From Rallus limicola (lineage: Eukaryota; Chordata; Aves; Gruiformes; Rallidae), in the NCBI GenBank assembly GCA_022605955.1, contig JAKCOZ010000105.1, forward strand, positions 248,001-312,000: a stretch of 64,000 nucleotides of DNA. The letters run 5' to 3'. Positions 1 through 64,000 of this stretch are shown in pieces (positions within the stretch are counted from its first letter, which is position 1; the number at the start of each line of letters is the position of its first letter). Position numbers and translations under genes: made by a program. The notes beneath the pieces are model-generated. The model had not been told where the DNA came from. It ran no database searches and was given only the letters and a program-made list of their open reading frames with translations.

Positions 1-182
1 ATGAAGTAATAACCTCAAGATAATTGTATTGTTTATTACTGCGTATAAATATCTGTAACCCCCTCTCCCTTAGCGCGGCGTAGTGTGACTTCGGTCCCTG
101 CCCGCCCGGCGCCGCTGTTTTCTTTCTCTGATTAAACTGCTGCTATTACATTCAAGAGTGAGTGTAAATTTTGTCGATAACA
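1..182 (+). mobile_element. 3' part of an ERV1-type LTR (window-edge copy)
   Basis: These 182 bases match positions 10021-10202, the end of the complete 559 bp LTR described below. They hold the TATA box (44-50), the R-U5 segment (75-182) and the terminal GATAACA. The TTTTC duplication follows at 183-187. The rest of this LTR and its provirus lie left of the window, so at least one more ERV copy exists upstream. Confidence 0.9.
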
Positions 183-219
183 TTTTCCAAAATGGGGAAT
201 TGTTGTATAAAAAACAAAT

Positions 220-1368
220 GATACAAGAAATTCCCCCAGAAAGAAGGGGTGCAGTGGGCCCTGCCCTATGGGAAACCGACATCCCAGGAAAGCCTACATT
301 AGCACAGCCAGTGACTGCTGAATGGAAAGAAAGTGCAAAACCAGTTAGGATCAAACAATACCCAATTACACCTCAGGCAAAACAGGGAATTAAAAGATTG
401 CTCCTGTAATTTCTGAAATAGAAGATTTTTCAAGTGAGTCAATCAGAATATAACACACCGTTTTTACCAGCACGACAGCCAAACGGTGAGCACAGATTGG
501 TACAGGACCTAAGAGCTATTAATCAAATTGTGAAAGACACACACCCAGTAGCGACAATTCCTTGGACTGTGTTCACTGCTCTGGAGGAAAAATGATCAGT
601 GGCTTACAGTGCTTGATTTAAAAGACGCTCTCTTTTGCACACCCCTGGAGAAAAGAGTCATCAATTATTTGCTCTTCAGTGGGAGAGACCACAAACTGGG
701 ACACGGCTACCCCAAGGATTTAAAAAAGCTCTGGCCCAACTGTGGCAGCCAACCCGCAAAGGAACTGGAGATCTGAACAAACAAGGAGGCGGGGACGCCA
801 TGACCAGAACAGCTGCTCTTGCAATAGGCGGCCTGGATACGGCTAACCACTGAACTTTGAAACTTCTGGAGACTTCATGGGTACGAGGTATCCAAGAAGA
901 AATCTCAAACAGCAAGCCAAACTGTAAGATATTTGGGCTTGGAGATTTCACAAAGGCAACAAAGGCTGGGGACAGACCCAAAAGAGGCAATCTGTGCTAT
1001 TCCAGAGCCTGGGGCTGGACAGGAACTGAGAGCATTTCTGGGAATGGCAGGACGGTGTGGGCTCTGGATCACGCAGAACCCCCAAATCACTGCATGAAGC
1101 CCAGAAGTCTATCCCTTTGATATGTAATAGACACCAACAAAAGGCTTTTGGGAAACTTGAGATAACCTTGATGTTCTTGCCTCTTGCCTGCAACCAGTGG
1201 CAAGAACCATCACGGTCCTTGTTCCACACACAGCAGTCACAGTGTTGGAGCAAAAGGGGACGCACCAGCTATCCCCTACAAGGATGATGAAATACCAGGC
1301 AGTTCTTACACAACAGAATGATGTAACCTTGAAAACAACTCACCTTATGAATCCTGCCGTTTTCTGGA
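220..1368 (+). pseudogene. Class I (gammaretrovirus-like) pol fragment, RT to connection, dead (A1)
   Basis: Conceptual translation in shifting frames gives an RT N-terminus (ETDIPGKP, then KPVRIKQYP, LVQDLRAINQIV), palm and thumb blocks (YLGLEISQ, LRAFLGMAG), and a later block ([19 protein letters not shown]) that resembles the connection/RNase H region of class I ERVs. Several stops and frameshifts break it. Where the YVDD catalytic box should lie (about 826-845) the translation reads a stop followed by non-acidic residues, so the enzyme is inactive. A1 and A2 share an extra TGA at 592-594. Gag, protease and integrase are absent from this fragment. It predates the ERV inserted beside it. 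Family assignment is by motif only. Confidence 0.8.
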
Positions 1369-1570
1369 CTGCTACACAGGAAGAACAACCACCGAAACGT
1401 GGCTGTATCGTGGCTGTATTGTGGCCATTGAACGTCCATACTCCGAGTGAGATGAGAAGCATGTTCCCAAGGAGGATCCTGCGCAGGAGGAAAAAGCAGC
1501 ACGGAGTGATGAGGAATTGCAGACAAATAGCCCGGGCCACAGCACAGACAGCTGTAGACTTTGAGGACAG

Positions 1571-3810
1571 AGAGAGGGGGCTGACGAGGGAGAGAGGGGG
1601 CTGACGAGGGAGAGAGGGGGCTGACGAGGGAGAGAGGGGGCTGACGAGGGAGAGAGGGGGCTGACGAGGGAGAGAGGGGGCTGACGAGGGAGAGAGGGGG
1701 CTGACGAGGGAGAGAGGGGGCTGACGAGGGAGAGAGGGGGCTGACGAGGGAGAGAGGGGGCTGACGAGGGAGAGAGGGGGCTGACGAGGGAGAGAGGGGG
1801 CTGACGAGGGAGAGAGGGGGCTGACGAGGGAGAGAGGGGGCTGACGAGGGAGAGAGGGGGCTGACGAGGGAGAGAGGGGGCTGACGAGGGAGAGAGGGGG
1901 CTGACGAGGGAGAGAGGGGGCTGACGAGGGAGAGAGGGGGCTGACGAGGGAGAGAGGGGGCTGACGAGGGAGAGAGGGGGCTGACGAGGGAGAGAGGGGG
2001 CTGACGAGGGAGAGAGGGGGCTGACGAGGGAGAGAGGGGGCTGACGAGGGAGAGAGGGGGCTGACGAGGGAGAGAGGGGGCTGACGAGGGAGAGAGGGGG
2101 CTGACGAGGGAGAGAGGGGGCTGACGAGGGAGAGAGGGGGCTGACGAGGGAGAGAGGGGGCTGACGAGGGAGAGAGGGGGCTGACGAGGGAGAGAGGGGG
2201 CTGACGAGGGAGAGAGGGGGCTGACGAGGGAGAGAGGGGGCTGACGAGGGAGAGAGGGGGCTGACGAGGGAGAGAGGGGGCTGACGAGGGAGAGAGGGGG
2301 CTGACGAGGGAGAGAGGGGGCTGACGAGGGAGAGAGGGGGCTGACGAGGGAGAGAGGGGGCTGACGAGGGAGAGAGGGGGCTGACGAGGGAGAGAGGGGG
2401 CTGACGAGGGAGAGAGGGGGCTGACGAGGGAGAGAGGGGGCTGACGAGGGAGAGAGGGGGCTGACGAGGGAGAGAGGGGGCTGACGAGGGAGAGAGGGGG
2501 CTGACGAGGGAGAGAGGGGGCTGACGAGGGAGAGAGGGGGCTGACGAGGGAGAGAGGGGGCTGACGAGGGAGAGAGGGGGCTGACGAGGGAGAGAGGGGG
2601 CTGACGAGGGAGAGAGGGGGCTGACGAGGGAGAGAGGGGGCTGACGAGGGAGAGAGGGGGCTGACGAGGGAGAGAGGGGGCTGACGAGGGAGAGAGGGGG
2701 CTGACGAGGGAGAGAGGGGGCTGACGAGGGAGAGAGGGGGCTGACGAGGGAGAGAGGGGGCTGACGAGGGAGAGAGGGGGCTGACGAGGGAGAGAGGGGG
2801 CTGACGAGGGAGAGAGGGGGCTGACGAGGGAGAGAGGGGGCTGACGAGGGAGAGAGGGGGCTGACGAGGGAGAGAGGGGGCTGACGAGGGAGAGAGGGGG
2901 CTGACGAGGGAGAGAGGGGGCTGACGAGGGAGAGAGGGGGCTGACGAGGGAGAGAGGGGGCTGACGAGGGAGAGAGGGGGCTGACGAGGGAGAGAGGGGG
3001 CTGACGAGGGAGAGAGGGGGCTGACGAGGGAGAGAGGGGGCTGACGAGGGAGAGAGGGGGCTGACGAGGGAGAGAGGGGGCTGACGAGGGAGAGAGGGGG
3101 CTGACGAGGGAGAGAGGGGGCTGACGAGGGAGAGAGGGGGCTGACGAGGGAGAGAGGGGGCTGACGAGGGAGAGAGGGGGCTGACGAGGGAGAGAGGGGG
3201 CTGACGAGGGAGAGAGGGGGCTGACGAGGGAGAGAGGGGGCTGACGAGGGAGAGAGGGGGCTGACGAGGGAGAGAGGGGGCTGACGAGGGAGAGAGGGGG
3301 CTGACGAGGGAGAGAGGGGGCTGACGAGGGAGAGAGGGGGCTGACGAGGGAGAGAGGGGGCTGACGAGGGAGAGAGGGGGCTGACGAGGGAGAGAGGGGG
3401 CTGACGAGGGAGAGAGGGGGCTGACGAGGGAGAGAGGGGGCTGACGAGGGAGAGAGGGGGCTGACGAGGGAGAGAGGGGGCTGACGAGGGAGAGAGGGGG
3501 CTGACGAGGGAGAGAGGGGGCTGACGAGGGAGAGAGGGGGCTGACGAGGGAGAGAGGGGGCTGACGAGGGAGAGAGGGGGCTGACGAGGGAGAGAGGGGG
3601 CTGACGAGGGAGAGAGGGGGCTGACGAGGGAGAGAGGGGGCTGACGAGGGAGAGAGGGGGCTGACGAGGGAGAGAGGGGGCTGACGAGGGAGAGAGGGGG
3701 CTGACGAGGGAGAGAGGGGGCTGACGAGGGAGAGAGGGGGCTGACGAGGGAGAGAGGGGGCTGACGAGGGAGAGAGGGGGCTGACGAGGGAGAGAGGGGG
3801 CTGACGAGGG
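1571..3810 (+). repeat. 20 bp G-rich minisatellite, about 112 copies
   Basis: The unit GAGGGAGAGAGGGGGCTGAC is repeated head to tail with no visible variation over about 2.24 kb. Unit A3 has about 24 copies of the same repeat. A2, A4 and A5 have GGGA/GGGAGG simple repeat at the same place, and B units have (GA)n. The plus strand is strongly G-rich. The minus strand is open in long frames only because the repeat has no stop, so the 800-900 residue Pro/Ser-rich translations are not genes. Confidence 0.97.
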
Positions 3811-3829
3811 AGGGAGAGAGGGAGTGACC

Positions 3830-4660
3830 AAGGAAAAAAGTCCAGAAGGATATAGCAGAGAAAACGAGAATTTAAAAGCTGGGAATAAGGAGCCAGGCAG
3901 AAACAAATTTGGAAAAGAAACAGATTAAAACACCCAAAAGAACCCCCACAAAGCCCCAAAACCAAAGAAGCCACAAAAAAAAAACAATTAAACACACCCA
4001 TAATCCTCAGACCCTACCACAAAAGCCACGGAACCCTGTCACTCTACAAGCAATTAGGAAAACTGTAAGCTGACCTGGAAGATACTACAACTTTGATCCC
4101 CATTACTTTATAAGGAAAGCCTAAAACTCTCGGAAAATCGGAATTACAAGGGCAAGTATAAGGGGAGCCACAGGAAAAGGGGAAAACTGGCCCTTCTGAC
4201 AGCCCTGGAGTTCGCAGCGTGGAAAAAAAATGAAAAGAACCCCATCCAACAGCTGAGCCCATCCAGACCAGAAAAAAAAAAAAAAAATCTGAAAACCCCA
4301 CAAGCCACAGAAACCCCTAAAACCCAATTAAAAAACAAAAACAAAACCCCACAAAACCACAAAATAACCACCAAACCAAAAAAAGCCAACAAACCTGGAA
4401 ACCCCAGACATCACAAAAACCACAGCAGGAGCCCCAAGCCCTCCTCTGCCAAAACAACCCCACGAGTCACAAAACACACAAGCCGACAGTAAAAAGAGAC
4501 ACAAACCCCTGACACTCCCCGCAGCCCCAAAAACACGCCAGCCCCAAACAGCTTCCCCTATCCAACTCAAACAACCCCACAAGCCCGCACTCACCCCGCT
4601 AACCCCAGGCCCAACGCAAAGCCCCACAGAACCCCGATAACCCCAGAACCCAGCGAAAAC
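3830..4660. other. A/C-rich, gene-free stretch of unit A
   Basis: Plus strand is dominated by runs such as CCCCAAAACC and AAAAAACAAAAAC. The complement (GGTTTTGGGG) looks like the first-intron DNA found next to avian CpG islands. I see no coding signal. It lies just downstream, on the minus strand, of the splice donor at 5196-5201, so intron 1 of a minus-strand transcript is a reasonable inference. Confidence 0.5.
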
Positions 4661-5580
4661 CACAAGCCCCAAAAAAAAACCCGCACCGCCTCCTTCCCCC
4701 CGTCCCCGACCCTTCCCAGCACCAACCCCAAACTGCTGCTGAGCGCTGCCCCAACGGCAGCCCCGACCCCACGCCCCGGACACGCTCAGGATGCCCGGGA
4801 AGCACCCGGCAGTGCCCCGCGCCGCCCGGCCCCTTCCATGGGGAAGCCATGCCAGGCGCGGGGGAACCAGCCCGGGCTGACTCGCCTCACCCGTGCCGGC
4901 TGCTCGGAGGAAGGAGAGCTCTGGCCTGGCCGGAGCCCCCGAGAAGCCGCCGCGACCCCCGGAGCGCAGTGCCCGCGAACCGCGGAGCCCCCCCGCCCGG
5001 CACAGACACTCCGCCGGAGCCGCCAAAAAACGGCCCGGCACCGACCGGCTCCGGGCGGGGGGCGGGGAACGCGCGGCGCCTCTCCGCTCGCGGGCCCCGC
5101 ACAGACCCCGCGGAGCCCCGTCCCGCCGCGACCCAACGCACCGCGAACCGACCGCCCGGCCCCGGCCGACCCCGCGCGGGGCGGCGGAGGCGGCGCCTTA
5201 CCGGCAGGGAGCGCGGAGCCGGCGGCACCAACCAGCACGCAGCCGGGACCGGCGGCGAGAAGCGAAGCGAATTTCGCGCCGTCCACGTGGAATGCCCGGA
5301 CATGTGCGAGCCTTACGGCGCCTGCACCGAGTATGTCTCCCAGCACCGCGCGGGGCTCCACAACACCCCAGAGCGCATGCGCAGGATACACAGGGCAGCT
5401 TCACTGCGCTCTAACGCGCATGCTCCTTGGTCCTGCAGCACTAACGCGTCCTGGTCGCTGGGCAACAGCGGCGCCCCTCTCGAAAGCGCTCTGCCGCGCG
5501 CGCTGCGACACACGGCCGCAGTACCGCGGCGTGTCCGCCAGGCGGCAGCACCGAGCGAACGGGGAAAAACGGCCCTTCTG
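4660..5580 (-). promoter_or_regulatory. CpG island with a minus-strand splice donor (A1)
   Basis: Very GC- and CpG-rich. The minus strand carries a consensus donor, CCG|GTAAGG, at plus positions 5202|5201, preceded by a short open stretch from about 5391 that includes an E-box CACGTG. This looks like exon 1 of a minus-strand gene with its promoter. I do not recognise the encoded peptide. Long frames are open on both strands because of composition and I do not call them genes. The segment 5340-5580 belongs to the GC-rich satellite found at 54.8-56.4 kb. The same island occurs in A2-A5; the A5 copy continues into unique flank and is probably closest to the source. Confidence 0.55.
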
Positions 5581-5705
5581 ACAGCCCTGGAAGTCGCAGC
5601 GTGGGAAAGGAAATTTAAACTCCTCAATTCCTGTACGTTCCAGAAAGCCCAATACCCATAATGGGAATGAATCCAGTCTCTAAATTGAAGACATACATTC
5701 TTTTC

Positions 5706-5880
5706 TGTTATCGACAAAATTTACACTCACTCTTGAATGTAATAGCAGCAGTTTAATCAGAGAAAGAAAACAGCGGCGCCGGGCGGGCAGGGACCGAAGT
5801 CACACTACGCCGCTGTTTTCTTTCTCTGATTAAACTGCTGCTATTACATTCAAGAGTGAGTGTAAATTTTGTCGATAACA
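5706..5880. repeat. Fold-back R-U5 palindrome at the ERV left end (copy 1)
   Basis: 5706-5813 is the reverse complement of LTR positions 10095-10202. 5808-5880 is the forward copy of the end of the LTR. The arms overlap by CGCCGC (5808-5813), a microhomology. The outer edge of the inverted arm is TGTTATCGAC, the exact complement of the LTR end GTCGATAACA, so both ends of the integrated element are U5 ends. The inner edge of the arm matches a point 31 bases after the first T of the TATA box, where transcription should start, so the arm is the length expected of strong-stop DNA. Confidence 0.93.
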
Positions 5881-5884
5881 ATTT

Positions 5885-5902
5885 TGGTGCCGTGACTCGG
5901 AT
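5885..5902 (+). other. Primer binding site, tRNA-His type
   Basis: TGGTGCCGTGACTCGGAT lies four bases (ATTT) after the end of U5. The TGG plus acceptor-stem complement fits tRNA-His, as used by HERV-H-like elements. Identical sites follow the fold-back in the other copies (13775-13792, 25629-25646, 37072-37089). Confidence 0.85.
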
Positions 5903-6020
5903 CTGGTAACTGGCCCCAGACCTCTGATCAGGAGGCGCCCCCCTCTAATTTTGAGGGGCCTGAGAAGGGTCCTCTGTGTGGTCAGTCCCAGATTTTCCGA
6001 ACGGCAGAGAAAGAAAACTA

Positions 6021-6366
6021 GGTTCCCGTGCACAAGGGGAATTTGATTCCAGTGCACGAAGATCTCGAGATAAAATTTGGTTCCCGTGCACAAGGGGAAT
6101 TCGATTCCAGTGCACGAAGTTCTCGAGAAGAATTTTTTGGTTTCCGTGCACAAGGGGAATTTGATTCCAGTGCATGAAGTTCTCAAGAAAAATTTGGTTC
6201 CCGTGCACAAAGGGAATTTGATTCCAGTGCACGAAGTTCTCGAGAAAATTTCTTTTGGTTCCCGTGCACAAGGGGAATTTGATTCCGGTGCATGAAGTTC
6301 TCGAGAAAAATTTGGTTCCCGTGCACAAGGGGAATTTGATTCCAGTGCACGAAGATCTCGAACGAA
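6021..6366 (+). repeat. Six tandem leader repeats with GTGCAC palindromes
   Basis: Six imperfect repeats of about 57 bp lie between the primer site and the splice donor. Each begins GGTTCCCGTGCACAAGGGG or a close variant. TTCCC and GGGAA can pair around a 9 nt loop containing GTGCAC. Repeat 3 changes one C to T, which keeps a G-U pair. A second GTGCAC or GTGCAT and usually a TTCTCGAGAA palindrome follow in each repeat. Ten GTGCAC hexamers are present in all. Corresponding arrays: 13911-14256, 25765-26110, 37208-37553. The position matches where retroviral dimerisation and packaging elements lie; the function is inferred. Confidence 0.9.
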
Positions 6367-6442
6367 GAAAGCCCGACTGGAGACAGCGAGCTTTGTGGAC
6401 CTCCAGTACGTATCTCTCGATTCCGGTTTTCCAAAGGTACTG

Positions 6443-6448
6443 GTAAGT
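6443..6448 (+). promoter_or_regulatory. Candidate major splice donor
   Basis: CTG|GTAAGT lies 21 bases upstream of the gag ATG, a strong donor in the usual retroviral leader position. It is preserved in all four copies. Confidence 0.65.
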
Positions 6449-6468
6449 CATTGCGATTCCGTTCGAGT

Positions 6469-7113
6469 ATGGGGCAAGAAGGAAGCAAACAGAGAAAAAT
6501 TCCTAGCCCAGATATTCTATCAGAAAGTCTTTTGGGACTCATGATCCGACACTGGGGAGAATCTGCGCCCCGGCGGAGAAAATCTAAAGAGAAAATGATC
6601 TATTATTGTGTTTATATATGGGGAGAAAAAGAAATTGGGAAGAACATTTTTTGGCCAAAATTTGGGTCCTTCGAGGACTGGGTATGTCAAGCCCTAAATT
6701 TTTATGTAAATAATAAAACCCCATATAGTCAAGAAGAAAGTCAATATGCATTCTTATGGATTCTAGCGTCCAAAAGCGAAAAGATAGAAGCATGGAATTT
6801 TCTAAATAAATTGCATCAGAAAACACATTGGGCCACTCAATCTTTAGTAGATTATTTTGAAACCAAGTTTACTACTATTGGAGTATATACACTAGCTAAA
6901 CGAATAATTATGGGATGTAACATATCAGAAGACAAAATATCAGTAATTGGAACAAAAGGTGAGCCCTTTCAAGTCCCTGTCGTTAAAATGTTCAAATTAT
7001 TAGCCCCAATCGACAGGTAAAAGGGGATCTCCTACTTGTGCCAGAAGCAGAGTACAACTTACTAGGAAAAGATCTTATGACGAGTCTACGAATCGGGTTA
7101 TTTATTAATAGCC
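6469..7113 (+). pseudogene. gag matrix fused to protease remnant (copy 1)
   Basis: The reading frame opens at ATG 6469 with MGQ, a potential N-myristoylation start typical of gammaretroviral matrix, and stays open to TAA 7018-7020 (183 residues). About residues 1-120 look like matrix. The sequence then passes without a stop into a protease-like stretch (GEPFQVPV), and after the stop the same frame continues with LLVPEAEYNLLGKDL, a conserved protease C-terminal block. Capsid, nucleocapsid and the catalytic DTG are missing, so an internal deletion joined matrix to the middle of protease in frame. The same frame is open in all four copies. No enzymatic activity is expected. Confidence 0.8.
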
Positions 7114-7165
7114 AGTAAAGAAGAAGAAGTGGTGCAAAACGAGAGTATAAGGCTCTTAAATTTTT

Positions 7166-7914
7166 TTGGGTAAACAGGGACTAAAAGTTTCAAGATCAAA
7201 GCTTCAATTTACAGAGGAACAAGTTAAATACCTGGGGCATTGGATAACAGGAGGGCAAAAGAAGTTAGATCCAGAGCGAATAAAAGGCATTTTGTCTCTT
7301 CCTGTCCCCAAGAACAAAAGACAAGTGCGACAAATGTTAGGTTTAATAGGATATTGCTGACAATGGATTGAAAATTATAGCACACAAACGAAATTTCTAT
7401 ATGAAAAATTAAAGAGGGAAGGACATTTCGAATGGAATGAAAAAGATAACCAAAGTTGGGAACAGTTGCTACAAAGCCTAGTAGAAGCCCCGGTATTAAG
7501 TTTACCGGATGTTAGGAAACCATTTCAATTATTTACAGCTATTAACGAAAATACAGCTTATGGAATCCTAACGCAAGAAGTTGCTGGATTTTGAAAACCT
7601 ATACTATTCTAAACAAAAGGAGAGAACAACTCAGAAAGAAAGGGATAATAACCCAAAGACCACCACTAGATCTGGCAATACACCAGGTACGACCTGGAGA
7701 TCAAGTATTGATAAAATCATAGAAAGAAGTTAACTTAACCCCTCAATGGGAGGGACCTTATCTTGTTTTACTCACAACAGATTCTGCAGTACGAACAAAA
7801 GAAAAGGGGTGGACACACGCTACTAGGATAAAGAAGATAACCTCACCGAATAAGTGGACATCTACATGTCACCCAGACTCCCTGAAACTTACCCTGAGAC
7901 GGCAAAACGAATGA
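7166..7914 (+). pseudogene. pol 3' remnant: RT thumb and integrase C-terminus (copy 1)
   Basis: 7166-7600 translates to an RT thumb/connection block (LQFTEEQVKYLGHW, MLGLIGYC) with a TGA at 7358-7360. A deletion then joins it to the integrase C-terminal domain (HQVRPGDQVLIKS, WEGPYLVLL) at about 7619-7914, which has an internal TAG. The RT fingers and palm, RNase H, and the zinc-binding and catalytic core of integrase are absent. The last stop, TGA, abuts the ATG of the env remnant at 7915. Confidence 0.8.
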
Positions 7915-9621
7915 ATGAATATTGAAGATCGACTTAGACATTGGTTTGGACTACCAGCTCATGAATCTATAAGGAAAGTATCATATGTCTCTTGGGTACA
8001 GGGGAGGATACCATATATATAGGGGAGACAGGGGGCCTATATAGAGCCCAAGAAGAGGGTCGGACTTTGGCTTTATGCTGTGAAATAGAAACTGAAATTC
8101 CTCTCGAGCCTACCTTACCGAGGCGAATACCCTGCTTGAAGCACCCTTTATTAAGCCACAAGGCCTGGGTTCAAAGCATTGGTTATAATTGTAAGCAAAT
8201 TTGGAATTGTATTTCCCGTTTTAGACAAGCTTACTGTATACGCTGTAGACAACACCGAGATCGTAGGTCAGGGCAAGAGAATGTACTTATGCTCTTTTGC
8301 GGATGGGAACTATTAATTCCATATTGGTGGGAATTCTATGAGACTGATCGAAACAAAGTAATTAATAAATGCAGAAAACGGTTTAAGTGGAAACAAAAAA
8401 CTCTAGATCAAAGACCCTCCTATGCCTAAAGGAGTAGAGAAGCAAAACCGCCCCTGAAGACACTGAGCTGTTGACCAGAAGACAAATTAACCGGTTGTCC
8501 TTTGCCCAGGACAGACCGTGGGAAAGGCAAAGCCAGTAAAACATGTGGGGCAGACGGTTTTACCTCCTCCTTAATATTCTTTGATCCCCTGTGGGGATGG
8601 CCATCAGCCATTTGAATGGGTCTTGAAAGGATCTGGAAATGGTTCAGAAAACAGAATTGTACAGACGGTCATTACTTCAGGAATACCATACTTTTTAACT
8701 ACTACGTGTTCTCTAGTCAATCAAATCAATAGCCGAGACAAAATACCAGTTACAAACACAGGGTCAGGAACCCCAATTGTTAAAAGAAAATGTGATGAAA
8801 GAATACCCTTTTATGGATGCCCTAGCTCTAATCCAGGAAAAGGGTATTGTAAACTATAGCATCAGCCTGAATTCCCACCGAGCAAAACCAGTTTCTATCC
8901 GTAAAATGGTATTCCAATGGAAGTTTAAGTTTAATGGTAATGAAACATAATACACGAACCTTGAATTTTGTGTCCACGTTACAATAGTGCCACGAATAAT
9001 GATACAGTCCTCAGCCAAAGTAATGGGAGCTCAAGAAAATGACTTCTCCAGATACAAAGGAGAGCCTATAACAGCTCTTACTGTAGCTACTCTCGTAAGT
9101 CTCAGTATAGTAGGAGTAAAAATAGGAACTACCTCCATAACACCGCAACAAAAAGGACTGCCGGCATTACAGGCTGCTGACGACAAAGATTTAGCGCAAT
9201 TGTAAAAATCAATCTCGTATCTGGAGAAATCATTGACTTCCCTATCAGAAGTAGTTCTGCAAAATCGAAGAGGATTAGATCTGGTGTTCTTAAGAGAAGG
9301 AGGACTATGTGTCGCTCTGGGAGAGGAATGTTGCTTCTACGCAGATCATACAGGAATAGTCCGTGATTCCTTAGCTAAAGGGACAGGTTAGAACAAAGAA
9401 AAAGAGAACGAGAAGCTCAAGCTCCTTGGTACGAAAACTGGTTTAATTGGTCACCTTGGCTGACGACTTTATTATCCACGATCACGGGGCCTATGATTAT
9501 TTTCATGCTGGTGATAACTTTAGGACCTTGTAGTCTTAATAAGTTAGTGGCAGCAATAAAACGACGAATAGATCGAATCGAAATCCTTACTCTCCGAACC
9601 ATAGAATCAGCAAACGGGTAA
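7915..9621 (+). pseudogene. env remnant, surface and transmembrane parts (copy 1)
   Basis: Starts at ATG 7915 directly after the pol stop. The surface part is broken by many stops; 8584-8859 is an open piece with a cysteine pattern like class I surface proteins (FYGCP). The transmembrane part (about 8987-9621) has a hydrophobic fusion-peptide-like stretch, a stop at 9203-9205, then a heptad region, a class I immunosuppressive-type segment (LQNRRGLD) followed by a CX6CC motif, and a membrane span. In this copy a 4 bp deletion after 9380 shifts the frame after CX6CC. Not functional. Confidence 0.8.
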
Positions 9622-9624
9622 TTC

Positions 9625-9640
9625 AAAAGAAAAGGGGTGG
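9625..9640 (+). other. Polypurine tract (plus-strand primer), copy 1
   Basis: A purine-rich run, AAAAGAAAAGGGGTGG, three bases before the 3' LTR. It is the expected site of plus-strand priming and is conserved in all four copies. Confidence 0.75.
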
Positions 9641-9643
9641 AAT

Positions 9644-10202
9644 TGTTACTAACGTTTGCTGATTCCTTGTAATTATTTGATAAATGTATAACAGAAACTA
9701 AATGGAAGCTTAAGAAACCTTCATGCTTGCTTAAACAAATAGAATGCTTATATGTTATCCGCAAAAATCCTTACGTCTAGTGTATATCCTGTTATGAACG
9801 AGTTTCAAAAGAACAGAACTGCGATAAAACAAGAACAAGTTGCTTTTGTGACAGGACGGAGCCCACGATTATGAAAGAGAGGTACAAGACCCTAATCTCA
9901 AGAACACATCAATGGGCCAGAGTTAACCACCGTGAAGAAGATTGAGAAACTGGTTAATAATTGGAGAAGAAAAATGAAGAAAATCGACATATATGGACTA
10001 TAGCAATTGTTAGTCGAAAGATGAAGTAATAACCTCAAGATAATTGTATTGTTTATTACTGCGTATAAATATCTGTAACCCCCTCTCCCTTAGCGCGGCG
10101 TAGTGTGACTTCGGTCCCTGCCCGCCCGGCGCCGCTGTTTTCTTTCTCTGATTAAACTGCTGCTATTACATTCAAGAGTGAGTGTAAATTTTGTCGATAA
10201 CA
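9644..10202 (+). mobile_element. 3' LTR of ERV copy 1 (559 bp)
   Basis: Begins TGTTACTAACG and ends GTCGATAACA, with short inverted ends. TATA box TATAAAT at 10064-10070, predicted start of R near 10095, polyadenylation signal ATTAAA at 10151-10156. That gives U3 about 451 bp and R-U5 108 bp. Followed by TTTTC at 10203-10207. Because the neighbouring ERVs have no 5' U3, this LTR is positioned to drive transcription into unit A2. Confidence 0.93.
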
Positions 10203-10239
10203 TTTTCCAAAATGGGGAATTGTTGTATAAAAAACAAAT

Positions 10240-11388
10240 GATACAAGAAATTCCCCCAGAAAGAAGGGGTGCAGTGGGCCCTGCCCTATGGGAAACCGAC
10301 ATCCCAGGAAAGCCTACATTAGCACAGCCAGTGACTGCTGAATGGAAAGAAAGTGCAAAACCAGTTAGGATCAAACAATACCCAATTACACCTCAGGCAA
10401 AACAGGGAATTAAAAGATTGCTCCTGTAATTTCTGAAATAGAAGATTTTTCAAGTGAGTCAATCAGAATATAACACACCGTTTTTACCAGCACGACAGCC
10501 AAACGGTGAGCACAGATTGGTACAGGACCTAAGAGCTATTAATCAAATTGTGAAAGACATACACCCAGTAGCGACAATTCCTTGGACTGTGTTCACTGCT
10601 CTGGAGGAAAAATGATCAATGGCTTACAGTGCTTGATTTAAAAGACGCTCTCTTTTGCACACCCCTGGAGAAAAGAGTCATCAATTATTTGCTCTTCAGT
10701 GGGAGAGTCCACAAACTGGGACACGGCTACCCCAAGGATTTAAAAAAGCTCTGGCCCAACTGTGGCAGCCAACCCGCAAAGGAACTGGAGATCTGAACAA
10801 ACAAGGAGGCGGGGACGCCATGACCAGAACAGCTGCTCTTGCAATAGGCGGCCTGGATACGGCTAACCACTGAACTTTGAAACTTCTGGAGACTTCATAG
10901 GTACGAGGTATCCAAGAAGAAATCTCAAACAGCAAGCCAAACTGTAAGATATTTGGGCTTGGAGATTTCACAAAGGCAACAAAGGCTGGGGACAGACCCA
11001 AAAGAGGCAATTTGTGCTATTCCAGAGCCTGGGGCTGGACAGGAACTGAGAGCATTTCTGGGAATGGCAGGACGGTGTGGGCTCTGGATCACGCAGAACC
11101 CCCAAATCACTGCATGAAGCCCAGAAGTCTATCCCTTTGATATGTAATAGACACCAACAAAAGGCTTTTGGGAAACTTGAGATAACCTTGATGTTCTTGC
11201 CTCTTGCCTGCAACCAGTGGCAAGAACCATCACGGTCCTTGTTCCACACACAGCAGTCACAGTGTTGGAGCAAAAGGGGACGCACCAGCTATCCCCTACA
11301 AGGATGATGAAATACCAGGCAGTTCTTACACAACAGAATGATGTAACCTTGAAAACAACTCACCTTATGAATCCTGCCGTTTTCTGGA
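10240..11388 (+). pseudogene. Class I pol fragment, dead (A2)
   Basis: Near-identical to 220-1368, including the destroyed YVDD region. It shares the extra TGA with A1 (10612-10614) but has T at 10708 where A1 has A (688). Confidence 0.8.
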
Positions 11389-12549
11389 CTGCTACACAGG
11401 AAGAACAACCACCGAAACGTGGCTGTATCGTGGCTGTATTGTGGCCATTGAACGTCCATACTCCGAGTGAGATGAGAAGCATGTTCCCAAGGAGGATCCT
11501 GCGCAGGAGGAAAAAGCAGCACGGAGTGATGAGGAATTGCAGACAAATAGCCCAGGCCACAGCACAGACAGCTGTAGACTTTGAGGACAGAGAGAGGGAG
11601 CTGACAGAGGGAGAGAGGGAGAGAGGGAAGGAGGGAGGGAGGGAGGGAGGGAGGGAGGGAGGGAGGGAGGGAGGGAGGGAGGGAGGGAGGGAGCTGACAG
11701 AGAGAGAGAGGGAGTGACCAAGGAAAAAAGTCCAGAAGGATATAGCAGAGAAAACGAGAATTTAAAAGCTGGGAATAAGGAGCCAGGCAGAAACAAATTT
11801 GGAAAAGAAACAGATTAAAACACCCAAAAGAACCCCCACAAAGCCCCAAAACCAAAGAAGCCACAAAAAAAAAACAATTAAACACACCCATAATCCTCAG
11901 ACCCTACCACAAAAGCCACGGAACCCTGTCACTCTACAAGCAATTAGGAAAACTGTAAGCTGACCTGGAAGATACTACAACTTTGATCCCCATTACTTTA
12001 TAAGGAAAGCCTAAAACTCTCAGAAAATCGGAATTACAAGGGCAAGTATAAGGGGAGCCACAGGAAAAGGGGAAAACTGGCCCTTCTGACAGCCCTGGAA
12101 TTCGCAGCGTGGAAAAAAAATGAAAAGAACCCCATCCAACAGCTGAGTCCATCCAGACCAGAAAAAAAAAAAAAAAATCTGAAAACCCCACAAGCCACAG
12201 AAACCCCTAAAACCCAATTAAAAAACAAAAACAAAACCCCACAAAACCACAAAATAACCACCAAACCAAAAAAAGCCAACAAACCTGGAAACCCCAGACA
12301 TCACAAAAACCACAGCAGGAGCCCCAAGCCCTCCTCTGCCAAAACAACCCCACGAGTCACAAAACACACAAGCCGACAGTAAAAAGAGACACAAACCCCT
12401 GACACTCCCCGCAGCCCCAAAAACACGCCAGCCCCAAACAGCTTCCCCTATCCAACTCAAACAACCCCACAAGCCCGCACTCACCCCGCTAACCCCAGGC
12501 CCAACGCAAAGCCCCACAGAACCCCGATAACCCCAGAACCCAGCGAAAA

Positions 12550-13470
12550 CCACAAGCCCCAAAAAAAAACCCGCACCGCCTCCTTCCCCCCGTCCCCGAC
12601 CCTTCCCAGCACCAACCCCAAACTGCTGCTGAGCGCTGCCCCAACGGCAGCCCCGACCCCACGCCCCGGACACGCTCAGGATGCCCGGGAAGCACCCGGC
12701 AGTGCCCCGCGCCGCCCGGCCCCTTCCATGGGGAAGCCATGCCAGGCGCGGGGGAACCAGCCCGGGCTGACTCGCCTCACCCGTGACGGCTGCTCGGAGG
12801 AAGGAGAGCTCTGGCCTGGCCGGAGCCCCCGAGAAGCCGCCGCGACCCCCGGAGCGCAGTGCCCGCGAACCGCGGAGCCCCCCCGCCCGGCACAGACACT
12901 CCGCCGGAGCCGCCAAGAAACGGCCCGGCACCGACCGGCTCCGGGCGGGGGGCGGGGAACGCGCGGCGCCTCTCCGCTCGCGGGCCCCGCACAGACCCCG
13001 CGGAGCCCCGTCCCGCCGCGACCCAACGCACCGCGAACCGACCGCCCGGCCCCGGCCGACCCCGCGCGGGGCGGCGGAGGCGGCGCCTTACCGGCAGGGA
13101 GCGCGGAGCCGGCGGCACCAACCAGCACGCAGCCGGGACCGGCGGCGAGAAGCGAAGCGAATTTCGCGCCGTCCACGTGGAATGCCCGGACATGTGCGAG
13201 CCTTACGGCGCCTGCACCGAGTATGTCTCCCAGCACCGCGCGGGGCTCCACAACACCCCAGAGCGCATGCGCAGGATACACAGGGCAGCTTCACTGCGCT
13301 CTAACGCGCATGCTCCTTGGTCCTGCAGCACTAACGCGTCCTGGTCGCTGGGCAACAGCGGCGCCCCTCTCGAAAGCGCTCTGCCGCGCGCGCTGCGACA
13401 CACGGCCGCAGTACCGCGGCGTGTCCGCCAGGCGGCAGCACCGAGCGAACGGGGAAAAACGGCCCTTCTG
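12550..13470 (-). promoter_or_regulatory. CpG island with minus-strand donor (A2)
   Basis: Copy of 4660-5580. The donor complement CCTTAC is at 13086-13091. A few substitutions separate it from A1, for example GACGG for GCCGG near 12785. Confidence 0.55.
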
Positions 13471-13595
13471 ACAGCCCTGGAAGTCGCAGCGTGGGAAAGG
13501 AAATTTAAACTCCTCAATTCCTGTACGTTCCAGAAAGCCCAATACCCATAATGGGAATGAATCCAGTCTCTAAATTGAAGACATACATTCTTTTC

Positions 13596-13770
13596 TGTTA
13601 TCGACAAAATTTACACTCACTCTTGAATGTAATAGCAGCAGTTTAATCAGAGAAAGAAAACAGCGGCGCCGGGCGGGCAGGGACCGAAGTCACACTACGC
13701 CGCTGTTTTCTTTCTCTGATTAAACTGCTGCTATTACATTCAAGAGTGAGTGTAAATTTTGTCGATAACA
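13596..13770. repeat. Fold-back R-U5 palindrome (copy 2)
   Basis: Same as 5706-5880, including the CGCCGC overlap. Confidence 0.93.
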
Positions 13771-14358
13771 ATTTTGGTGCCGTGACTCGGATCTGGTAAC
13801 TGGCCCCAGACCTCTGATCAGGAGGCGCCCCCCTCTAATTTTGAGGGGCCTGAGAAGGGTCCTCTGTGTGGTCAGTCCCAGATTTTCCGAACGGCGGAGA
13901 AAGAAAACTAGGTTCCCGTGCACAAGGGGAATTTGATTCCAGTGCACGAAGATCTCGAGATAAAATTTGGTTCCCGTGCACAAGGGGAATTCGATTCCAG
14001 TGCACGAAGTTCTCGAGAAGAATTTTTTGGTTTCCGTGCACAAGGGGAATTTGATTCCAGTGCATGAAGTTCTCGAGAAAAATTTGGTTCCCGTGCACAA
14101 AGGGAATTTGATTCCAGTGCACGAAGTTCTCGAGAAAATTTCTTTTGGTTCCCGTGCACAAGGGGAATTTGATTCCGGTGCATGAAGTTCTCGAGAAAAA
14201 TTTGGTTCCCGTGCACAAGGGGAATTTGATTCCAGTGCACGAAGATCTCGAACGAAGAAAGCCCGACTGGAGACAGCGAGCTTTGTGGACCTCCAGTACG
14301 TATCTCTCGATTCCGGTTTTCCAAAGGTACTGGTAAGTCATTGCGATTCCGTTCGAGT

Positions 14359-15003
14359 ATGGGGCAAGAAGGAAGCAAACAGAGAAAAATTCCTAGCCCA
14401 GATATTCTATCAGAAAGTCTTTTGGGACTCATGATCCGACACTGGGGAGAATCTGCGCCCCGGCGGAGAAAATCTAAAGAGAAAATGATCTATTATTGTG
14501 TTTATATATGGGGAGAAAAAGAAATTGGGAAGAACATTTTTTGGCCAAAATTTGGGTCCTTCGAGGACTGGGTATGTCAAGCCCTAAATTTTTATGTAAA
14601 TAATAAAACCCCATATAGTCAAGAAGAAAGTCAATATGCATTCTTATGGATTCTAGCGTCCAAAAGCGAAAAGATAGAAGCATGGAATTTTCTAAATAAA
14701 TTGCATCAGAAAACACATTGGGCCACTCAATCTTTAGTAGATTATTTTGAAACCAAGTTTACTACTATTGGAGTATATACACTAGCTAAACGAATAATTA
14801 TGGGATGTAACATATCAGAAGACAAAATATCAGTAATTGGAACAAAAGGTGAGCCCTTTCAAGTCCCTGTCGTTAAAATGTTCAAATTATTAGCCCCAAT
14901 CGACAGGTAAAAGGGGATCTCCTACTTGTGCCAGAAGCAGAGTACAACTTACTAGGAAAAGATCTTATGACGAGTCTACGAATCGGGTTATTTATTAATA
15001 GCC
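14359..15003 (+). pseudogene. gag matrix/protease fusion remnant (copy 2)
   Basis: Open from ATG 14359 to TAA 14908-14910, same protein as copy 1, with the protease C-terminal block following the stop. Confidence 0.8.
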
Positions 15004-15804
15004 AGTAAAGAAGAAGAAGTGGTGCAAAACGAGAGTATAAGGCTCTTAAATTTTTTTGGGTAAACAGGGACTAAAAGTTTCAAGATCAAAGCTTCAATTT
15101 ACAGAGGAACAAGTTAAATACCTGGGGCATTGGATAACAGGAGGGCAAAAGAAGTTAGATCCAGAGTGAATAAAAGGCATTTTGTCTCTTCCTGTCCCCA
15201 AGAACAAAAGACAAGTGCGACAAATGTTAGGTTTAATAGGATATTGCTGACAATGGATTGAAAATTATAGCACACAAACGAAATTTCTATATGAAAAATT
15301 AAAGAGGGAAGGACATTTCGAATGGAATGAAAAAGATAACCAAAGTTGGGAACAGTTGCTACAAAGCCTAGTAGAAGCCCCGGTATTAAGTTTACCGGAT
15401 GTTAGGAAACCATTTCAATTATTTACAGCTATTAACGAAAATACAGCTTATGGAATCCTAACGCAAGAAGTTGCTGGATTTTGAAAACCTATACTATTCT
15501 AAACAAAAGGAGAGAACAACTCAGAAAGAAAGGGATAACAACCCAAAGACCACCACTAGATCTGGCAATACACCAGGTACGACCTGGAGATCAAGTATTG
15601 ATAAAATCATAGAAAGAAGTTAACTTAACCCCTCAATGGGAGGGACCTTATCTTGTTTTACTCACAACAGATTCTGCAGTACGAACAAAAGAAAAGGGGT
15701 GGACACACGCTACTAGGATAAAGAAGATAACCTCACCGAATAAGTGGACATCTACATGTCACCCAGACTCCCTGAAACTTACCCTGAGACGGCAAAACGA
15801 ATGA

Positions 15805-17515
15805 ATGAATATTGAAGATCGACTTAGACATTGGTTTGGACTACCAGCTCATGAATCTATAAGGAAAGTATCATATGTCTCTTGGGTACAGGGGAGGATA
15901 CCATATATATAGGGGAGACAGGGGGCCTATATAGAGCCCAAGAAGAGGGTCGGACTTTGGCTTTATGCTGTGAAATAGAAACTGAAATTCCTCTCGAGCC
16001 TACCTTACCGAGGCGAATACCCTGCTTGAAGCACCCTTTATTAAGCCACAAGGCCTGGGTTCAAAGCATTGGTTATAATTGTAAGCAAATTTGGAATTGT
16101 ATTTCCCGTTTTAGACAAGCTTACTGTATACGCTGTAGACAACACCGAGATCGTAGGTCAGGGCAAGAGAATGTACTTATGCTCTTTTGCGGATGGGAAC
16201 TATTAATTCCATATTGGTGGGAATTCTATGAGACTGATCGAAACAAAGTAATTAATAAATGCAGAAAACGGTTTAAGTGGAAACAAAAAACTCTAGATCA
16301 AAGACCCTCCTATGCCTAAAGGAGTAGAGAAGCAAAACCGCCCCTGAAGACACTGAGCTGTTGACCAGAAGACAAATTAACCGGTTGTCCTTTGCCCAGG
16401 ACAGACCGTGGGAAAGGCAAAGCCAGTAAAACATGTGGGGCAGACGGTTTTACCTCCTCCTTAATATTCTTTGATCCCCTGTGGGGATGGCCATCAGCCA
16501 TTTGAATGGGTCTTGAAAGGATCTGGAAATGGTTCAGAAAACAGAATTGTACAGACGGTCATTACTTCAGGAATACCATACTTTTTAACTACTACGTGTT
16601 CTCTAGTCAATCAAATCAATAGCCGAGACAAAATACCAGTTACAAACACAGGGTCAGGAACCCCAATTGTTAAAAGAAAATGTGATGAAAGAATACCCTT
16701 TTATGGATGCCCTAGCTCTAATCCAGGAAAAGGGTATTGTAAACTATAGCATCAGCCTGAATTCCCACCGAGCAAAACCAGTTTCTATCCGTAAAATGGT
16801 ATTCCAATGGAAGTTTAAGTTTAATGGTAATGAAACATAATACACGAACCTTGAATTTTGTGTCCACGTTACAATAGTGCCACGAATAATGATACAGTCC
16901 TCAGCCAAAGTAATGGGAGCTCAAGAAAATGACTTCTCCAGATACAAAGGAGAGCCTATAACAGCTCTTACTGTAGCTACTCTCGTAAGTCTCAGTATAG
17001 TAGGAGTAAAAATAGGAACTACCTCCATAACACTGCAACAAAAAGGACTGCCGGCATTACAGGCTGCTGACGACAAAGATTTAGCGCAATTGTAAAAATC
17101 AATCTCGTATCTGGAGAAATCATTGACTTCCCTATCAGAAGTAGTTCTGCAAAATCGAAGAGGATTAGATCTGGTGTTCTTAAGAGAAGGAGGACTATGT
17201 GTCGCTCTGGGAGAGGAATGTTGCTTCTACGCAGATCATACAGGAATAGTCCGTGATTCCTTAGCTAAAGTAAGGGACAGGTTAGAACAAAGAAAAAGAG
17301 AACGAGAAGCTCAAGCTCCTTGGTACGAAAACTGGTTTAATTGGTCACCTTGGCTGACGACTTTATTATCCACGATCACGGGGCCTATGATTATTTTCAT
17401 GCTGGTGATAACTTTAGGACCTTGTAGTCTTAATAAGTTAGTGGCAGCAATAAAACGACGAATAGATCGAATCGAAATCCTTACTCTCCGAACCATAGAA
17501 TCAGCAAACGGGTAA
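15805..17515 (+). pseudogene. env remnant with open transmembrane fragment (copy 2)
   Basis: Surface part broken as in copy 1. After the stop at 17093-17095 the transmembrane subunit is open for about 140 codons to 17515, covering the heptad region, immunosuppressive-type segment, CX6CC, membrane span and a short basic tail. There is no in-frame ATG at its start, so independent translation is doubtful. Confidence 0.8.
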
Positions 17516-17537
17516 TTCAAAAGAAAAGGGGTGGAAT

Positions 17538-18096
17538 TGTTACTAACGTTTGCTGATTCCTTGTAATTATTTGATAAATGTATAACAGAAACTAAATGGA
17601 AGCTTAAGAAACCTTCATGCTTGCTTAAACAAATAGAATGCTTATATGTTATCCGCAAAAATCCTTACGTCTAGTGTATATCCTGTTATGAACGAGTTTC
17701 AAAAGAACAGAACTGCGATAAAACAAGAACAAGTTGCTTTTGTGACAGGACGGAGCCCACGATTATGAAAGAGAGGTACAAGACCCTAATCTCAAGAACA
17801 CATCAATGGGCCAGAGTTAACCACCGTGAAGAAGATTGAGAAACTGGTTAATAATTGGAGAAGAAAAATGAAGAAAATCGACATATATGGACTATAGCAA
17901 TTGTTAGTCGAAAGATGAAGTAATAACCTCAAGATAATTGTATTGTTTATTACTGCGTATAAATATCTGTAACCCCCTCTCCCTTAGCGCGGCGTAGTGT
18001 GACTTCGGTCCCTGCCCGCCCGGCGCCGCTGTTTTCTTTCTCTGATTAAACTGCTGCTATTACATTCAAGAGTGAGTGTAAATTTTGTCGATAACA
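17538..18096 (+). mobile_element. 3' LTR of ERV copy 2
   Basis: 559 bp, TGTTAC...GATAACA, with TATA and ATTAAA signals as in copy 1. It faces unit B1. Confidence 0.92.
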
Positions 18097-18133
18097 TTTT
18101 CCAAAATGGGGAATTGTTGTATAAAAAACAAAT

Positions 18134-19258
18134 GATACAAGAAATTCCCCCAGAAAGAAGGGGTGCAGTGGGCCCTGCCCTATGGGAAACCGACATCCCA
18201 GGAAAGCCTACATTAGCACAGCCAGTGACTGCTGAATGGAAAGAAAGTGCAAAACCAGTTAGGATCAAACAATACCCAATTACACCTCAGGCAAAACAGG
18301 GAATTAAAAGATTGCTCCTGTAATTTCTGAAATAGAAGATTTTTCAAGTGAGTCAATCAGAATATAACACACCGTTTTTACCAGCACGACAGCCAAATGG
18401 TGAGCACAGATTGGTACAGGACCTAAGAGCTATTAATCAAATTGTGAAAGACACACACCCAGTAGCGACAATTCCTTGGACTGTGTTCACGGCTCTGGAG
18501 GAAAAACGATCAGTGGCTTACAGTGCTTGATTTAAAAGACGCTCTCTTTTGCACACCCCTGGAGAAAAGAGTCATCAATTATTTGCTCTTCAGTGGGAGA
18601 GACCACAAACTGGGACACGGCTACCCCAAGGATTTAAAAAAGCTCTGGCCCAACTGTGGCAGCCAACCCGCAAAGGAACTGGAGATCTGAACAAACAAGG
18701 AGGCGGGGACGCCATGACCAGAACAGCTGCTCTTGCAATAGGCGGCCTGGATACGGCTAACCACTGAACTTTGAAACTTCTGGAGACTTCATGGGTACGA
18801 GGTATCCAAGAAGAAATCTCAAACAGCAAGCCAAACTGTAAGATATTTGGGCTTGGAGATTTCACAAAGGCAACAAAGGCTGGGGACAGACCCAAAAGAG
18901 GCAATCTGTGCTATTCCAGAGCCTGGGGCTGGACAGGAACTGAGAGCATTTCTGGGAATGGCAGGACGGTGTGGGCTCTGGATCACGCAGAATCCCCAAA
19001 TCACTGCATGAAGCCCAGAAGTCTATCCCTTTGATATGTAATAGACACCAACAAAAGGCTTTTGGGAAACTTGAGATAACCTTGATGTTCTTGCCTCTTG
19101 CCTGCAACCAGTGGCAAGAACCATCACGGTCCTTGTTCCACACACAGCAGTCACAGTGTTGGAGCAAAAGGGGACGCACCAGCTATCCCCTACAAGGATG
19201 ATGAAATACCAGGCAGTTCTTACACAACAGAATGATGTAACCTTGAAAACAACTCACC
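18134..19258 (+). pseudogene. Class I pol fragment, interrupted by CR1 (B1)
   Basis: Same RT fragment as in A units, dead. It has CGA where A1/A2 have TGA, and A at 18602 as in A1 and B3. The CR1 insertion begins five bases further on. The pol frame runs into the CR1 frame, giving a chimeric 217-codon open stretch (19111-19764) that I do not regard as a gene. Confidence 0.8.
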
Positions 19259-19262
19259 TTAT

Positions 19263-19845
19263 CAGGAAGAGTGTGTCCAGCAGGTCGAAGGAAGTGATCC
19301 TCGCCCTCTACTCTGCGTTGGTCAGGCCCCACCTGGAGTACTGTGTCCAGTTCTGGGCTCCCTGGTATAAAAAAGTCAGGGACCTTCTGGAGAGAGTCCA
19401 GAGAAGGGCAACAAAGATGATTAGGGGCCTGGAACATCTCCCCTATGAGGAAAGGCTGAGTGAGCTGGGTCTGTTCAGCCTGGAGAAAAGAAGACTTAGG
19501 GGGGACCTAATTAGTGTCTATAAATATCTTAGACTTGGGATGCAGGGGGAATTGGCCAGCCCATTTACAGTGGTCAGTGGGGACAGGACTAGGGGCAATG
19601 GCTGTAAGCTGGAGCATAGGAAGTTCCGCACCAACATGCGGATGAACTTTTTCACAGTGAGGGTGACGGAGCAGTGGAATAGGCTGCCCAGGGAGGTGGT
19701 GGAGTCTCCTTCTCTGGAGATATTCAAGTCTCGTCTGGATGCCTATCTATGTAATATGAGATAGGGAGCCTGCTTTGGCAGGGGGGTTGGACCCGATGAT
19801 CTCTTGAGGTCCTTTCCAACCCCTAAAGATTCTGTGATTCTGTGA
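19263..19845 (+). mobile_element. CR1 LINE 3' end (B1)
   Basis: 583 bp encoding the C-terminal end of a CR1 reverse transcriptase ORF2 ([25 protein letters not shown], ending at TAG 19762-19764), then a short 3' UTR with GATGATCTCTTGAGGTCC and terminal ATTCTGTGATTCTGTG repeats. 5' truncated. Flanked by TTAT at 19259-19262 and 19846-19849. CR1 is the dominant avian LINE. Confidence 0.93.
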
Positions 19846-20070
19846 TTATGAACCCTGCCGTTTTCTGGACTGCTACACAGGAAGAACAACCACTGAAGCG
19901 TGGCTGTATCGTGGCCATTGAACGTCCATACTCCGAGTGAGATGAGAAGCATGTTCCCAAGGAGGATCCTGCGCAGGAGGAAAAAGCAGCACGGAGTGAT
20001 GAGGAATTGCAGACAAACAGCCCGGGCCACAGCACAGACAGCTGTACACTTTGAGGACAGAGAGGGAGCT

Positions 20071-20130
<60 letters not shown>

Positions 20131-20436
20131 CCAAGGAAAAAAGTCCAGAAGGATATAGCAGAGAAAACGAGAATTTAAAAGCTGGGAATAAGGAGCCAGG
20201 CAGAAACAAATGTAGAAAAGAAACAGATTAAAACACCCAAAAGAACCCCCACAAAGCCCCAAAACCAAAGAAGCCACAAAAAAAAAAAACAATTAAACAC
20301 ACCCATAATCCTCATACCCTACCAGAAAAGCCACGGAACCCTGTCACTCTAGAAGCAATTAGGAAAACTGTAAGCTGACCTGGAAGATACTACAACTTTG
20401 ATCCCCATTACTTTATAAGGAAAGCCTAAAACTCTC

Positions 20437-21400
20437 TGTGGACAAGATGCTCACTCTAACCCCAGCGCCGCGTGGCCACGCCCCGGCCCCAGTGCCACAC
20501 TTTGCCCTCAGACAACATGGGAACCGCATGCATCCTCACAGAAGGGATGCACAGGTCGCTCTGCAGGCAAACTAGGGACATTCCTATAGTCACGACGTAA
20601 TTCTTCTGCCTCTATCATAAAGGAATACAAACAACAACAAAAAAAAGAAAAAAAAAGAAAAAAAAATATCATCACAGCTCTTAGAATCCTACAGACACAG
20701 AGAGAAAAAAAAACCCAACGTGGGGCCAGGGAGCTGGACTGAGGGAGAGAAATAGAGAAAGGCAACAAAAAACAGGGCAGAAACAGAGGCAAGAAATGAC
20801 AGGGAGTGACAGAGTGGAAAGGCAAGGCTCGGGGCCACTCTACACAGACAAACAGCAGCACAAACTGAACCGCTTACCTAGACGCCATCAGGCAGAGGGG
20901 CCAAAGTAAGAAACAGGGATAGGGAGCTGGGGGAATAAAAGAAAGAGAGGTCAGAAGGAAAAAAAGCCACAGAGCAAAAAGCATAGCCATGCATGCAGAA
21001 CTGTCAGGGGGAGGATTTCTGAAAGGGCGTCACCTGGGAACCTGCACCAGATAGATGGAGCAAGGATAAAAATAAGAGGCTACAGGGAAGGGAGGGCAGG
21101 ATTAACAAATCGGGGCCAAGCTCTGGACAGTGAGAAATGGAGAAGCGCAGAACATCACCAAGACTACATGGCAGAGAGGGAGGAATCCAAAGTAAAGGGA
21201 CTGGGACACAGACAGGGAGATACAGGGAAAGAAGAACAACTGCAAACCAGTCTCGGGCTATGAGCTGGAGAGGGAAAAAAGAAAAAGCAGCAGCAGGGAC
21301 CTGGACACGGAGTGATGAGGAATTGCAGACAAATAGCCCGGGCCACAGCACAGACAGCTGTAAACTCTGAGGACAGGGAGGGAGCTGACAGATAGAGAGA
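20437..21400. other. B-specific gene-free segment
   Basis: Not present in type A units. It contains A-rich runs (20635-20670), purine-rich DNA and near its end a duplicate of sequence from earlier in the unit. No coding signal, RNA gene or recognisable transposon seen. Confidence 0.5.
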
Positions 21401-21671
21401 CACAGGCACCCCCCGCAGCCCCAAAAACACGCCAGCCCCAAACAACTCAACCCCACCACAAGGCTGCCGTGCGCTGCGCCACACGGCCGCAGTACCGCGG
21501 CGTGTCCGCCAGGCGGCAGCACCGAGCGAACGGGGAAAAACGGCCCTTCTGACAGCCCTGGAAGTCGCAGCGTGGGAAAGGAAATTTAAACTCCCCAATT
21601 CCTATACGTTCCAGAAAGCCCAATACCCATAATGGGAATTAATCCAGTCTCTGAATTGAAGACATACATTC

Positions 21672-21676
21672 TTTTC
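21672..21676. other. Empty ERV insertion site (B1/A3)
   Basis: GACATACATTC, one TTTTC, then CAAAATGG. This is the pre-insertion state of the site that is duplicated around each ERV copy. Confidence 0.92.
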
Positions 21677-21708
21677 CAAAATGGGGAATTGTTGTATAAA
21701 AAACAAAT

Positions 21709-22856
21709 GATACAAGAAATTCCCCCAGAAAGAAGGGGTGCAGTGGGCCCTGCCCTATGGGAAACCGACATCCCAGGAAAGCCTACATTAGCACAGCCAG
21801 TGACTGCTGAATGGAAAGAAAGTGCAAAACCAGTTAGGATCAAACAATACCCAATTACACCTCAGGCAAAACAGGGAATTAAAAGATTGCTCCTGTAATT
21901 TCTGAAATAGAAGATTTTTCAAGTGAGTCAATCAGAATATAACACACCGTTTTTACCAGCACGACAGCCAAACGGTGAGCACAGATTGGTACAGGACCTA
22001 AGAGCTATTAATCAAATTGTGAAAGACACACACCCAGTAGCGACAATTCCTTGGACTGTGTTCACTGCTCTGGAGGAAAAACGATCAGTGGCTTACAGTG
22101 CTTGATTTAAAAGACGCTCTCTTTTGCACACCCCTGGAGAAAAGAGTCATCAATTATTTGCTCTTCAGTGGGAGAGTCCACAAACTGGGACACGGCTACC
22201 CCAAGGATTTAAAAAAGCTCTGGCCCAACTGTGGCAGCCAACCCGCAAAGGAACTGGAGATCTGAACAAACAAGGAGGCGGGGACGCCATGACCAGAACA
22301 GCTGCTCTTGCAATAGGCGGCCTGGATACGGCTAACCACTGAACTTTGAAACTTCTGGAGACTTCATGGGTACGAGGTATCCAAGAAGAAATCTCAAACA
22401 GCAAGCCAAACTGTAAGATATTTGGGCTTGGAGATTTCACAAAGGCAACAAAGGCTGGGGACAGACCCAAAAGAGGCAATCTGTGCTATTCCAGAGCCTG
22501 GGGCTGGACAGGAACTGAGAGCATTTCTGGGAATGGCAGGACGGTGTGGGCTCTGGATCACGCAGAACCCCCAAATCACTGCATGAAGCCCAGAAGTCTA
22601 TCCCTTTGATATGTAATAGACACCAACAAAAGGCTTTTGGGAAACTTGAGATAACCTTGATGTTCTTGCCTCTTGCCTGCAACCAGTGGCAAGAACCATC
22701 ACGGTCCTTGTTCCACACACAGCAGTCACAGTGTTGGAGCAAAAGGGGACGCACCAGCTATCCCCTACAAGGATGATGAAATACCAGGCAGTTCTTACAC
22801 AACAGAATGATGTAACCTTGAAAACAACTCACCTTATGAATCCTGCCGTTTTCTGG
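21709..22856 (+). pseudogene. Class I pol fragment, dead (A3)
   Basis: Same fragment as in A1, with CGA instead of TGA near 22081 and T at 22177. YVDD region destroyed. Confidence 0.8.
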
Positions 22857-23058
22857 ACTGCTACACAGGAAGAACAACCACCGAAACGTGGCTGTATCGT
22901 GGCTGTATTGTGGCCATTGAACGTCCATACTCCGAGTGAGATGAGAAGCATGTTCCCAAGGAGGATCCTGCGCAGGAGGAAAAAGCAGCACGGAGTGATG
23001 AGGAATTGCAGACAAATAGCCCAGGCCACAGCACAGACAGCTGTAGACTTTGAGGACA

Positions 23059-23550
23059 GAGAGAGGGGGCTGACGAGGGAGAGAGGGGGCTGACGAGGGA
23101 GAGAGGGGGCTGACGAGGGAGAGAGGGGGCTGACGAGGGAGAGAGGGGGCTGACGAGGGAGAGAGGGGGCTGACGAGGGAGAGAGGGGGCTGACGAGGGA
23201 GAGAGGGGGCTGACGAGGGAGAGAGGGGGCTGACGAGGGAGAGAGGGGGCTGACGAGGGAGAGAGGGGGCTGACGAGGGAGAGAGGGGGCTGACGAGGGA
23301 GAGAGGGGGCTGACGAGGGAGAGAGGGGGCTGACGAGGGAGAGAGGGGGCTGACGAGGGAGAGAGGGGGCTGACGAGGGAGAGAGGGGGCTGACGAGGGA
23401 GAGAGGGGGCTGACGAGGGAGAGAGGGGGCTGACGAGGGAGAGAGGGGGCTGACGAGGGAGAGAGGGGGCTGACGAGGGAGAGAGGGGGCTGACGAGGGA
23501 GAGAGGGGGCTGACGAGGGAGAGAGGGGGCTGACGAGGGAGAGAGCTGAC
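23059..23550 (+). repeat. 20 bp G-rich minisatellite, about 24 copies
   Basis: Same unit as 1571-3810, uniform throughout, ending in a short GA-rich remnant. Confidence 0.96.
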
Positions 23551-24403
23551 AGAGAGAGGGAGAGAGGGAGTGACCAAGGAAAAAAGTCCAGAAGGATATA
23601 GCAGAGAAAACGAGAATTTAAATGCTGGGAATAAGGAGCCAGGCAGAAACAAATTTGGAAAAGAAACAGATTAAAACACCCAAAAGAACCCCCACAAAGC
23701 CCCAAAACCAAAGAAGCCACAAAAAAAAAACAATTAAACACACCCATAATCCTCAGACCCTACCAGAAAAGCCACGGAACCCTGTCACTCTACAAGCAAT
23801 TAGGAAAACTGTAAGCTGACCTGGAAGATACTACAACTTTGATCCCCATTACTTTATAAGGAAAGCCTAAAACTCTCGGAAAATCGGAATTACAAGGGCA
23901 AGTATAAGGGGAGCCACAGGAAAAGGGGAAAACTGGCCCTTCTGACAGCCCTGGAATTCGCAGCGTGGAAAAAAAATGAAAAGAACCCCATCCAACAGCT
24001 GAGCCCATCCAGACCAGAAAAAAAAAAAAAATCTGAAAACCCCACAAGCCACAGAAACCCCTAAAACCCAATTAAAAAACAAAAACAAAACCCCACAAAA
24101 CCACAAAATAACCACCAAACCAAAAAAAGCCAACAAACCTGGAAACCCCAGACATCACAAAAACCACAGCAGGAGCCCCAAGCCCTCCTCTGCCAAAACA
24201 ACCCCACGAGTCACAAAACACACAAGCCGACAGTAAAAAGAGACACAAACCCCTGACACTCCCCGCAGCCCCAAAAACACGCCAGCCCCAAACAGCTTCC
24301 CCTATCCAACTCAAACAACCCCACAAGCCCGCACTCACCCCGCTAACCCCAGGCCCAACGCAAAGCCCCACAGAACCCCGATAACCCCAGAACCCAGCGA
24401 AAA

Positions 24404-25324
24404 CCACAAGCCCCAAAAAAAAACCCGCACCGCCTCCTTCCCCCCGTCCCCGACCCTTCCCAGCACCAACCCCAAACTGCTGCTGAGCGCTGCCCCAACG
24501 GCAGCCCCGACCCCACGCCCCGGACACGCTCAGGATGCCCGGGAAGCACCCAGCAGTGCCCCGCGCCGCCCGGCCCCTTCCATGGGGAAGCCATGCCAGG
24601 CGCGGGGGAACCAGCCCGGGCTGACTCGCCTCACCCGTGACGGCTGCTCGGAGGAAGGAGAGCTCTGGCCTGGCCGGAGCCCCCGAGAAGCCGCCGCGAC
24701 CCCCGGAGCGCAGTGCCCGCGAACCGCGGAGCCCCCCCGCCCGGCACAGACACTCCGCCGGAGCCGCCAAGAAACGGCCCGGCACCGACCGGCTCCGGGC
24801 GGGGGGCGGGGAACGCGCGGCGCCTCTCCGCTCGCGGGCCCCGCACAGACCCCGCGGAGCCCCGTCCCGCCGCGACCCAACGCACCGCGAACCGACCGCC
24901 CGGCCCCGGCCGACCCCGCGCGGGGCGGCGGAGGCGGCGCCTTACCGGCAGGGAGCGCGGAGCCGGCGGCACCAACCAGCACGCAGCCGGGACCGGCGGC
25001 GAGAAGCGAAGCGAATTTCGCGCCGTCCACGTGGAATGCCCGGACATGTGCGAGCCTTACGGCGCCTGCACCGAGTATGTCTCCCAGCACCGCGCGGGGC
25101 TCCACAACACCCCAGAGCGCATGCGCAGGATACACAGGGCAGCTTCACTGCGCTCTAACGCGCATGCTCCTTGGTCCTGCAGCACTAACGCGTCCTGGTC
25201 GCTGGGCAACAGCGGCGCCCCTCTCGAAAGCGCTCTGCCGCGCGCGCTGCGACACACGGCCGCAGTACCGCGGCGTGTCCGCCAGGCGGCAGCACCGAGC
25301 GAACGGGGAAAAACGGCCCTTCTG
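24404..25324 (-). promoter_or_regulatory. CpG island with minus-strand donor (A3)
   Basis: Copy of 4660-5580. Donor complement CCTTAC at 24940-24945. Confidence 0.55.
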
Positions 25325-25449
25325 ACAGCCCTGGAAGTCGCAGCGTGGGAAAGGAAATTTAAACTCCTCAATTCCTGTACGTTCCAGAAAGCCCAATACC
25401 CATAATGGGAATGAATCCAGTCTCTAAATTGAAGACATACATTCTTTTC

Positions 25450-25624
25450 TGTTATCGACAAAATTTACACTCACTCTTGAATGTAATAGCAGCAGTTTAA
25501 TCAGAGAAAGAAAACAGCGGCGCCGGGCGGGCAGGGACCGAAGTCACACTACGCCGCTGTTTTCTTTCTCTGATTAAACTGCTGCTATTACATTCAAGAG
25601 TGAGTGTAAATTTTGTCGATAACA
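25450..25624. repeat. Fold-back R-U5 palindrome (copy 3)
   Basis: Same as 5706-5880. Confidence 0.93.
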
Positions 25625-26212
25625 ATTTTGGTGCCGTGACTCGGATCTGGTAACTGGCCCCAGACCTCTGATCAGGAGGCGCCCCCCTCTAATTTTGAGG
25701 GGCCTGAGAAGGGTCCTCTGTGTGGTCAGTCCCAGATTTTCCGAACGGCGGAGAAAGAAAACTAGGTTCCCGTGCACAAGGGGAATTTGATTCCAGTGCA
25801 CGAAGATCTCGAGATAAAATTTGGTTCCCGTGCACAAGGGGAATTCGATTCCAGTGCACGAAGTTCTCGAGAAGAATTTTTTGGTTTCCGTGCACAAGGG
25901 GAATTTGATTCCAGTGCATGAAGTTCTCGAGAAAAATTTGGTTCCCGTGCACAAAGGGAATTTGATTCCAGTGCACGAAGTTCTCGAGAAAATTTCTTTT
26001 GGTTCCCGTGCACAAGGGGAATTTGATTCCGGTGCATGAAGTTCTCGAGAAAAATTTGGTTCCCGTGCACAAGGGGAATTTGATTCCAGTGCACGAAGAT
26101 CTCGAACGAAGAAAGCCCGACTGGAGACAGCGAGCTTTGTGGACCTCCAGTACGTATCTCTCGATTCCAGTTTTCCAAAGGTACTGGTAAGTCATTGCGA
26201 TTCCGTTCGAGT

Positions 26213-26857
26213 ATGGGGCAAGAAGGAAGCAAACAGAGAAAAATTCCTAGCCCAGATATTCTATCAGAAAGTCTTTTGGGACTCATGATCCGACACTGGG
26301 GAGAATCTGCGCCCCGGCGGAGAAAATCTAAAGAGAAAATGATCTATTATTGTGTTTATATATGGGGAGAAAAAGAAATTGGGAAGAACATTTTTTGGCC
26401 AAAATTTGGGTCCTTCGAGGACTGGGTATGTCAAGCCCTAAATTTTTATGTAAATAATAAAACCCCATATAGTCAAGAAGAAAGTCAATATGCATTCTTA
26501 TGGATTCTAGCGTCCAAAAGCGAAAAGATAGAAGCATGGAATTTTCTAAATAAATTGCATCAGAAAACACATTGGGCCACTCAATCTTTAGTAGATTATT
26601 TTGAAACCAAGTTTACTACTATTGGAGTATATACACTAGCTAAACGAATAATTATGGGATGTAACATATCAGAAGACAAAATATCAGTAATTGGAACAAA
26701 AGGTGAGCCCTTTCAAGTCCCTGTCGTTAAAATGTTCAAATTATTAGCCCCAATCGACAGGTAAAAGGGGATCTCCTACTTGTGCCAGAAGCAGAGTACA
26801 ACTTACTAGGAAAAGATCTTATGACGAGTCTACGAATCGGGTTATTTATTAATAGCC
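26213..26857 (+). pseudogene. gag matrix/protease fusion remnant (copy 3)
   Basis: Open from ATG 26213 to TAA 26762-26764, same protein as copies 1 and 2. Confidence 0.8.
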
Positions 26858-27658
26858 AGTAAAGAAGAAGAAGTGGTGCAAAACGAGAGTATAAGGCTCT
26901 TAAATTTTTTTGGGTAAACAGGGACTAAAAGTTTCAAGATCAAAGCTTCAATTTACAGAGGAACAAGTTAAATACCTGGGGCATTGGATAACAGGAGGGC
27001 AAAAGAAGTTAGATCCAGAGCGAATAAAAGGCATTTTGTCTCTTCCTGTCCCCAAGAACAAAAGACAAGTGCGACAAATGTTAGGTTTAATAGGATATTG
27101 CTGACAATGGATTGAAAATTATAGCACACAAACGAAATTTCTATATGAAAAATTAAAGAGGGAAGGACATTTCGAATGGAATGAAAAAGATAACCAAAGT
27201 TGGGAACAGTTGCTACAAAGCCTAGTAGAAGCCCCGGTATTAAGTTTACCGGATGTTAGGAAACCATTTCAATTATTTACAGCTATTAACGAAAATACAG
27301 CTTATGGAATCCTAACGCAAGAAGTTGCTGGATTTTGAAAACCTATACTATTCTAAACAAAAGGAGAGAACAACTCAGAAAGAAAGGGATAATAACCCAA
27401 AGACCACCACTAGATCTGGCAATACACCAGGTACGACCTGGAGATCAAGTATTGATAAAATCATAGAAAGAAGTTAACTTAACCCCTCAATGGGAGGGAC
27501 CTTATCTTGTTTTACTCACAACAGATTCTGCAGTACGAACAAAAGAAAAGGGGTGGACACACGCTACTAGGATAAAGAAGATAACCTCACCGAATAAGTG
27601 GACATCTACATGTCACCCAGACTCCCTGAAACTTACCCTGAGACGGCAAAACGAATGA

Positions 27659-29369
27659 ATGAATATTGAAGATCGACTTAGACATTGGTTTGGACTACCA
27701 GCTCATGAATCTATAAGGAAAGTATCATATGTCTCTTGGGTACAGGGGAGGATACCATATATATAGGGGAGACAGGGGGCCTATATAGAGCCCAAGAAGA
27801 GGGTCGGACTTTGGCTTTATGCTGTGAAATAGAAACTGAAATTCCTCTCGAGCCTACCTTACCGAGGCGAATACCCTGCTTGAAGCACCCTTTATTAAGC
27901 CACAAGGCCTGGGTTCAAAGCATTGGTTATAATTGTAAGCAAATTTGGAATTGTATTTCCCGTTTTAGACAAGCTTACTGTATACGCTGTAGACAACACC
28001 GAGATCGTAGGTCAGGGCAAGAGAATGTACTTATGCTCTTTTGCGGATGGGAACTATTAATTCCATATTGGTGGGAATTCTATGAGACTGATCGAAACAA
28101 AGTAATTAATAAATGCAGAAAACGGTTTAAGTGGAAACAAAAAACTCTAGATCAAAGACCCTCCTATGCCTAAAGGAGTAGAGAAGCAAAACCGCCCCTG
28201 AAGACACTGAGCTGTTGACCAGAAGACAAATTAACCGGTTGTCCTTTGCCCAGGACAGACCGTGGGAAAGGCAAAGCCAGTAAAACATGTGGGGCAGACG
28301 GTTTTACCTCCTCCTTAATATTCTTTGATCCCCTGTGGGGATGGCCATCAGCCATTTGAATGGGTCTTGAAAGGATCTGGAAATGGTTCAGAAAACAGAA
28401 TTGTACAGACGGTCATTACTTCAGGAATACCATACTTTTTAACTACTACGTGTTCTCTAGTCAATCAAATCAATAGCCGAGACAAAATACCAGTTACAAA
28501 CACAGGGTCAGGAACCCCAATTGTTAAAAGAAAATGTGATGAAAGAATACCCTTTTATGGATGCCCTAGCTCTAATCCAGGAAAAGGGTATTGTAAACTA
28601 TAGCATCAGCCTGAATTCCCACCGAGCAAAACCAGTTTCTATCCGTAAAATGGTATTCCAATGGAAGTTTAAGTTTAATGGTAATGAAACATAATACACG
28701 AACCTTGAATTTTGTGTCCACGTTACAATAGTGCCACGAATAATGATACAGTCCTCAGCCAAAGTAATGGGAGCTCAAGAAAATGACTTCTCCAGATACA
28801 AAGGAGAGCCTATAACAGCTCTTACTGTAGCTACTCTCGTAAGTCTCAGTATAGTAGGAGTAAAAATAGGAACTACCTCCATAACACTGCAACAAAAAGG
28901 ACTGCCGGCATTACAGGCTGCTGACGACAAAGATTTAGCGCAATTGTAAAAATCAATCTCGTATCTGGAGAAATCATTGACTTCCCTATCAGAAGTAGTT
29001 CTGCAAAATCGAAGAGGATTAGATCTGGTGTTCTTAAGAGAAGGAGGACTATGTGTCGCTCTGGGAGAGGAATGTTGCTTCTACGCAGATCATACAGGAA
29101 TAGTCCGTGATTCCTTAGCTAAAGTAAGGGACAGGTTAGAACAAAGAAAAAGAGAACGAGAAGCTCAAGCTCCTTGGTACGAAAACTGGTTTAATTGGTC
29201 ACCTTGGCTGACGACTTTATTATCCACGATCACGGGGCCTATGATTATTTTCATGCTGGTGATAACTTTAGGACCTTGTAGTCTTAATAAGTTAGTGGCA
29301 GCAATAAAACGACGAATAGATCGAATCGAAATCCTTACTCTCCGAACCATAGAATCAGCAAACGGGTAA
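27659..29369 (+). pseudogene. env remnant with open transmembrane fragment (copy 3)
   Basis: As copy 2. The transmembrane fragment is open from 28950 to 29369, with the CX6CC motif and membrane span intact. Confidence 0.8.
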
Positions 29370-29391
29370 TTCAAAAGAAAAGGGGTGGAAT

Positions 29392-29950
29392 TGTTACTAA
29401 CGTTTGCTGATTCCTTGTAATTATTTGATAAATGTATAACAGAAACTAAATGGAAGCTTAAGAAACCTTCATGCTTGCTTAAACAAATAGAATGCTTATA
29501 TGTTATCCGCAAAAATCCTTACGTCTAGTGTATATCCTGTTATGAACGAGTTTCAAAAGAACAGAACTGCGATAAAACAAGAACAAGTTGCTTTTGTGAC
29601 AGGACGGAGCCCACGATTATGAAAGAGAGGTACAAGACCCTAATCTCAAGAACACATCAATGGGCCAGAGTTAACCACCGTGAAGAAGATTGAGAAACTG
29701 GTTAATAATTGGAGAAGAAAAATGAAGAAAATCGACATATATGGACTATAGCAATTGTTAGTCGAAAGATGAAGTAATAACCTCAAGATAATTGTATTGT
29801 TTATTACTGCGTATAAATATCTGTAACCCCCTCTCCCTTAGCGCGGCGTAGTGTGACTTCGGTCCCTGCCCGCCCGGCGCCGCTGTTTTCTTTCTCTGAT
29901 TAAACTGCTGCTATTACATTCAAGAGTGAGTGTAAATTTTGTCGATAACA
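29392..29950 (+). mobile_element. 3' LTR of ERV copy 3
   Basis: 559 bp, same signals as copy 1. It faces unit B2. Confidence 0.92.
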
Positions 29951-29987
29951 TTTTCCAAAATGGGGAATTGTTGTATAAAAAACAAAT

Positions 29988-31112
29988 GATACAAGAAATT
30001 CCCCCAGAAAGAAGGGGTGCAGTGGGCCCTGCCCTATGGGAAACCGACATCCCAGGAAAGCCTACATTAGCACAGCCAGTGACTGCTGAATGGAAAGAAA
30101 GTGCAAAACCAGTTAGGATCAAACAATACCCAATTACACCTCAGGCAAAACAGGGAATTAAAAGATTGCTCCTGTAATTTCTGAAATAGAAGATTTTTCA
30201 AGTGAGTCAATCAGAATATAACACACCGTTTTTACCAGCACGACAGCCAAACGGTGAGCACAGATTGGTACAGGACCTAAGAGCTATTAATCAAATTGTG
30301 AAAGACACACACCCAGTAGCGACAATTCCTTGGACTGTGTTCACTGCTCTGGAGGAAAAACGATCAGTGGCTTACAGTGCTTGATTTAAAAGACGCTCTC
30401 TTTTGCACACCCCTGGAGAAAAGAGTCATCAATTATTTGCTCTTCAGTGGGAGAGTCCACAAACTGGGACACGGCTACCCCAAGGATTTAAAAAAGCTCT
30501 GGCCCAACTGTGGCAGCCAACCCGCAAAGGAACTGGAGATCTGAACAAACAAGGAGACGTGGACTCCATGACCAGAACAGCTGCTCTTGCAATAGGCGGC
30601 CTGGATACGGCTAACCACTGAACTTTGAAACTTCTGGAGACTTCATGGGTACGAGGTATCCAAGAAGAAATCTCAAACAGCAAGCCAAACTGTAAGATAT
30701 TTGGGCTTGGAGATTTCACAAAGGCAACAAAGGCTGGGGACAGACCCAAAAGAGGCAATCTGTGCTATTCCAGAGCCTGGGGCTGGACAGGAACTGAGAG
30801 CATTTCTGGGAATGGCAGGACGGTGTGGGCTCTGGATCACGCAGAACCCCCAAATCACTGCATGAAGCCCAGAAGTCTATCCCTTTGATATGTAATAGAC
30901 ACCAACAAAAGGCTTTTGGGAAACTTGAGATAACCTTGATGTTCTTGCCTCTTGCCTGCAACCAGTGGCAAGAACCATCACGGTCCTTGTTCCACACACA
31001 GCAGTCACAGTGTTGGAGCAAAAGGGGACGCACCAGCTATCCCCTACAAGGATGATGAAATACCAGGCAGTTCTTACACAACAGAATGATGTAACCTTGA
31101 AAACAACTCACC
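29988..31112 (+). pseudogene. Class I pol fragment, interrupted by CR1 (B2)
   Basis: As B1, but with T at 30456, which groups it with A2-A5 rather than with B1 and B3 at this position. Confidence 0.8.
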
Positions 31113-31116
31113 TTAT

Positions 31117-31699
31117 CAGGAAGAGTGTGTCCAGCAGGTCGAAGGAAGTGATCCTCGCCCTCTACTCTGCGTTGGTCAGGCCCCACCTGGAGTACTGTGT
31201 CCAGTTCTGGGCTCCCTGGTATAAAAAAGTCAGGGACCTTCTGGAGAGAGTCCAGAGAAGGGCAACAAAGATGATTAGGGGCCTGGAACATCTCCCCTAT
31301 GAGGAAAGGCTGAGTGAGCTGGGTCTGTTCAGCCTGGAGAAAAGAAGACTTAGGGGGGACCTAATTAGTGTCTATAAATATCTTAGACTTGGGATGCAGG
31401 GGGAATTGGCCAGCCCATTTACAGTGGTCAGTGGGGACAGGACTAGGGGCAATGGCTGTAAGCTGGAGCATAGGAAGTTCCGCACCAACATGCGGATGAA
31501 CTTTTTCACAGTGAGGGTGACGGAGCAGTGGAATAGGCTGCCCAGGGAGGTGGTGGAGTCTCCTTCTCTGGAGATATTCAAGTCTCGTCTGGATGCCTAT
31601 CTATGTAATATGAGATAGGGAGCCTGCTTTGGCAGGGGGGTTGGACCCGATGATCTCTTGAGGTCCTTTCCAACCCCTAAAGATTCTGTGATTCTGTGA
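31117..31699 (+). mobile_element. CR1 LINE 3' end (B2)
   Basis: Same insertion as in B1, flanked by TTAT at 31113-31116 and 31700-31703. Confidence 0.93.
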
Positions 31700-31927
31700 T
31701 TATGAACCCTGCCGTTTTCTGGACTGCTACACAGGAAGAACAACCACTGAAGCGTGGCTGTATCGTGGCCATTGAACGTCCATACTCCGAGTGAGATGAG
31801 AAGCATGTTCCCAAGGAGGATCCTGCGCAGGAGGAAAAAGCAGCACGGAGTGATGAGGAATTGCAGACAAACAGCCCGGGCCACAGCACAGACAGCTGTA
31901 CACTTTGAGGACAGAGAGGGAGCTGAC

Positions 31928-31964
<37 letters not shown>

Positions 31965-33521
31965 GAGAGAGAGAGAGAGACCAAGGAAAAAAGTCCAGAA
32001 GGATATAGCAGAGAAAACGAGAATTTAAAAGCTGGGAATAAGGAGCCAGGCAGAAACAAATGTAGAAAAGAAACAGATTAAAACACCCAAAAGAACCCCC
32101 ACAAAGCCCCAAAACCAAAGAAGCCACAAAAAAAAAAAACAATTAAACACACCCATAATCCTCATACCCTACCAGAAAAGCCACGGAACCCTGTCACTCT
32201 AGAAGCAATTAGGAAAACTGTAAGCTGACCTGGAAGATACTACAACTTTGATCCCCATTACTTTATAAGGAAAGCCTAAAACTCTCTGTGGACAAGATGC
32301 TCACTCTAACCCCAGCGCCGCGTGGCCACGCCCCGGCCCCAGTGCCACACTTTGCCCTCAGACAACATGGGAACCGCATGCATCCTCACAGAAGGGATGC
32401 ACAGGTCGCTCTGCAGGCAAACTAGGGACATTCCTATAGTCACGACGTAATTCTTCTGCCTCTATCATAAAGGAATACAAACAACAACAAAAAAAAGAAA
32501 AAAAAAGAAAAAAAAATATCATCACAGCTCTTAGAATCCTACAGACACAGAGAGAAAAAAAAACCCAACGTGGGGCCAGGGAGCTGGACTGAGGGAGAGA
32601 AATAGAGAAAGGCAACAAAAAACAGGGCAGAAACAGAGGCAAGAAATGACAGGGAGTGACAGAGTGGAAAGGCAAGGCTCGGGGCCACTCTACACAGACA
32701 AACAGCAGCACAAACTGAACCGCTTACCTAGACGCCATCAGGCAGAGGGGCCAAAGTAAGAAACAGGGATAGGGAGCTGGGGGAATAAAAGAAAGAGAGG
32801 TCAGAAGGAAAAAAAGCCACAGAGCAAAAAGCATAGCCATGCATGCAGAACTGTCAGGGGGAGGATTTCTGAAAGGGCGTCACCTGGGAACCTGCACCAG
32901 ATAGATGGAGCAAGGATAAAAATAAGAGGCTACAGGGAAGGGAGGGCAGGATTAACAAATCGGGGCCAAGCTCTGGACAGTGAGAAATGGAGAAGCGCAG
33001 AACATCACCAAGACTACATGGCAGAGAGGGAGGAATCCAAAGTAAAGGGACTGGGACACAGACAGGGAGATACAGGGAAAGAAGAACAACTGCAAACCAG
33101 TCTCGGGCTATGAGCTGGAGAGGGAAAAAAGAAAAAGCAGCAGCAGGGACCTGGACACGGAGTGATGAGGAATTGCAGACAAATAGCCCGGGCCACAGCA
33201 CAGACAGCTGTAAACTCTGAGGACAGGGAGGGAGCTGACAGATAGAGAGACACAGGCACCCCCCGCAGCCCCAAAAACACGCCAGCCCCAAACAACTCAA
33301 CCCCACCACAAGGCTGCCGTGCGCTGCGCCACACGGCCGCAGTACCGCGGCGTGTCCGCCAGGCGGCAGCACCGAGCGAACGGGGAAAACCGGCCCTTCT
33401 GACAGCCCTGGAAGTCGCAGCGTGGGAAAGGAAATTTAAACTCCTCAATTCCTGTACGTTCCAGAAAGCCCAATACCCGTAATGGGAATGAATCTAGTCT
33501 CTAAATTGAAGACATACATTC

Positions 33522-33526
33522 TTTTC
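33522..33526. other. Empty ERV insertion site (B2/A4)
   Basis: Single TTTTC between ACATACATTC and CAAAATGG. Confidence 0.92.
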
Positions 33527-33558
33527 CAAAATGGGGAATTGTTGTATAAAAAAAAAAT

Positions 33559-34706
33559 GATACAAGAAATTCCCCCAGAAAGAAGGGGTGCAGTGGGCCC
33601 TGCCCTATGGGAAACCGACATCCCAGGAAAGCCTACATTAGCACAGCCAGTGACTGCTGAATGGAAAGAAAGTGCAAAACCAGTTAGGATCAAACAATAC
33701 CCAATTACACCTCAGGCAAAACAGGGAATTAAAAGATTGCTCCTGTAATTTCTGAAATAGAAGATTTTTCAAGTGAGTCAATCAGAATATAACACACCGT
33801 TTTTACCAGCACGACAGCCAAACGGTGAGCACAGATTGGTACAGGACCTAAGAGCTATTAATCAAATTGTGAAAGACACACACCCAGTAGCGACAATTCC
33901 TTGGACTGTGTTCACTGCTCTGGAGGAAAAACGATCAGTGGCTTACAGTGCTTGATTTAAAAGACGCTCTCTTTTGCACACCCCTGGAGAAAAGAGTCAT
34001 CAATTATTTGCTCTTCAGTGGGAGAGTCCACAAACTGGGACACGGCTACCCCAAGGATTTAAAAAAGCTCTGGCCCAACTGTGGCAGCCAACCCGCAAAG
34101 GAACTGGAGATCTGAACAAACAAGGAGGCGGGGACGCCATGACCAGAACAGCTGCTCTTGCAATAGGCGGCCTGGATACGGCTAACCACTGAACTTTGAA
34201 ACTTCTGGAGACTTCATGGGTACGAGGTATCCAAGAAGAAATCTCAAACAGCAAGCCAAACTGTAAGATATTTGGGCTTGGAGATTTCACAAAGGCAACA
34301 AAGGCTGGGGACAGACCCAAAAGAGGCAATTTGTGCTATTCCAGAGCCTGGGGCTGGACAGGAACTGAGAGCATTTCTGGGAATGGCAGGACGGTGTGGG
34401 CTCTGGATCACGCAGAACCCCCAAATCACTGCATGAAGCCCAGAAGTCTATCCCTTTGATATGTAATAGACACCAACAAAAGGCTTTTGGGAAACTTGAG
34501 ATAACCTTGATGTTCTTGCCTCTTGCCTGCAACCAGTGGCAAGAACCATCACGGTCCTTGTTCCACACACAGCAGTCACAGTGTTGGAGCAAAAGGGGAC
34601 GCACCAGCTATCCCCTACAAGGATGATGAAATACCAGGCAGTTCTTACACAACAGAATGATGTAACCTTGAAAACAACTCACCTTATGAATCCTGCCGTT
34701 TTCTGG
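33559..34706 (+). pseudogene. Class I pol fragment, dead (A4)
   Basis: Same fragment as A1, CGA form, T at 34027. Confidence 0.8.
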
Positions 34707-35846
34707 ACTGCTACACAGGAAGAACAACCACCGAAACGTGGCTGTATCGTGGCTGTATTGTGGCCATTGAACGTCCATACTCCGAGTGAGATGAGAAGCA
34801 TGTTCCCAAGGAGGATCCTGCGCAGGAGGAAAAAGCAGCACGGAGTGATGAGGAATTGCAGACAAATAGCCCAGGCCACAGCACAGACAGCTGTAGACTT
34901 TGAGGACAGAGAGAGGGAGCTGACAGAGGGAGAGAGGGAGAGAGGGAAGGAGGGAGGGAGGGAGGGAGGGAGGGAGGGAGGGAGGGAGGGAGCTGACAGA
35001 GAGAGAGAGGGAGTGACCAAGGAAAAAAGTCCAGAAGGATATAGCAGAGAAAACGAGAATTTAAAAGCTGGGAATAAGGAGCCAGGCAGAAACAAATTTG
35101 GAAAAGAAACAGATTAAAACACCCAAAAGAACCCCCACAAAGCCCCAAAACCAAAGAAGCCACAAAAAAAAAACAATTAAACACACCCATAATCCTCAGA
35201 CCCTACCACAAAAGCCACGGAACCCTGTCACTCTACAAGCAATTAGGAAAACTGTAAGCTGACCTGGAAGATACTACAACTTTGATCCCCATTACTTTAT
35301 AAGGAAAGCCTAAAACTCTCGGAAAATCGGAATTACAAGGGCAAGTATAAGGGGAGCCACAGGAAAAGGGGAAAACTGGCCCTTCTGACAGCCCTGGAAT
35401 TCGCAGCGTGGAAAAAAAATGAAAAGAACCCCATCCAACAGCTGAGCCCATCCAGACCAGAAAAAAAAAAAAAATCTGAAAACCCCACAAGCCACAGAAA
35501 CCCCTAAAACCCAATTAAAAAACAAAAACAAAACCCCACAAAACCACAAAATAACCACCAAACCAAAAAAAGCCAACAAACCTGGAAACCCCAGACATCA
35601 CAAAAACCACAGCAGGAGCCCCAAGCCCTCCTCTGCCAAAACAACCCCACGAGTCACAAAACACACAAGCCGACAGTAAAAAGAGACACAAACCCCTGAC
35701 ACTCCCCGCAGCCCCAAAAACACGCCAGCCCCAAACAGCTTCCCCTATCCAACTCAAACAACCCCACAAGCCCGCACTCACCCCGCTAACCCCAGGCCCA
35801 ACGCAAAGCCCCACAGAACCCCGATAACCCCAGAACCCAGCGAAAA

Positions 35847-36767
35847 CCACAAGCCCCAAAAAAAAACCCGCACCGCCTCCTTCCCCCCGTCCCCGACCCT
35901 TCCCAGCACCAACCCCAAACTGCTGCTGAGCGCTGCCCCAACGGCAGCCCCGACCCCACGCCCCGGACACGCTCAGGATGCCCGGGAAGCACCCGGCAGT
36001 GCCCCGCGCCGCCCGGCCCCTTCCATGGGGAAGCCATGCCAGGCGCGGGGGAACCAGCCCGGGCTGACTCGCCTCACCCGTGACGGCTGCTCGGAGGAAG
36101 GAGAGCTCTGGCCTGGCCGGAGCCCCCGAGAAGCCGCCGCGACCCCCGGAGCGCAGTGCCCGCGAACCGCGGAGCCCCCCCGCCCGGCACAGACACTCCG
36201 CCGGAGCCGCCAAGAAACGGCCCGGCACCGACCGGCTCCGGGCGGGGGGCGGGGAACGCGCGGCGCCTCTCCGCTCGCGGGCCCCGCACAGACCCCGCGG
36301 AGCCCCGTCCCGCCGCGACCCAACGCACCGCGAACCGACCGCCCGGCCCCGGCCGACCCCGCGCGGGGCGGCGGAGGCGGCGCCTTACCGGCAGGGAGCG
36401 CGGAGCCGGCGGCACCAACCAGCACGCAGCCGGGACCGGCGGCGAGAAGCGAAGCGAATTTCGCGCCGTCCACGTGGAATGCCCGGACATGTGCGAGCCT
36501 TACGGCGCCTGCACCGAGTATGTCTCCCAGCACCGCGCGGGGCTCCACAACACCCCAGAGCGCATGCGCAGGATACACAGGGCAGCTTCACTGCGCTCTA
36601 ACGCGCATGCTCCTTGGTCCTGCAGCACTAACGCGTCCTGGTCGCTGGGCAACAGCGGCGCCCCTCTCGAAAGCGCTCTGCCGCGCGCGCTGCGACACAC
36701 GGCCGCAGTACCGCGGCGTGTCCGCCAGGCGGCAGCACCGAGCGAACGGGGAAAAACGGCCCTTCTG
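35847..36767 (-). promoter_or_regulatory. CpG island with minus-strand donor (A4)
   Basis: Copy of 4660-5580. Donor complement CCTTAC at 36383-36388. Confidence 0.55.
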
Positions 36768-36892
36768 ACAGCCCTGGAAGTCGCAGCGTGGGAAAGGAAA
36801 TTTAAACTCCTCAATTCCTGTACGTTCCAGAAAGCCCAATACCCATAATGGGAATGAATCCAGTCTCTAAATTGAAGACATACATTCTTTTC

Positions 36893-37067
36893 TGTTATCG
36901 ACAAAATTTACACTCACTCTTGAATGTAATAGCAGCAGTTTAATCAGAGAAAGAAAACAGCGGCGCCGGGCGGGCAGGGACCGAAGTCACACTACGCCGC
37001 TGTTTTCTTTCTCTGATTAAACTGCTGCTATTACATTCAAGAGTGAGTGTAAATTTTGTCGATAACA
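36893..37067. repeat. Fold-back R-U5 palindrome (copy 4)
   Basis: Same as 5706-5880. Confidence 0.93.
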
Positions 37068-37655
37068 ATTTTGGTGCCGTGACTCGGATCTGGTAACTGG
37101 CCCCAGACCTCTGATCAGGAGGCGCCCCCCTCTAATTTTGAGGGGCCTGAGAAGGGTCCTCTGTGTGGTCAGTCCCAGATTTTCCGAACGGCGGAGAAAG
37201 AAAACTAGGTTCCCGTGCACAAGGGGAATTTGATTCCAGTGCACGAAGATCTCGAGATAAAATTTGGTTCCCGTGCACAAGGGGAATTCGATTCCAGTGC
37301 ACGAAGTTCTCGAGAAGAATTTTTTGGTTTCCGTGCACAAGGGGAATTTGATTCCAGTGCATGAAGTTCTCGAGAAAAATTTGGTTCCCGTGCACAAAGG
37401 GAATTTGATTCCAGTGCACGAAGTTCTCGAGAAAATTTCTTTTGGTTCCCGTGCACAAGGGGAATTTGATTCCGGTGCATGAAGTTCTCGAGAAAAATTT
37501 GGTTCCCGTGCACAAGGGGAATTTGATTCCAGTGCACGAAGATCTCGAACGAAGAAAGCCCGACTGGAGACAGCGAGCTTTGTGGACCTCCAGTACGTAT
37601 CTCTCGATTCCGGTTTTCCAAAGGTACTGGTAAGTCATTGCGATTCCGTTCGAGT

Positions 37656-38300
37656 ATGGGGCAAGAAGGAAGCAAACAGAGAAAAATTCCTAGCCCAGAT
37701 ATTCTATCAGAAAGTCTTTTGGGACTCATGATCCGACACTGGGGAGAATCTGCGCCCCGGCGGAGAAAATCTAAAGAGAAAATGATCTATTATTGTGTTT
37801 ATATATGGGGAGAAAAAGAAATTGGGAAGAACATTTTTTGGCCAAAATTTGGGTCCTTCGAGGACTGGGTATGTCAAGCCCTAAATTTTTATGTAAATAA
37901 TAAAACCCCATATAGTCAAGAAGAAAGTCAATATGCATTCTTATGGATTCTAGCGTCCAAAAGCGAAAAGATAGAAGCATGGAATTTTCTAAATAAATTG
38001 CATCAGAAAACACATTGGGCCACTCAATCTTTAGTAGATTATTTTGAAACCAAGTTTACTACTATTGGAGTATATACACTAGCTAAACGAATAATTATGG
38101 GATGTAACATATCAGAAGACAAAATATCAGTAATTGGAACAAAAGGTGAGCCCTTTCAAGTCCCTGTCGTTAAAATGTTCAAATTATTAGCCCCAATCGA
38201 CAGGTAAAAGGGGATCTCCTACTTGTGCCAGAAGCAGAGTACAACTTACTAGGAAAAGATCTTATGACGAGTCTACGAATCGGGTTATTTATTAATAGCC
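37656..38300 (+). pseudogene. gag matrix/protease fusion remnant (copy 4)
   Basis: Open from ATG 37656 to TAA 38205-38207, same protein as the other copies. Confidence 0.8.
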
Positions 38301-39101
38301 AGTAAAGAAGAAGAAGTGGTGCAAAACGAGAGTATAAGGCTCTTAAATTTTTTTGGGTAAACAGGGACTAAAAGTTTCAAGATCAAAGCTTCAATTTACA
38401 GAGGAACAAGTTAAATACCTGGGGCATTGGATAACAGGAGGGCAAAAGAAGTTAGATCCAGAGCGAATAAAAGGCATTTTGTCTCTTCCTGTCCCCAAGA
38501 ACAAAAGACAAGTGCGACAAATGTTAGGTTTAATAGGATATTGCTGACAATGGATTGAAAATTATAGCACACAAACGAAATTTCTATATGAAAAATTAAA
38601 GAGGGAAGGACATTTCGAATGGAATGAAAAAGATAACCAAAGTTGGGAACAGTTGCTACAAAGCCTAGTAGAAGCCCCGGTATTAAGTTTACCGGATGTT
38701 AGGAAACCATTTCAATTATTTACAGCTATTAACGAAAATACAGCTTATGGAATCCTAACGCAAGAAGTTGCTGGATTTTGAAAACCTATACTATTCTAAA
38801 CAAAAGGAGAGAACAACTCAGAAAGAAAGGGATAATAACCCAAAGACCACCACTAGATCTGGCAATACACCAGGTACGACCTGGAGATCAAGTATTGATA
38901 AAATCATAGAAAGAAGTTAACTTAACCCCTCAATGGGAGGGACCTTATCTTGTTTTACTCACAACAGATTCTGCAGTACGAACAAAAGAAAAGGGGTGGA
39001 CACACGCTACTAGGATAAAGAAGATAACCTCACCGAATAAGTGGACATCTACATGTCACCCAGACTCCCTGAAACTTACCCTGAGACGGCAAAACGAATG
39101 A

Positions 39102-40821
39102 ATGAATATTGAAGATCGACTTAGACATTGGTTTGGACTACCAGCTCATGAATCTATAAGGAAAGTATCATATGTCTCTTGGGTACAGGGGAGGATACCA
39201 TATATATAGGGGAGACAGGGGGCCTATATAGAGCCCAAGAAGAGGGTCGGACTTTGGCTTTATGCTGTGAAATAGAAACTGAAATTCCTCTCGAGCCTAC
39301 CTTACCGAGGCGAATACCCTGCTTGAAGCACCCTTTATTAAGCCACAAGGCCTGGGTTCAAAGCATTGGTTATAATTGTAAGCAAATTTGGAATTGTATT
39401 TCCCGTTTTAGACAAGCTTACTGTATACGCTGTAGACAACACCGAGATCGTAGGTCAGGGCAAGAGAATGTACTTATGCTCTTTTGCGGATGGGAACTAT
39501 TAATTCCATATTGGTGGGAATTCTATGAGACTGATCGAAACAAAGTAATTAATAAATGCAGAAAACGGTTTAAGTGGAAACTGAACCAACAAAAAACTCT
39601 AGATCAAAGACCCTCCTATGCCTAAAGGAGTAGAGAAGCAAAACCGCCCCTGAAGACACTGAGCTGTTGACCAGAAGACAAATTAACCGGTTGTCCTTTG
39701 CCCAGGACAGACCGTGGGAAAGGCAAAGCCAGTAAAACATGTGGGGCAGACGGTTTTACCTCCTCCTTAATATTCTTTGATCCCCTGTGGGGATGGCCAT
39801 CAGCCATTTGAATGGGTCTTGAAAGGATCTGGAAATGGTTCAGAAAACAGAATTGTACAGACGGTCATTACTTCAGGAATACCATACTTTTTAACTACTA
39901 CGTGTTCTCTAGTCAATCAAATCAATAGCCGAGACAAAATACCAGTTACAAACACAGGGTCAGGAACCCCAATTGTTAAAAGAAAATGTGATGAAAGAAT
40001 ACCCTTTTATGGATGCCCTAGCTCTAATCCAGGAAAAGGGTATTGTAAACTATAGCATCAGCCTGAATTCCCACCGAGCAAAACCAGTTTCTATCCGTAA
40101 AATGGTATTCCAATGGAAGTTTAAGTTTAATGGTAATGAAACATAATACACGAACCTTGAATTTTGTGTCCACGTTACAATAGTGCCACGAATAATGATA
40201 CAGTCCTCAGCCAAAGTAATGGGAGCTCAAGAAAATGACTTCTCCAGATACAAAGGAGAGCCTATAACAGCTCTTACTGTAGCTACTCTCGTAAGTCTCA
40301 GTATAGTAGGAGTAAAAATAGGAACTACCTCCATAACACCGCAACAAAAAGGACTGCCGGCATTACAGGCTGCTGACGACAAAGATTTAGCGCAATTGTA
40401 AAAATCAATCTCGTATCTGGAGAAATCATTGACTTCCCTATCAGAAGTAGTTCTGCAAAATCGAAGAGGATTAGATCTGGTGTTCTTAAGAGAAGGAGGA
40501 CTATGTGTCGCTCTGGGAGAGGAATGTTGCTTCTACGCAGATCATACAGGAATAGTCCGTGATTCCTTAGCTAAAGTAAGGGACAGGTTAGAACAAAGAA
40601 AAAGAGAACGAGAAGCTCAAGCTCCTTGGTACGAAAACTGGTTTAATTGGTCACCTTGGCTAACGACTTTATTATCCACGATCACGGGGCCTATGATTAT
40701 TTTCATGCTGGTGATAACTTTAGGACCTTGTAGTCTTAATAAGTTAGTGGCAGCAATAAAACGACGAATAGATCGAATCGAAATCCTTACTATCCGAACC
40801 ATAGAATCAGCAAACGGGTAA
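39102..40821 (+). pseudogene. env remnant with open transmembrane fragment (copy 4)
   Basis: As copy 2, with a 9 bp insertion in the surface part. The transmembrane fragment is open from 40402 to 40821. Confidence 0.8.
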
Positions 40822-40843
40822 TTCAAAAGAAAAGGGGTGGAAT

Positions 40844-41402
40844 TGTTACTAACGTTTGCTGATTCCTTGTAATTATTTGATAAATGTATAACAGAAACTA
40901 AATGGAAGCTTAAGAAACCTTCATGCTTGCTTAAACAAATAGAATGCTTATATGTTATCCGCAAAAATCCTTACGTCTAGTGTATATCCTGTTATGAACG
41001 AGTTTCAAAAGAACAGAACTGCGATAAAACAAGAACAAGTTGCTTTTGTGACAGGACGGAGCCCACGATTATGAAAGAGAGGTACAAGACCCTAATCTCA
41101 AGAACACATCAATGGGCCAGAGTTAACCACCGTGAAGAAGATTGAGAAACTGGTTAATAATTGGAGAAGAAAAATGAAGAAAATCGACATATATGGACTA
41201 TAGCAATTGTTAGTCGAAAGATGAAGTAATAACCTCAAGATAATTGTATTGTTTATTACTGAGTATAAATATCTGTAACCCCCTCTCCCTTAGCGCGGCG
41301 TAGTGTGACTTCGGTCCCTGCCCGCCCGGCGCCGCTGTTTTCTTTCTCTAATTAAACTGCTGCTATTACATTCAAGAGTGAGTGTAAATTTTGTCGATAA
41401 CA
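40844..41402 (+). mobile_element. 3' LTR of ERV copy 4
   Basis: 559 bp. Two visible differences from copy 1: A for C just before the TATA box (41262) and A for G just before ATTAAA (41350). The TATA and polyadenylation signals are intact. Confidence 0.92.
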
Positions 41403-41439
41403 TTTTCCAAAATGGGGAATTGTTGTATAAAAAACAAAT

Positions 41440-42564
41440 GATACAAGAAATTCCCCCAGAAAGAAGGGGTGCAGTGGGCCCTGCCCTATGGGAAACCGAC
41501 ATCCCAGGAAAGCCTACATTAGCACAGCCAGTGACTGCTGAATGGAAAGAAAGTGCAAAACCAGTTAGGATCAAACAATACCCAATTACACCTCAGGCAA
41601 AACAGGGAATTAAAAGATTGCTCCTGTAATTTCTGAAATAGAAGATTTTTCAAGTGAGTCAATCAGAATATAACACACCGTTTTTACCAGCACGACAGCC
41701 AAACGGTGAGCACAGATTGGTACAGGACCTAAGAGCTATTAATCAAATTGTGAAAGACACACACCCAGTAGCGACAATTCCTTGGACTGTGTTCACTGCT
41801 CTGGAGGAAAAACGATCAGTGGCTTACAGTGCTTGATTTAAAAGACGCTCTCTTTTGCACACCCCTGGAGAAAAGAGTCATCAATTATTTGCTCTTCAGT
41901 GGGAGAGACCACAAACTGGGACACGGCTACCCCAAGGATTTAAAAAAGCTCTGGCCCAACTGTGGCAGCCAACCCGCAAAGGAACTGGAGATCTGAACAA
42001 ACAAGGAGGCGGGGACGCCATGACCAGAACAGCTGCTCTTGCAATAGGCGGCCTGGATACGGCTAACCACTGAACTTTGAAACTTCTGGAGACTTCATGG
42101 GTACGAGGTATCCAAGAAGAAATCTCAAACAGCAAGCCAAACTGTAAGATATTTGGGCTTGGAGATTTCACAAAGGCAACAAAGGCTGGGGACAGACCCA
42201 AAAGAGGCAATCTGTGCTATTCCAGAGCCTGGGGCTGGACAGGAACTGAGAGCATTTCTGGGAATGGCAGGACGGTGTGGGCTCTGGATCACGCAGAACC
42301 CCCAAATCACTGCATGAAGCCCAGAAGTCTATCCCTTTGATATGTAATAGACACCAACAAAAGGCTTTTGGGAAACTTGAGATAACCTTGATGTTCTTGC
42401 CTCTTGCCTGCAACCAGTGGCAAGAACCATCACGGTCCTTGTTCCACACACAGCAGTCACAGTGTTGGAGCAAAAGGGGACGCACCAGCTATCCCCTACA
42501 AGGATGATGAAATACCAGGCAGTTCTTACACAACAGAATGATGTAACCTTGAAAACAACTCACC
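41440..42564 (+). pseudogene. Class I pol fragment, interrupted by CR1 (B3)
   Basis: As B1, with A at 41908. Confidence 0.8.
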
Positions 42565-42568
42565 TTAT

Positions 42569-43151
42569 CAGGAAGAGTGTGTCCAGCAGGTCGAAGGAAG
42601 TGATCCTCGCCCTCTACTCTGCGTTGGTCAGGCCCCACCTGGAGTACTGTGTCCAGTTCTGGGCTCCCTGGTATAAAAAAGTCAGGGACCTTCTGGAGAG
42701 AGTCCAGAGAAGGGCAACAAAGATGATTAGGGGCCTGGAACATCTCCCCTATGAGGAAAGGCTGAGTGAGCTGGGTCTGTTCAGCCTGGAGAAAAGAAGA
42801 CTTAGGGGGGACCTAATTAGTGTCTATAAATATCTTAGACTTGGGATGCAGGGGGAATTGGTCAGCCCATTTTCAGTGGTCAGTGGGGACAGGACTAGGG
42901 GCAATGGCTGTAAGCTGGAGCATAGGAAGTTCCGCACCAACATGCGGATGAACTTTTTCACAGTGAGGGTGAGGGAGCAGTGGAATAGGCTGCCCAGGGA
43001 GGTGGTGGAGTCTCCTTCTCTGGAGATATTCAAGTCTCGTCTGGATGCCTATCTATGTAATATGAGATAGGGAGCCTGCTTTGGCAGGGGGGTTGGACCC
43101 GATGATCTCTTGAGGTCCTTTCCAACCCCTAAAGATTCTGTGATTCTGTGA
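42569..43151 (+). mobile_element. CR1 LINE 3' end (B3)
   Basis: Same insertion, TTAT at 42565-42568 and 43152-43155. A few substitutions relative to B1/B2, for example GTCAGCCC for GCCAGCCC near 42860. Confidence 0.93.
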
Positions 43152-44945
43152 TTATGAACCCTGCCATTTTCTGGACTGCTACACAGGAAGAACAACCACC
43201 GAAACGTGGCTGTATCGTGGCCATTGAACGTCCATACTCCGAGTGAGATGAGAAGCATGTTCCCAAGGAGGATCCTGCGCAGGAGGAAAAAGCAGCACGG
43301 AGTGATGAGGAATTGCAGACAAACAGCCCGGGCCACAGCACAGACAGCTGTACACTTTGAGGACAGAGAGGGAGCTGACAGAGAGAGAGAGAGAGAGAGA
43401 GAGACCAAGGAAAAAAGTCCAGAAGGATATAGCAGAGAAAACGAGAATTTAAAAGCTGGGAATAAGGAGCCAGGCAAAAACAAATGTAGAAAAGAAACAG
43501 ATTAAAACACCCAAAAGAACCCCCACAAAGCCCCAAAACCAAAGAAGCCACAAAAAAAAAAACAATTAAACACACCCATAATCCTCATACCCTACCAGAA
43601 AAGCCACGGAACCCTGTCACTCTACAAGCAATTAGGAAAACTGTAAGCTGACCTGGAAGATACTACAACTTTGATCCCCATTACTTTATAAGGAAAGCCT
43701 AAAACTCTCTGTGGACAAGATGCTCACTCTAACCCCAGCGCCGCGTGGCCACGCCCCGGCCCCAGTGCCACACTTTGCCCTCAGACAACATGGGAACCGC
43801 ATGCATCCTCACAGAAGGGATGCACAGGTCGCTCTGCAGGCAAACTAGGGACATTCCTATAGTCACGACGTAATTCTTCTGCCTCTATCATAAAGGAATA
43901 CAAACAACAACAAAAAAAAGAAAAAAAAAAGAAAAAAAAATATCATCACAGCTCTTAGAATCCTACAGACACAGAGAGAAAAAACAACCCAACGTGGGGC
44001 CAGGGAGCTGGACTGAGGGAGAGAAATAGAGAAAGGCAACAAAAAACAGGGCAGAAACAGAGGCAAGAAATGACAGGGAGTGACAGAGTGGAAAGGCAAG
44101 GCTCGGGGCCACTCTACACAGACAAACAGCAGCACAAACTGAACCGCTTACCTAGACGCCATCAGGCAGAGGGGCCAAAGTAAGAAACAGGGATAGGGAG
44201 CTGGGGGAATAAAAGAAAGAGAGGTCAGAAGGAAAAAAAGCCACAGAGCAAAAAGCATAGCCATGCATGCAGAACTGTCAGGGGGAGGATTTCTGAAAGG
44301 GCGTCACCTGGGAACCTGCACCAGATAGATGGAGCAAGGATAAAAATAAGAGGCTACAGGGAAGGGAGGGCAGGATTAACAAATCGGGGCCAAGCTCTGG
44401 ACAGTGAGAAATGGAGAAGCGCAGAACATCACCAAGACTACATGGCAGAGAGGGAGGAATCCAAAGTAAAGGGACTGGGACACAGACAGGGAGATACAGG
44501 GAAAGAAGAACAACTGCAAACCAGTCTCGGGCTATGAGCTGGAGAGGGAAAAAAGAAAAAGCAGCAGCAGGGACCTGGACACGGAGTGATGAGGAATTGC
44601 AGACAAATAGCCCGGGCCACAGCACAGACAGCTGTAAACTCTGAGGACAGGGAGGGAGCTGACAGATAGAGAGACACAGGCACCCCCCGCAGCCCCAAAA
44701 ACACGCCAGCCCCAAACAACTCAACCCCACCACAAGGCTGCCGTGCGCTGCGCCACACGGCCGCAGTACCGCGGCGTGTCCGCCAGGCGGCAGCACCGAG
44801 CGAACGGGGAAAAACGGCCCTTCTGACAGCCCTGGAAGTCGCAGCGTGGGAAAGGAAATTTAAACTCCTCAATTCCTGTACGTTCCAGAAAGCCCAATAC
44901 CCATAATGGGAATGAATCTAGTCTCTAAATTGAAGACATACATTC

Positions 44946-44950
44946 TTTTC
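44946..44950. other. Empty ERV insertion site (B3/A5)
   Basis: Single TTTTC between ACATACATTC and CAAAATGG. Confidence 0.92.
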
Positions 44951-44982
44951 CAAAATGGGGAATTGCTGTATAAAAAACAAAT

Positions 44983-45463
44983 GATACAAGAAATTCCCCC
45001 AGAAAGAAGAGGTGCAGTGGGCCCTGCCCTATGGGAAACCGACATCCCAGGAAAGCCTACATTAGCACAGCCAGTGACTGCTGAATGGAAAGAAAGTGCA
45101 AAACCAGTTAGGATCAAACAATACCCAATTACACCTCAGGCAAAACAGGGAATTAAAAGATTGCTCCTGTAATTTCTGAAATAGAAGATTTTTCAAGTGA
45201 GTCAATCAGAATATAACACACCGTTTTTACCAGCACGACAGACAAACGGTGAGCACAGATTGGTACAGGACCTAAGAGCTATTAATCAAATTGTGAAAGA
45301 CACACACCCAGTAGCGACAATTCCTTGGACTGTGTTCACTGCTCTGGAGGAAAAACGATCAGTGGCTTACAGTGCTTGATTTAAAAGACGCTCTCTTTTG
45401 CACACCCCTGGAGAAAAGAGTCATCAATTATTTGCTCTTCAGTGGGAGAGTCCACAAACTGGG
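44983..45463 (+). pseudogene. Class I pol fragment, left part (A5)
   Basis: RT N-terminal portion, cut by the provirus after CTGGG (45459-45463). It resumes at 52335. Confidence 0.8.
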
Positions 45464-46053
45464 TGTCCTGGTTTCAGTCAGGATAGAGTTAATTTCATTT
45501 GTAGCAGCGGATGGAATGCTGTGTTTGGGAGTTAAAATGAAAACAGTGCTGATAACACCCTGATGTTTTTAGTTGCAGTCAGACAGTCAATGCCAGGACA
45601 GGTGACCCAGATGGGCCAAAGAGAGTATTCCATGCCAATTACGTCCTGCCCAGGATAAAGGGGGGCTGATGGGAGGAAGAAGGGGCGGTTCCGGGACGCG
45701 AGCGGTTCCGGGACGCGAGGGTCTTGGGGGACGGTCGGGTTCCGGGACGGCTCTGGGTGGTACGGCCTGAGTTGTGTGGTTCGGTGAGAAACTGCATTGT
45801 GTATCAATATTTTCATACTCTTTTGCTCTATAGTCCTGTTAGCATTGTATATATTTTATTTTTCTGTTATCTTAGTAAACTATCCTTATCCCAACCCACG
45901 GGCCTCTTAGTTTCTTGGTTTTGGAGTTGTTTGCCCCTTCCTTTTCCCTTCCCTTGTTTCCCCCCTCCCTTTTTTCCCTTTTCTCCTGCTCTTTTACTTT
46001 AAGGAGCAGGCAGCTGCGTGGATCTCGGCCCAAGCCGGGGTGAAACCACGACA
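45464..46053 (+). mobile_element. 5' LTR of the ERVL-like provirus
   Basis: 590 bp, TGTCCTGGTTTCAGTCAGG...ACGACA. Contains two tandem copies of CGGTTCCGGGACGCGAG (about 45687-45720) and a TATA-like TATATATTTTA at 45848-45858. A similar but older LTR is at 59724. Confidence 0.93.
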
Positions 46054-46060
46054 GTCTTTT

Positions 46061-46078
46061 TGGCGCCCAACGTGGGGC
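46061..46078 (+). other. Primer binding site, tRNA-Lys1,2 type
   Basis: TGGCGCCCAACGTGGGGC, seven bases after the 5' LTR. This is the site complementary to tRNA-Lys1,2. Confidence 0.88.
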
Positions 46079-46171
46079 CCGAAAGGTTGGGATAACGGTA
46101 GATCTGACCCTGACGCGATTGCAATTAAGACAAAGTTGTGATAAGTACTGTTGTTTAAGCAGTCTCCGATC

Positions 46172-48052
46172 ATGATGCTGTGTTATTTATTCCTATGTCT
46201 CTTGTTCTTGTATATTATGATAACAGTCTATGATTCAGTAATATCGAGGATCGTGAACTTTTTCTGGTACTTATATGAGATCTTGCTGCCCTGTCCATTC
46301 CATGGACAGGGTGGGTTTAAAAACGGCAGCTGGTATGGTGGGAGTACTGCTTTCTTTTCCTTTGGGCTAAATACAACAACTCTGCTAGCAGTTTTTAAAA
46401 ACTTCCAATATCCCTGGGATATTCAAACTAGCATTTTGTTGTTTTTAGCTTTGGTGCAGATGGTTCAGTTGTTGTCAAATATTAAGCAGAGGTTTATGAA
46501 TACCACTCCAGAGTTTTCTGCGAGGCCAGATAAACATGAGTGGCAGGGCATGTGGCAGAGCATGGGCAGGTACCTAGGTACTTTCTCACTTCCAATGGCT
46601 TGGAGTTTCACTCCTGAGCAGTTACAGGACCCTGGTAAAGTTACTGCATATCTGAAAAGGAATTGCTGTAAGTTTACCAGAGAAGCACACCTTACTGCAC
46701 TGTGCTGGGCCCTGGCCACTATTTACAAAACACTGCTTGATAACAGGCAGTACTGTCAGCACTGTCAGAGGGAAAGGAATGAAAACAAACCAGCAAAGAC
46801 TGCAGCTGCTGCAACCCCTATGAATGGCACTGCAGCTACTGTAACTTCTGTGACTAGTACTGTGGCTACCGCAACTAGTCCAACCAATGCTGCAGCTGCT
46901 GCAACCCCTATGACTGGCACTGCAGCCACTGTAACTTCTGTGACTAGCACTGTGGCTACTGCCACTAGTCCAACCAATGCTGCAGCTACTGCCACCCCTA
47001 CAGCAGATACTGCTAATAAAACAAAAAACCAACCCCCGCCAGTGTCTGTTGCTCCCGTACAAACGAGGAAACACACAAAGAAATCAGTTCGTGTAGTGAA
47101 GGATGATGATGATGAAGCAGGGCCATCTGGAGCATGTCAGGATGGAGCAGGGCCATCTCAGGCATCTCAGGCAGAGGCAGAACCAGAGATTGTCACACGA
47201 TCCCTGACCCTGAGTGAGCTGCGTGAGGTTCGAAAAGATTTCAGCCGCCGCCCAGGTGAGCACATCATCACCTGGTTGCTCCGATGCTGGGATCTAGGGG
47301 CCAGTAGTCTGGAATTAGATGGCAGGGAGGCCAAGCAGTTGGGATCCCTAGCTAGAGAAGGAGGCATTGACAAGGAAATTGGGAAAAAGCCAGAAATCCT
47401 CAGCCTCTGGAGGCGACTACTGTCAAGTGTGGAGGAAAGGTATCCCATAAAGGAATATATTACATGTCACTCACCCAAGTGTAACAGCATAGAGGCAGTT
47501 ATCCAGTACCTGAGAGAATTAGCTGTACGGGAGATCATTTATTATGATCTGGACAATACACAGAATCCCTCTGATCCTGATGAAGTTATATGCACCCCAG
47601 ATATGTGGCGTAAGGTTGTACGAAGTGCACCAGCAGGGCACACCAATTCACTAGCATCAATAGACTGGGAGGATGCATATCCACCAACTGTAGAACAAGT
47701 GTCCTGGCGACTCCGGAAATATGAAGACAATGTTTCCCACTCTATGATCGCAGCGGTAGAGAAACTGGTCAAACGATTTGACCAACATTGGGGCAATGTT
47801 GCAGCTACTAGGAGAAAGCGTCCATCATCCCAGAAGGGAGGATACAGAAGGTACACACCACGAGACACGGTGCGAGGGCAGCTGTGGTCTTACCTGCGTG
47901 ACCATGGTGAGGACATGAGGAAGTGGCATATGCAGCCCACCTCAGCCCTCCAGGCACGAGTAGATGAGCTTCGAGGTAAAAGAATCGCACAACGCAATGT
48001 TGTCAGGAAGAAGGCTGCACCAGTGAGCAGCCAATACGATCAGCAACAATAG
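46172..48052 (+). CDS. gag: gag polyprotein of the ERVL-like provirus
   Basis: 626 codons from ATG 46172 (a second ATG follows at 46175) to TAG 48050-48052. The N-terminus is strongly hydrophobic (about residues 2-40) and a second hydrophobic block lies near residues 60-100. There is no MG myristoylation start. Residues about 210-280 are Ala/Thr-rich and contain two copies of a 30-residue repeat (DNA period 90 bp, at 46811 and 46901). An acidic stretch DDDDEAGPSG follows, then a probable capsid region (LTLSELREVRKDF onward) and a basic C-terminus. I see no CCHC zinc knuckle. It forms the structural shell of the element in related families; the membrane role of the N-terminus is inferred. Confidence 0.85.
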   Translation: MMLCYLFLCLLFLYIMITVYDSVISRIVNFFWYLYEILLPCPFHGQGGFKNGSWYGGSTAFFSFGLNTTTLLAVFKNFQYPWDIQTSILLFLALVQMVQLLSNIKQRFMNTTPEFSARPDKHEWQGMWQSMGRYLGTFSLPMAWSFTPEQLQDPGKVTAYLKRNCCKFTREAHLTALCWALATIYKTLLDNRQYCQHCQRERNENKPAKTAAAATPMNGTAATVTSVTSTVATATSPTNAAAAATPMTGTAATVTSVTSTVATATSPTNAAATATPTADTANKTKNQPPPVSVAPVQTRKHTKKSVRVVKDDDDEAGPSGACQDGAGPSQASQAEAEPEIVTRSLTLSELREVRKDFSRRPGEHIITWLLRCWDLGASSLELDGREAKQLGSLAREGGIDKEIGKKPEILSLWRRLLSSVEERYPIKEYITCHSPKCNSIEAVIQYLRELAVREIIYYDLDNTQNPSDPDEVICTPDMWRKVVRSAPAGHTNSLASIDWEDAYPPTVEQVSWRLRKYEDNVSHSMIAAVEKLVKRFDQHWGNVAATRRKRPSSQKGGYRRYTPRDTVRGQLWSYLRDHGEDMRKWHMQPTSALQARVDELRGKRIAQRNVVRKKAAPVSSQYDQQQ

Positions 48053-51000
48053 AGGGGCCCTGCCTCCAGCCAGGTGGAGGAGAGGGATAACCGTGTTTAT
48101 TGGACTGTGTGGATCAGATGGCCTGGCATGTCAGACCCACAAGAGTACAAGGCTCTGGTGGATACTGGTGCCCAGTGTACGATAATGCCATCGAATCATG
48201 TAGGGACAAAACCTGTCAGCATTTCTGGAGTGACAGGTGGATCCCAACAATTGACTGTGTTAGAGGCTGAAGTGAGCTTAACTGGGAAGGACTGGGAGAA
48301 ACACCCAATTGTGACTGGCCCAGAAGCTCCATGCATTTTAGGTATAGATTACCTCCGTAGAGGTTATTTTAAGGACCCGAAAGGGTACCGGTGGGCTTTT
48401 GGAATAGCTGCTTTGGAGACAGAAGGCACTGAGCAATTGCGTGCCTTGCCTGGACTCTCTGATGATCCTTCTGTTGTGGGGTTATTGAAGGTTGAAGAAC
48501 AGCAGGTGCCAATTGCTACAACGACGGTGCACAGGAGACAATACCGTACTAACAGGGATTCCCTGATCCCCATCCATAAGCTGATTCGTCAACTAGAGAA
48601 TCAAGGGGTGATCAGCCGAACCCGCTCACCCTTTAACAGTCCCATATGGCCAGTGCGGAAGTCCGATGGAGAGTGGAGGCTGACAGTGGATTATCGTGGC
48701 CTAAACGAAGTCACTCCAGGTATGAGTGCTGCTGTACCAGACATGCTGGAACTGCAGTATGAATTGGAGTCAAAGGCAGCCAAGTGGTATGCCACAATTG
48801 ACATTGCAAATGCTTTCTTCTCAATACCACTGGCGCCAGAGTGCAGGCCACAATTTGCTTTCACTTGGAGGGGCATCCAATACACGTGGAATCGTCTGCC
48901 CCAGGGGTGGAAACACAGCCCCACCATTTGCCATGGACTAATTCAGACCACACTGGAAAAGGGTAAAGCCCCAGAGCACCTGCAGTATATTGATGACATC
49001 ATTGTATGGGGCAATACAGCAGAGGAAGTATTTGAGAAAGGAAAAAGGATAATTCAAATCCTTTTGGAAGCTGGTTTTGCTATAAAGCAAAGTAAAGTCA
49101 AGGGGCCTACCCGAGAAATCCAGTTTTTAGGAATAAAATGGCAGGATGGGCGTCGTCAGATCCCAATGGACATTATCAATAAAATAGCAGCTATGTCTCC
49201 ACCAAGCAACAAAAAGGAAACACAAGCTTTCTTAGGTGTTATAGGTTTTTGGCGAATGCATGTCCCAAACTACAGTCTCATTGTGAGCCCACTCTACCAC
49301 GTAACTCGGAAGAAGAATGATTTCCAATGGGGCCCTGAGCAGCAGCAAGCCTTTGAACAGATCAAACGCGAGATAGTCCATGCAGTAGCCCTTGGGCCTG
49401 TCCGGACAGGGACAGATGTTAAAAATGTGCTTTACACTGCAGCCGGGGAGAATGGCCCTACCTGGAGTCTCTGGCAGAAAGCACAAGGGGAGACTAGAGG
49501 TCGACCACTGGGGTTTTGGAGTCGGGCCTACAAAGGATCTGAGGCCAATTATACTCCAACAGAAAAGGAAATACTGGCCGCCTATGAAGGGGTTCGAGCC
49601 GCTTCAGAAGTGATTGGAACTGAAGCTCAACTCCTCCTGGCACCCCGACTGCCGGTGCTGGGCTGGATGTTCAAAGGGAAGGTCCCTTCTACACACCATG
49701 CCACTGATGCTACGTGGAGCAAGTGGGTTGCACTAATTACTCAGCGGGCTCGAATAGGAAACCCTAATCGCCCAGGAATCGTGGAAGTGATCACAGACTG
49801 GCCAGAAGGCAAAGATTTTGGGATGTCACCAGAGGACGAGGAGGTGACACGTGCTGAAGAAGCCCCACCTTACAACAAACTGCCAGAGAATGAGAAGCGA
49901 TATGCCCTGTTCACCGATGGCTCCTGTCGCCTTGTGGGAAGGCAGCGAAGATGGAAAGCTGCTGTATGGAGTCCTACCAGACAAGTAGCAGAAGCCACTG
50001 AAGGAAAAGGTGAATCAAGCCAATTTGCTGAGGTGAAGGCCATCCAGTTGGCCTTGGACATTGCTGAGAGAGAAAAGTGGCCAATGCTCTATCTTTATAC
50101 TGACTCATGGATGGTAGCTAATGCCCTGTGGGGTTGGTTGCAACAGTGGAAAAAGAACAACTGGCAGCGTAGAGGCAAACCCATATGGACTGCTGACTTA
50201 TGGCAAGACATTGCTACCCGATTAGAGAGGCTTGTTGTAAAGGTACGTCATGTTGATGCCCATGTACCTAAGAGTCGAGCCATGGAGGAACATCAAAACA
50301 ACCATCAGGTAGATAAGGCTGCTAGGATTGAAGTGGCTCAGGTAGATCTAGACTGGCAACATAAAGGTGAATTATTCATAGCTCGATGGGCTCATGATTC
50401 CTCAGGTCATCAAGGGAGAGATGCAACATATAGATGGGCTCGAGATCGAGGGGTGGACTTAACCATGGATGCTATTGCACAAGTTATCCATGAATGTGAG
50501 ACGTGTGCCGCAATTAAGCAGGCGAAGCGGTTGAAGCCGCTTTGGTATGGGGGACGGTGGATGAAATATAAATATGGGGAGGCCTGGCAGATTGATTACA
50601 TCACCCTCCCACAAACCCGCCATGGCAAACGCTATGTGCTTACAATGGTGGAGGCTACCACTGGCTGGCTAGAAACATATCCGGTACCCCATGCTACTGC
50701 CCGGAATACAATCCTGGGCCTTGAAAGGCAAGTCCTATGGCGACACGGCACCCCAGAAAGAATCGAGTCAGACAACGGGACTCATTTCCGAAATGCTCTC
50801 ATAGACACCTGGGCCAAAGAGCATGGCATTGAATGGGTGTACCACATTCCTTATCATGCACCAGCCTCTGGGAAAATTGAACGATATAATGGACTCTTAA
50901 AGACTACCCTGAAAGCAATGGGTGGTGGAACATTCAAACATTGGGATACAAATTTGGCAAAAGCCACGTGGTTAGTTAACTCTAGGGGTTCTACCAATCG

Positions 51001-51247
51001 GGCTGGCCCTGCCCAGTCAAAATTTCCATGTACTGTAGAAGGAGACAGAGTCCCAGTGGTGCACATGAAAAGTATATTAGGGAAGACAGTTTGGGTCATC
51101 CCTGCTTCAGGTAAAGGTAAACCTATGTCGGGAATTGTTTTTGCTCAAGGACCTGGTTCTACTTGGTGGGTAATGCAGAAGGATGGAGAAACTCGATGTG
51201 TACCTCAAAGGGATTTGATTTTAGGTGAGAATAGCCAATGTAATTAG
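48053..51247 (+). CDS. pol: pol (protease, RT, RNase H, integrase), ERVL-like, read through from gag
   Basis: Open in the same frame as gag, directly after its TAG, with no ATG near its start; GTG at 48074 is the first start-like codon. Numbering from 48074: protease DTGA at 30-33; RT with D243, LPQGW at 275-279 and YIDD at 305-308; RNase H with D615, E653, D677, D747; integrase with H774/H779 and C808/C811, then D841, D900 and E936, the D-D-35-E pattern. 1057 residues, no internal stop. All catalytic residues I can check are present, so the enzyme could be active. Stop suppression at the TAG, as in gammaretroviruses, is the simplest expression route; I cannot exclude that the TAG is a recent mutation. 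Confidence 0.9.
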   Translation, partial: RGPASSQVEERDNRVYWTVWIRWPGMSDPQEYKALVDTGAQCTIMPSNHVGTKPVSISGVTGGSQQLTVLEAEVSLTGKDWEKHPIVTGPEAPCILGIDYLRRGYFKDPKGYRWAFGIAALETEGTEQLRALPGLSDDPSVVGLLKVEEQQVPIATTTVHRRQYRTNRDSLIPIHKLIRQLENQGVISRTRSPFNSPIWPVRKSDGEWRLTVDYRGLNEVTPGMSAAVPDMLELQYELESKAAKWYATIDIANAFFSIPLAPECRPQFAFTWRGIQYTWNRLPQGWKHSPTICHGLIQTTLEKGKAPEHLQYIDDIIVWGNTAEEVFEKGKRIIQILLEAGFAIKQSKVKGPTREIQFLGIKWQDGRRQIPMDIINKIAAMSPPSNKKETQAFLGVIGFWRMHVPNYSLIVSPLYHVTRKKNDFQWGPEQQQAFEQIKREIVHAVALGPVRTGTDVKNVLYTAAGENGPTWSLWQKAQGETRGRPLGFWSRAYKGSEANYTPTEKEILAAYEGVRAASEVIGTEAQLLLAPRLPVLGWMFKGKVPSTHHATDATWSKWVALITQRARIGNPNRPGIVEVITDWPEGKDFGMSPEDEEVTRAEEAPPYNKLPENEKRYALFTDGSCRLVGRQRRWKAAVWSPTRQVAEATEGKGESSQFAEVKAIQLALDIAEREKWPMLYLYTDSWMVANALWGWLQQWKKNNWQRRGKPIWTADLWQDIATRLERLVVKVRHVDAHVPKSRAMEEHQNNHQVDKAARIEVAQVDLDWQHKGELFIARWAHDSSGHQGRDATYRWARDRGVDLTMDAIAQVIHECETCAAIKQAKRLKPLWYGGRWMKYKYGEAWQIDYITLPQTRHGKRYVLTMVEATTGWLETYPVPHATARNTILGLERQVLWRHGTPERIESDNGTHFRNALIDTWAKEHGIEWVYHIPYHAPASGKIERYNGLLKTTLKAMGGGTFKHWDTNLAKATWLVNSRGSTNRAGPAQSKFPCTVEGDRVPVVHMKSILGKTVWVIPASGKGKPMSGIVFAQGPGSTWWVMQKDGETRCVPQRDLILGENSQCN

Positions 51248-51744
51248 TAAGGTAGAAATTGTATTATAATAAGTGCTAAATAACCCATTACAATATATAC
51301 ATTATTACTTTAATTTCTGTATATATAATTGTTGTTGTGTGTTGTACCAATGGAGTTACAGCCGGAAACATACACGTCAATGAAGGAAGACTGCCACGAT
51401 GATGGGATCAAGACCTACCATCACAAGAACTTTTTCCTCTTCCCCTTTGAAAATGAACACTTTTGATTCACAGACCATGACCATGGACCATGTCAGATGC
51501 ATTGGTCGAGAGCCCGAGATGCAGCATGCAACGATCCAATGGTGCATACTGACACCATGAGAGACTGTTACAACGAATGAAGCCTGAAAGTCATGGACTA
51601 AATCATTTACTCAACAAAACTCAGAAGAATGGTCCATAGACTAAGGGAATAATACAGATATGTGTGTCTGAAACATTGGTTGTACCCAAAAGAAATGGTT
51701 GGATCTGGTCATGACGTAAATGGTATGGAATAAGGGGTGGATAA
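51248..51744. other. Non-coding region between pol and 3' LTR
   Basis: About 500 bp without a sizeable open frame; no env. It ends in a purine-rich tract (AATAAGGGGTGGATAA) that abuts the LTR and should serve as the polypurine tract. Confidence 0.75.
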
Positions 51745-52334
51745 TGTCCTGGTTTCAGTCAGGATAGAGTTAATTTCATTTGTAGCAGCGGATGGAATGC
51801 TGTGTTTGGGAGTTAAAATGAAAACAGTGCTGATAACACCCTGATGTTTTTAGTTGCAGTCAGACAGTCAATGCCAGGACAGGTGACCCAGATGGGCCAA
51901 AGAGAGTATTCCATGCCAATTACGTCCTGCCCAGGATAAAGGGGGGCTGATGGGAGGAAGAAGGGGCGGTTCCGGGACGCGAGCGGTTCCGGGACGCGAG
52001 GGTCTTGGGGGACGGTCGGGTTCCGGGACGGCTCTGGGTGGTACGGCCTGAGTTGTGTGGTTCGGTGAGAAACTGCATTGTGTATCAATATTTTCATACT
52101 CTTTTGCTCTATAGTCCTGTTAGCATTGTATATATTTTATTTTTCTGTTATCTTAGTAAACTATCCTTATCCCAACCCACGGGCCTCTTAGTTTCTTGGT
52201 TTTGGAGTTGTTTGCCCCTTCCTTTTCCCTTCCCTTGTTTCCCCCCTCCCTTTTTTCCCTTTTCTCCTGCTCTTTTACTTTAAGGAGCAGGCAGCTGCGT
52301 GGATCTCGGCCCAAGCCGGGGTGAAACCACGACA
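51745..52334 (+). mobile_element. 3' LTR of the ERVL-like provirus
   Basis: 590 bp, with no difference from the 5' LTR that I could find by eye, indicating recent insertion or recent conversion. Confidence 0.93.
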
Positions 52335-53006
52335 CTGGGACACGGCTACCCCAAGGATTTAAAAAAGCTCTGGCCCAACTGTGGCAGCCAACCCGCAAAG
52401 GAACTGGAGATCTGAACAAACAAGGAGGCGGGGACGCCATGACCAGAACAGCTGCTCTTGCAATAGGCGGCCTGGATACGGCTAACCACTGAACTTTGAA
52501 ACTTCTGGAGACTTCATGGGTACGAGGTATCCAAGAAGAAATCTCAAACAGCAAGCCAAACTGTAAGATATTTGGGCTTGGAGATTTCACAAAGGCAACA
52601 AAGGCTGGGGACAGACCCAAAAGAGGCAATCTGTGCTATTCCAGAGCCTGGGGCTGGACAGGAACTGAGAGCATTTCTGGGAATGGCAGGACGGTGTGGG
52701 CTCTGGATCACGCAGAACCCCCAAATCACTGCATGAAGCCCAGAAGTCTATCCCTTTGATATGTAATAGACACCAACAAAAGGCTTTTGGGAAACTTGAG
52801 ATAACCTTGATGTTCTTGCCTCTTGCCTGCAACCAGTGGCAAGAACCATCACGGTCCTTGTTCCACACACAGCAGTCACAGTGTTGGAGCAAAAGGGGAC
52901 GCACCAGCTATCCCCTACAAGGATGATGAAATACCAGGCAGTTCTTACACAACAGAATGATGTAACCTTGAAAACAACTCACCTTATGAATCCTGCCGTT
53001 TTCTGG
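52335..53006 (+). pseudogene. Class I pol fragment, right part (A5)
   Basis: Continuation of 44983-45463 after the provirus, starting with the second CTGGG. No CR1. Confidence 0.8.
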
Positions 53007-54146
53007 ACTGCTACACAGGAAGAACAACCACCGAAACGTGGCTGTATCGTGGCTGTATTGTGGCCATTGAACGTCCATACTCCGAGTGAGATGAGAAGCA
53101 TGTTCCCAAGGAGGATCCTGCGCAGGAGGAAAAAGCAGCACGGAGTGATGAGGAATTGCAGACAAATAGCCCAGGCCACAGCACAGACAGCTGTAGACTT
53201 TGAGGACAGAGAGAGGGAGCTGACAGAGGGAGAGAGGGAGAGAGGGAAGGAGGGAGGGAGGGAGGGAGGGAGGGAGGGAGGGAGGGAGGGAGCTGACAGA
53301 GAGAGAGAGGGAGTGACCAAGGAAAAAAGTCCAGAAGGATATAGCAGAGAAAACGAGAATTTAAAAGCTGGGAATAAGGAGCCAGGCAGAAACAAATTTG
53401 GAAAAGAAACAGATTAAAACACCCAAAAGAACCCCCACAAAGCCCCAAAACCAAAGAAGCCACAAAAAAAAAACAATTAAACACACCCATAATCCTCAGA
53501 CCCTACCACAAAAGCCACGGAACCCTGTCACTCTACAAGCAATTAGGAAAACTGTAAGCTGACCTGGAAGATACTACAACTTTGATCCCCATTACTTTAT
53601 AAGGAAAGCCTAAAACTCTCGGAAAATCGGAATTACAAGGGCAAGTATAAGGGGAGCCACAGGAAAAGGGGAAAACTGGCCCTTCTGACAGCCCTGGAAT
53701 TCGCAGCGTGGAAAAAAAATGAAAAGAACCCCATCCAACAGCTGAGCCCATCCAGACCAGAAAAAAAAAAAAAATCTGAAAACCCCACAAGCCACAGAAA
53801 CCCCTAAAACCCAATTAAAAAACAAAAACAAAACCCCACAAAACCACAAAATAACCACCAAACCAAAAAAAGCCAACAAACCTGGAAACCCCAGACATCA
53901 CAAAAACCACAGCAGGAGCCCCAAGCCCTCCTCTGCCAAAACAACCCCACGAGTCACAAAACACACAAGCCGACAGTAAAAAGAGACACAAACCCCTGAC
54001 ACTCCCCGCAGCCCCAAAAACACGCCAGCCCCAAACAGCTTCCCCTATCCAACTCAAACAACCCCACAAGCCCGCACTCACCCCGCTAACCCCAGGCCCA
54101 ACGCAAAGCCCCACAGAACCCCGATAACCCCAGAACCCAGCGAAAA

Positions 54147-54850
54147 CCACAAGCCCCAAAAAAAAACCCGCACCGCCTCCTTCCCCCCGTCCCCGACCCT
54201 TCCCAGCACCAACCCCAAACTGCTGCTGAGCGCTGCCCCAACGGCAGCCCCGACCCCACGCCCCGGACACGCTCAGGATGCCCGGGAAGCACCCGGCAGT
54301 GCCCCGCGCCGCCCGGCCCCTTCCATGGGGAAGCCATGCCAGGCGCGGGGGAACCAGCCCGGGCTGACTCGCCTCACCCGTGCCGGCTGCTCGGAGGAAG
54401 GAGAGCTCTGGCCTGGCCGGAGCCCCCGAGAAGCCGCCGCGACCCCCGGAGCGCAGTGCCCGCGAACCGCGGAGCCCTCCCGCCCGGCACAGACACTCCG
54501 CCGGAGCCGCCAAGAAACGGCCCGGCACCGACCGGCTCCGGGCGGGGGGCGGGGAACGCGCGGCGCCTCTCCGCTCGCGGGCCCCGCACAGACCCCGCGG
54601 AGCCCCGTCCCGCCGCGACCCAACGCACCGCGAACCGACCGCCCGGCCCCGGCCGACCCCGCGCGGGGCGGCGGAGGCGGCGCCTTACCGGCAGGGAGCG
54701 CGGAGCCGGCGGCACCAACCAGCACGCAGCCGGGACCGGCGGCGAGAAGCGAAGCGAATTTCGCGCCGTCCACGTGGAATGCCCGGACATGTGCGAGCCT
54801 TACGGCGCGTGCTCCGGGTACACTTCCCAGCATTCCGCGGGGCTCCACAT
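54147..54850 (-). promoter_or_regulatory. CpG island with minus-strand donor (A5, contiguous with the flank)
   Basis: Copy of the island in the other A units. Donor complement CCTTAC at 54683-54688. Unlike the other copies, its upstream side (right, in minus-strand sense) continues into unique GC-rich flank. It is the best candidate for the original promoter/exon 1. The exon peptide is not recognised; NAA20, which I recall as the gene downstream of RIN2 in other vertebrates, is not supported by the sequence. Confidence 0.5.
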
Positions 54851-56420
54851 CGCCCCGGCTCTACTGCGCATGCTCATCGGTCCTGCGGCGCGAACCCGCT
54901 GTGGTCGCTGGGCAACGGCTTCGAGCCGCTTTAAAGAACTCAGCCGCGCGCGCTGCGACACTCGCTCGCGGAACCGCTGAATGTTCGCAAAGCGGCAGCG
55001 GATTCCGTGCGCTTAGCTGCCCGTAGTACCGGGGTGTGCCTGCAAGGTGGAAGCCGGGCATGACAATTATCTCCGGAGGACTTCAGGCCATAGAGAGAAT
55101 CGAATCTATGGTCGATCGGCAGTAAAATGGCCGCAGGAGGACTTCCGGTCACAGAGTTGCACAGCTCTATGGTGCTTTGGTGGTTAAATGGCCATCGGAG
55201 GACTTCCGGTCATAGAGTAGAAAAAACTCTATTGTTTCTCGGCGGTAAAATGGCCGCCGGATGACTTCCGGTCATAGAGTAGGAAAAACTCTATTGTTTC
55301 TCGGTGGTAAAATGGCCGCCGGATGACTTCCGGTCATAGAGTTGCACAGCTCTATGGTGGTTTGTGGTGAAATGGCCGTCGGAGGACTTTCGGTCATAGA
55401 GTAGCATAACTCTATGGTGTTTCGGTGCTGCGGCGGTTAGAGCCGATATCGCGCGCTCTAATGCGCATGCTCCTCGTTCCTGCGGCGCTAACGCGTCGTG
55501 GTCGTTGGGCAACGGCGGCGCCCCTCTTGAAAGCGCTCTGCCGCTCTTGCTGGCCACCCAGCCGCAGCACCGCGGCGTGTCCGCCAGGCGGCAGCACCGA
55601 GCTCATTGCGCTCGCTCTACTGCGCATGGTCCTTGAGCTGGAGGCGCTACTGCGGCGTGGTCGCTGGGCAACGGCCGCGCCTCTCTTGAAAGCGCTCTGC
55701 CGCGCGCCCTGCTGCCCCGCGCCGCAGTACCGCAGCGAGGCCGCCAGGCGGCAGCACCGAGCGGGTCCCTCGCGCCCTCCTGCGGATGCCCTGTCACCCA
55801 CCGGGCTCATGCACTTTCCGCCGTTCCGCGGGCCTCCACATGGCCCCAGATCGCAGGCACAGGGTACTATGGGCAGCTTCAGTGCCGCTTTAAAGCGCTC
55901 TGCCCTCGAGCTCCGTCGCCCAGCAGCAGTACCGCAGAGGGTCCGAACGACGGCAGACCGCAGCGGGTTTCGCGCGCACCGCCGCAGGAACGCGGCGAGT
56001 CCGCAAGGAGGGAGAACGCAGCGGCTTCCGTGCGCTGCGCCGCCCGGCCGCAGCACCGCGGCGTGTCCGCCAGGCGGCAGCACCGAGCTCGTCGCACTCG
56101 CTCTAATGCACATGCGATCGATCCTACGGCGCTACCGCGGCGCGGTCGTCCGGCAACGGTGGCTCCCCGCTTTAAAAGCGCTCTGCCGCTCGCTCTGCGC
56201 CGCCCGGCCGCAGTACCGCGCTGTGTCCGCAAGACGGCAGAACGCAGCGGGATTCCCGTGCACCCACGCGGTAACGCGGCGAGCGCGCAAGGAGGAAGAA
56301 TGCAGCGTGGTTGGGGCGCTGCGCCACCCGGCCGCAGTACCAGAGCGTGTCCGCCAGGCGGCAGCACCGATGGGGTTACTCGCGCCTTACTGCGCATGCG
56401 CTTAGCTCTGACCGCAGCAC
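54810..56420. repeat. Diverged GC-rich satellite block
   Basis: Several diverged copies of a GC-rich segment recur here, with anchors such as GCGCATGCTC, GGTCGCTGGGCAACGG, GAAAGCGCTCTGCCG, CAGTACCGC and GGCGGCAGCACCGAG (around 54870, 55460, 55620, 55870 and 56090). The same motif set forms the right end of every A unit and the truncated end of every B unit. Long open frames on both strands reflect composition; no gene called. Confidence 0.75.
55073..55440. repeat. Six tandem 61 bp repeats with internal hairpin
   Basis: Units contain GACTTCCGGTCATAGAGT, then a short loop and ACTCTA or CTCTATGG, then GGTAAAATGGCCGCCGG. TAGAGT and ACTCTA can pair. The units are diverged, unlike the uniform 20 bp minisatellite. 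Embedded in the GC-rich satellite block. Confidence 0.85.
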
Positions 56421-56559
56421 TCCCCGTCAGCCGTCCGGCCCGGGGCTCGGGACACCTCCTCGGGGAAGGGCGGGGTTGCGGGACCCCGACAAGAGCAGGG
56501 GCACGGAGGCTCCGCCGCCCCGGGCCCTCTTGGGCCGGGGCGGTCTCAGCTCTGGGACA

Positions 56560-56850
56560 GCGCGGGTCCGGATTGAAACATCGGGTCGGGATTGGGCACA
56601 GCCAAACTGAAAGGGCGAGCTGCGATTGGGCGGAGCGGAGACGGGGCGGAGCGGAGATTGGCGGACCGGATTGAAACCTTGGGCGGGGATTAGACGGAGC
56701 GGAGACGGCGGGGGGTGGGCACAGGATGGAAAAGAAATTACGGGATTGGGCCAGAACGGAAGATTGGCGCGGCAGCGATAGGCGGCCGGGCGCCGGTGGG
56801 CGTGGTCAGACCCTTTAAAATGGGAGGCGGGGGTCACATCGCTCTCAGTA
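56560..56850 (+). promoter_or_regulatory. CCAAT- and GC-box-rich promoter-like region
   Basis: At least five ATTGG (inverted CCAAT) motifs in GC-rich context, with GGGCGG boxes and a TTTAAAA at about 56813. The order is typical of a plus-strand promoter with a start near 56845. Confidence 0.45.
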
Positions 56851-57265
56851 ACAAGCGGAGAGCATGGAGAGCTCTTGTCTATGTTGCCCCCATGGGTTCC
56901 GGAACGCTGGTCATCCTGGCCGGGCAGCTCCGGGAGAGGGGCGGTGCTGTGCCGGCCGCCGAGGGGTGGGGCTGGGGCGAGGGGCGTGGACTAGGCCCGG
57001 ACGCGCTGTGTACCGCGGGGGCGGGGGGTGCGGCAGCGGAGTTCGGTCCTGTCCTGCCCTGGGGGCCGCTTCTCGCTCATGTCTCTGAGCCGCGGCCACG
57101 GGCAGGAGAGGCAGCGGCCGCTACAGACGCGGGACGTGAGGGGCCGGAGCCCCAGCGCCATTCCGGGGGGCCGGGCTCGGCGAGCTGGGGGTGTTTCCGC
57201 GAGCGGCATCTTGGAGCTTTAAATACCGACTGGTGGCGGCAATAAAGTTGTGCCTGTGAAACCCG
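56845..57265 (+). other. Possible short plus-strand transcription unit, unrecognised
   Basis: Follows the promoter-like region. AATAAA at 57240-57245 could end it after about 420 nt. A frame from ATG 56892 is open for 117 codons and stops at a TAA inside the AATAAA. I do not recognise the product, and in DNA this GC-rich an open frame of this length is weak evidence. It may be non-coding. Confidence 0.25.
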
Positions 57266-57826
57266 CCGTGTGCCCCCGTGGCTCAGAGACACTGAGAAGA
57301 GCCAAGTGAAATCGAGTCTGTCCTGGGGGGTGCCGCTGCGCGCGTCAGTGAGAAGGGGCCGGCAGAGATCATCCCTGGAGTCACGGTCTGACACAGGCCC
57401 TGCGCACGCTCCGGCAGCCGCCTGCCCGTTTTCAGCCCCGCGCCTGTGCGGCAACAGCGCTCCGGCCCCGAGCAGGCTGAGCGGCGTTCCGACCACGCCT
57501 CGCCCTCCGCCCCCCTCCTCGCGCTGCCTCCTTCGCCCCTCCACCCAGCGCCTCGCGCCCACCGCGGGCTCTGCAACGCCTGTGGGAGACGCGGTTCCTC
57601 CGCCGAGACGCCTGCTCGCTGCCGGCCGGGGAGAGCGGCGCCGGCTCCTGTTCGCCAGGAGCTGCAGGCGGGGGGAGCTGCGGGACAAGCGGCAGTGTGA
57701 CCCGGTAGGCAAAGCAACCGAACCCAAAACACCCCCCGCCCAAGCCCCACACCCAGCCCCAGGCACAGCTCTGCATCACCCGGTGCTGTGACGTGCAAAA
57801 TTCACCCTCGACACAAGGGGACATCA
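57266..57826. other. GC-rich stretch without recognised gene
   Basis: CpG-rich DNA continuing the island. Open frames on both strands but no conserved motif that I recognise. Confidence 0.4.
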
Positions 57827-58050
57827 CAGAATCACACCATCAGAGAGGGTGGACGTGACCTCGGGAGCTCATCTGATTCAACCCCCTGCCCAAGCAGGTT
57901 CCCTAGGAGAGGTCGCACAGATAAGACATGCCCATGGCTCTTGAAATCTGCTGCCAGCCCCAGGTCCCTCTCAAAAGCGTCACCTAATCTGACTCGGGCA
58001 GGGCATGCAGCTTCGGCTGTCACCTGTTCCATACCACTCCATCTCTGCAT
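57827..58050 (-). mobile_element. Old CR1 fragment, minus orientation
   Basis: Begins with ATCACAGAATCACACCATC, the complement of a CR1 3' terminal repeat, followed by GACCTCGGGAGCTCATCTG and CAACCCCCTGCCCAAGCAGG, typical of the CR1 3' region. Diverged; the right limit is uncertain. Confidence 0.7.
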
Positions 58051-58584
58051 GCGCAGGGCTGACATCCACATCTGCCCCGCTAAGCTGCTCAGGGCTGCAA
58101 AACACTACACCACCTCCTGCAGCCCAGACATGTTTTTACTATGCAAATTAACGAGGCAATCTTCCTTTGCTGATGTGTCTCACCCTCTGCCAACACACAC
58201 ACTACCTGAGGCAGGTGCCATTAAACCCCCCCACAAAGCTACTGCACTGCTTACGGAGGAGTTCTTTACCAACCTCCTCTGCTTACTTTCTGAAAGGAGC
58301 CCAAACCAGCAGAACAATGCATCTTCATCCTGAATAGGGTGCTCTGCGGTCTTTGCTCCTTATCAGCATCCTTCTCTTCCAACTTCCTCTTCCTACCTAC
58401 CAGGTTCTATTGAAAATAATGGACACAAACACTGACCCAGACCATGACATGTCAGTTCAGAGAAAGGTGCTGGAATCCCCAGCCCCAGGGTTACATGTGA
58501 CCTTCTCACAGGGAACATGAGCTCCTGAGAACTCGCCTATCGCAAGGAAAGAAGAGAAACCACTGAGACTCTTATTGCAATACT

Positions 58585-59254
58585 CTAAAACCAGCAAGAG
58601 ATTTATTCCTGTATCTTAAATGTTAAAATCACATGCAGAATTATAGAATTCTTTATCGTTAAAAAAATATCTTGAAAAATGACCCTGACAGTTTACCTGC
58701 AACTGCTATAACTTTTCTATCATAGATATAGACAGATATATAAAAAACATGGCAATTTTCTGTAATTAAAAAAATTAGGACAGGATGCAATCATCCAGGT
58801 AATTCCACGTTAAACTGATGCCCTGCATCGGACAAGTCTGGTCCAACTCACGCTGGGAAACCTGAGCTCACGCCAGCCAGCTCACTGCGATACCTGCCCA
58901 GCGTACGTAGAGTCTAATCAAAAGGACGCCGGGCTGAAGGCCAAGCGTAAGAAAAGACGTCGTCTGTGCACTCCAGCGGCAGACCCACCAAGGGCCACGG
59001 TGTAACACGCCGCAGAAGAGCCCGTGGGATGAGACATTCAGCCTCCCAGCTGCACACTCAAAGGCACCGGTAGAATACTGCGCCTGACCGGCCCCGTGTG
59101 AGGTTAACATGGGGTTCTGCAGGCTGCGCTGCGAGCGGCCGAGAGCCTTTTACCAGGCGTTCCTGGTTTAAGGCCCATCTCAGCTCCTGAAAAAAGCCAG
59201 CCAACAAAGACCCTCTCAACAGGTAACAAAAGCAACAGGAATCAAACAACGAGT
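58585..59254 (-). other. RIN2: RIN2 3' UTR (inferred)
   Basis: Follows the RIN2 stop codon. The complement of TTTATT at 58602-58607 gives AATAAA about 650 nt after the stop, so the transcript probably ends near 58585. The end is inferred from the signal alone. Confidence 0.5.
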
Positions 59255-59572
59255 TTAAGGCGCTGGGTCACCGCTGGTTTGAAAAACGGCACCGTACGGA
59301 TCGCTGCTAATGCGCTTGTAGACAAAGTGAAAGACCTGGGGTTGTGGACGGCTGTGCAACTCAGCCTTAATTTTCTGGGGGTAGGTATCCTCTGTCAGTT
59401 GCTGCCAGGTGTCATCAACAACAAGAAACAGGCTGTATTCTTCTGGTTTTTCCACTTTAAACTTTTCAGCACAGAGCTGACATACATCTTCGGTGGTGAT
59501 GTACGGTCTTACTAGTAAGGTCTTTCCTGTGCATCCACAGTTAACTTCCTGGAATGCAACCCGAAGGTAGTT
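59255..59572 (-). CDS. RIN2: RIN2, last coding exon (Ras-association domain)
   Basis: RIN2 is a Ras and Rab interactor: its VPS9 domain is an exchange factor for Rab5 on early endosomes and its RA domain binds GTP-Ras. This exon starts after the acceptor TTCTACAG (exon base 59572) and encodes 105 residues to TAA at 59255-59257, including YLRVAFQEVN, LLVRPYITTEDVCQ and KAELHSRPQPQVFHF, the RA domain. RIN1 and RIN3, as I recall them, differ strongly in these blocks. The exon begins at a codon boundary, matching the end of the exon at 62160. The final residues differ from the mammalian C-terminus I recall. Confidence 0.88.
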   Translation of the reverse strand, partial: NYLRVAFQEVNCGCTGKTLLVRPYITTEDVCQLCAEKFKVEKPEEYSLFLVVDDTWQQLTEDTYPQKIKAELHSRPQPQVFHFVYKRISSDPYGAVFQTSGDPAP

Positions 59573-59723
59573 CTGTAGAACAAGAAAACACACATCAGCA
59601 GCTTGAAAACCCAAACCTCACCCCCTGCCAGCTGAAGCACTGGCAACAAACAGTACATCACAACGGCAAAAATCTATATTGCACCACAGCAAGCTGGTGA
59701 AAGCTAGGAGTGAGAAGAATGTT

Positions 59724-60262
59724 GTCCTGGGTTTGGCCAGGATAGAGTTAGTTTCCTTTCTAGGGGCTGGTGTGGTGCCAGGTTTGGAAGTTCAGATGAG
59801 AGCAGTGCTGATAACACTGATGTTGTTTTCAGTTGTTGCCAAGCAGTAAAGGATCTTTCTCAGTTGCTCATACTGCCCTTCTAAGGACAAGGCAGGGTGG
59901 GGAGCAAGGGGGCACCCAGGAAGCTGGGAGGGACACAGCCAGGACAGATGACCAAACTGGCTAAAGAAGGTATTCCATGCCAATTATGTCATGCTTGTGG
60001 GGGGAGGAGCGCAAGGCTCCAGGACATGCAATTTTTGGGGATGGGACGGCCCTGAGCTGTACAGCCTCAAGTTGTGTGGTGAGAAACCACATCGTCTATC
60101 ATGAGTTTCATATATTTTTTGCTATAAAAATCCTATTACTGTTACTTCTCTCTCTGCCATCCTAGTAAACTCTCCTTATTCCAACCCACAAGGTTTGCCC
60201 TTGGATTTTTTCCTTCTCCATGCTACCCAGGCTGCATGGTGCTCATCTCCTGGCTGGAGACA
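59724..60262 (+). mobile_element. Older solo LTR in a RIN2 intron
   Basis: Starts TGTCCTGGGTTTGGCCAGG and aligns in order with the ERVL LTR at 45464 (GATAGAGTTAGTTTC, GCAGTGCTGATAACAC, TATTCCATGCCAATTA, CCAACCCAC), but is clearly diverged and antisense to RIN2. No internal region follows. The right end is estimated at GGCTGGAGACA; no target duplication could be confirmed. Confidence 0.75.
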
Positions 60263-62159
60263 AGCATTCCTATCACTGAAGTTCCAGACAGTGCTCTTGT
60301 CTTTTAACACAGTGTTTTTGATTGCTTGTAGCCTGAAACACTTAGCCTTCACAGCAGCATTTAAACAAGGTCAGTGCTGACCCTAACGGAACAGAACTAA
60401 TCCATTTTTGTTACCAGCCTGATGAAATTATGAAAAAACAACCAGCCCTGGAGAAGGCAAAACAGTGGCAGTTTTAATTCCTGATGAATTGAACACTGAG
60501 AAGGTGTTTTGAAACACATGTTTTTAGACAGGCAAGACTGCTTCAAGGAGAGGAGGAAGTTCCTACAAACGCCTGTAACACACACTATCAGAGGTATTTA
60601 TGGAATGGCAGAAAGTTGTACTCCATCATCTTCAAAATATGGGATGGTGTGCTTTGTCATCTGAAGGAGGGAGGGAGGAGGCTGAAAGCCTCCTGGGGTC
60701 CAACAGCTGATAAGGCTGCACGAGCACATCACAAACGTAGTTATCACATCCTACTCCAAAGCGGGAAAGAGGAGTAGAGCTCAAGTTGTGCTACAGGATG
60801 GCTGTAGGGAAGGAGCTTCATTTCAGGACTGCAGAGTGTGGAGAAAGGAGATGGAAACATCAGCCTTCCGAGCAGACAGCAACATGCCTGTCTTGCACCA
60901 AGCATGGCCTGGCAGCTGTGTCACAGGACCCACTGCAGAGGTTCTTTTGAAACCTGCAAGGTGAGAAGCGCCAGACACGCTGGATGCCAGCTCACCGCAG
61001 CGCCCCTGCACCTCGCCATGTCCAGCTGTACTGTGAGCATGGCTCAGGCTCGCTTGCTGAGGAACGGAATACCAGACTGTATTTCAGCCAGATGACTGTG
61101 CAGCAGAAGATGAATCCAATACAAGAGATGAGTCTTCCTACGAGAAGCCCTTGCATCTTGCTAGAAAGACCTTGCATCTAACACCTGACTACAGGGGAGC
61201 ACAATGTCTTCTACGATGGACTAGCTTTGGGCACTGCTGGCCATAGTCTGCAATTCCTGTTCATCAGTTCTCCTCTTCCTACAAGAGCCAAGCTTCTGTT
61301 CCCAATTCCTGTTGTGTGGCACGCTGTAGTCCTTTGCACCGGAAAGACATATGGAGCCTGGACTGAAAGGTTTAGTGATCTCCTGATGACCCCACAACAC
61401 CACTTCTCAAGCTCTTAACGACATCATATTTAACTGATGGTTGTCATTAGCCCCTCTGGCAAATTTGCCTGTGCTGTGGACTCCTAACAACCGAACACAA
61501 AGAAGTAAAGCTTTCTTCTGGCTTCCAACATCCCCCTCATTTCAGTTCATGAACTGATGCATCTGAACAGACAACCAACAGCATACTACAGGCAGGCAGT
61601 CTAGGTTTTAATAGGCGATGTGATCCAACTGCTTTGTTATTCTTCAGTTGAAGTTACCGCCCTGCTCTGAAAGAGTGGTAAGAAATGGAGGGGAGGGGAA
61701 AAAAACACAAACAAACATGAAGACAACCATAGTAGATAACTCTGCTCCTTGCTTAAACCTTCAAGCTGTGGGCGAGCTGTTTTCCCACCTCTCCTCTCTA
61801 CTGCCTGCTGGATGGCCGACGCCCCCTCTCCCCTGCCCCAGCTACCGGCAAGTTGTGCTGATTTATGCCACTGGAAATCAAGAAGCTGAAACCAAGATGT
61901 GATCCCTGGCTCTGTGCGACTTGAAACAGAAGGCAGGTGGAGAGTTCTCCTTAGGCCACCACACTCAAAACTACTATGAAGTGAAAAGACTTGGAAACTC
62001 AGCACTGCTTCCCTCCACTCACTCACACTCTGGCCCCAAGGGGAAGCATTATCAGTCACCCCTCCCAAAGGGGGACTTCCAAAAAACCAATCATCACCTA
62101 GGTGCTTTTTTTTGGTGTGGTTTGGTTTCGTTATTTTACGCCAGCCCTAAGAGCTTTAC
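60263..62159 (-). other. RIN2: RIN2 intron, rest
   Basis: Unique-looking sequence between the solo LTR and the next exon. I see no gene, RNA or recognisable repeat in it. Confidence 0.6.
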
Positions 62160-62323
62160 CTGAAAATCATCAACTGATGGTATTGTCCTGTTTGTGGTTC
62201 TCCTCTTGTGCCACTGCCGGAGAGTGTCTCTGGCTTCTGAACTGAGCAGTCGGGCAGCTTGTTCTTCCTGGAAGTTCTTGATCAATGAAAGTGCTCCATA
62301 AGCGCTGGTCAAGTAGTAGCCTC
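62160..62323 (-). CDS. RIN2: RIN2, internal exon (end of VPS9 domain, VPS9-RA linker)
   Basis: 164 bp, bounded by acceptor CCCTCACAG and donor CAG|GTAAAG in minus sense. Encodes [18 protein letters not shown] and [15 protein letters not shown], a conserved part of RIN2 at the end of the VPS9 domain and the linker to RA. It starts with two bases that complete the codon split with the exon at 63660 and ends on a codon boundary, so phases agree on both sides. Confidence 0.9.
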
Positions 62324-63659
62324 CTGTGAGGGGCAGCAAGGGAAGAACTTTTCAACATTGTCACAATGGGAGGTAACAGCCCTCACCAACCAGAAGCAAA
62401 GCAAGAGACATGCTTCTGGTTCATTTCCCTTTTTTTCTTTTTTAAAAAAATAGTATTTGAGTGGGACTGTCCAATCAGGAAGCAGTACAGTCTCTTCGCT
62501 AAATCATTCAAAGACGTGTTTCTACACTCAGGGCAGTGGCATCTGTATTGCTGAGAGCATCCTCTTGGCATAACCCCACCGCACTGAACAATCTTCCCTG
62601 CACTATACAGCTCTTGGCTGGTGATGAAGACAGGGTCAGCCAGTGGATGGTTTGTTGAAGAACAACAGGATTGAATCGTCCAGTGAACCTTTCTGCCTGT
62701 CAAGCCTGTTAACACTCTCCAGCTTCACACCTCAAATACTTTCTGTGCAAAGATCACTGAACAACATGATGGAGGATGCCCTGTACACCAACCAGGGATC
62801 AGACCAGTACAAACCAGAGGAATCCCAACACAGCTCTCTCGTGCATACCGGCATGTAAAAGAGAGAGACTTCAGCAAGCTGAGAGAGCAGGAATGGGAAG
62901 CACACCCATATACCTAAACTCACAGCTGAGCTTGGCCACGAGGACCTTAAAACCTTCTCATAAACCCATCGATTCTGGGGCCTACCAAGGCAGAACACCT
63001 CTTGGCTAAAACAGCTGCGAAGACAAGAAAGGAAGGAGATTTCCTTGCCTCCAGTAAACTCCAGCTGCCATTTGAGAATGCCACAAGAAGCATATCCCTC
63101 AGGCTCATAAAAATACTCTCACAGAAGAAAGTCCTGGGAAGAATGAATACCACGGGGTGAAGGGCACGATATTCTCAAAAGCACTTACCCCTGATGGGCA
63201 AAGAGTTCCCCCAGTTTTTAAGGACCACCTCGCCCATGGTGTCCCTCAATTTGACTGAAGGCCACAGGCCTAGAAATACTCTCAGGGTGTTTTCAGGCAT
63301 GGAAGGACAACTGCATTTGGCCCCCACAAAACCTGTGTGTTTGCTCCCTAAGTCACGGCTTTGCCTCCCCCTTCTTGGCTAAGATCAGTGCCTTGCCTCA
63401 GCAGGCTGTGCCCAGCAGGCAACTGCCAGGCTGCACAGGCCTGCGCTCTGCAAGCCTAACCAGCTTCCTGCTCCTTTGCGAAGGGGGGAAAGGCCAAGCT
63501 CTTGTTACACTACAGACCTCATCAACTGTAGGACCAACTGCCCAGGGATGGATTTCTCCTCCAACAAGGATGACAGCAACAGTGCCAAGAGGAAAAATCC
63601 CCCTCCCTTCCCTAGTCCTTTGCCCAGATTTAAGAAAAATAAATGAAAGGGCACATTAC
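62324..63659 (-). other. RIN2: RIN2 intron
   Basis: No exon, RNA gene or clear repeat recognised; a T/A-rich run lies near 62430-62455. Confidence 0.6.
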
Positions 63660-63791
63660 CTTCTCCATGCAGCAAAGATGGATCCAGCAACTCCATCATA
63701 TACTCGATTTCAGTATCCAGCTCCAGCATATCACACTGGGCGAGTACGTACGTCAACACAGGCAAGAAGTCATCAGCTCCATACAGCCTCC
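63660..63791 (-). CDS. RIN2: RIN2, internal exon (VPS9 catalytic core)
   Basis: 132 bp, acceptor TTTGACCCAG and donor AAG|GTAATG in minus sense. Encodes GADDFLPVLTYVLAQCDM and EYMMELLDPSLLHGEG. The D and Y of the DDFLPVL...Y core are conserved in VPS9 Rab5 exchange factors. The exon enters with two bases of a split codon and leaves with one, consistent with the next exon. Earlier exons lie beyond the window; 63792-64000 looks intronic. Confidence 0.9.
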
Positions 63792-64000
63792 CTGGGTCAA
63801 AGGGAACACAGACAGTGAGAGACAGACAAACCGCCCTTTCTGTACCAGTGTCAGCATTTAAAAGGAAAGCGTTACTTCGCTGCCTTCGCCGAGCAGCACG
63901 TCTGTACCACTCTAGAGCCTCCTGTTACCGACATGCAGCACAGAGGACATCGCTGGACACCAGCTGGACAGGACCCCGATGCCAGCTCTGTCCCAGACTT

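Follow-up and report, generated by a model that had tools for sequence, protein, structure and literature searches.

How can an endogenous retrovirus (ERV) come to rest in a genome with a U5 terminus at each of its outer ends? The question is raised by an element at 5706-10202 (4,497 bp) of the window, by which we mean the whole analysed stretch of 64,000 nucleotides of Rallus limicola DNA. Its 5' end is inverted and its 3' LTR is complete. Its features, all in coordinates of the window and with their basis in brackets, are as follows.

5701-5705, plus strand: left copy of the target duplication, TTTTC (sequence)
5706-5813, minus strand: inverted R-U5 arm, whose outer end is the U5 terminus TGTTATCGAC (108/108 identity to the reverse complement of 10095-10202)
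5808-5813, plus strand: six-base overlap CGCCGC common to both arms, the putative self-priming stem (sequence, fold prediction)
5808-5880, plus strand: forward partial R-U5, without U3 (73/73 identical to 10130-10202)
5885-5902, plus strand: primer binding site TGGTGCCGTGACTCGGAT, with a four-nucleotide spacer, ATTT, before it (same site behind ordinary 5' LTRs of the family)
6014-6361, plus strand: 57-bp tandem repeats of the leader (sequence)
6987-7911, plus strand: pol remnants in several frames, namely protease end, reverse transcriptase (RT) end, RNase H and MLV-type integrase C-terminus (Pfam, all below curated cut-offs)
8951-9621, plus strand: env remnants (TLV_coat) in more than one frame (Pfam, above cut-off)
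9625-9643, plus strand: polypurine tract and AAT preceding U3 (sequence; the same or nearly the same ahead of family 3' LTRs)
9644-10202, plus strand: complete 3' LTR, 559 bp (full-length LTR alignments)
10064-10071, plus strand: TATA box TATAAATA, with the cap predicted at about 10094-10095 (motif match)
10095-10100, plus strand: GCGGCG at the predicted start of R (sequence, fold prediction)
10130-10135, plus strand: internal CGCCGC, whose complement is the putative self-priming template (sequence, fold prediction)
10151-10156, plus strand: ATTAAA, likely poly(A) signal (sequence)
10203-10207, plus strand: right copy of the target duplication, TTTTC (sequence)

The initial annotation of this DNA had described an inverted 108-bp R-U5 arm that turns through a 6-bp CGCCGC into forward R-U5 and a primer site, with the U5 terminus at both outer ends and TTTTC flanking the whole, and the alignment of the arm with the 3' LTR bears out this architecture base for base. 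The outer ends read TG...CA (TGTTATCGAC...GTCGATAACA), as expected of integrase trimming, and both are U5 termini, where one U3 and one U5 end would be usual. Since the left end lacks U3, it carries no LTR promoter. In the other three copies within the window, the inverted arm is identical at 108, 108, and 107 of 108 positions, the forward R-U5 matches at 73, 73, 73, and 72 of 73 bases across the four copies, and all four have the same junction. When the window was compared with itself (blastn, word size 11, E ≤1e-3), these four fold-backs alone emerged as inverted repeats of 30 bp or more whose centres lie less than 1 kb apart.

On its sequence, the pol-deleted element is by descent a member of a class I (gamma-type) ERV family. 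The LTR, primer site and leader are common to other proviruses, and gamma-type pol and env domains are present (TLV_coat at E 1.5e-32 and 8e-19, above the Pfam cut-off; MLVIN_C at E 1.9e-06, just below its cut-off); a normal 5' LTR is absent. We take the primer binding site to be of the His type; it differs by one base in two of the ordinary 5' LTRs (L023 and L035). The gag that the initial annotation had placed behind the primer site was not recovered: between the primer site region and the polypurine tract, 27 plus-strand stop-to-stop frames reach 40 aa or more, and Pfam detected a gag domain in none of them.

The window as a whole is an array of related units, some of which hold the element and three of which hold its target unfilled.

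13596-18096, plus strand: second copy, with ends and flanks as in the first (sequence)
25450-29950, plus strand: third copy (sequence)
36893-41402, plus strand: fourth copy (sequence)
1-182, plus strand: fifth copy, 3' end only, truncated by the window edge (nearest fold-back 5' end leftward at G000:C105:243842)
21672-21676, plus strand: empty target site with one TTTTC (sequence)
33522-33526, plus strand: empty target site with one TTTTC (sequence)
44946-44950, plus strand: empty target site with one TTTTC (sequence)

The unfilled target reads ...ACATACATTC TTTTC CAAAATGG..., with no base lost or added. The left flank of the element matches the empty sites at 97.6-99.0% over 206 bases and the right flank at 98.8-99.4% over 498 bases; further left, filled and empty units diverge (174-177 mismatches in 500 bp). 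Because the empty sites hold a single TTTTC, the element and its inverted arm entered together, in one integration that cleanly duplicated 5 bp.

The array has features of its own. A 20-bp satellite is present in 112 copies in one unit (1570-3816) and in 25 copies in another (23059-23568), and a short GAGG array lies in three other units, at 11607, 34926, and 53226. The integration target (10203-10430 and the other right flanks) may be an RT relic of another class I ERV; it resembles murine leukaemia virus RT weakly (E 0.085) and has no Pfam match. A second provirus at 45464-52334 is apparently young and has two identical 590-bp LTRs and CTGGG on both sides; it contains open frames of 635 and 1064 aa, the latter of which matches RT, RNase H and protease (Pfam, two 300-aa pieces), and its primer site is presumably of the Lys type.

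Whether such ends typify the family or mark a single accident was addressed by a genome search with a U5-primer-leader probe, which returned 31 places, all of which were scored and classified. Ordinary full 5' LTRs stood at 24 of the 31, and fold-back 5' ends at seven (five on contig C105 and two on C2), a count that depends on the leader probe and that leaderless fold-backs would escape. All seven fold-backs share one target site and aligned over the same 206-base left flank. Over about 1.3 kb beyond that flank, the three fold-back loci outside the window agree with the window copies at 99.3-99.8%, and both right flanks on C2 also match the window copies. The normal 5' LTRs, by comparison, have 18 distinct 12-base flanks as judged by eye, or 17 if those on C31 and C312 are the same. 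One fold-back event set against 17-18 normal flanks means that about 1 in 18-19 detectable integrations has a fold-back end. The fold-back is thus, on these alignments, a single event amplified by duplication and not a provirus family. The initial annotation had already ascribed its copies to one event followed by amplification, and the shared target site agrees; its count of four proved too low, given the fifth copy at the window edge and the seven fold-back ends genome-wide, and its idea of a provirus family with this end structure gave way to one aberrant event among relatives with the normal 5' LTRs for which it had proposed a search.

How the family normally integrates was read from 18 rows, comprising 13 two-LTR proviruses and five solo LTRs. 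Exact 5-bp target duplications were present in 15 of these, representing 11 distinct flanks. The duplications on C41 and C15, which are alike in flank, match at four of five bases, and that on C53 does not match. A U3 probe gave 40 scored matches out of 81 candidates; five of them lie in or just beside the window array, and the other 35 were all read. Outside the fold-back copies, LTR identity among family members is about 95-99%, and the two LTRs of a normal copy differ at 0-8 of about 560 bases in 12 of 13 cases and at 22 on C17 (gap columns uncounted). Such small differences mark a young family. Five short normal proviruses were sampled, and all five align in one piece, over a stretch of 1.4-1.8 kb, with the pol-deleted body in the window. 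By this common deletion, the loss of pol is older than the fold-back event, and the fold-back arose within a non-autonomous subfamily. Searches of viral contigs with the U5 pattern or with a piece of env found no relatives.

One further locus was considered as a second fold-back and rejected. This is the family member on C20 with a single 3' LTR (L046), in which the beginning of U3 runs straight into internal sequence: on the reverse complement, at 6974-7020, the first ~42 bases of U3 are fused to the internal region at the position corresponding to window 8308. Its 5' flank is CTAAT and its 3' flank ATTTG (L032), with no matching duplication; it is possibly another aberrant reverse-transcription product, or the result of a later deletion. 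Separately, insertions on C505 (L043-L045), C312 (L051), and C31 (L077) lie a few bases apart in copies of one host sequence (TGTCACTTTGG / CTCT), which may reflect preferred targeting, or else a host repeat that was hit more than once.

What made this one event different can be sought at the turn between the two arms. The 3' end of minus-strand strong-stop DNA is the complement of the cap, and the usual spacing between a TATA box and the cap allows that position to be predicted. The only 8/8 match to TATAWAWR in the LTR starts at 10064, 31 bases ahead of 10095 (four more sites match at 7/8), and the inner limit of the arm, 10095, agrees with the cap at about 10094-10095 predicted from this TATA box, as the initial annotation had proposed. 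A10092 is a possible alternative start, and strong-stop DNA ending there lacks the junction register. When all 35 candidate ends from 10080 to 10114 were compared, 10095 gave the longest self-match, of six bases, and its partner at 10130-10135 is where the forward sequence restarts. An overlap of at least six bases occurs in 30 of the 20,449 possible inverted junctions of 10060-10202, and the sole non-palindromic six-base pairing within that interval is the one used at the junction. The R'-U5 and the primer site follow the turn, although the primer site could also derive from the minus strand.

In the predicted fold of the 108-base strong-stop DNA ending at 10095, the last six bases pair with the internal hexamer in both the minimum-energy and the centroid structure, and the 3' base is paired in the junction register with a probability of 0.85 (spacer included). 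The junction register is not the main 3' pairing of any of eleven other ends (10090-10094 and 10096-10101): for an end at 10094 the stem persists but the last base is left unpaired, and at 10093 and 10097 the 3' base is also well paired, in other registers. The overall fold is ordinary (z −1.28; 21 of 200 shuffles fold as well; frequency of the minimum-energy structure 0.011). Among the shuffle controls, 4/500 carry an internal complement to the last six bases and 53/500 have the 3' base paired at a probability of at least 0.5.

This pairing is not general in the family. Only three of the 22 normal LTRs that could be parsed (L079 and L081 could not) carry both hexamers, so the junction pairing belongs to a sublineage; in the commonest normal type, GCGGCAG, another register is favoured in most cases. 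The first bases of R vary among the 22 parsed 5' LTRs (GCGGCG, GCGGCAG, GCGGTG, GCGGAG, and ACGGAG), and the rest of the 50 bases shown varies less. Given this variation, LTR lineages may differ in their potential for self-priming.

The anatomy, the empty sites, the duplication and the occurrence of one such event among many normal ones are direct observations. To account for them, we consider it probable that, at the second strand transfer, self-primed strong-stop DNA took the place of its plus-strand counterpart, and that two U5 ends were joined by integrase. This is in outline what the initial annotation had proposed, and it is supported by the empty sites, the 5-bp duplications of the family, the register of the predicted fold and the one integration site shared by seven copies. 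The fact that the event is single weighs against it, as does the C53 copy without a matching duplication. Also on that side are the possible alternative start at A10092, the ordinary overall fold, the well-paired 3' bases at other ends and in shuffled sequences, and the confinement of the pairing to a sublineage.

In this scheme, whose order of RT steps is presumed, a non-autonomous, pol-deleted class I ERV member would have been reverse-transcribed, presumably with proteins supplied in trans. Its minus-strand strong-stop DNA, complete to the putative cap (~10095), would fold back so that the 3'-terminal CGCCGC paired with GCGGCG some 30 bases inside, and RT would extend the folded strand to its own 5' end and then into the tRNA primer. 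A single strand would then contain inverted U5-R, a loop, R'-U5 and the primer site. Since the folded-back molecule cannot also yield a full minus strand, that strand would have to be made, as usual, from another strong-stop DNA, which the second packaged RNA presumably supplied. Where plus-strand strong-stop DNA normally anneals, the full minus strand would instead receive the primer-site end of the folded strand; extension of both 3' ends, with displacement opening the hairpin, would give linear DNA with a U5 end on each side. Integrase would presumably then join both U5 ends to the target, which lay within one unit of the array, at positions staggered by 5 bp, and the filled unit would be amplified later. 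That a U5 end should stand in for a U3 end is plausible on two counts: the extended U3 and U5 ends of this LTR, with the trimmed bases included, share AATTGTTA, and a review mentions, in its available text, a proposal that Rous sarcoma virus integrase sets stricter requirements for U5 than for U3 (PMC12789967).

Other routes to the same structure differ mainly in when, and between which molecules, the strands were joined. In an intermolecular switch, a minus strand copying plus-strand strong-stop DNA to complete the left LTR would jump, with its 3' GCGGCG, to the 3'-terminal CGCCGC of a free strong-stop DNA and copy on to the U5 end. The junction, U5 outer end and integration would be identical, and annealing of strong-stop DNA within or between molecules is discussed as a source of aberrant products in the available text of PMC4668388. 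Such a switch, however, requires a pause in mid-R and an extra molecule of free strong-stop DNA, and pairing within the molecule is predicted to dominate for the end at 10095 (P 0.85, as above); we regard it as unlikely. Autointegration, or end joining of two viral DNAs, can likewise invert pieces of an LTR, but here the inner junction lies inside R and not at an LTR end, contains neither a U3 terminus nor host bases, and coincides with six bases of homology at the predicted cap. Nor would autointegration be expected to yield a linear molecule ending in U5 on both sides, and we give this route almost no weight.

A change after integration would be easiest to imagine in duplicated arrays, where rearrangement is common and where these loci sit: a normal provirus might have had its 5' LTR rearranged by host repair or template switching. 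Against this, the outer end in all four window copies meets the 5-bp duplication precisely at the U5 terminus, not a base is gained or lost at the empty sites, and a later event would have had to delete U3 and restore the terminus with single-base accuracy, so that we consider it very improbable. That the arm is a separate later insertion with its own duplication, a possibility raised in the initial annotation, is excluded, for the duplication flanks the whole element; because it encloses the arm, the arm belonged to the DNA that was joined. The analysis drew on an assembled genome, in which a false palindrome from a hairpin read might be suspected. Yet the same structure and flanks recur in seven copies, spread over two contigs, and a read-level hairpin would neither create a target duplication nor stop at the U5 terminus, which leaves an artefact of assembly or sequencing extremely improbable. 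The preferred reading, fold-back and self-priming of a single strong-stop DNA followed by second strand transfer, is the one compared below with known systems.

If this reading holds, self-primed strong-stop DNA is not always a dead end. It is quite probable that here it replaced the polypurine-primed plus-strand strong-stop DNA, provided two U5 att ends, was integrated with the normal stagger, and entered the germ line, where it is now present in at least seven copies. The sequence record would then mean that a reaction called 'abortive' in the test tube can probably be rescued by second strand transfer into a heritable provirus. It further indicates that two U5 ends can be paired in vivo by an integrase of this type, and it yields a search rule by which the frequency of such events could be counted in assembled genomes: an inverted U5-R, a turn at the cap, a primer site, and two U5 ends enclosed by a duplication.

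HIV-1 minus-strand strong-stop DNA that primes itself is said to have been described by Guo in 1997 and by Driscoll and Hughes in 2000, both cited in PMC3098202. None of the open-licence literature matches listed, which do not extend to older subscription papers, described an integrated fold-back strong-stop provirus in its available text. Work from the 1980s on defective avian retrovirus DNA may bear on the fold-back end. The self-priming half of the scheme is already known from its in vitro parallel in HIV-1, where self-priming of strong-stop DNA is described and nucleocapsid reduces it (PMC4668388, PMC3098202, available text). In the accessible parts of the papers cited here, we found no experiment on second strand transfer by self-primed strong-stop DNA or on the use of two U5 ends.

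Compared with the ordinary proviruses of its own family, the element has the same LTR, primer site, polypurine tract and 5-bp duplication, as well as the pol deletion of the five short ones sampled, whereas those proviruses possess a complete 5' U3-R-U5 and U3/U5 outer ends. The palindromic LTR-LTR junctions of 2-LTR circles (PMC1180852, as far as its available text goes) are likewise palindromes of att sequences, but there two LTR ends meet in a circle, and here U5-R folds back in a linear, integrated element. An abnormal pair of ends was also integrated in HIV-1 with one unusable end, for which the accessible text of PMC5041404 describes irregular flanks, integrase having joined the good end and host enzymes, apparently, the second one. 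Those integrations carry large duplications or deletions; the exact 5-bp duplication here argues, in contrast, that integrase joined both ends. The nearest likeness is to the self-primed strong-stop DNA of HIV-1 in vitro, in which, according to the available text of PMC4668388, pairing of the 3' CCC with an internal GGG is proposed, followed by extension as far as the RNA primer's 5' end (one product was isolated). In both systems the 3' end pairs internally, RT extends it to the 5' end and into the primer, and the reaction depends on the 5' end of the RNA. The HIV-1 reaction, however, was abortive in vitro, whereas that in Rallus limicola was apparently completed, integrated and inherited.
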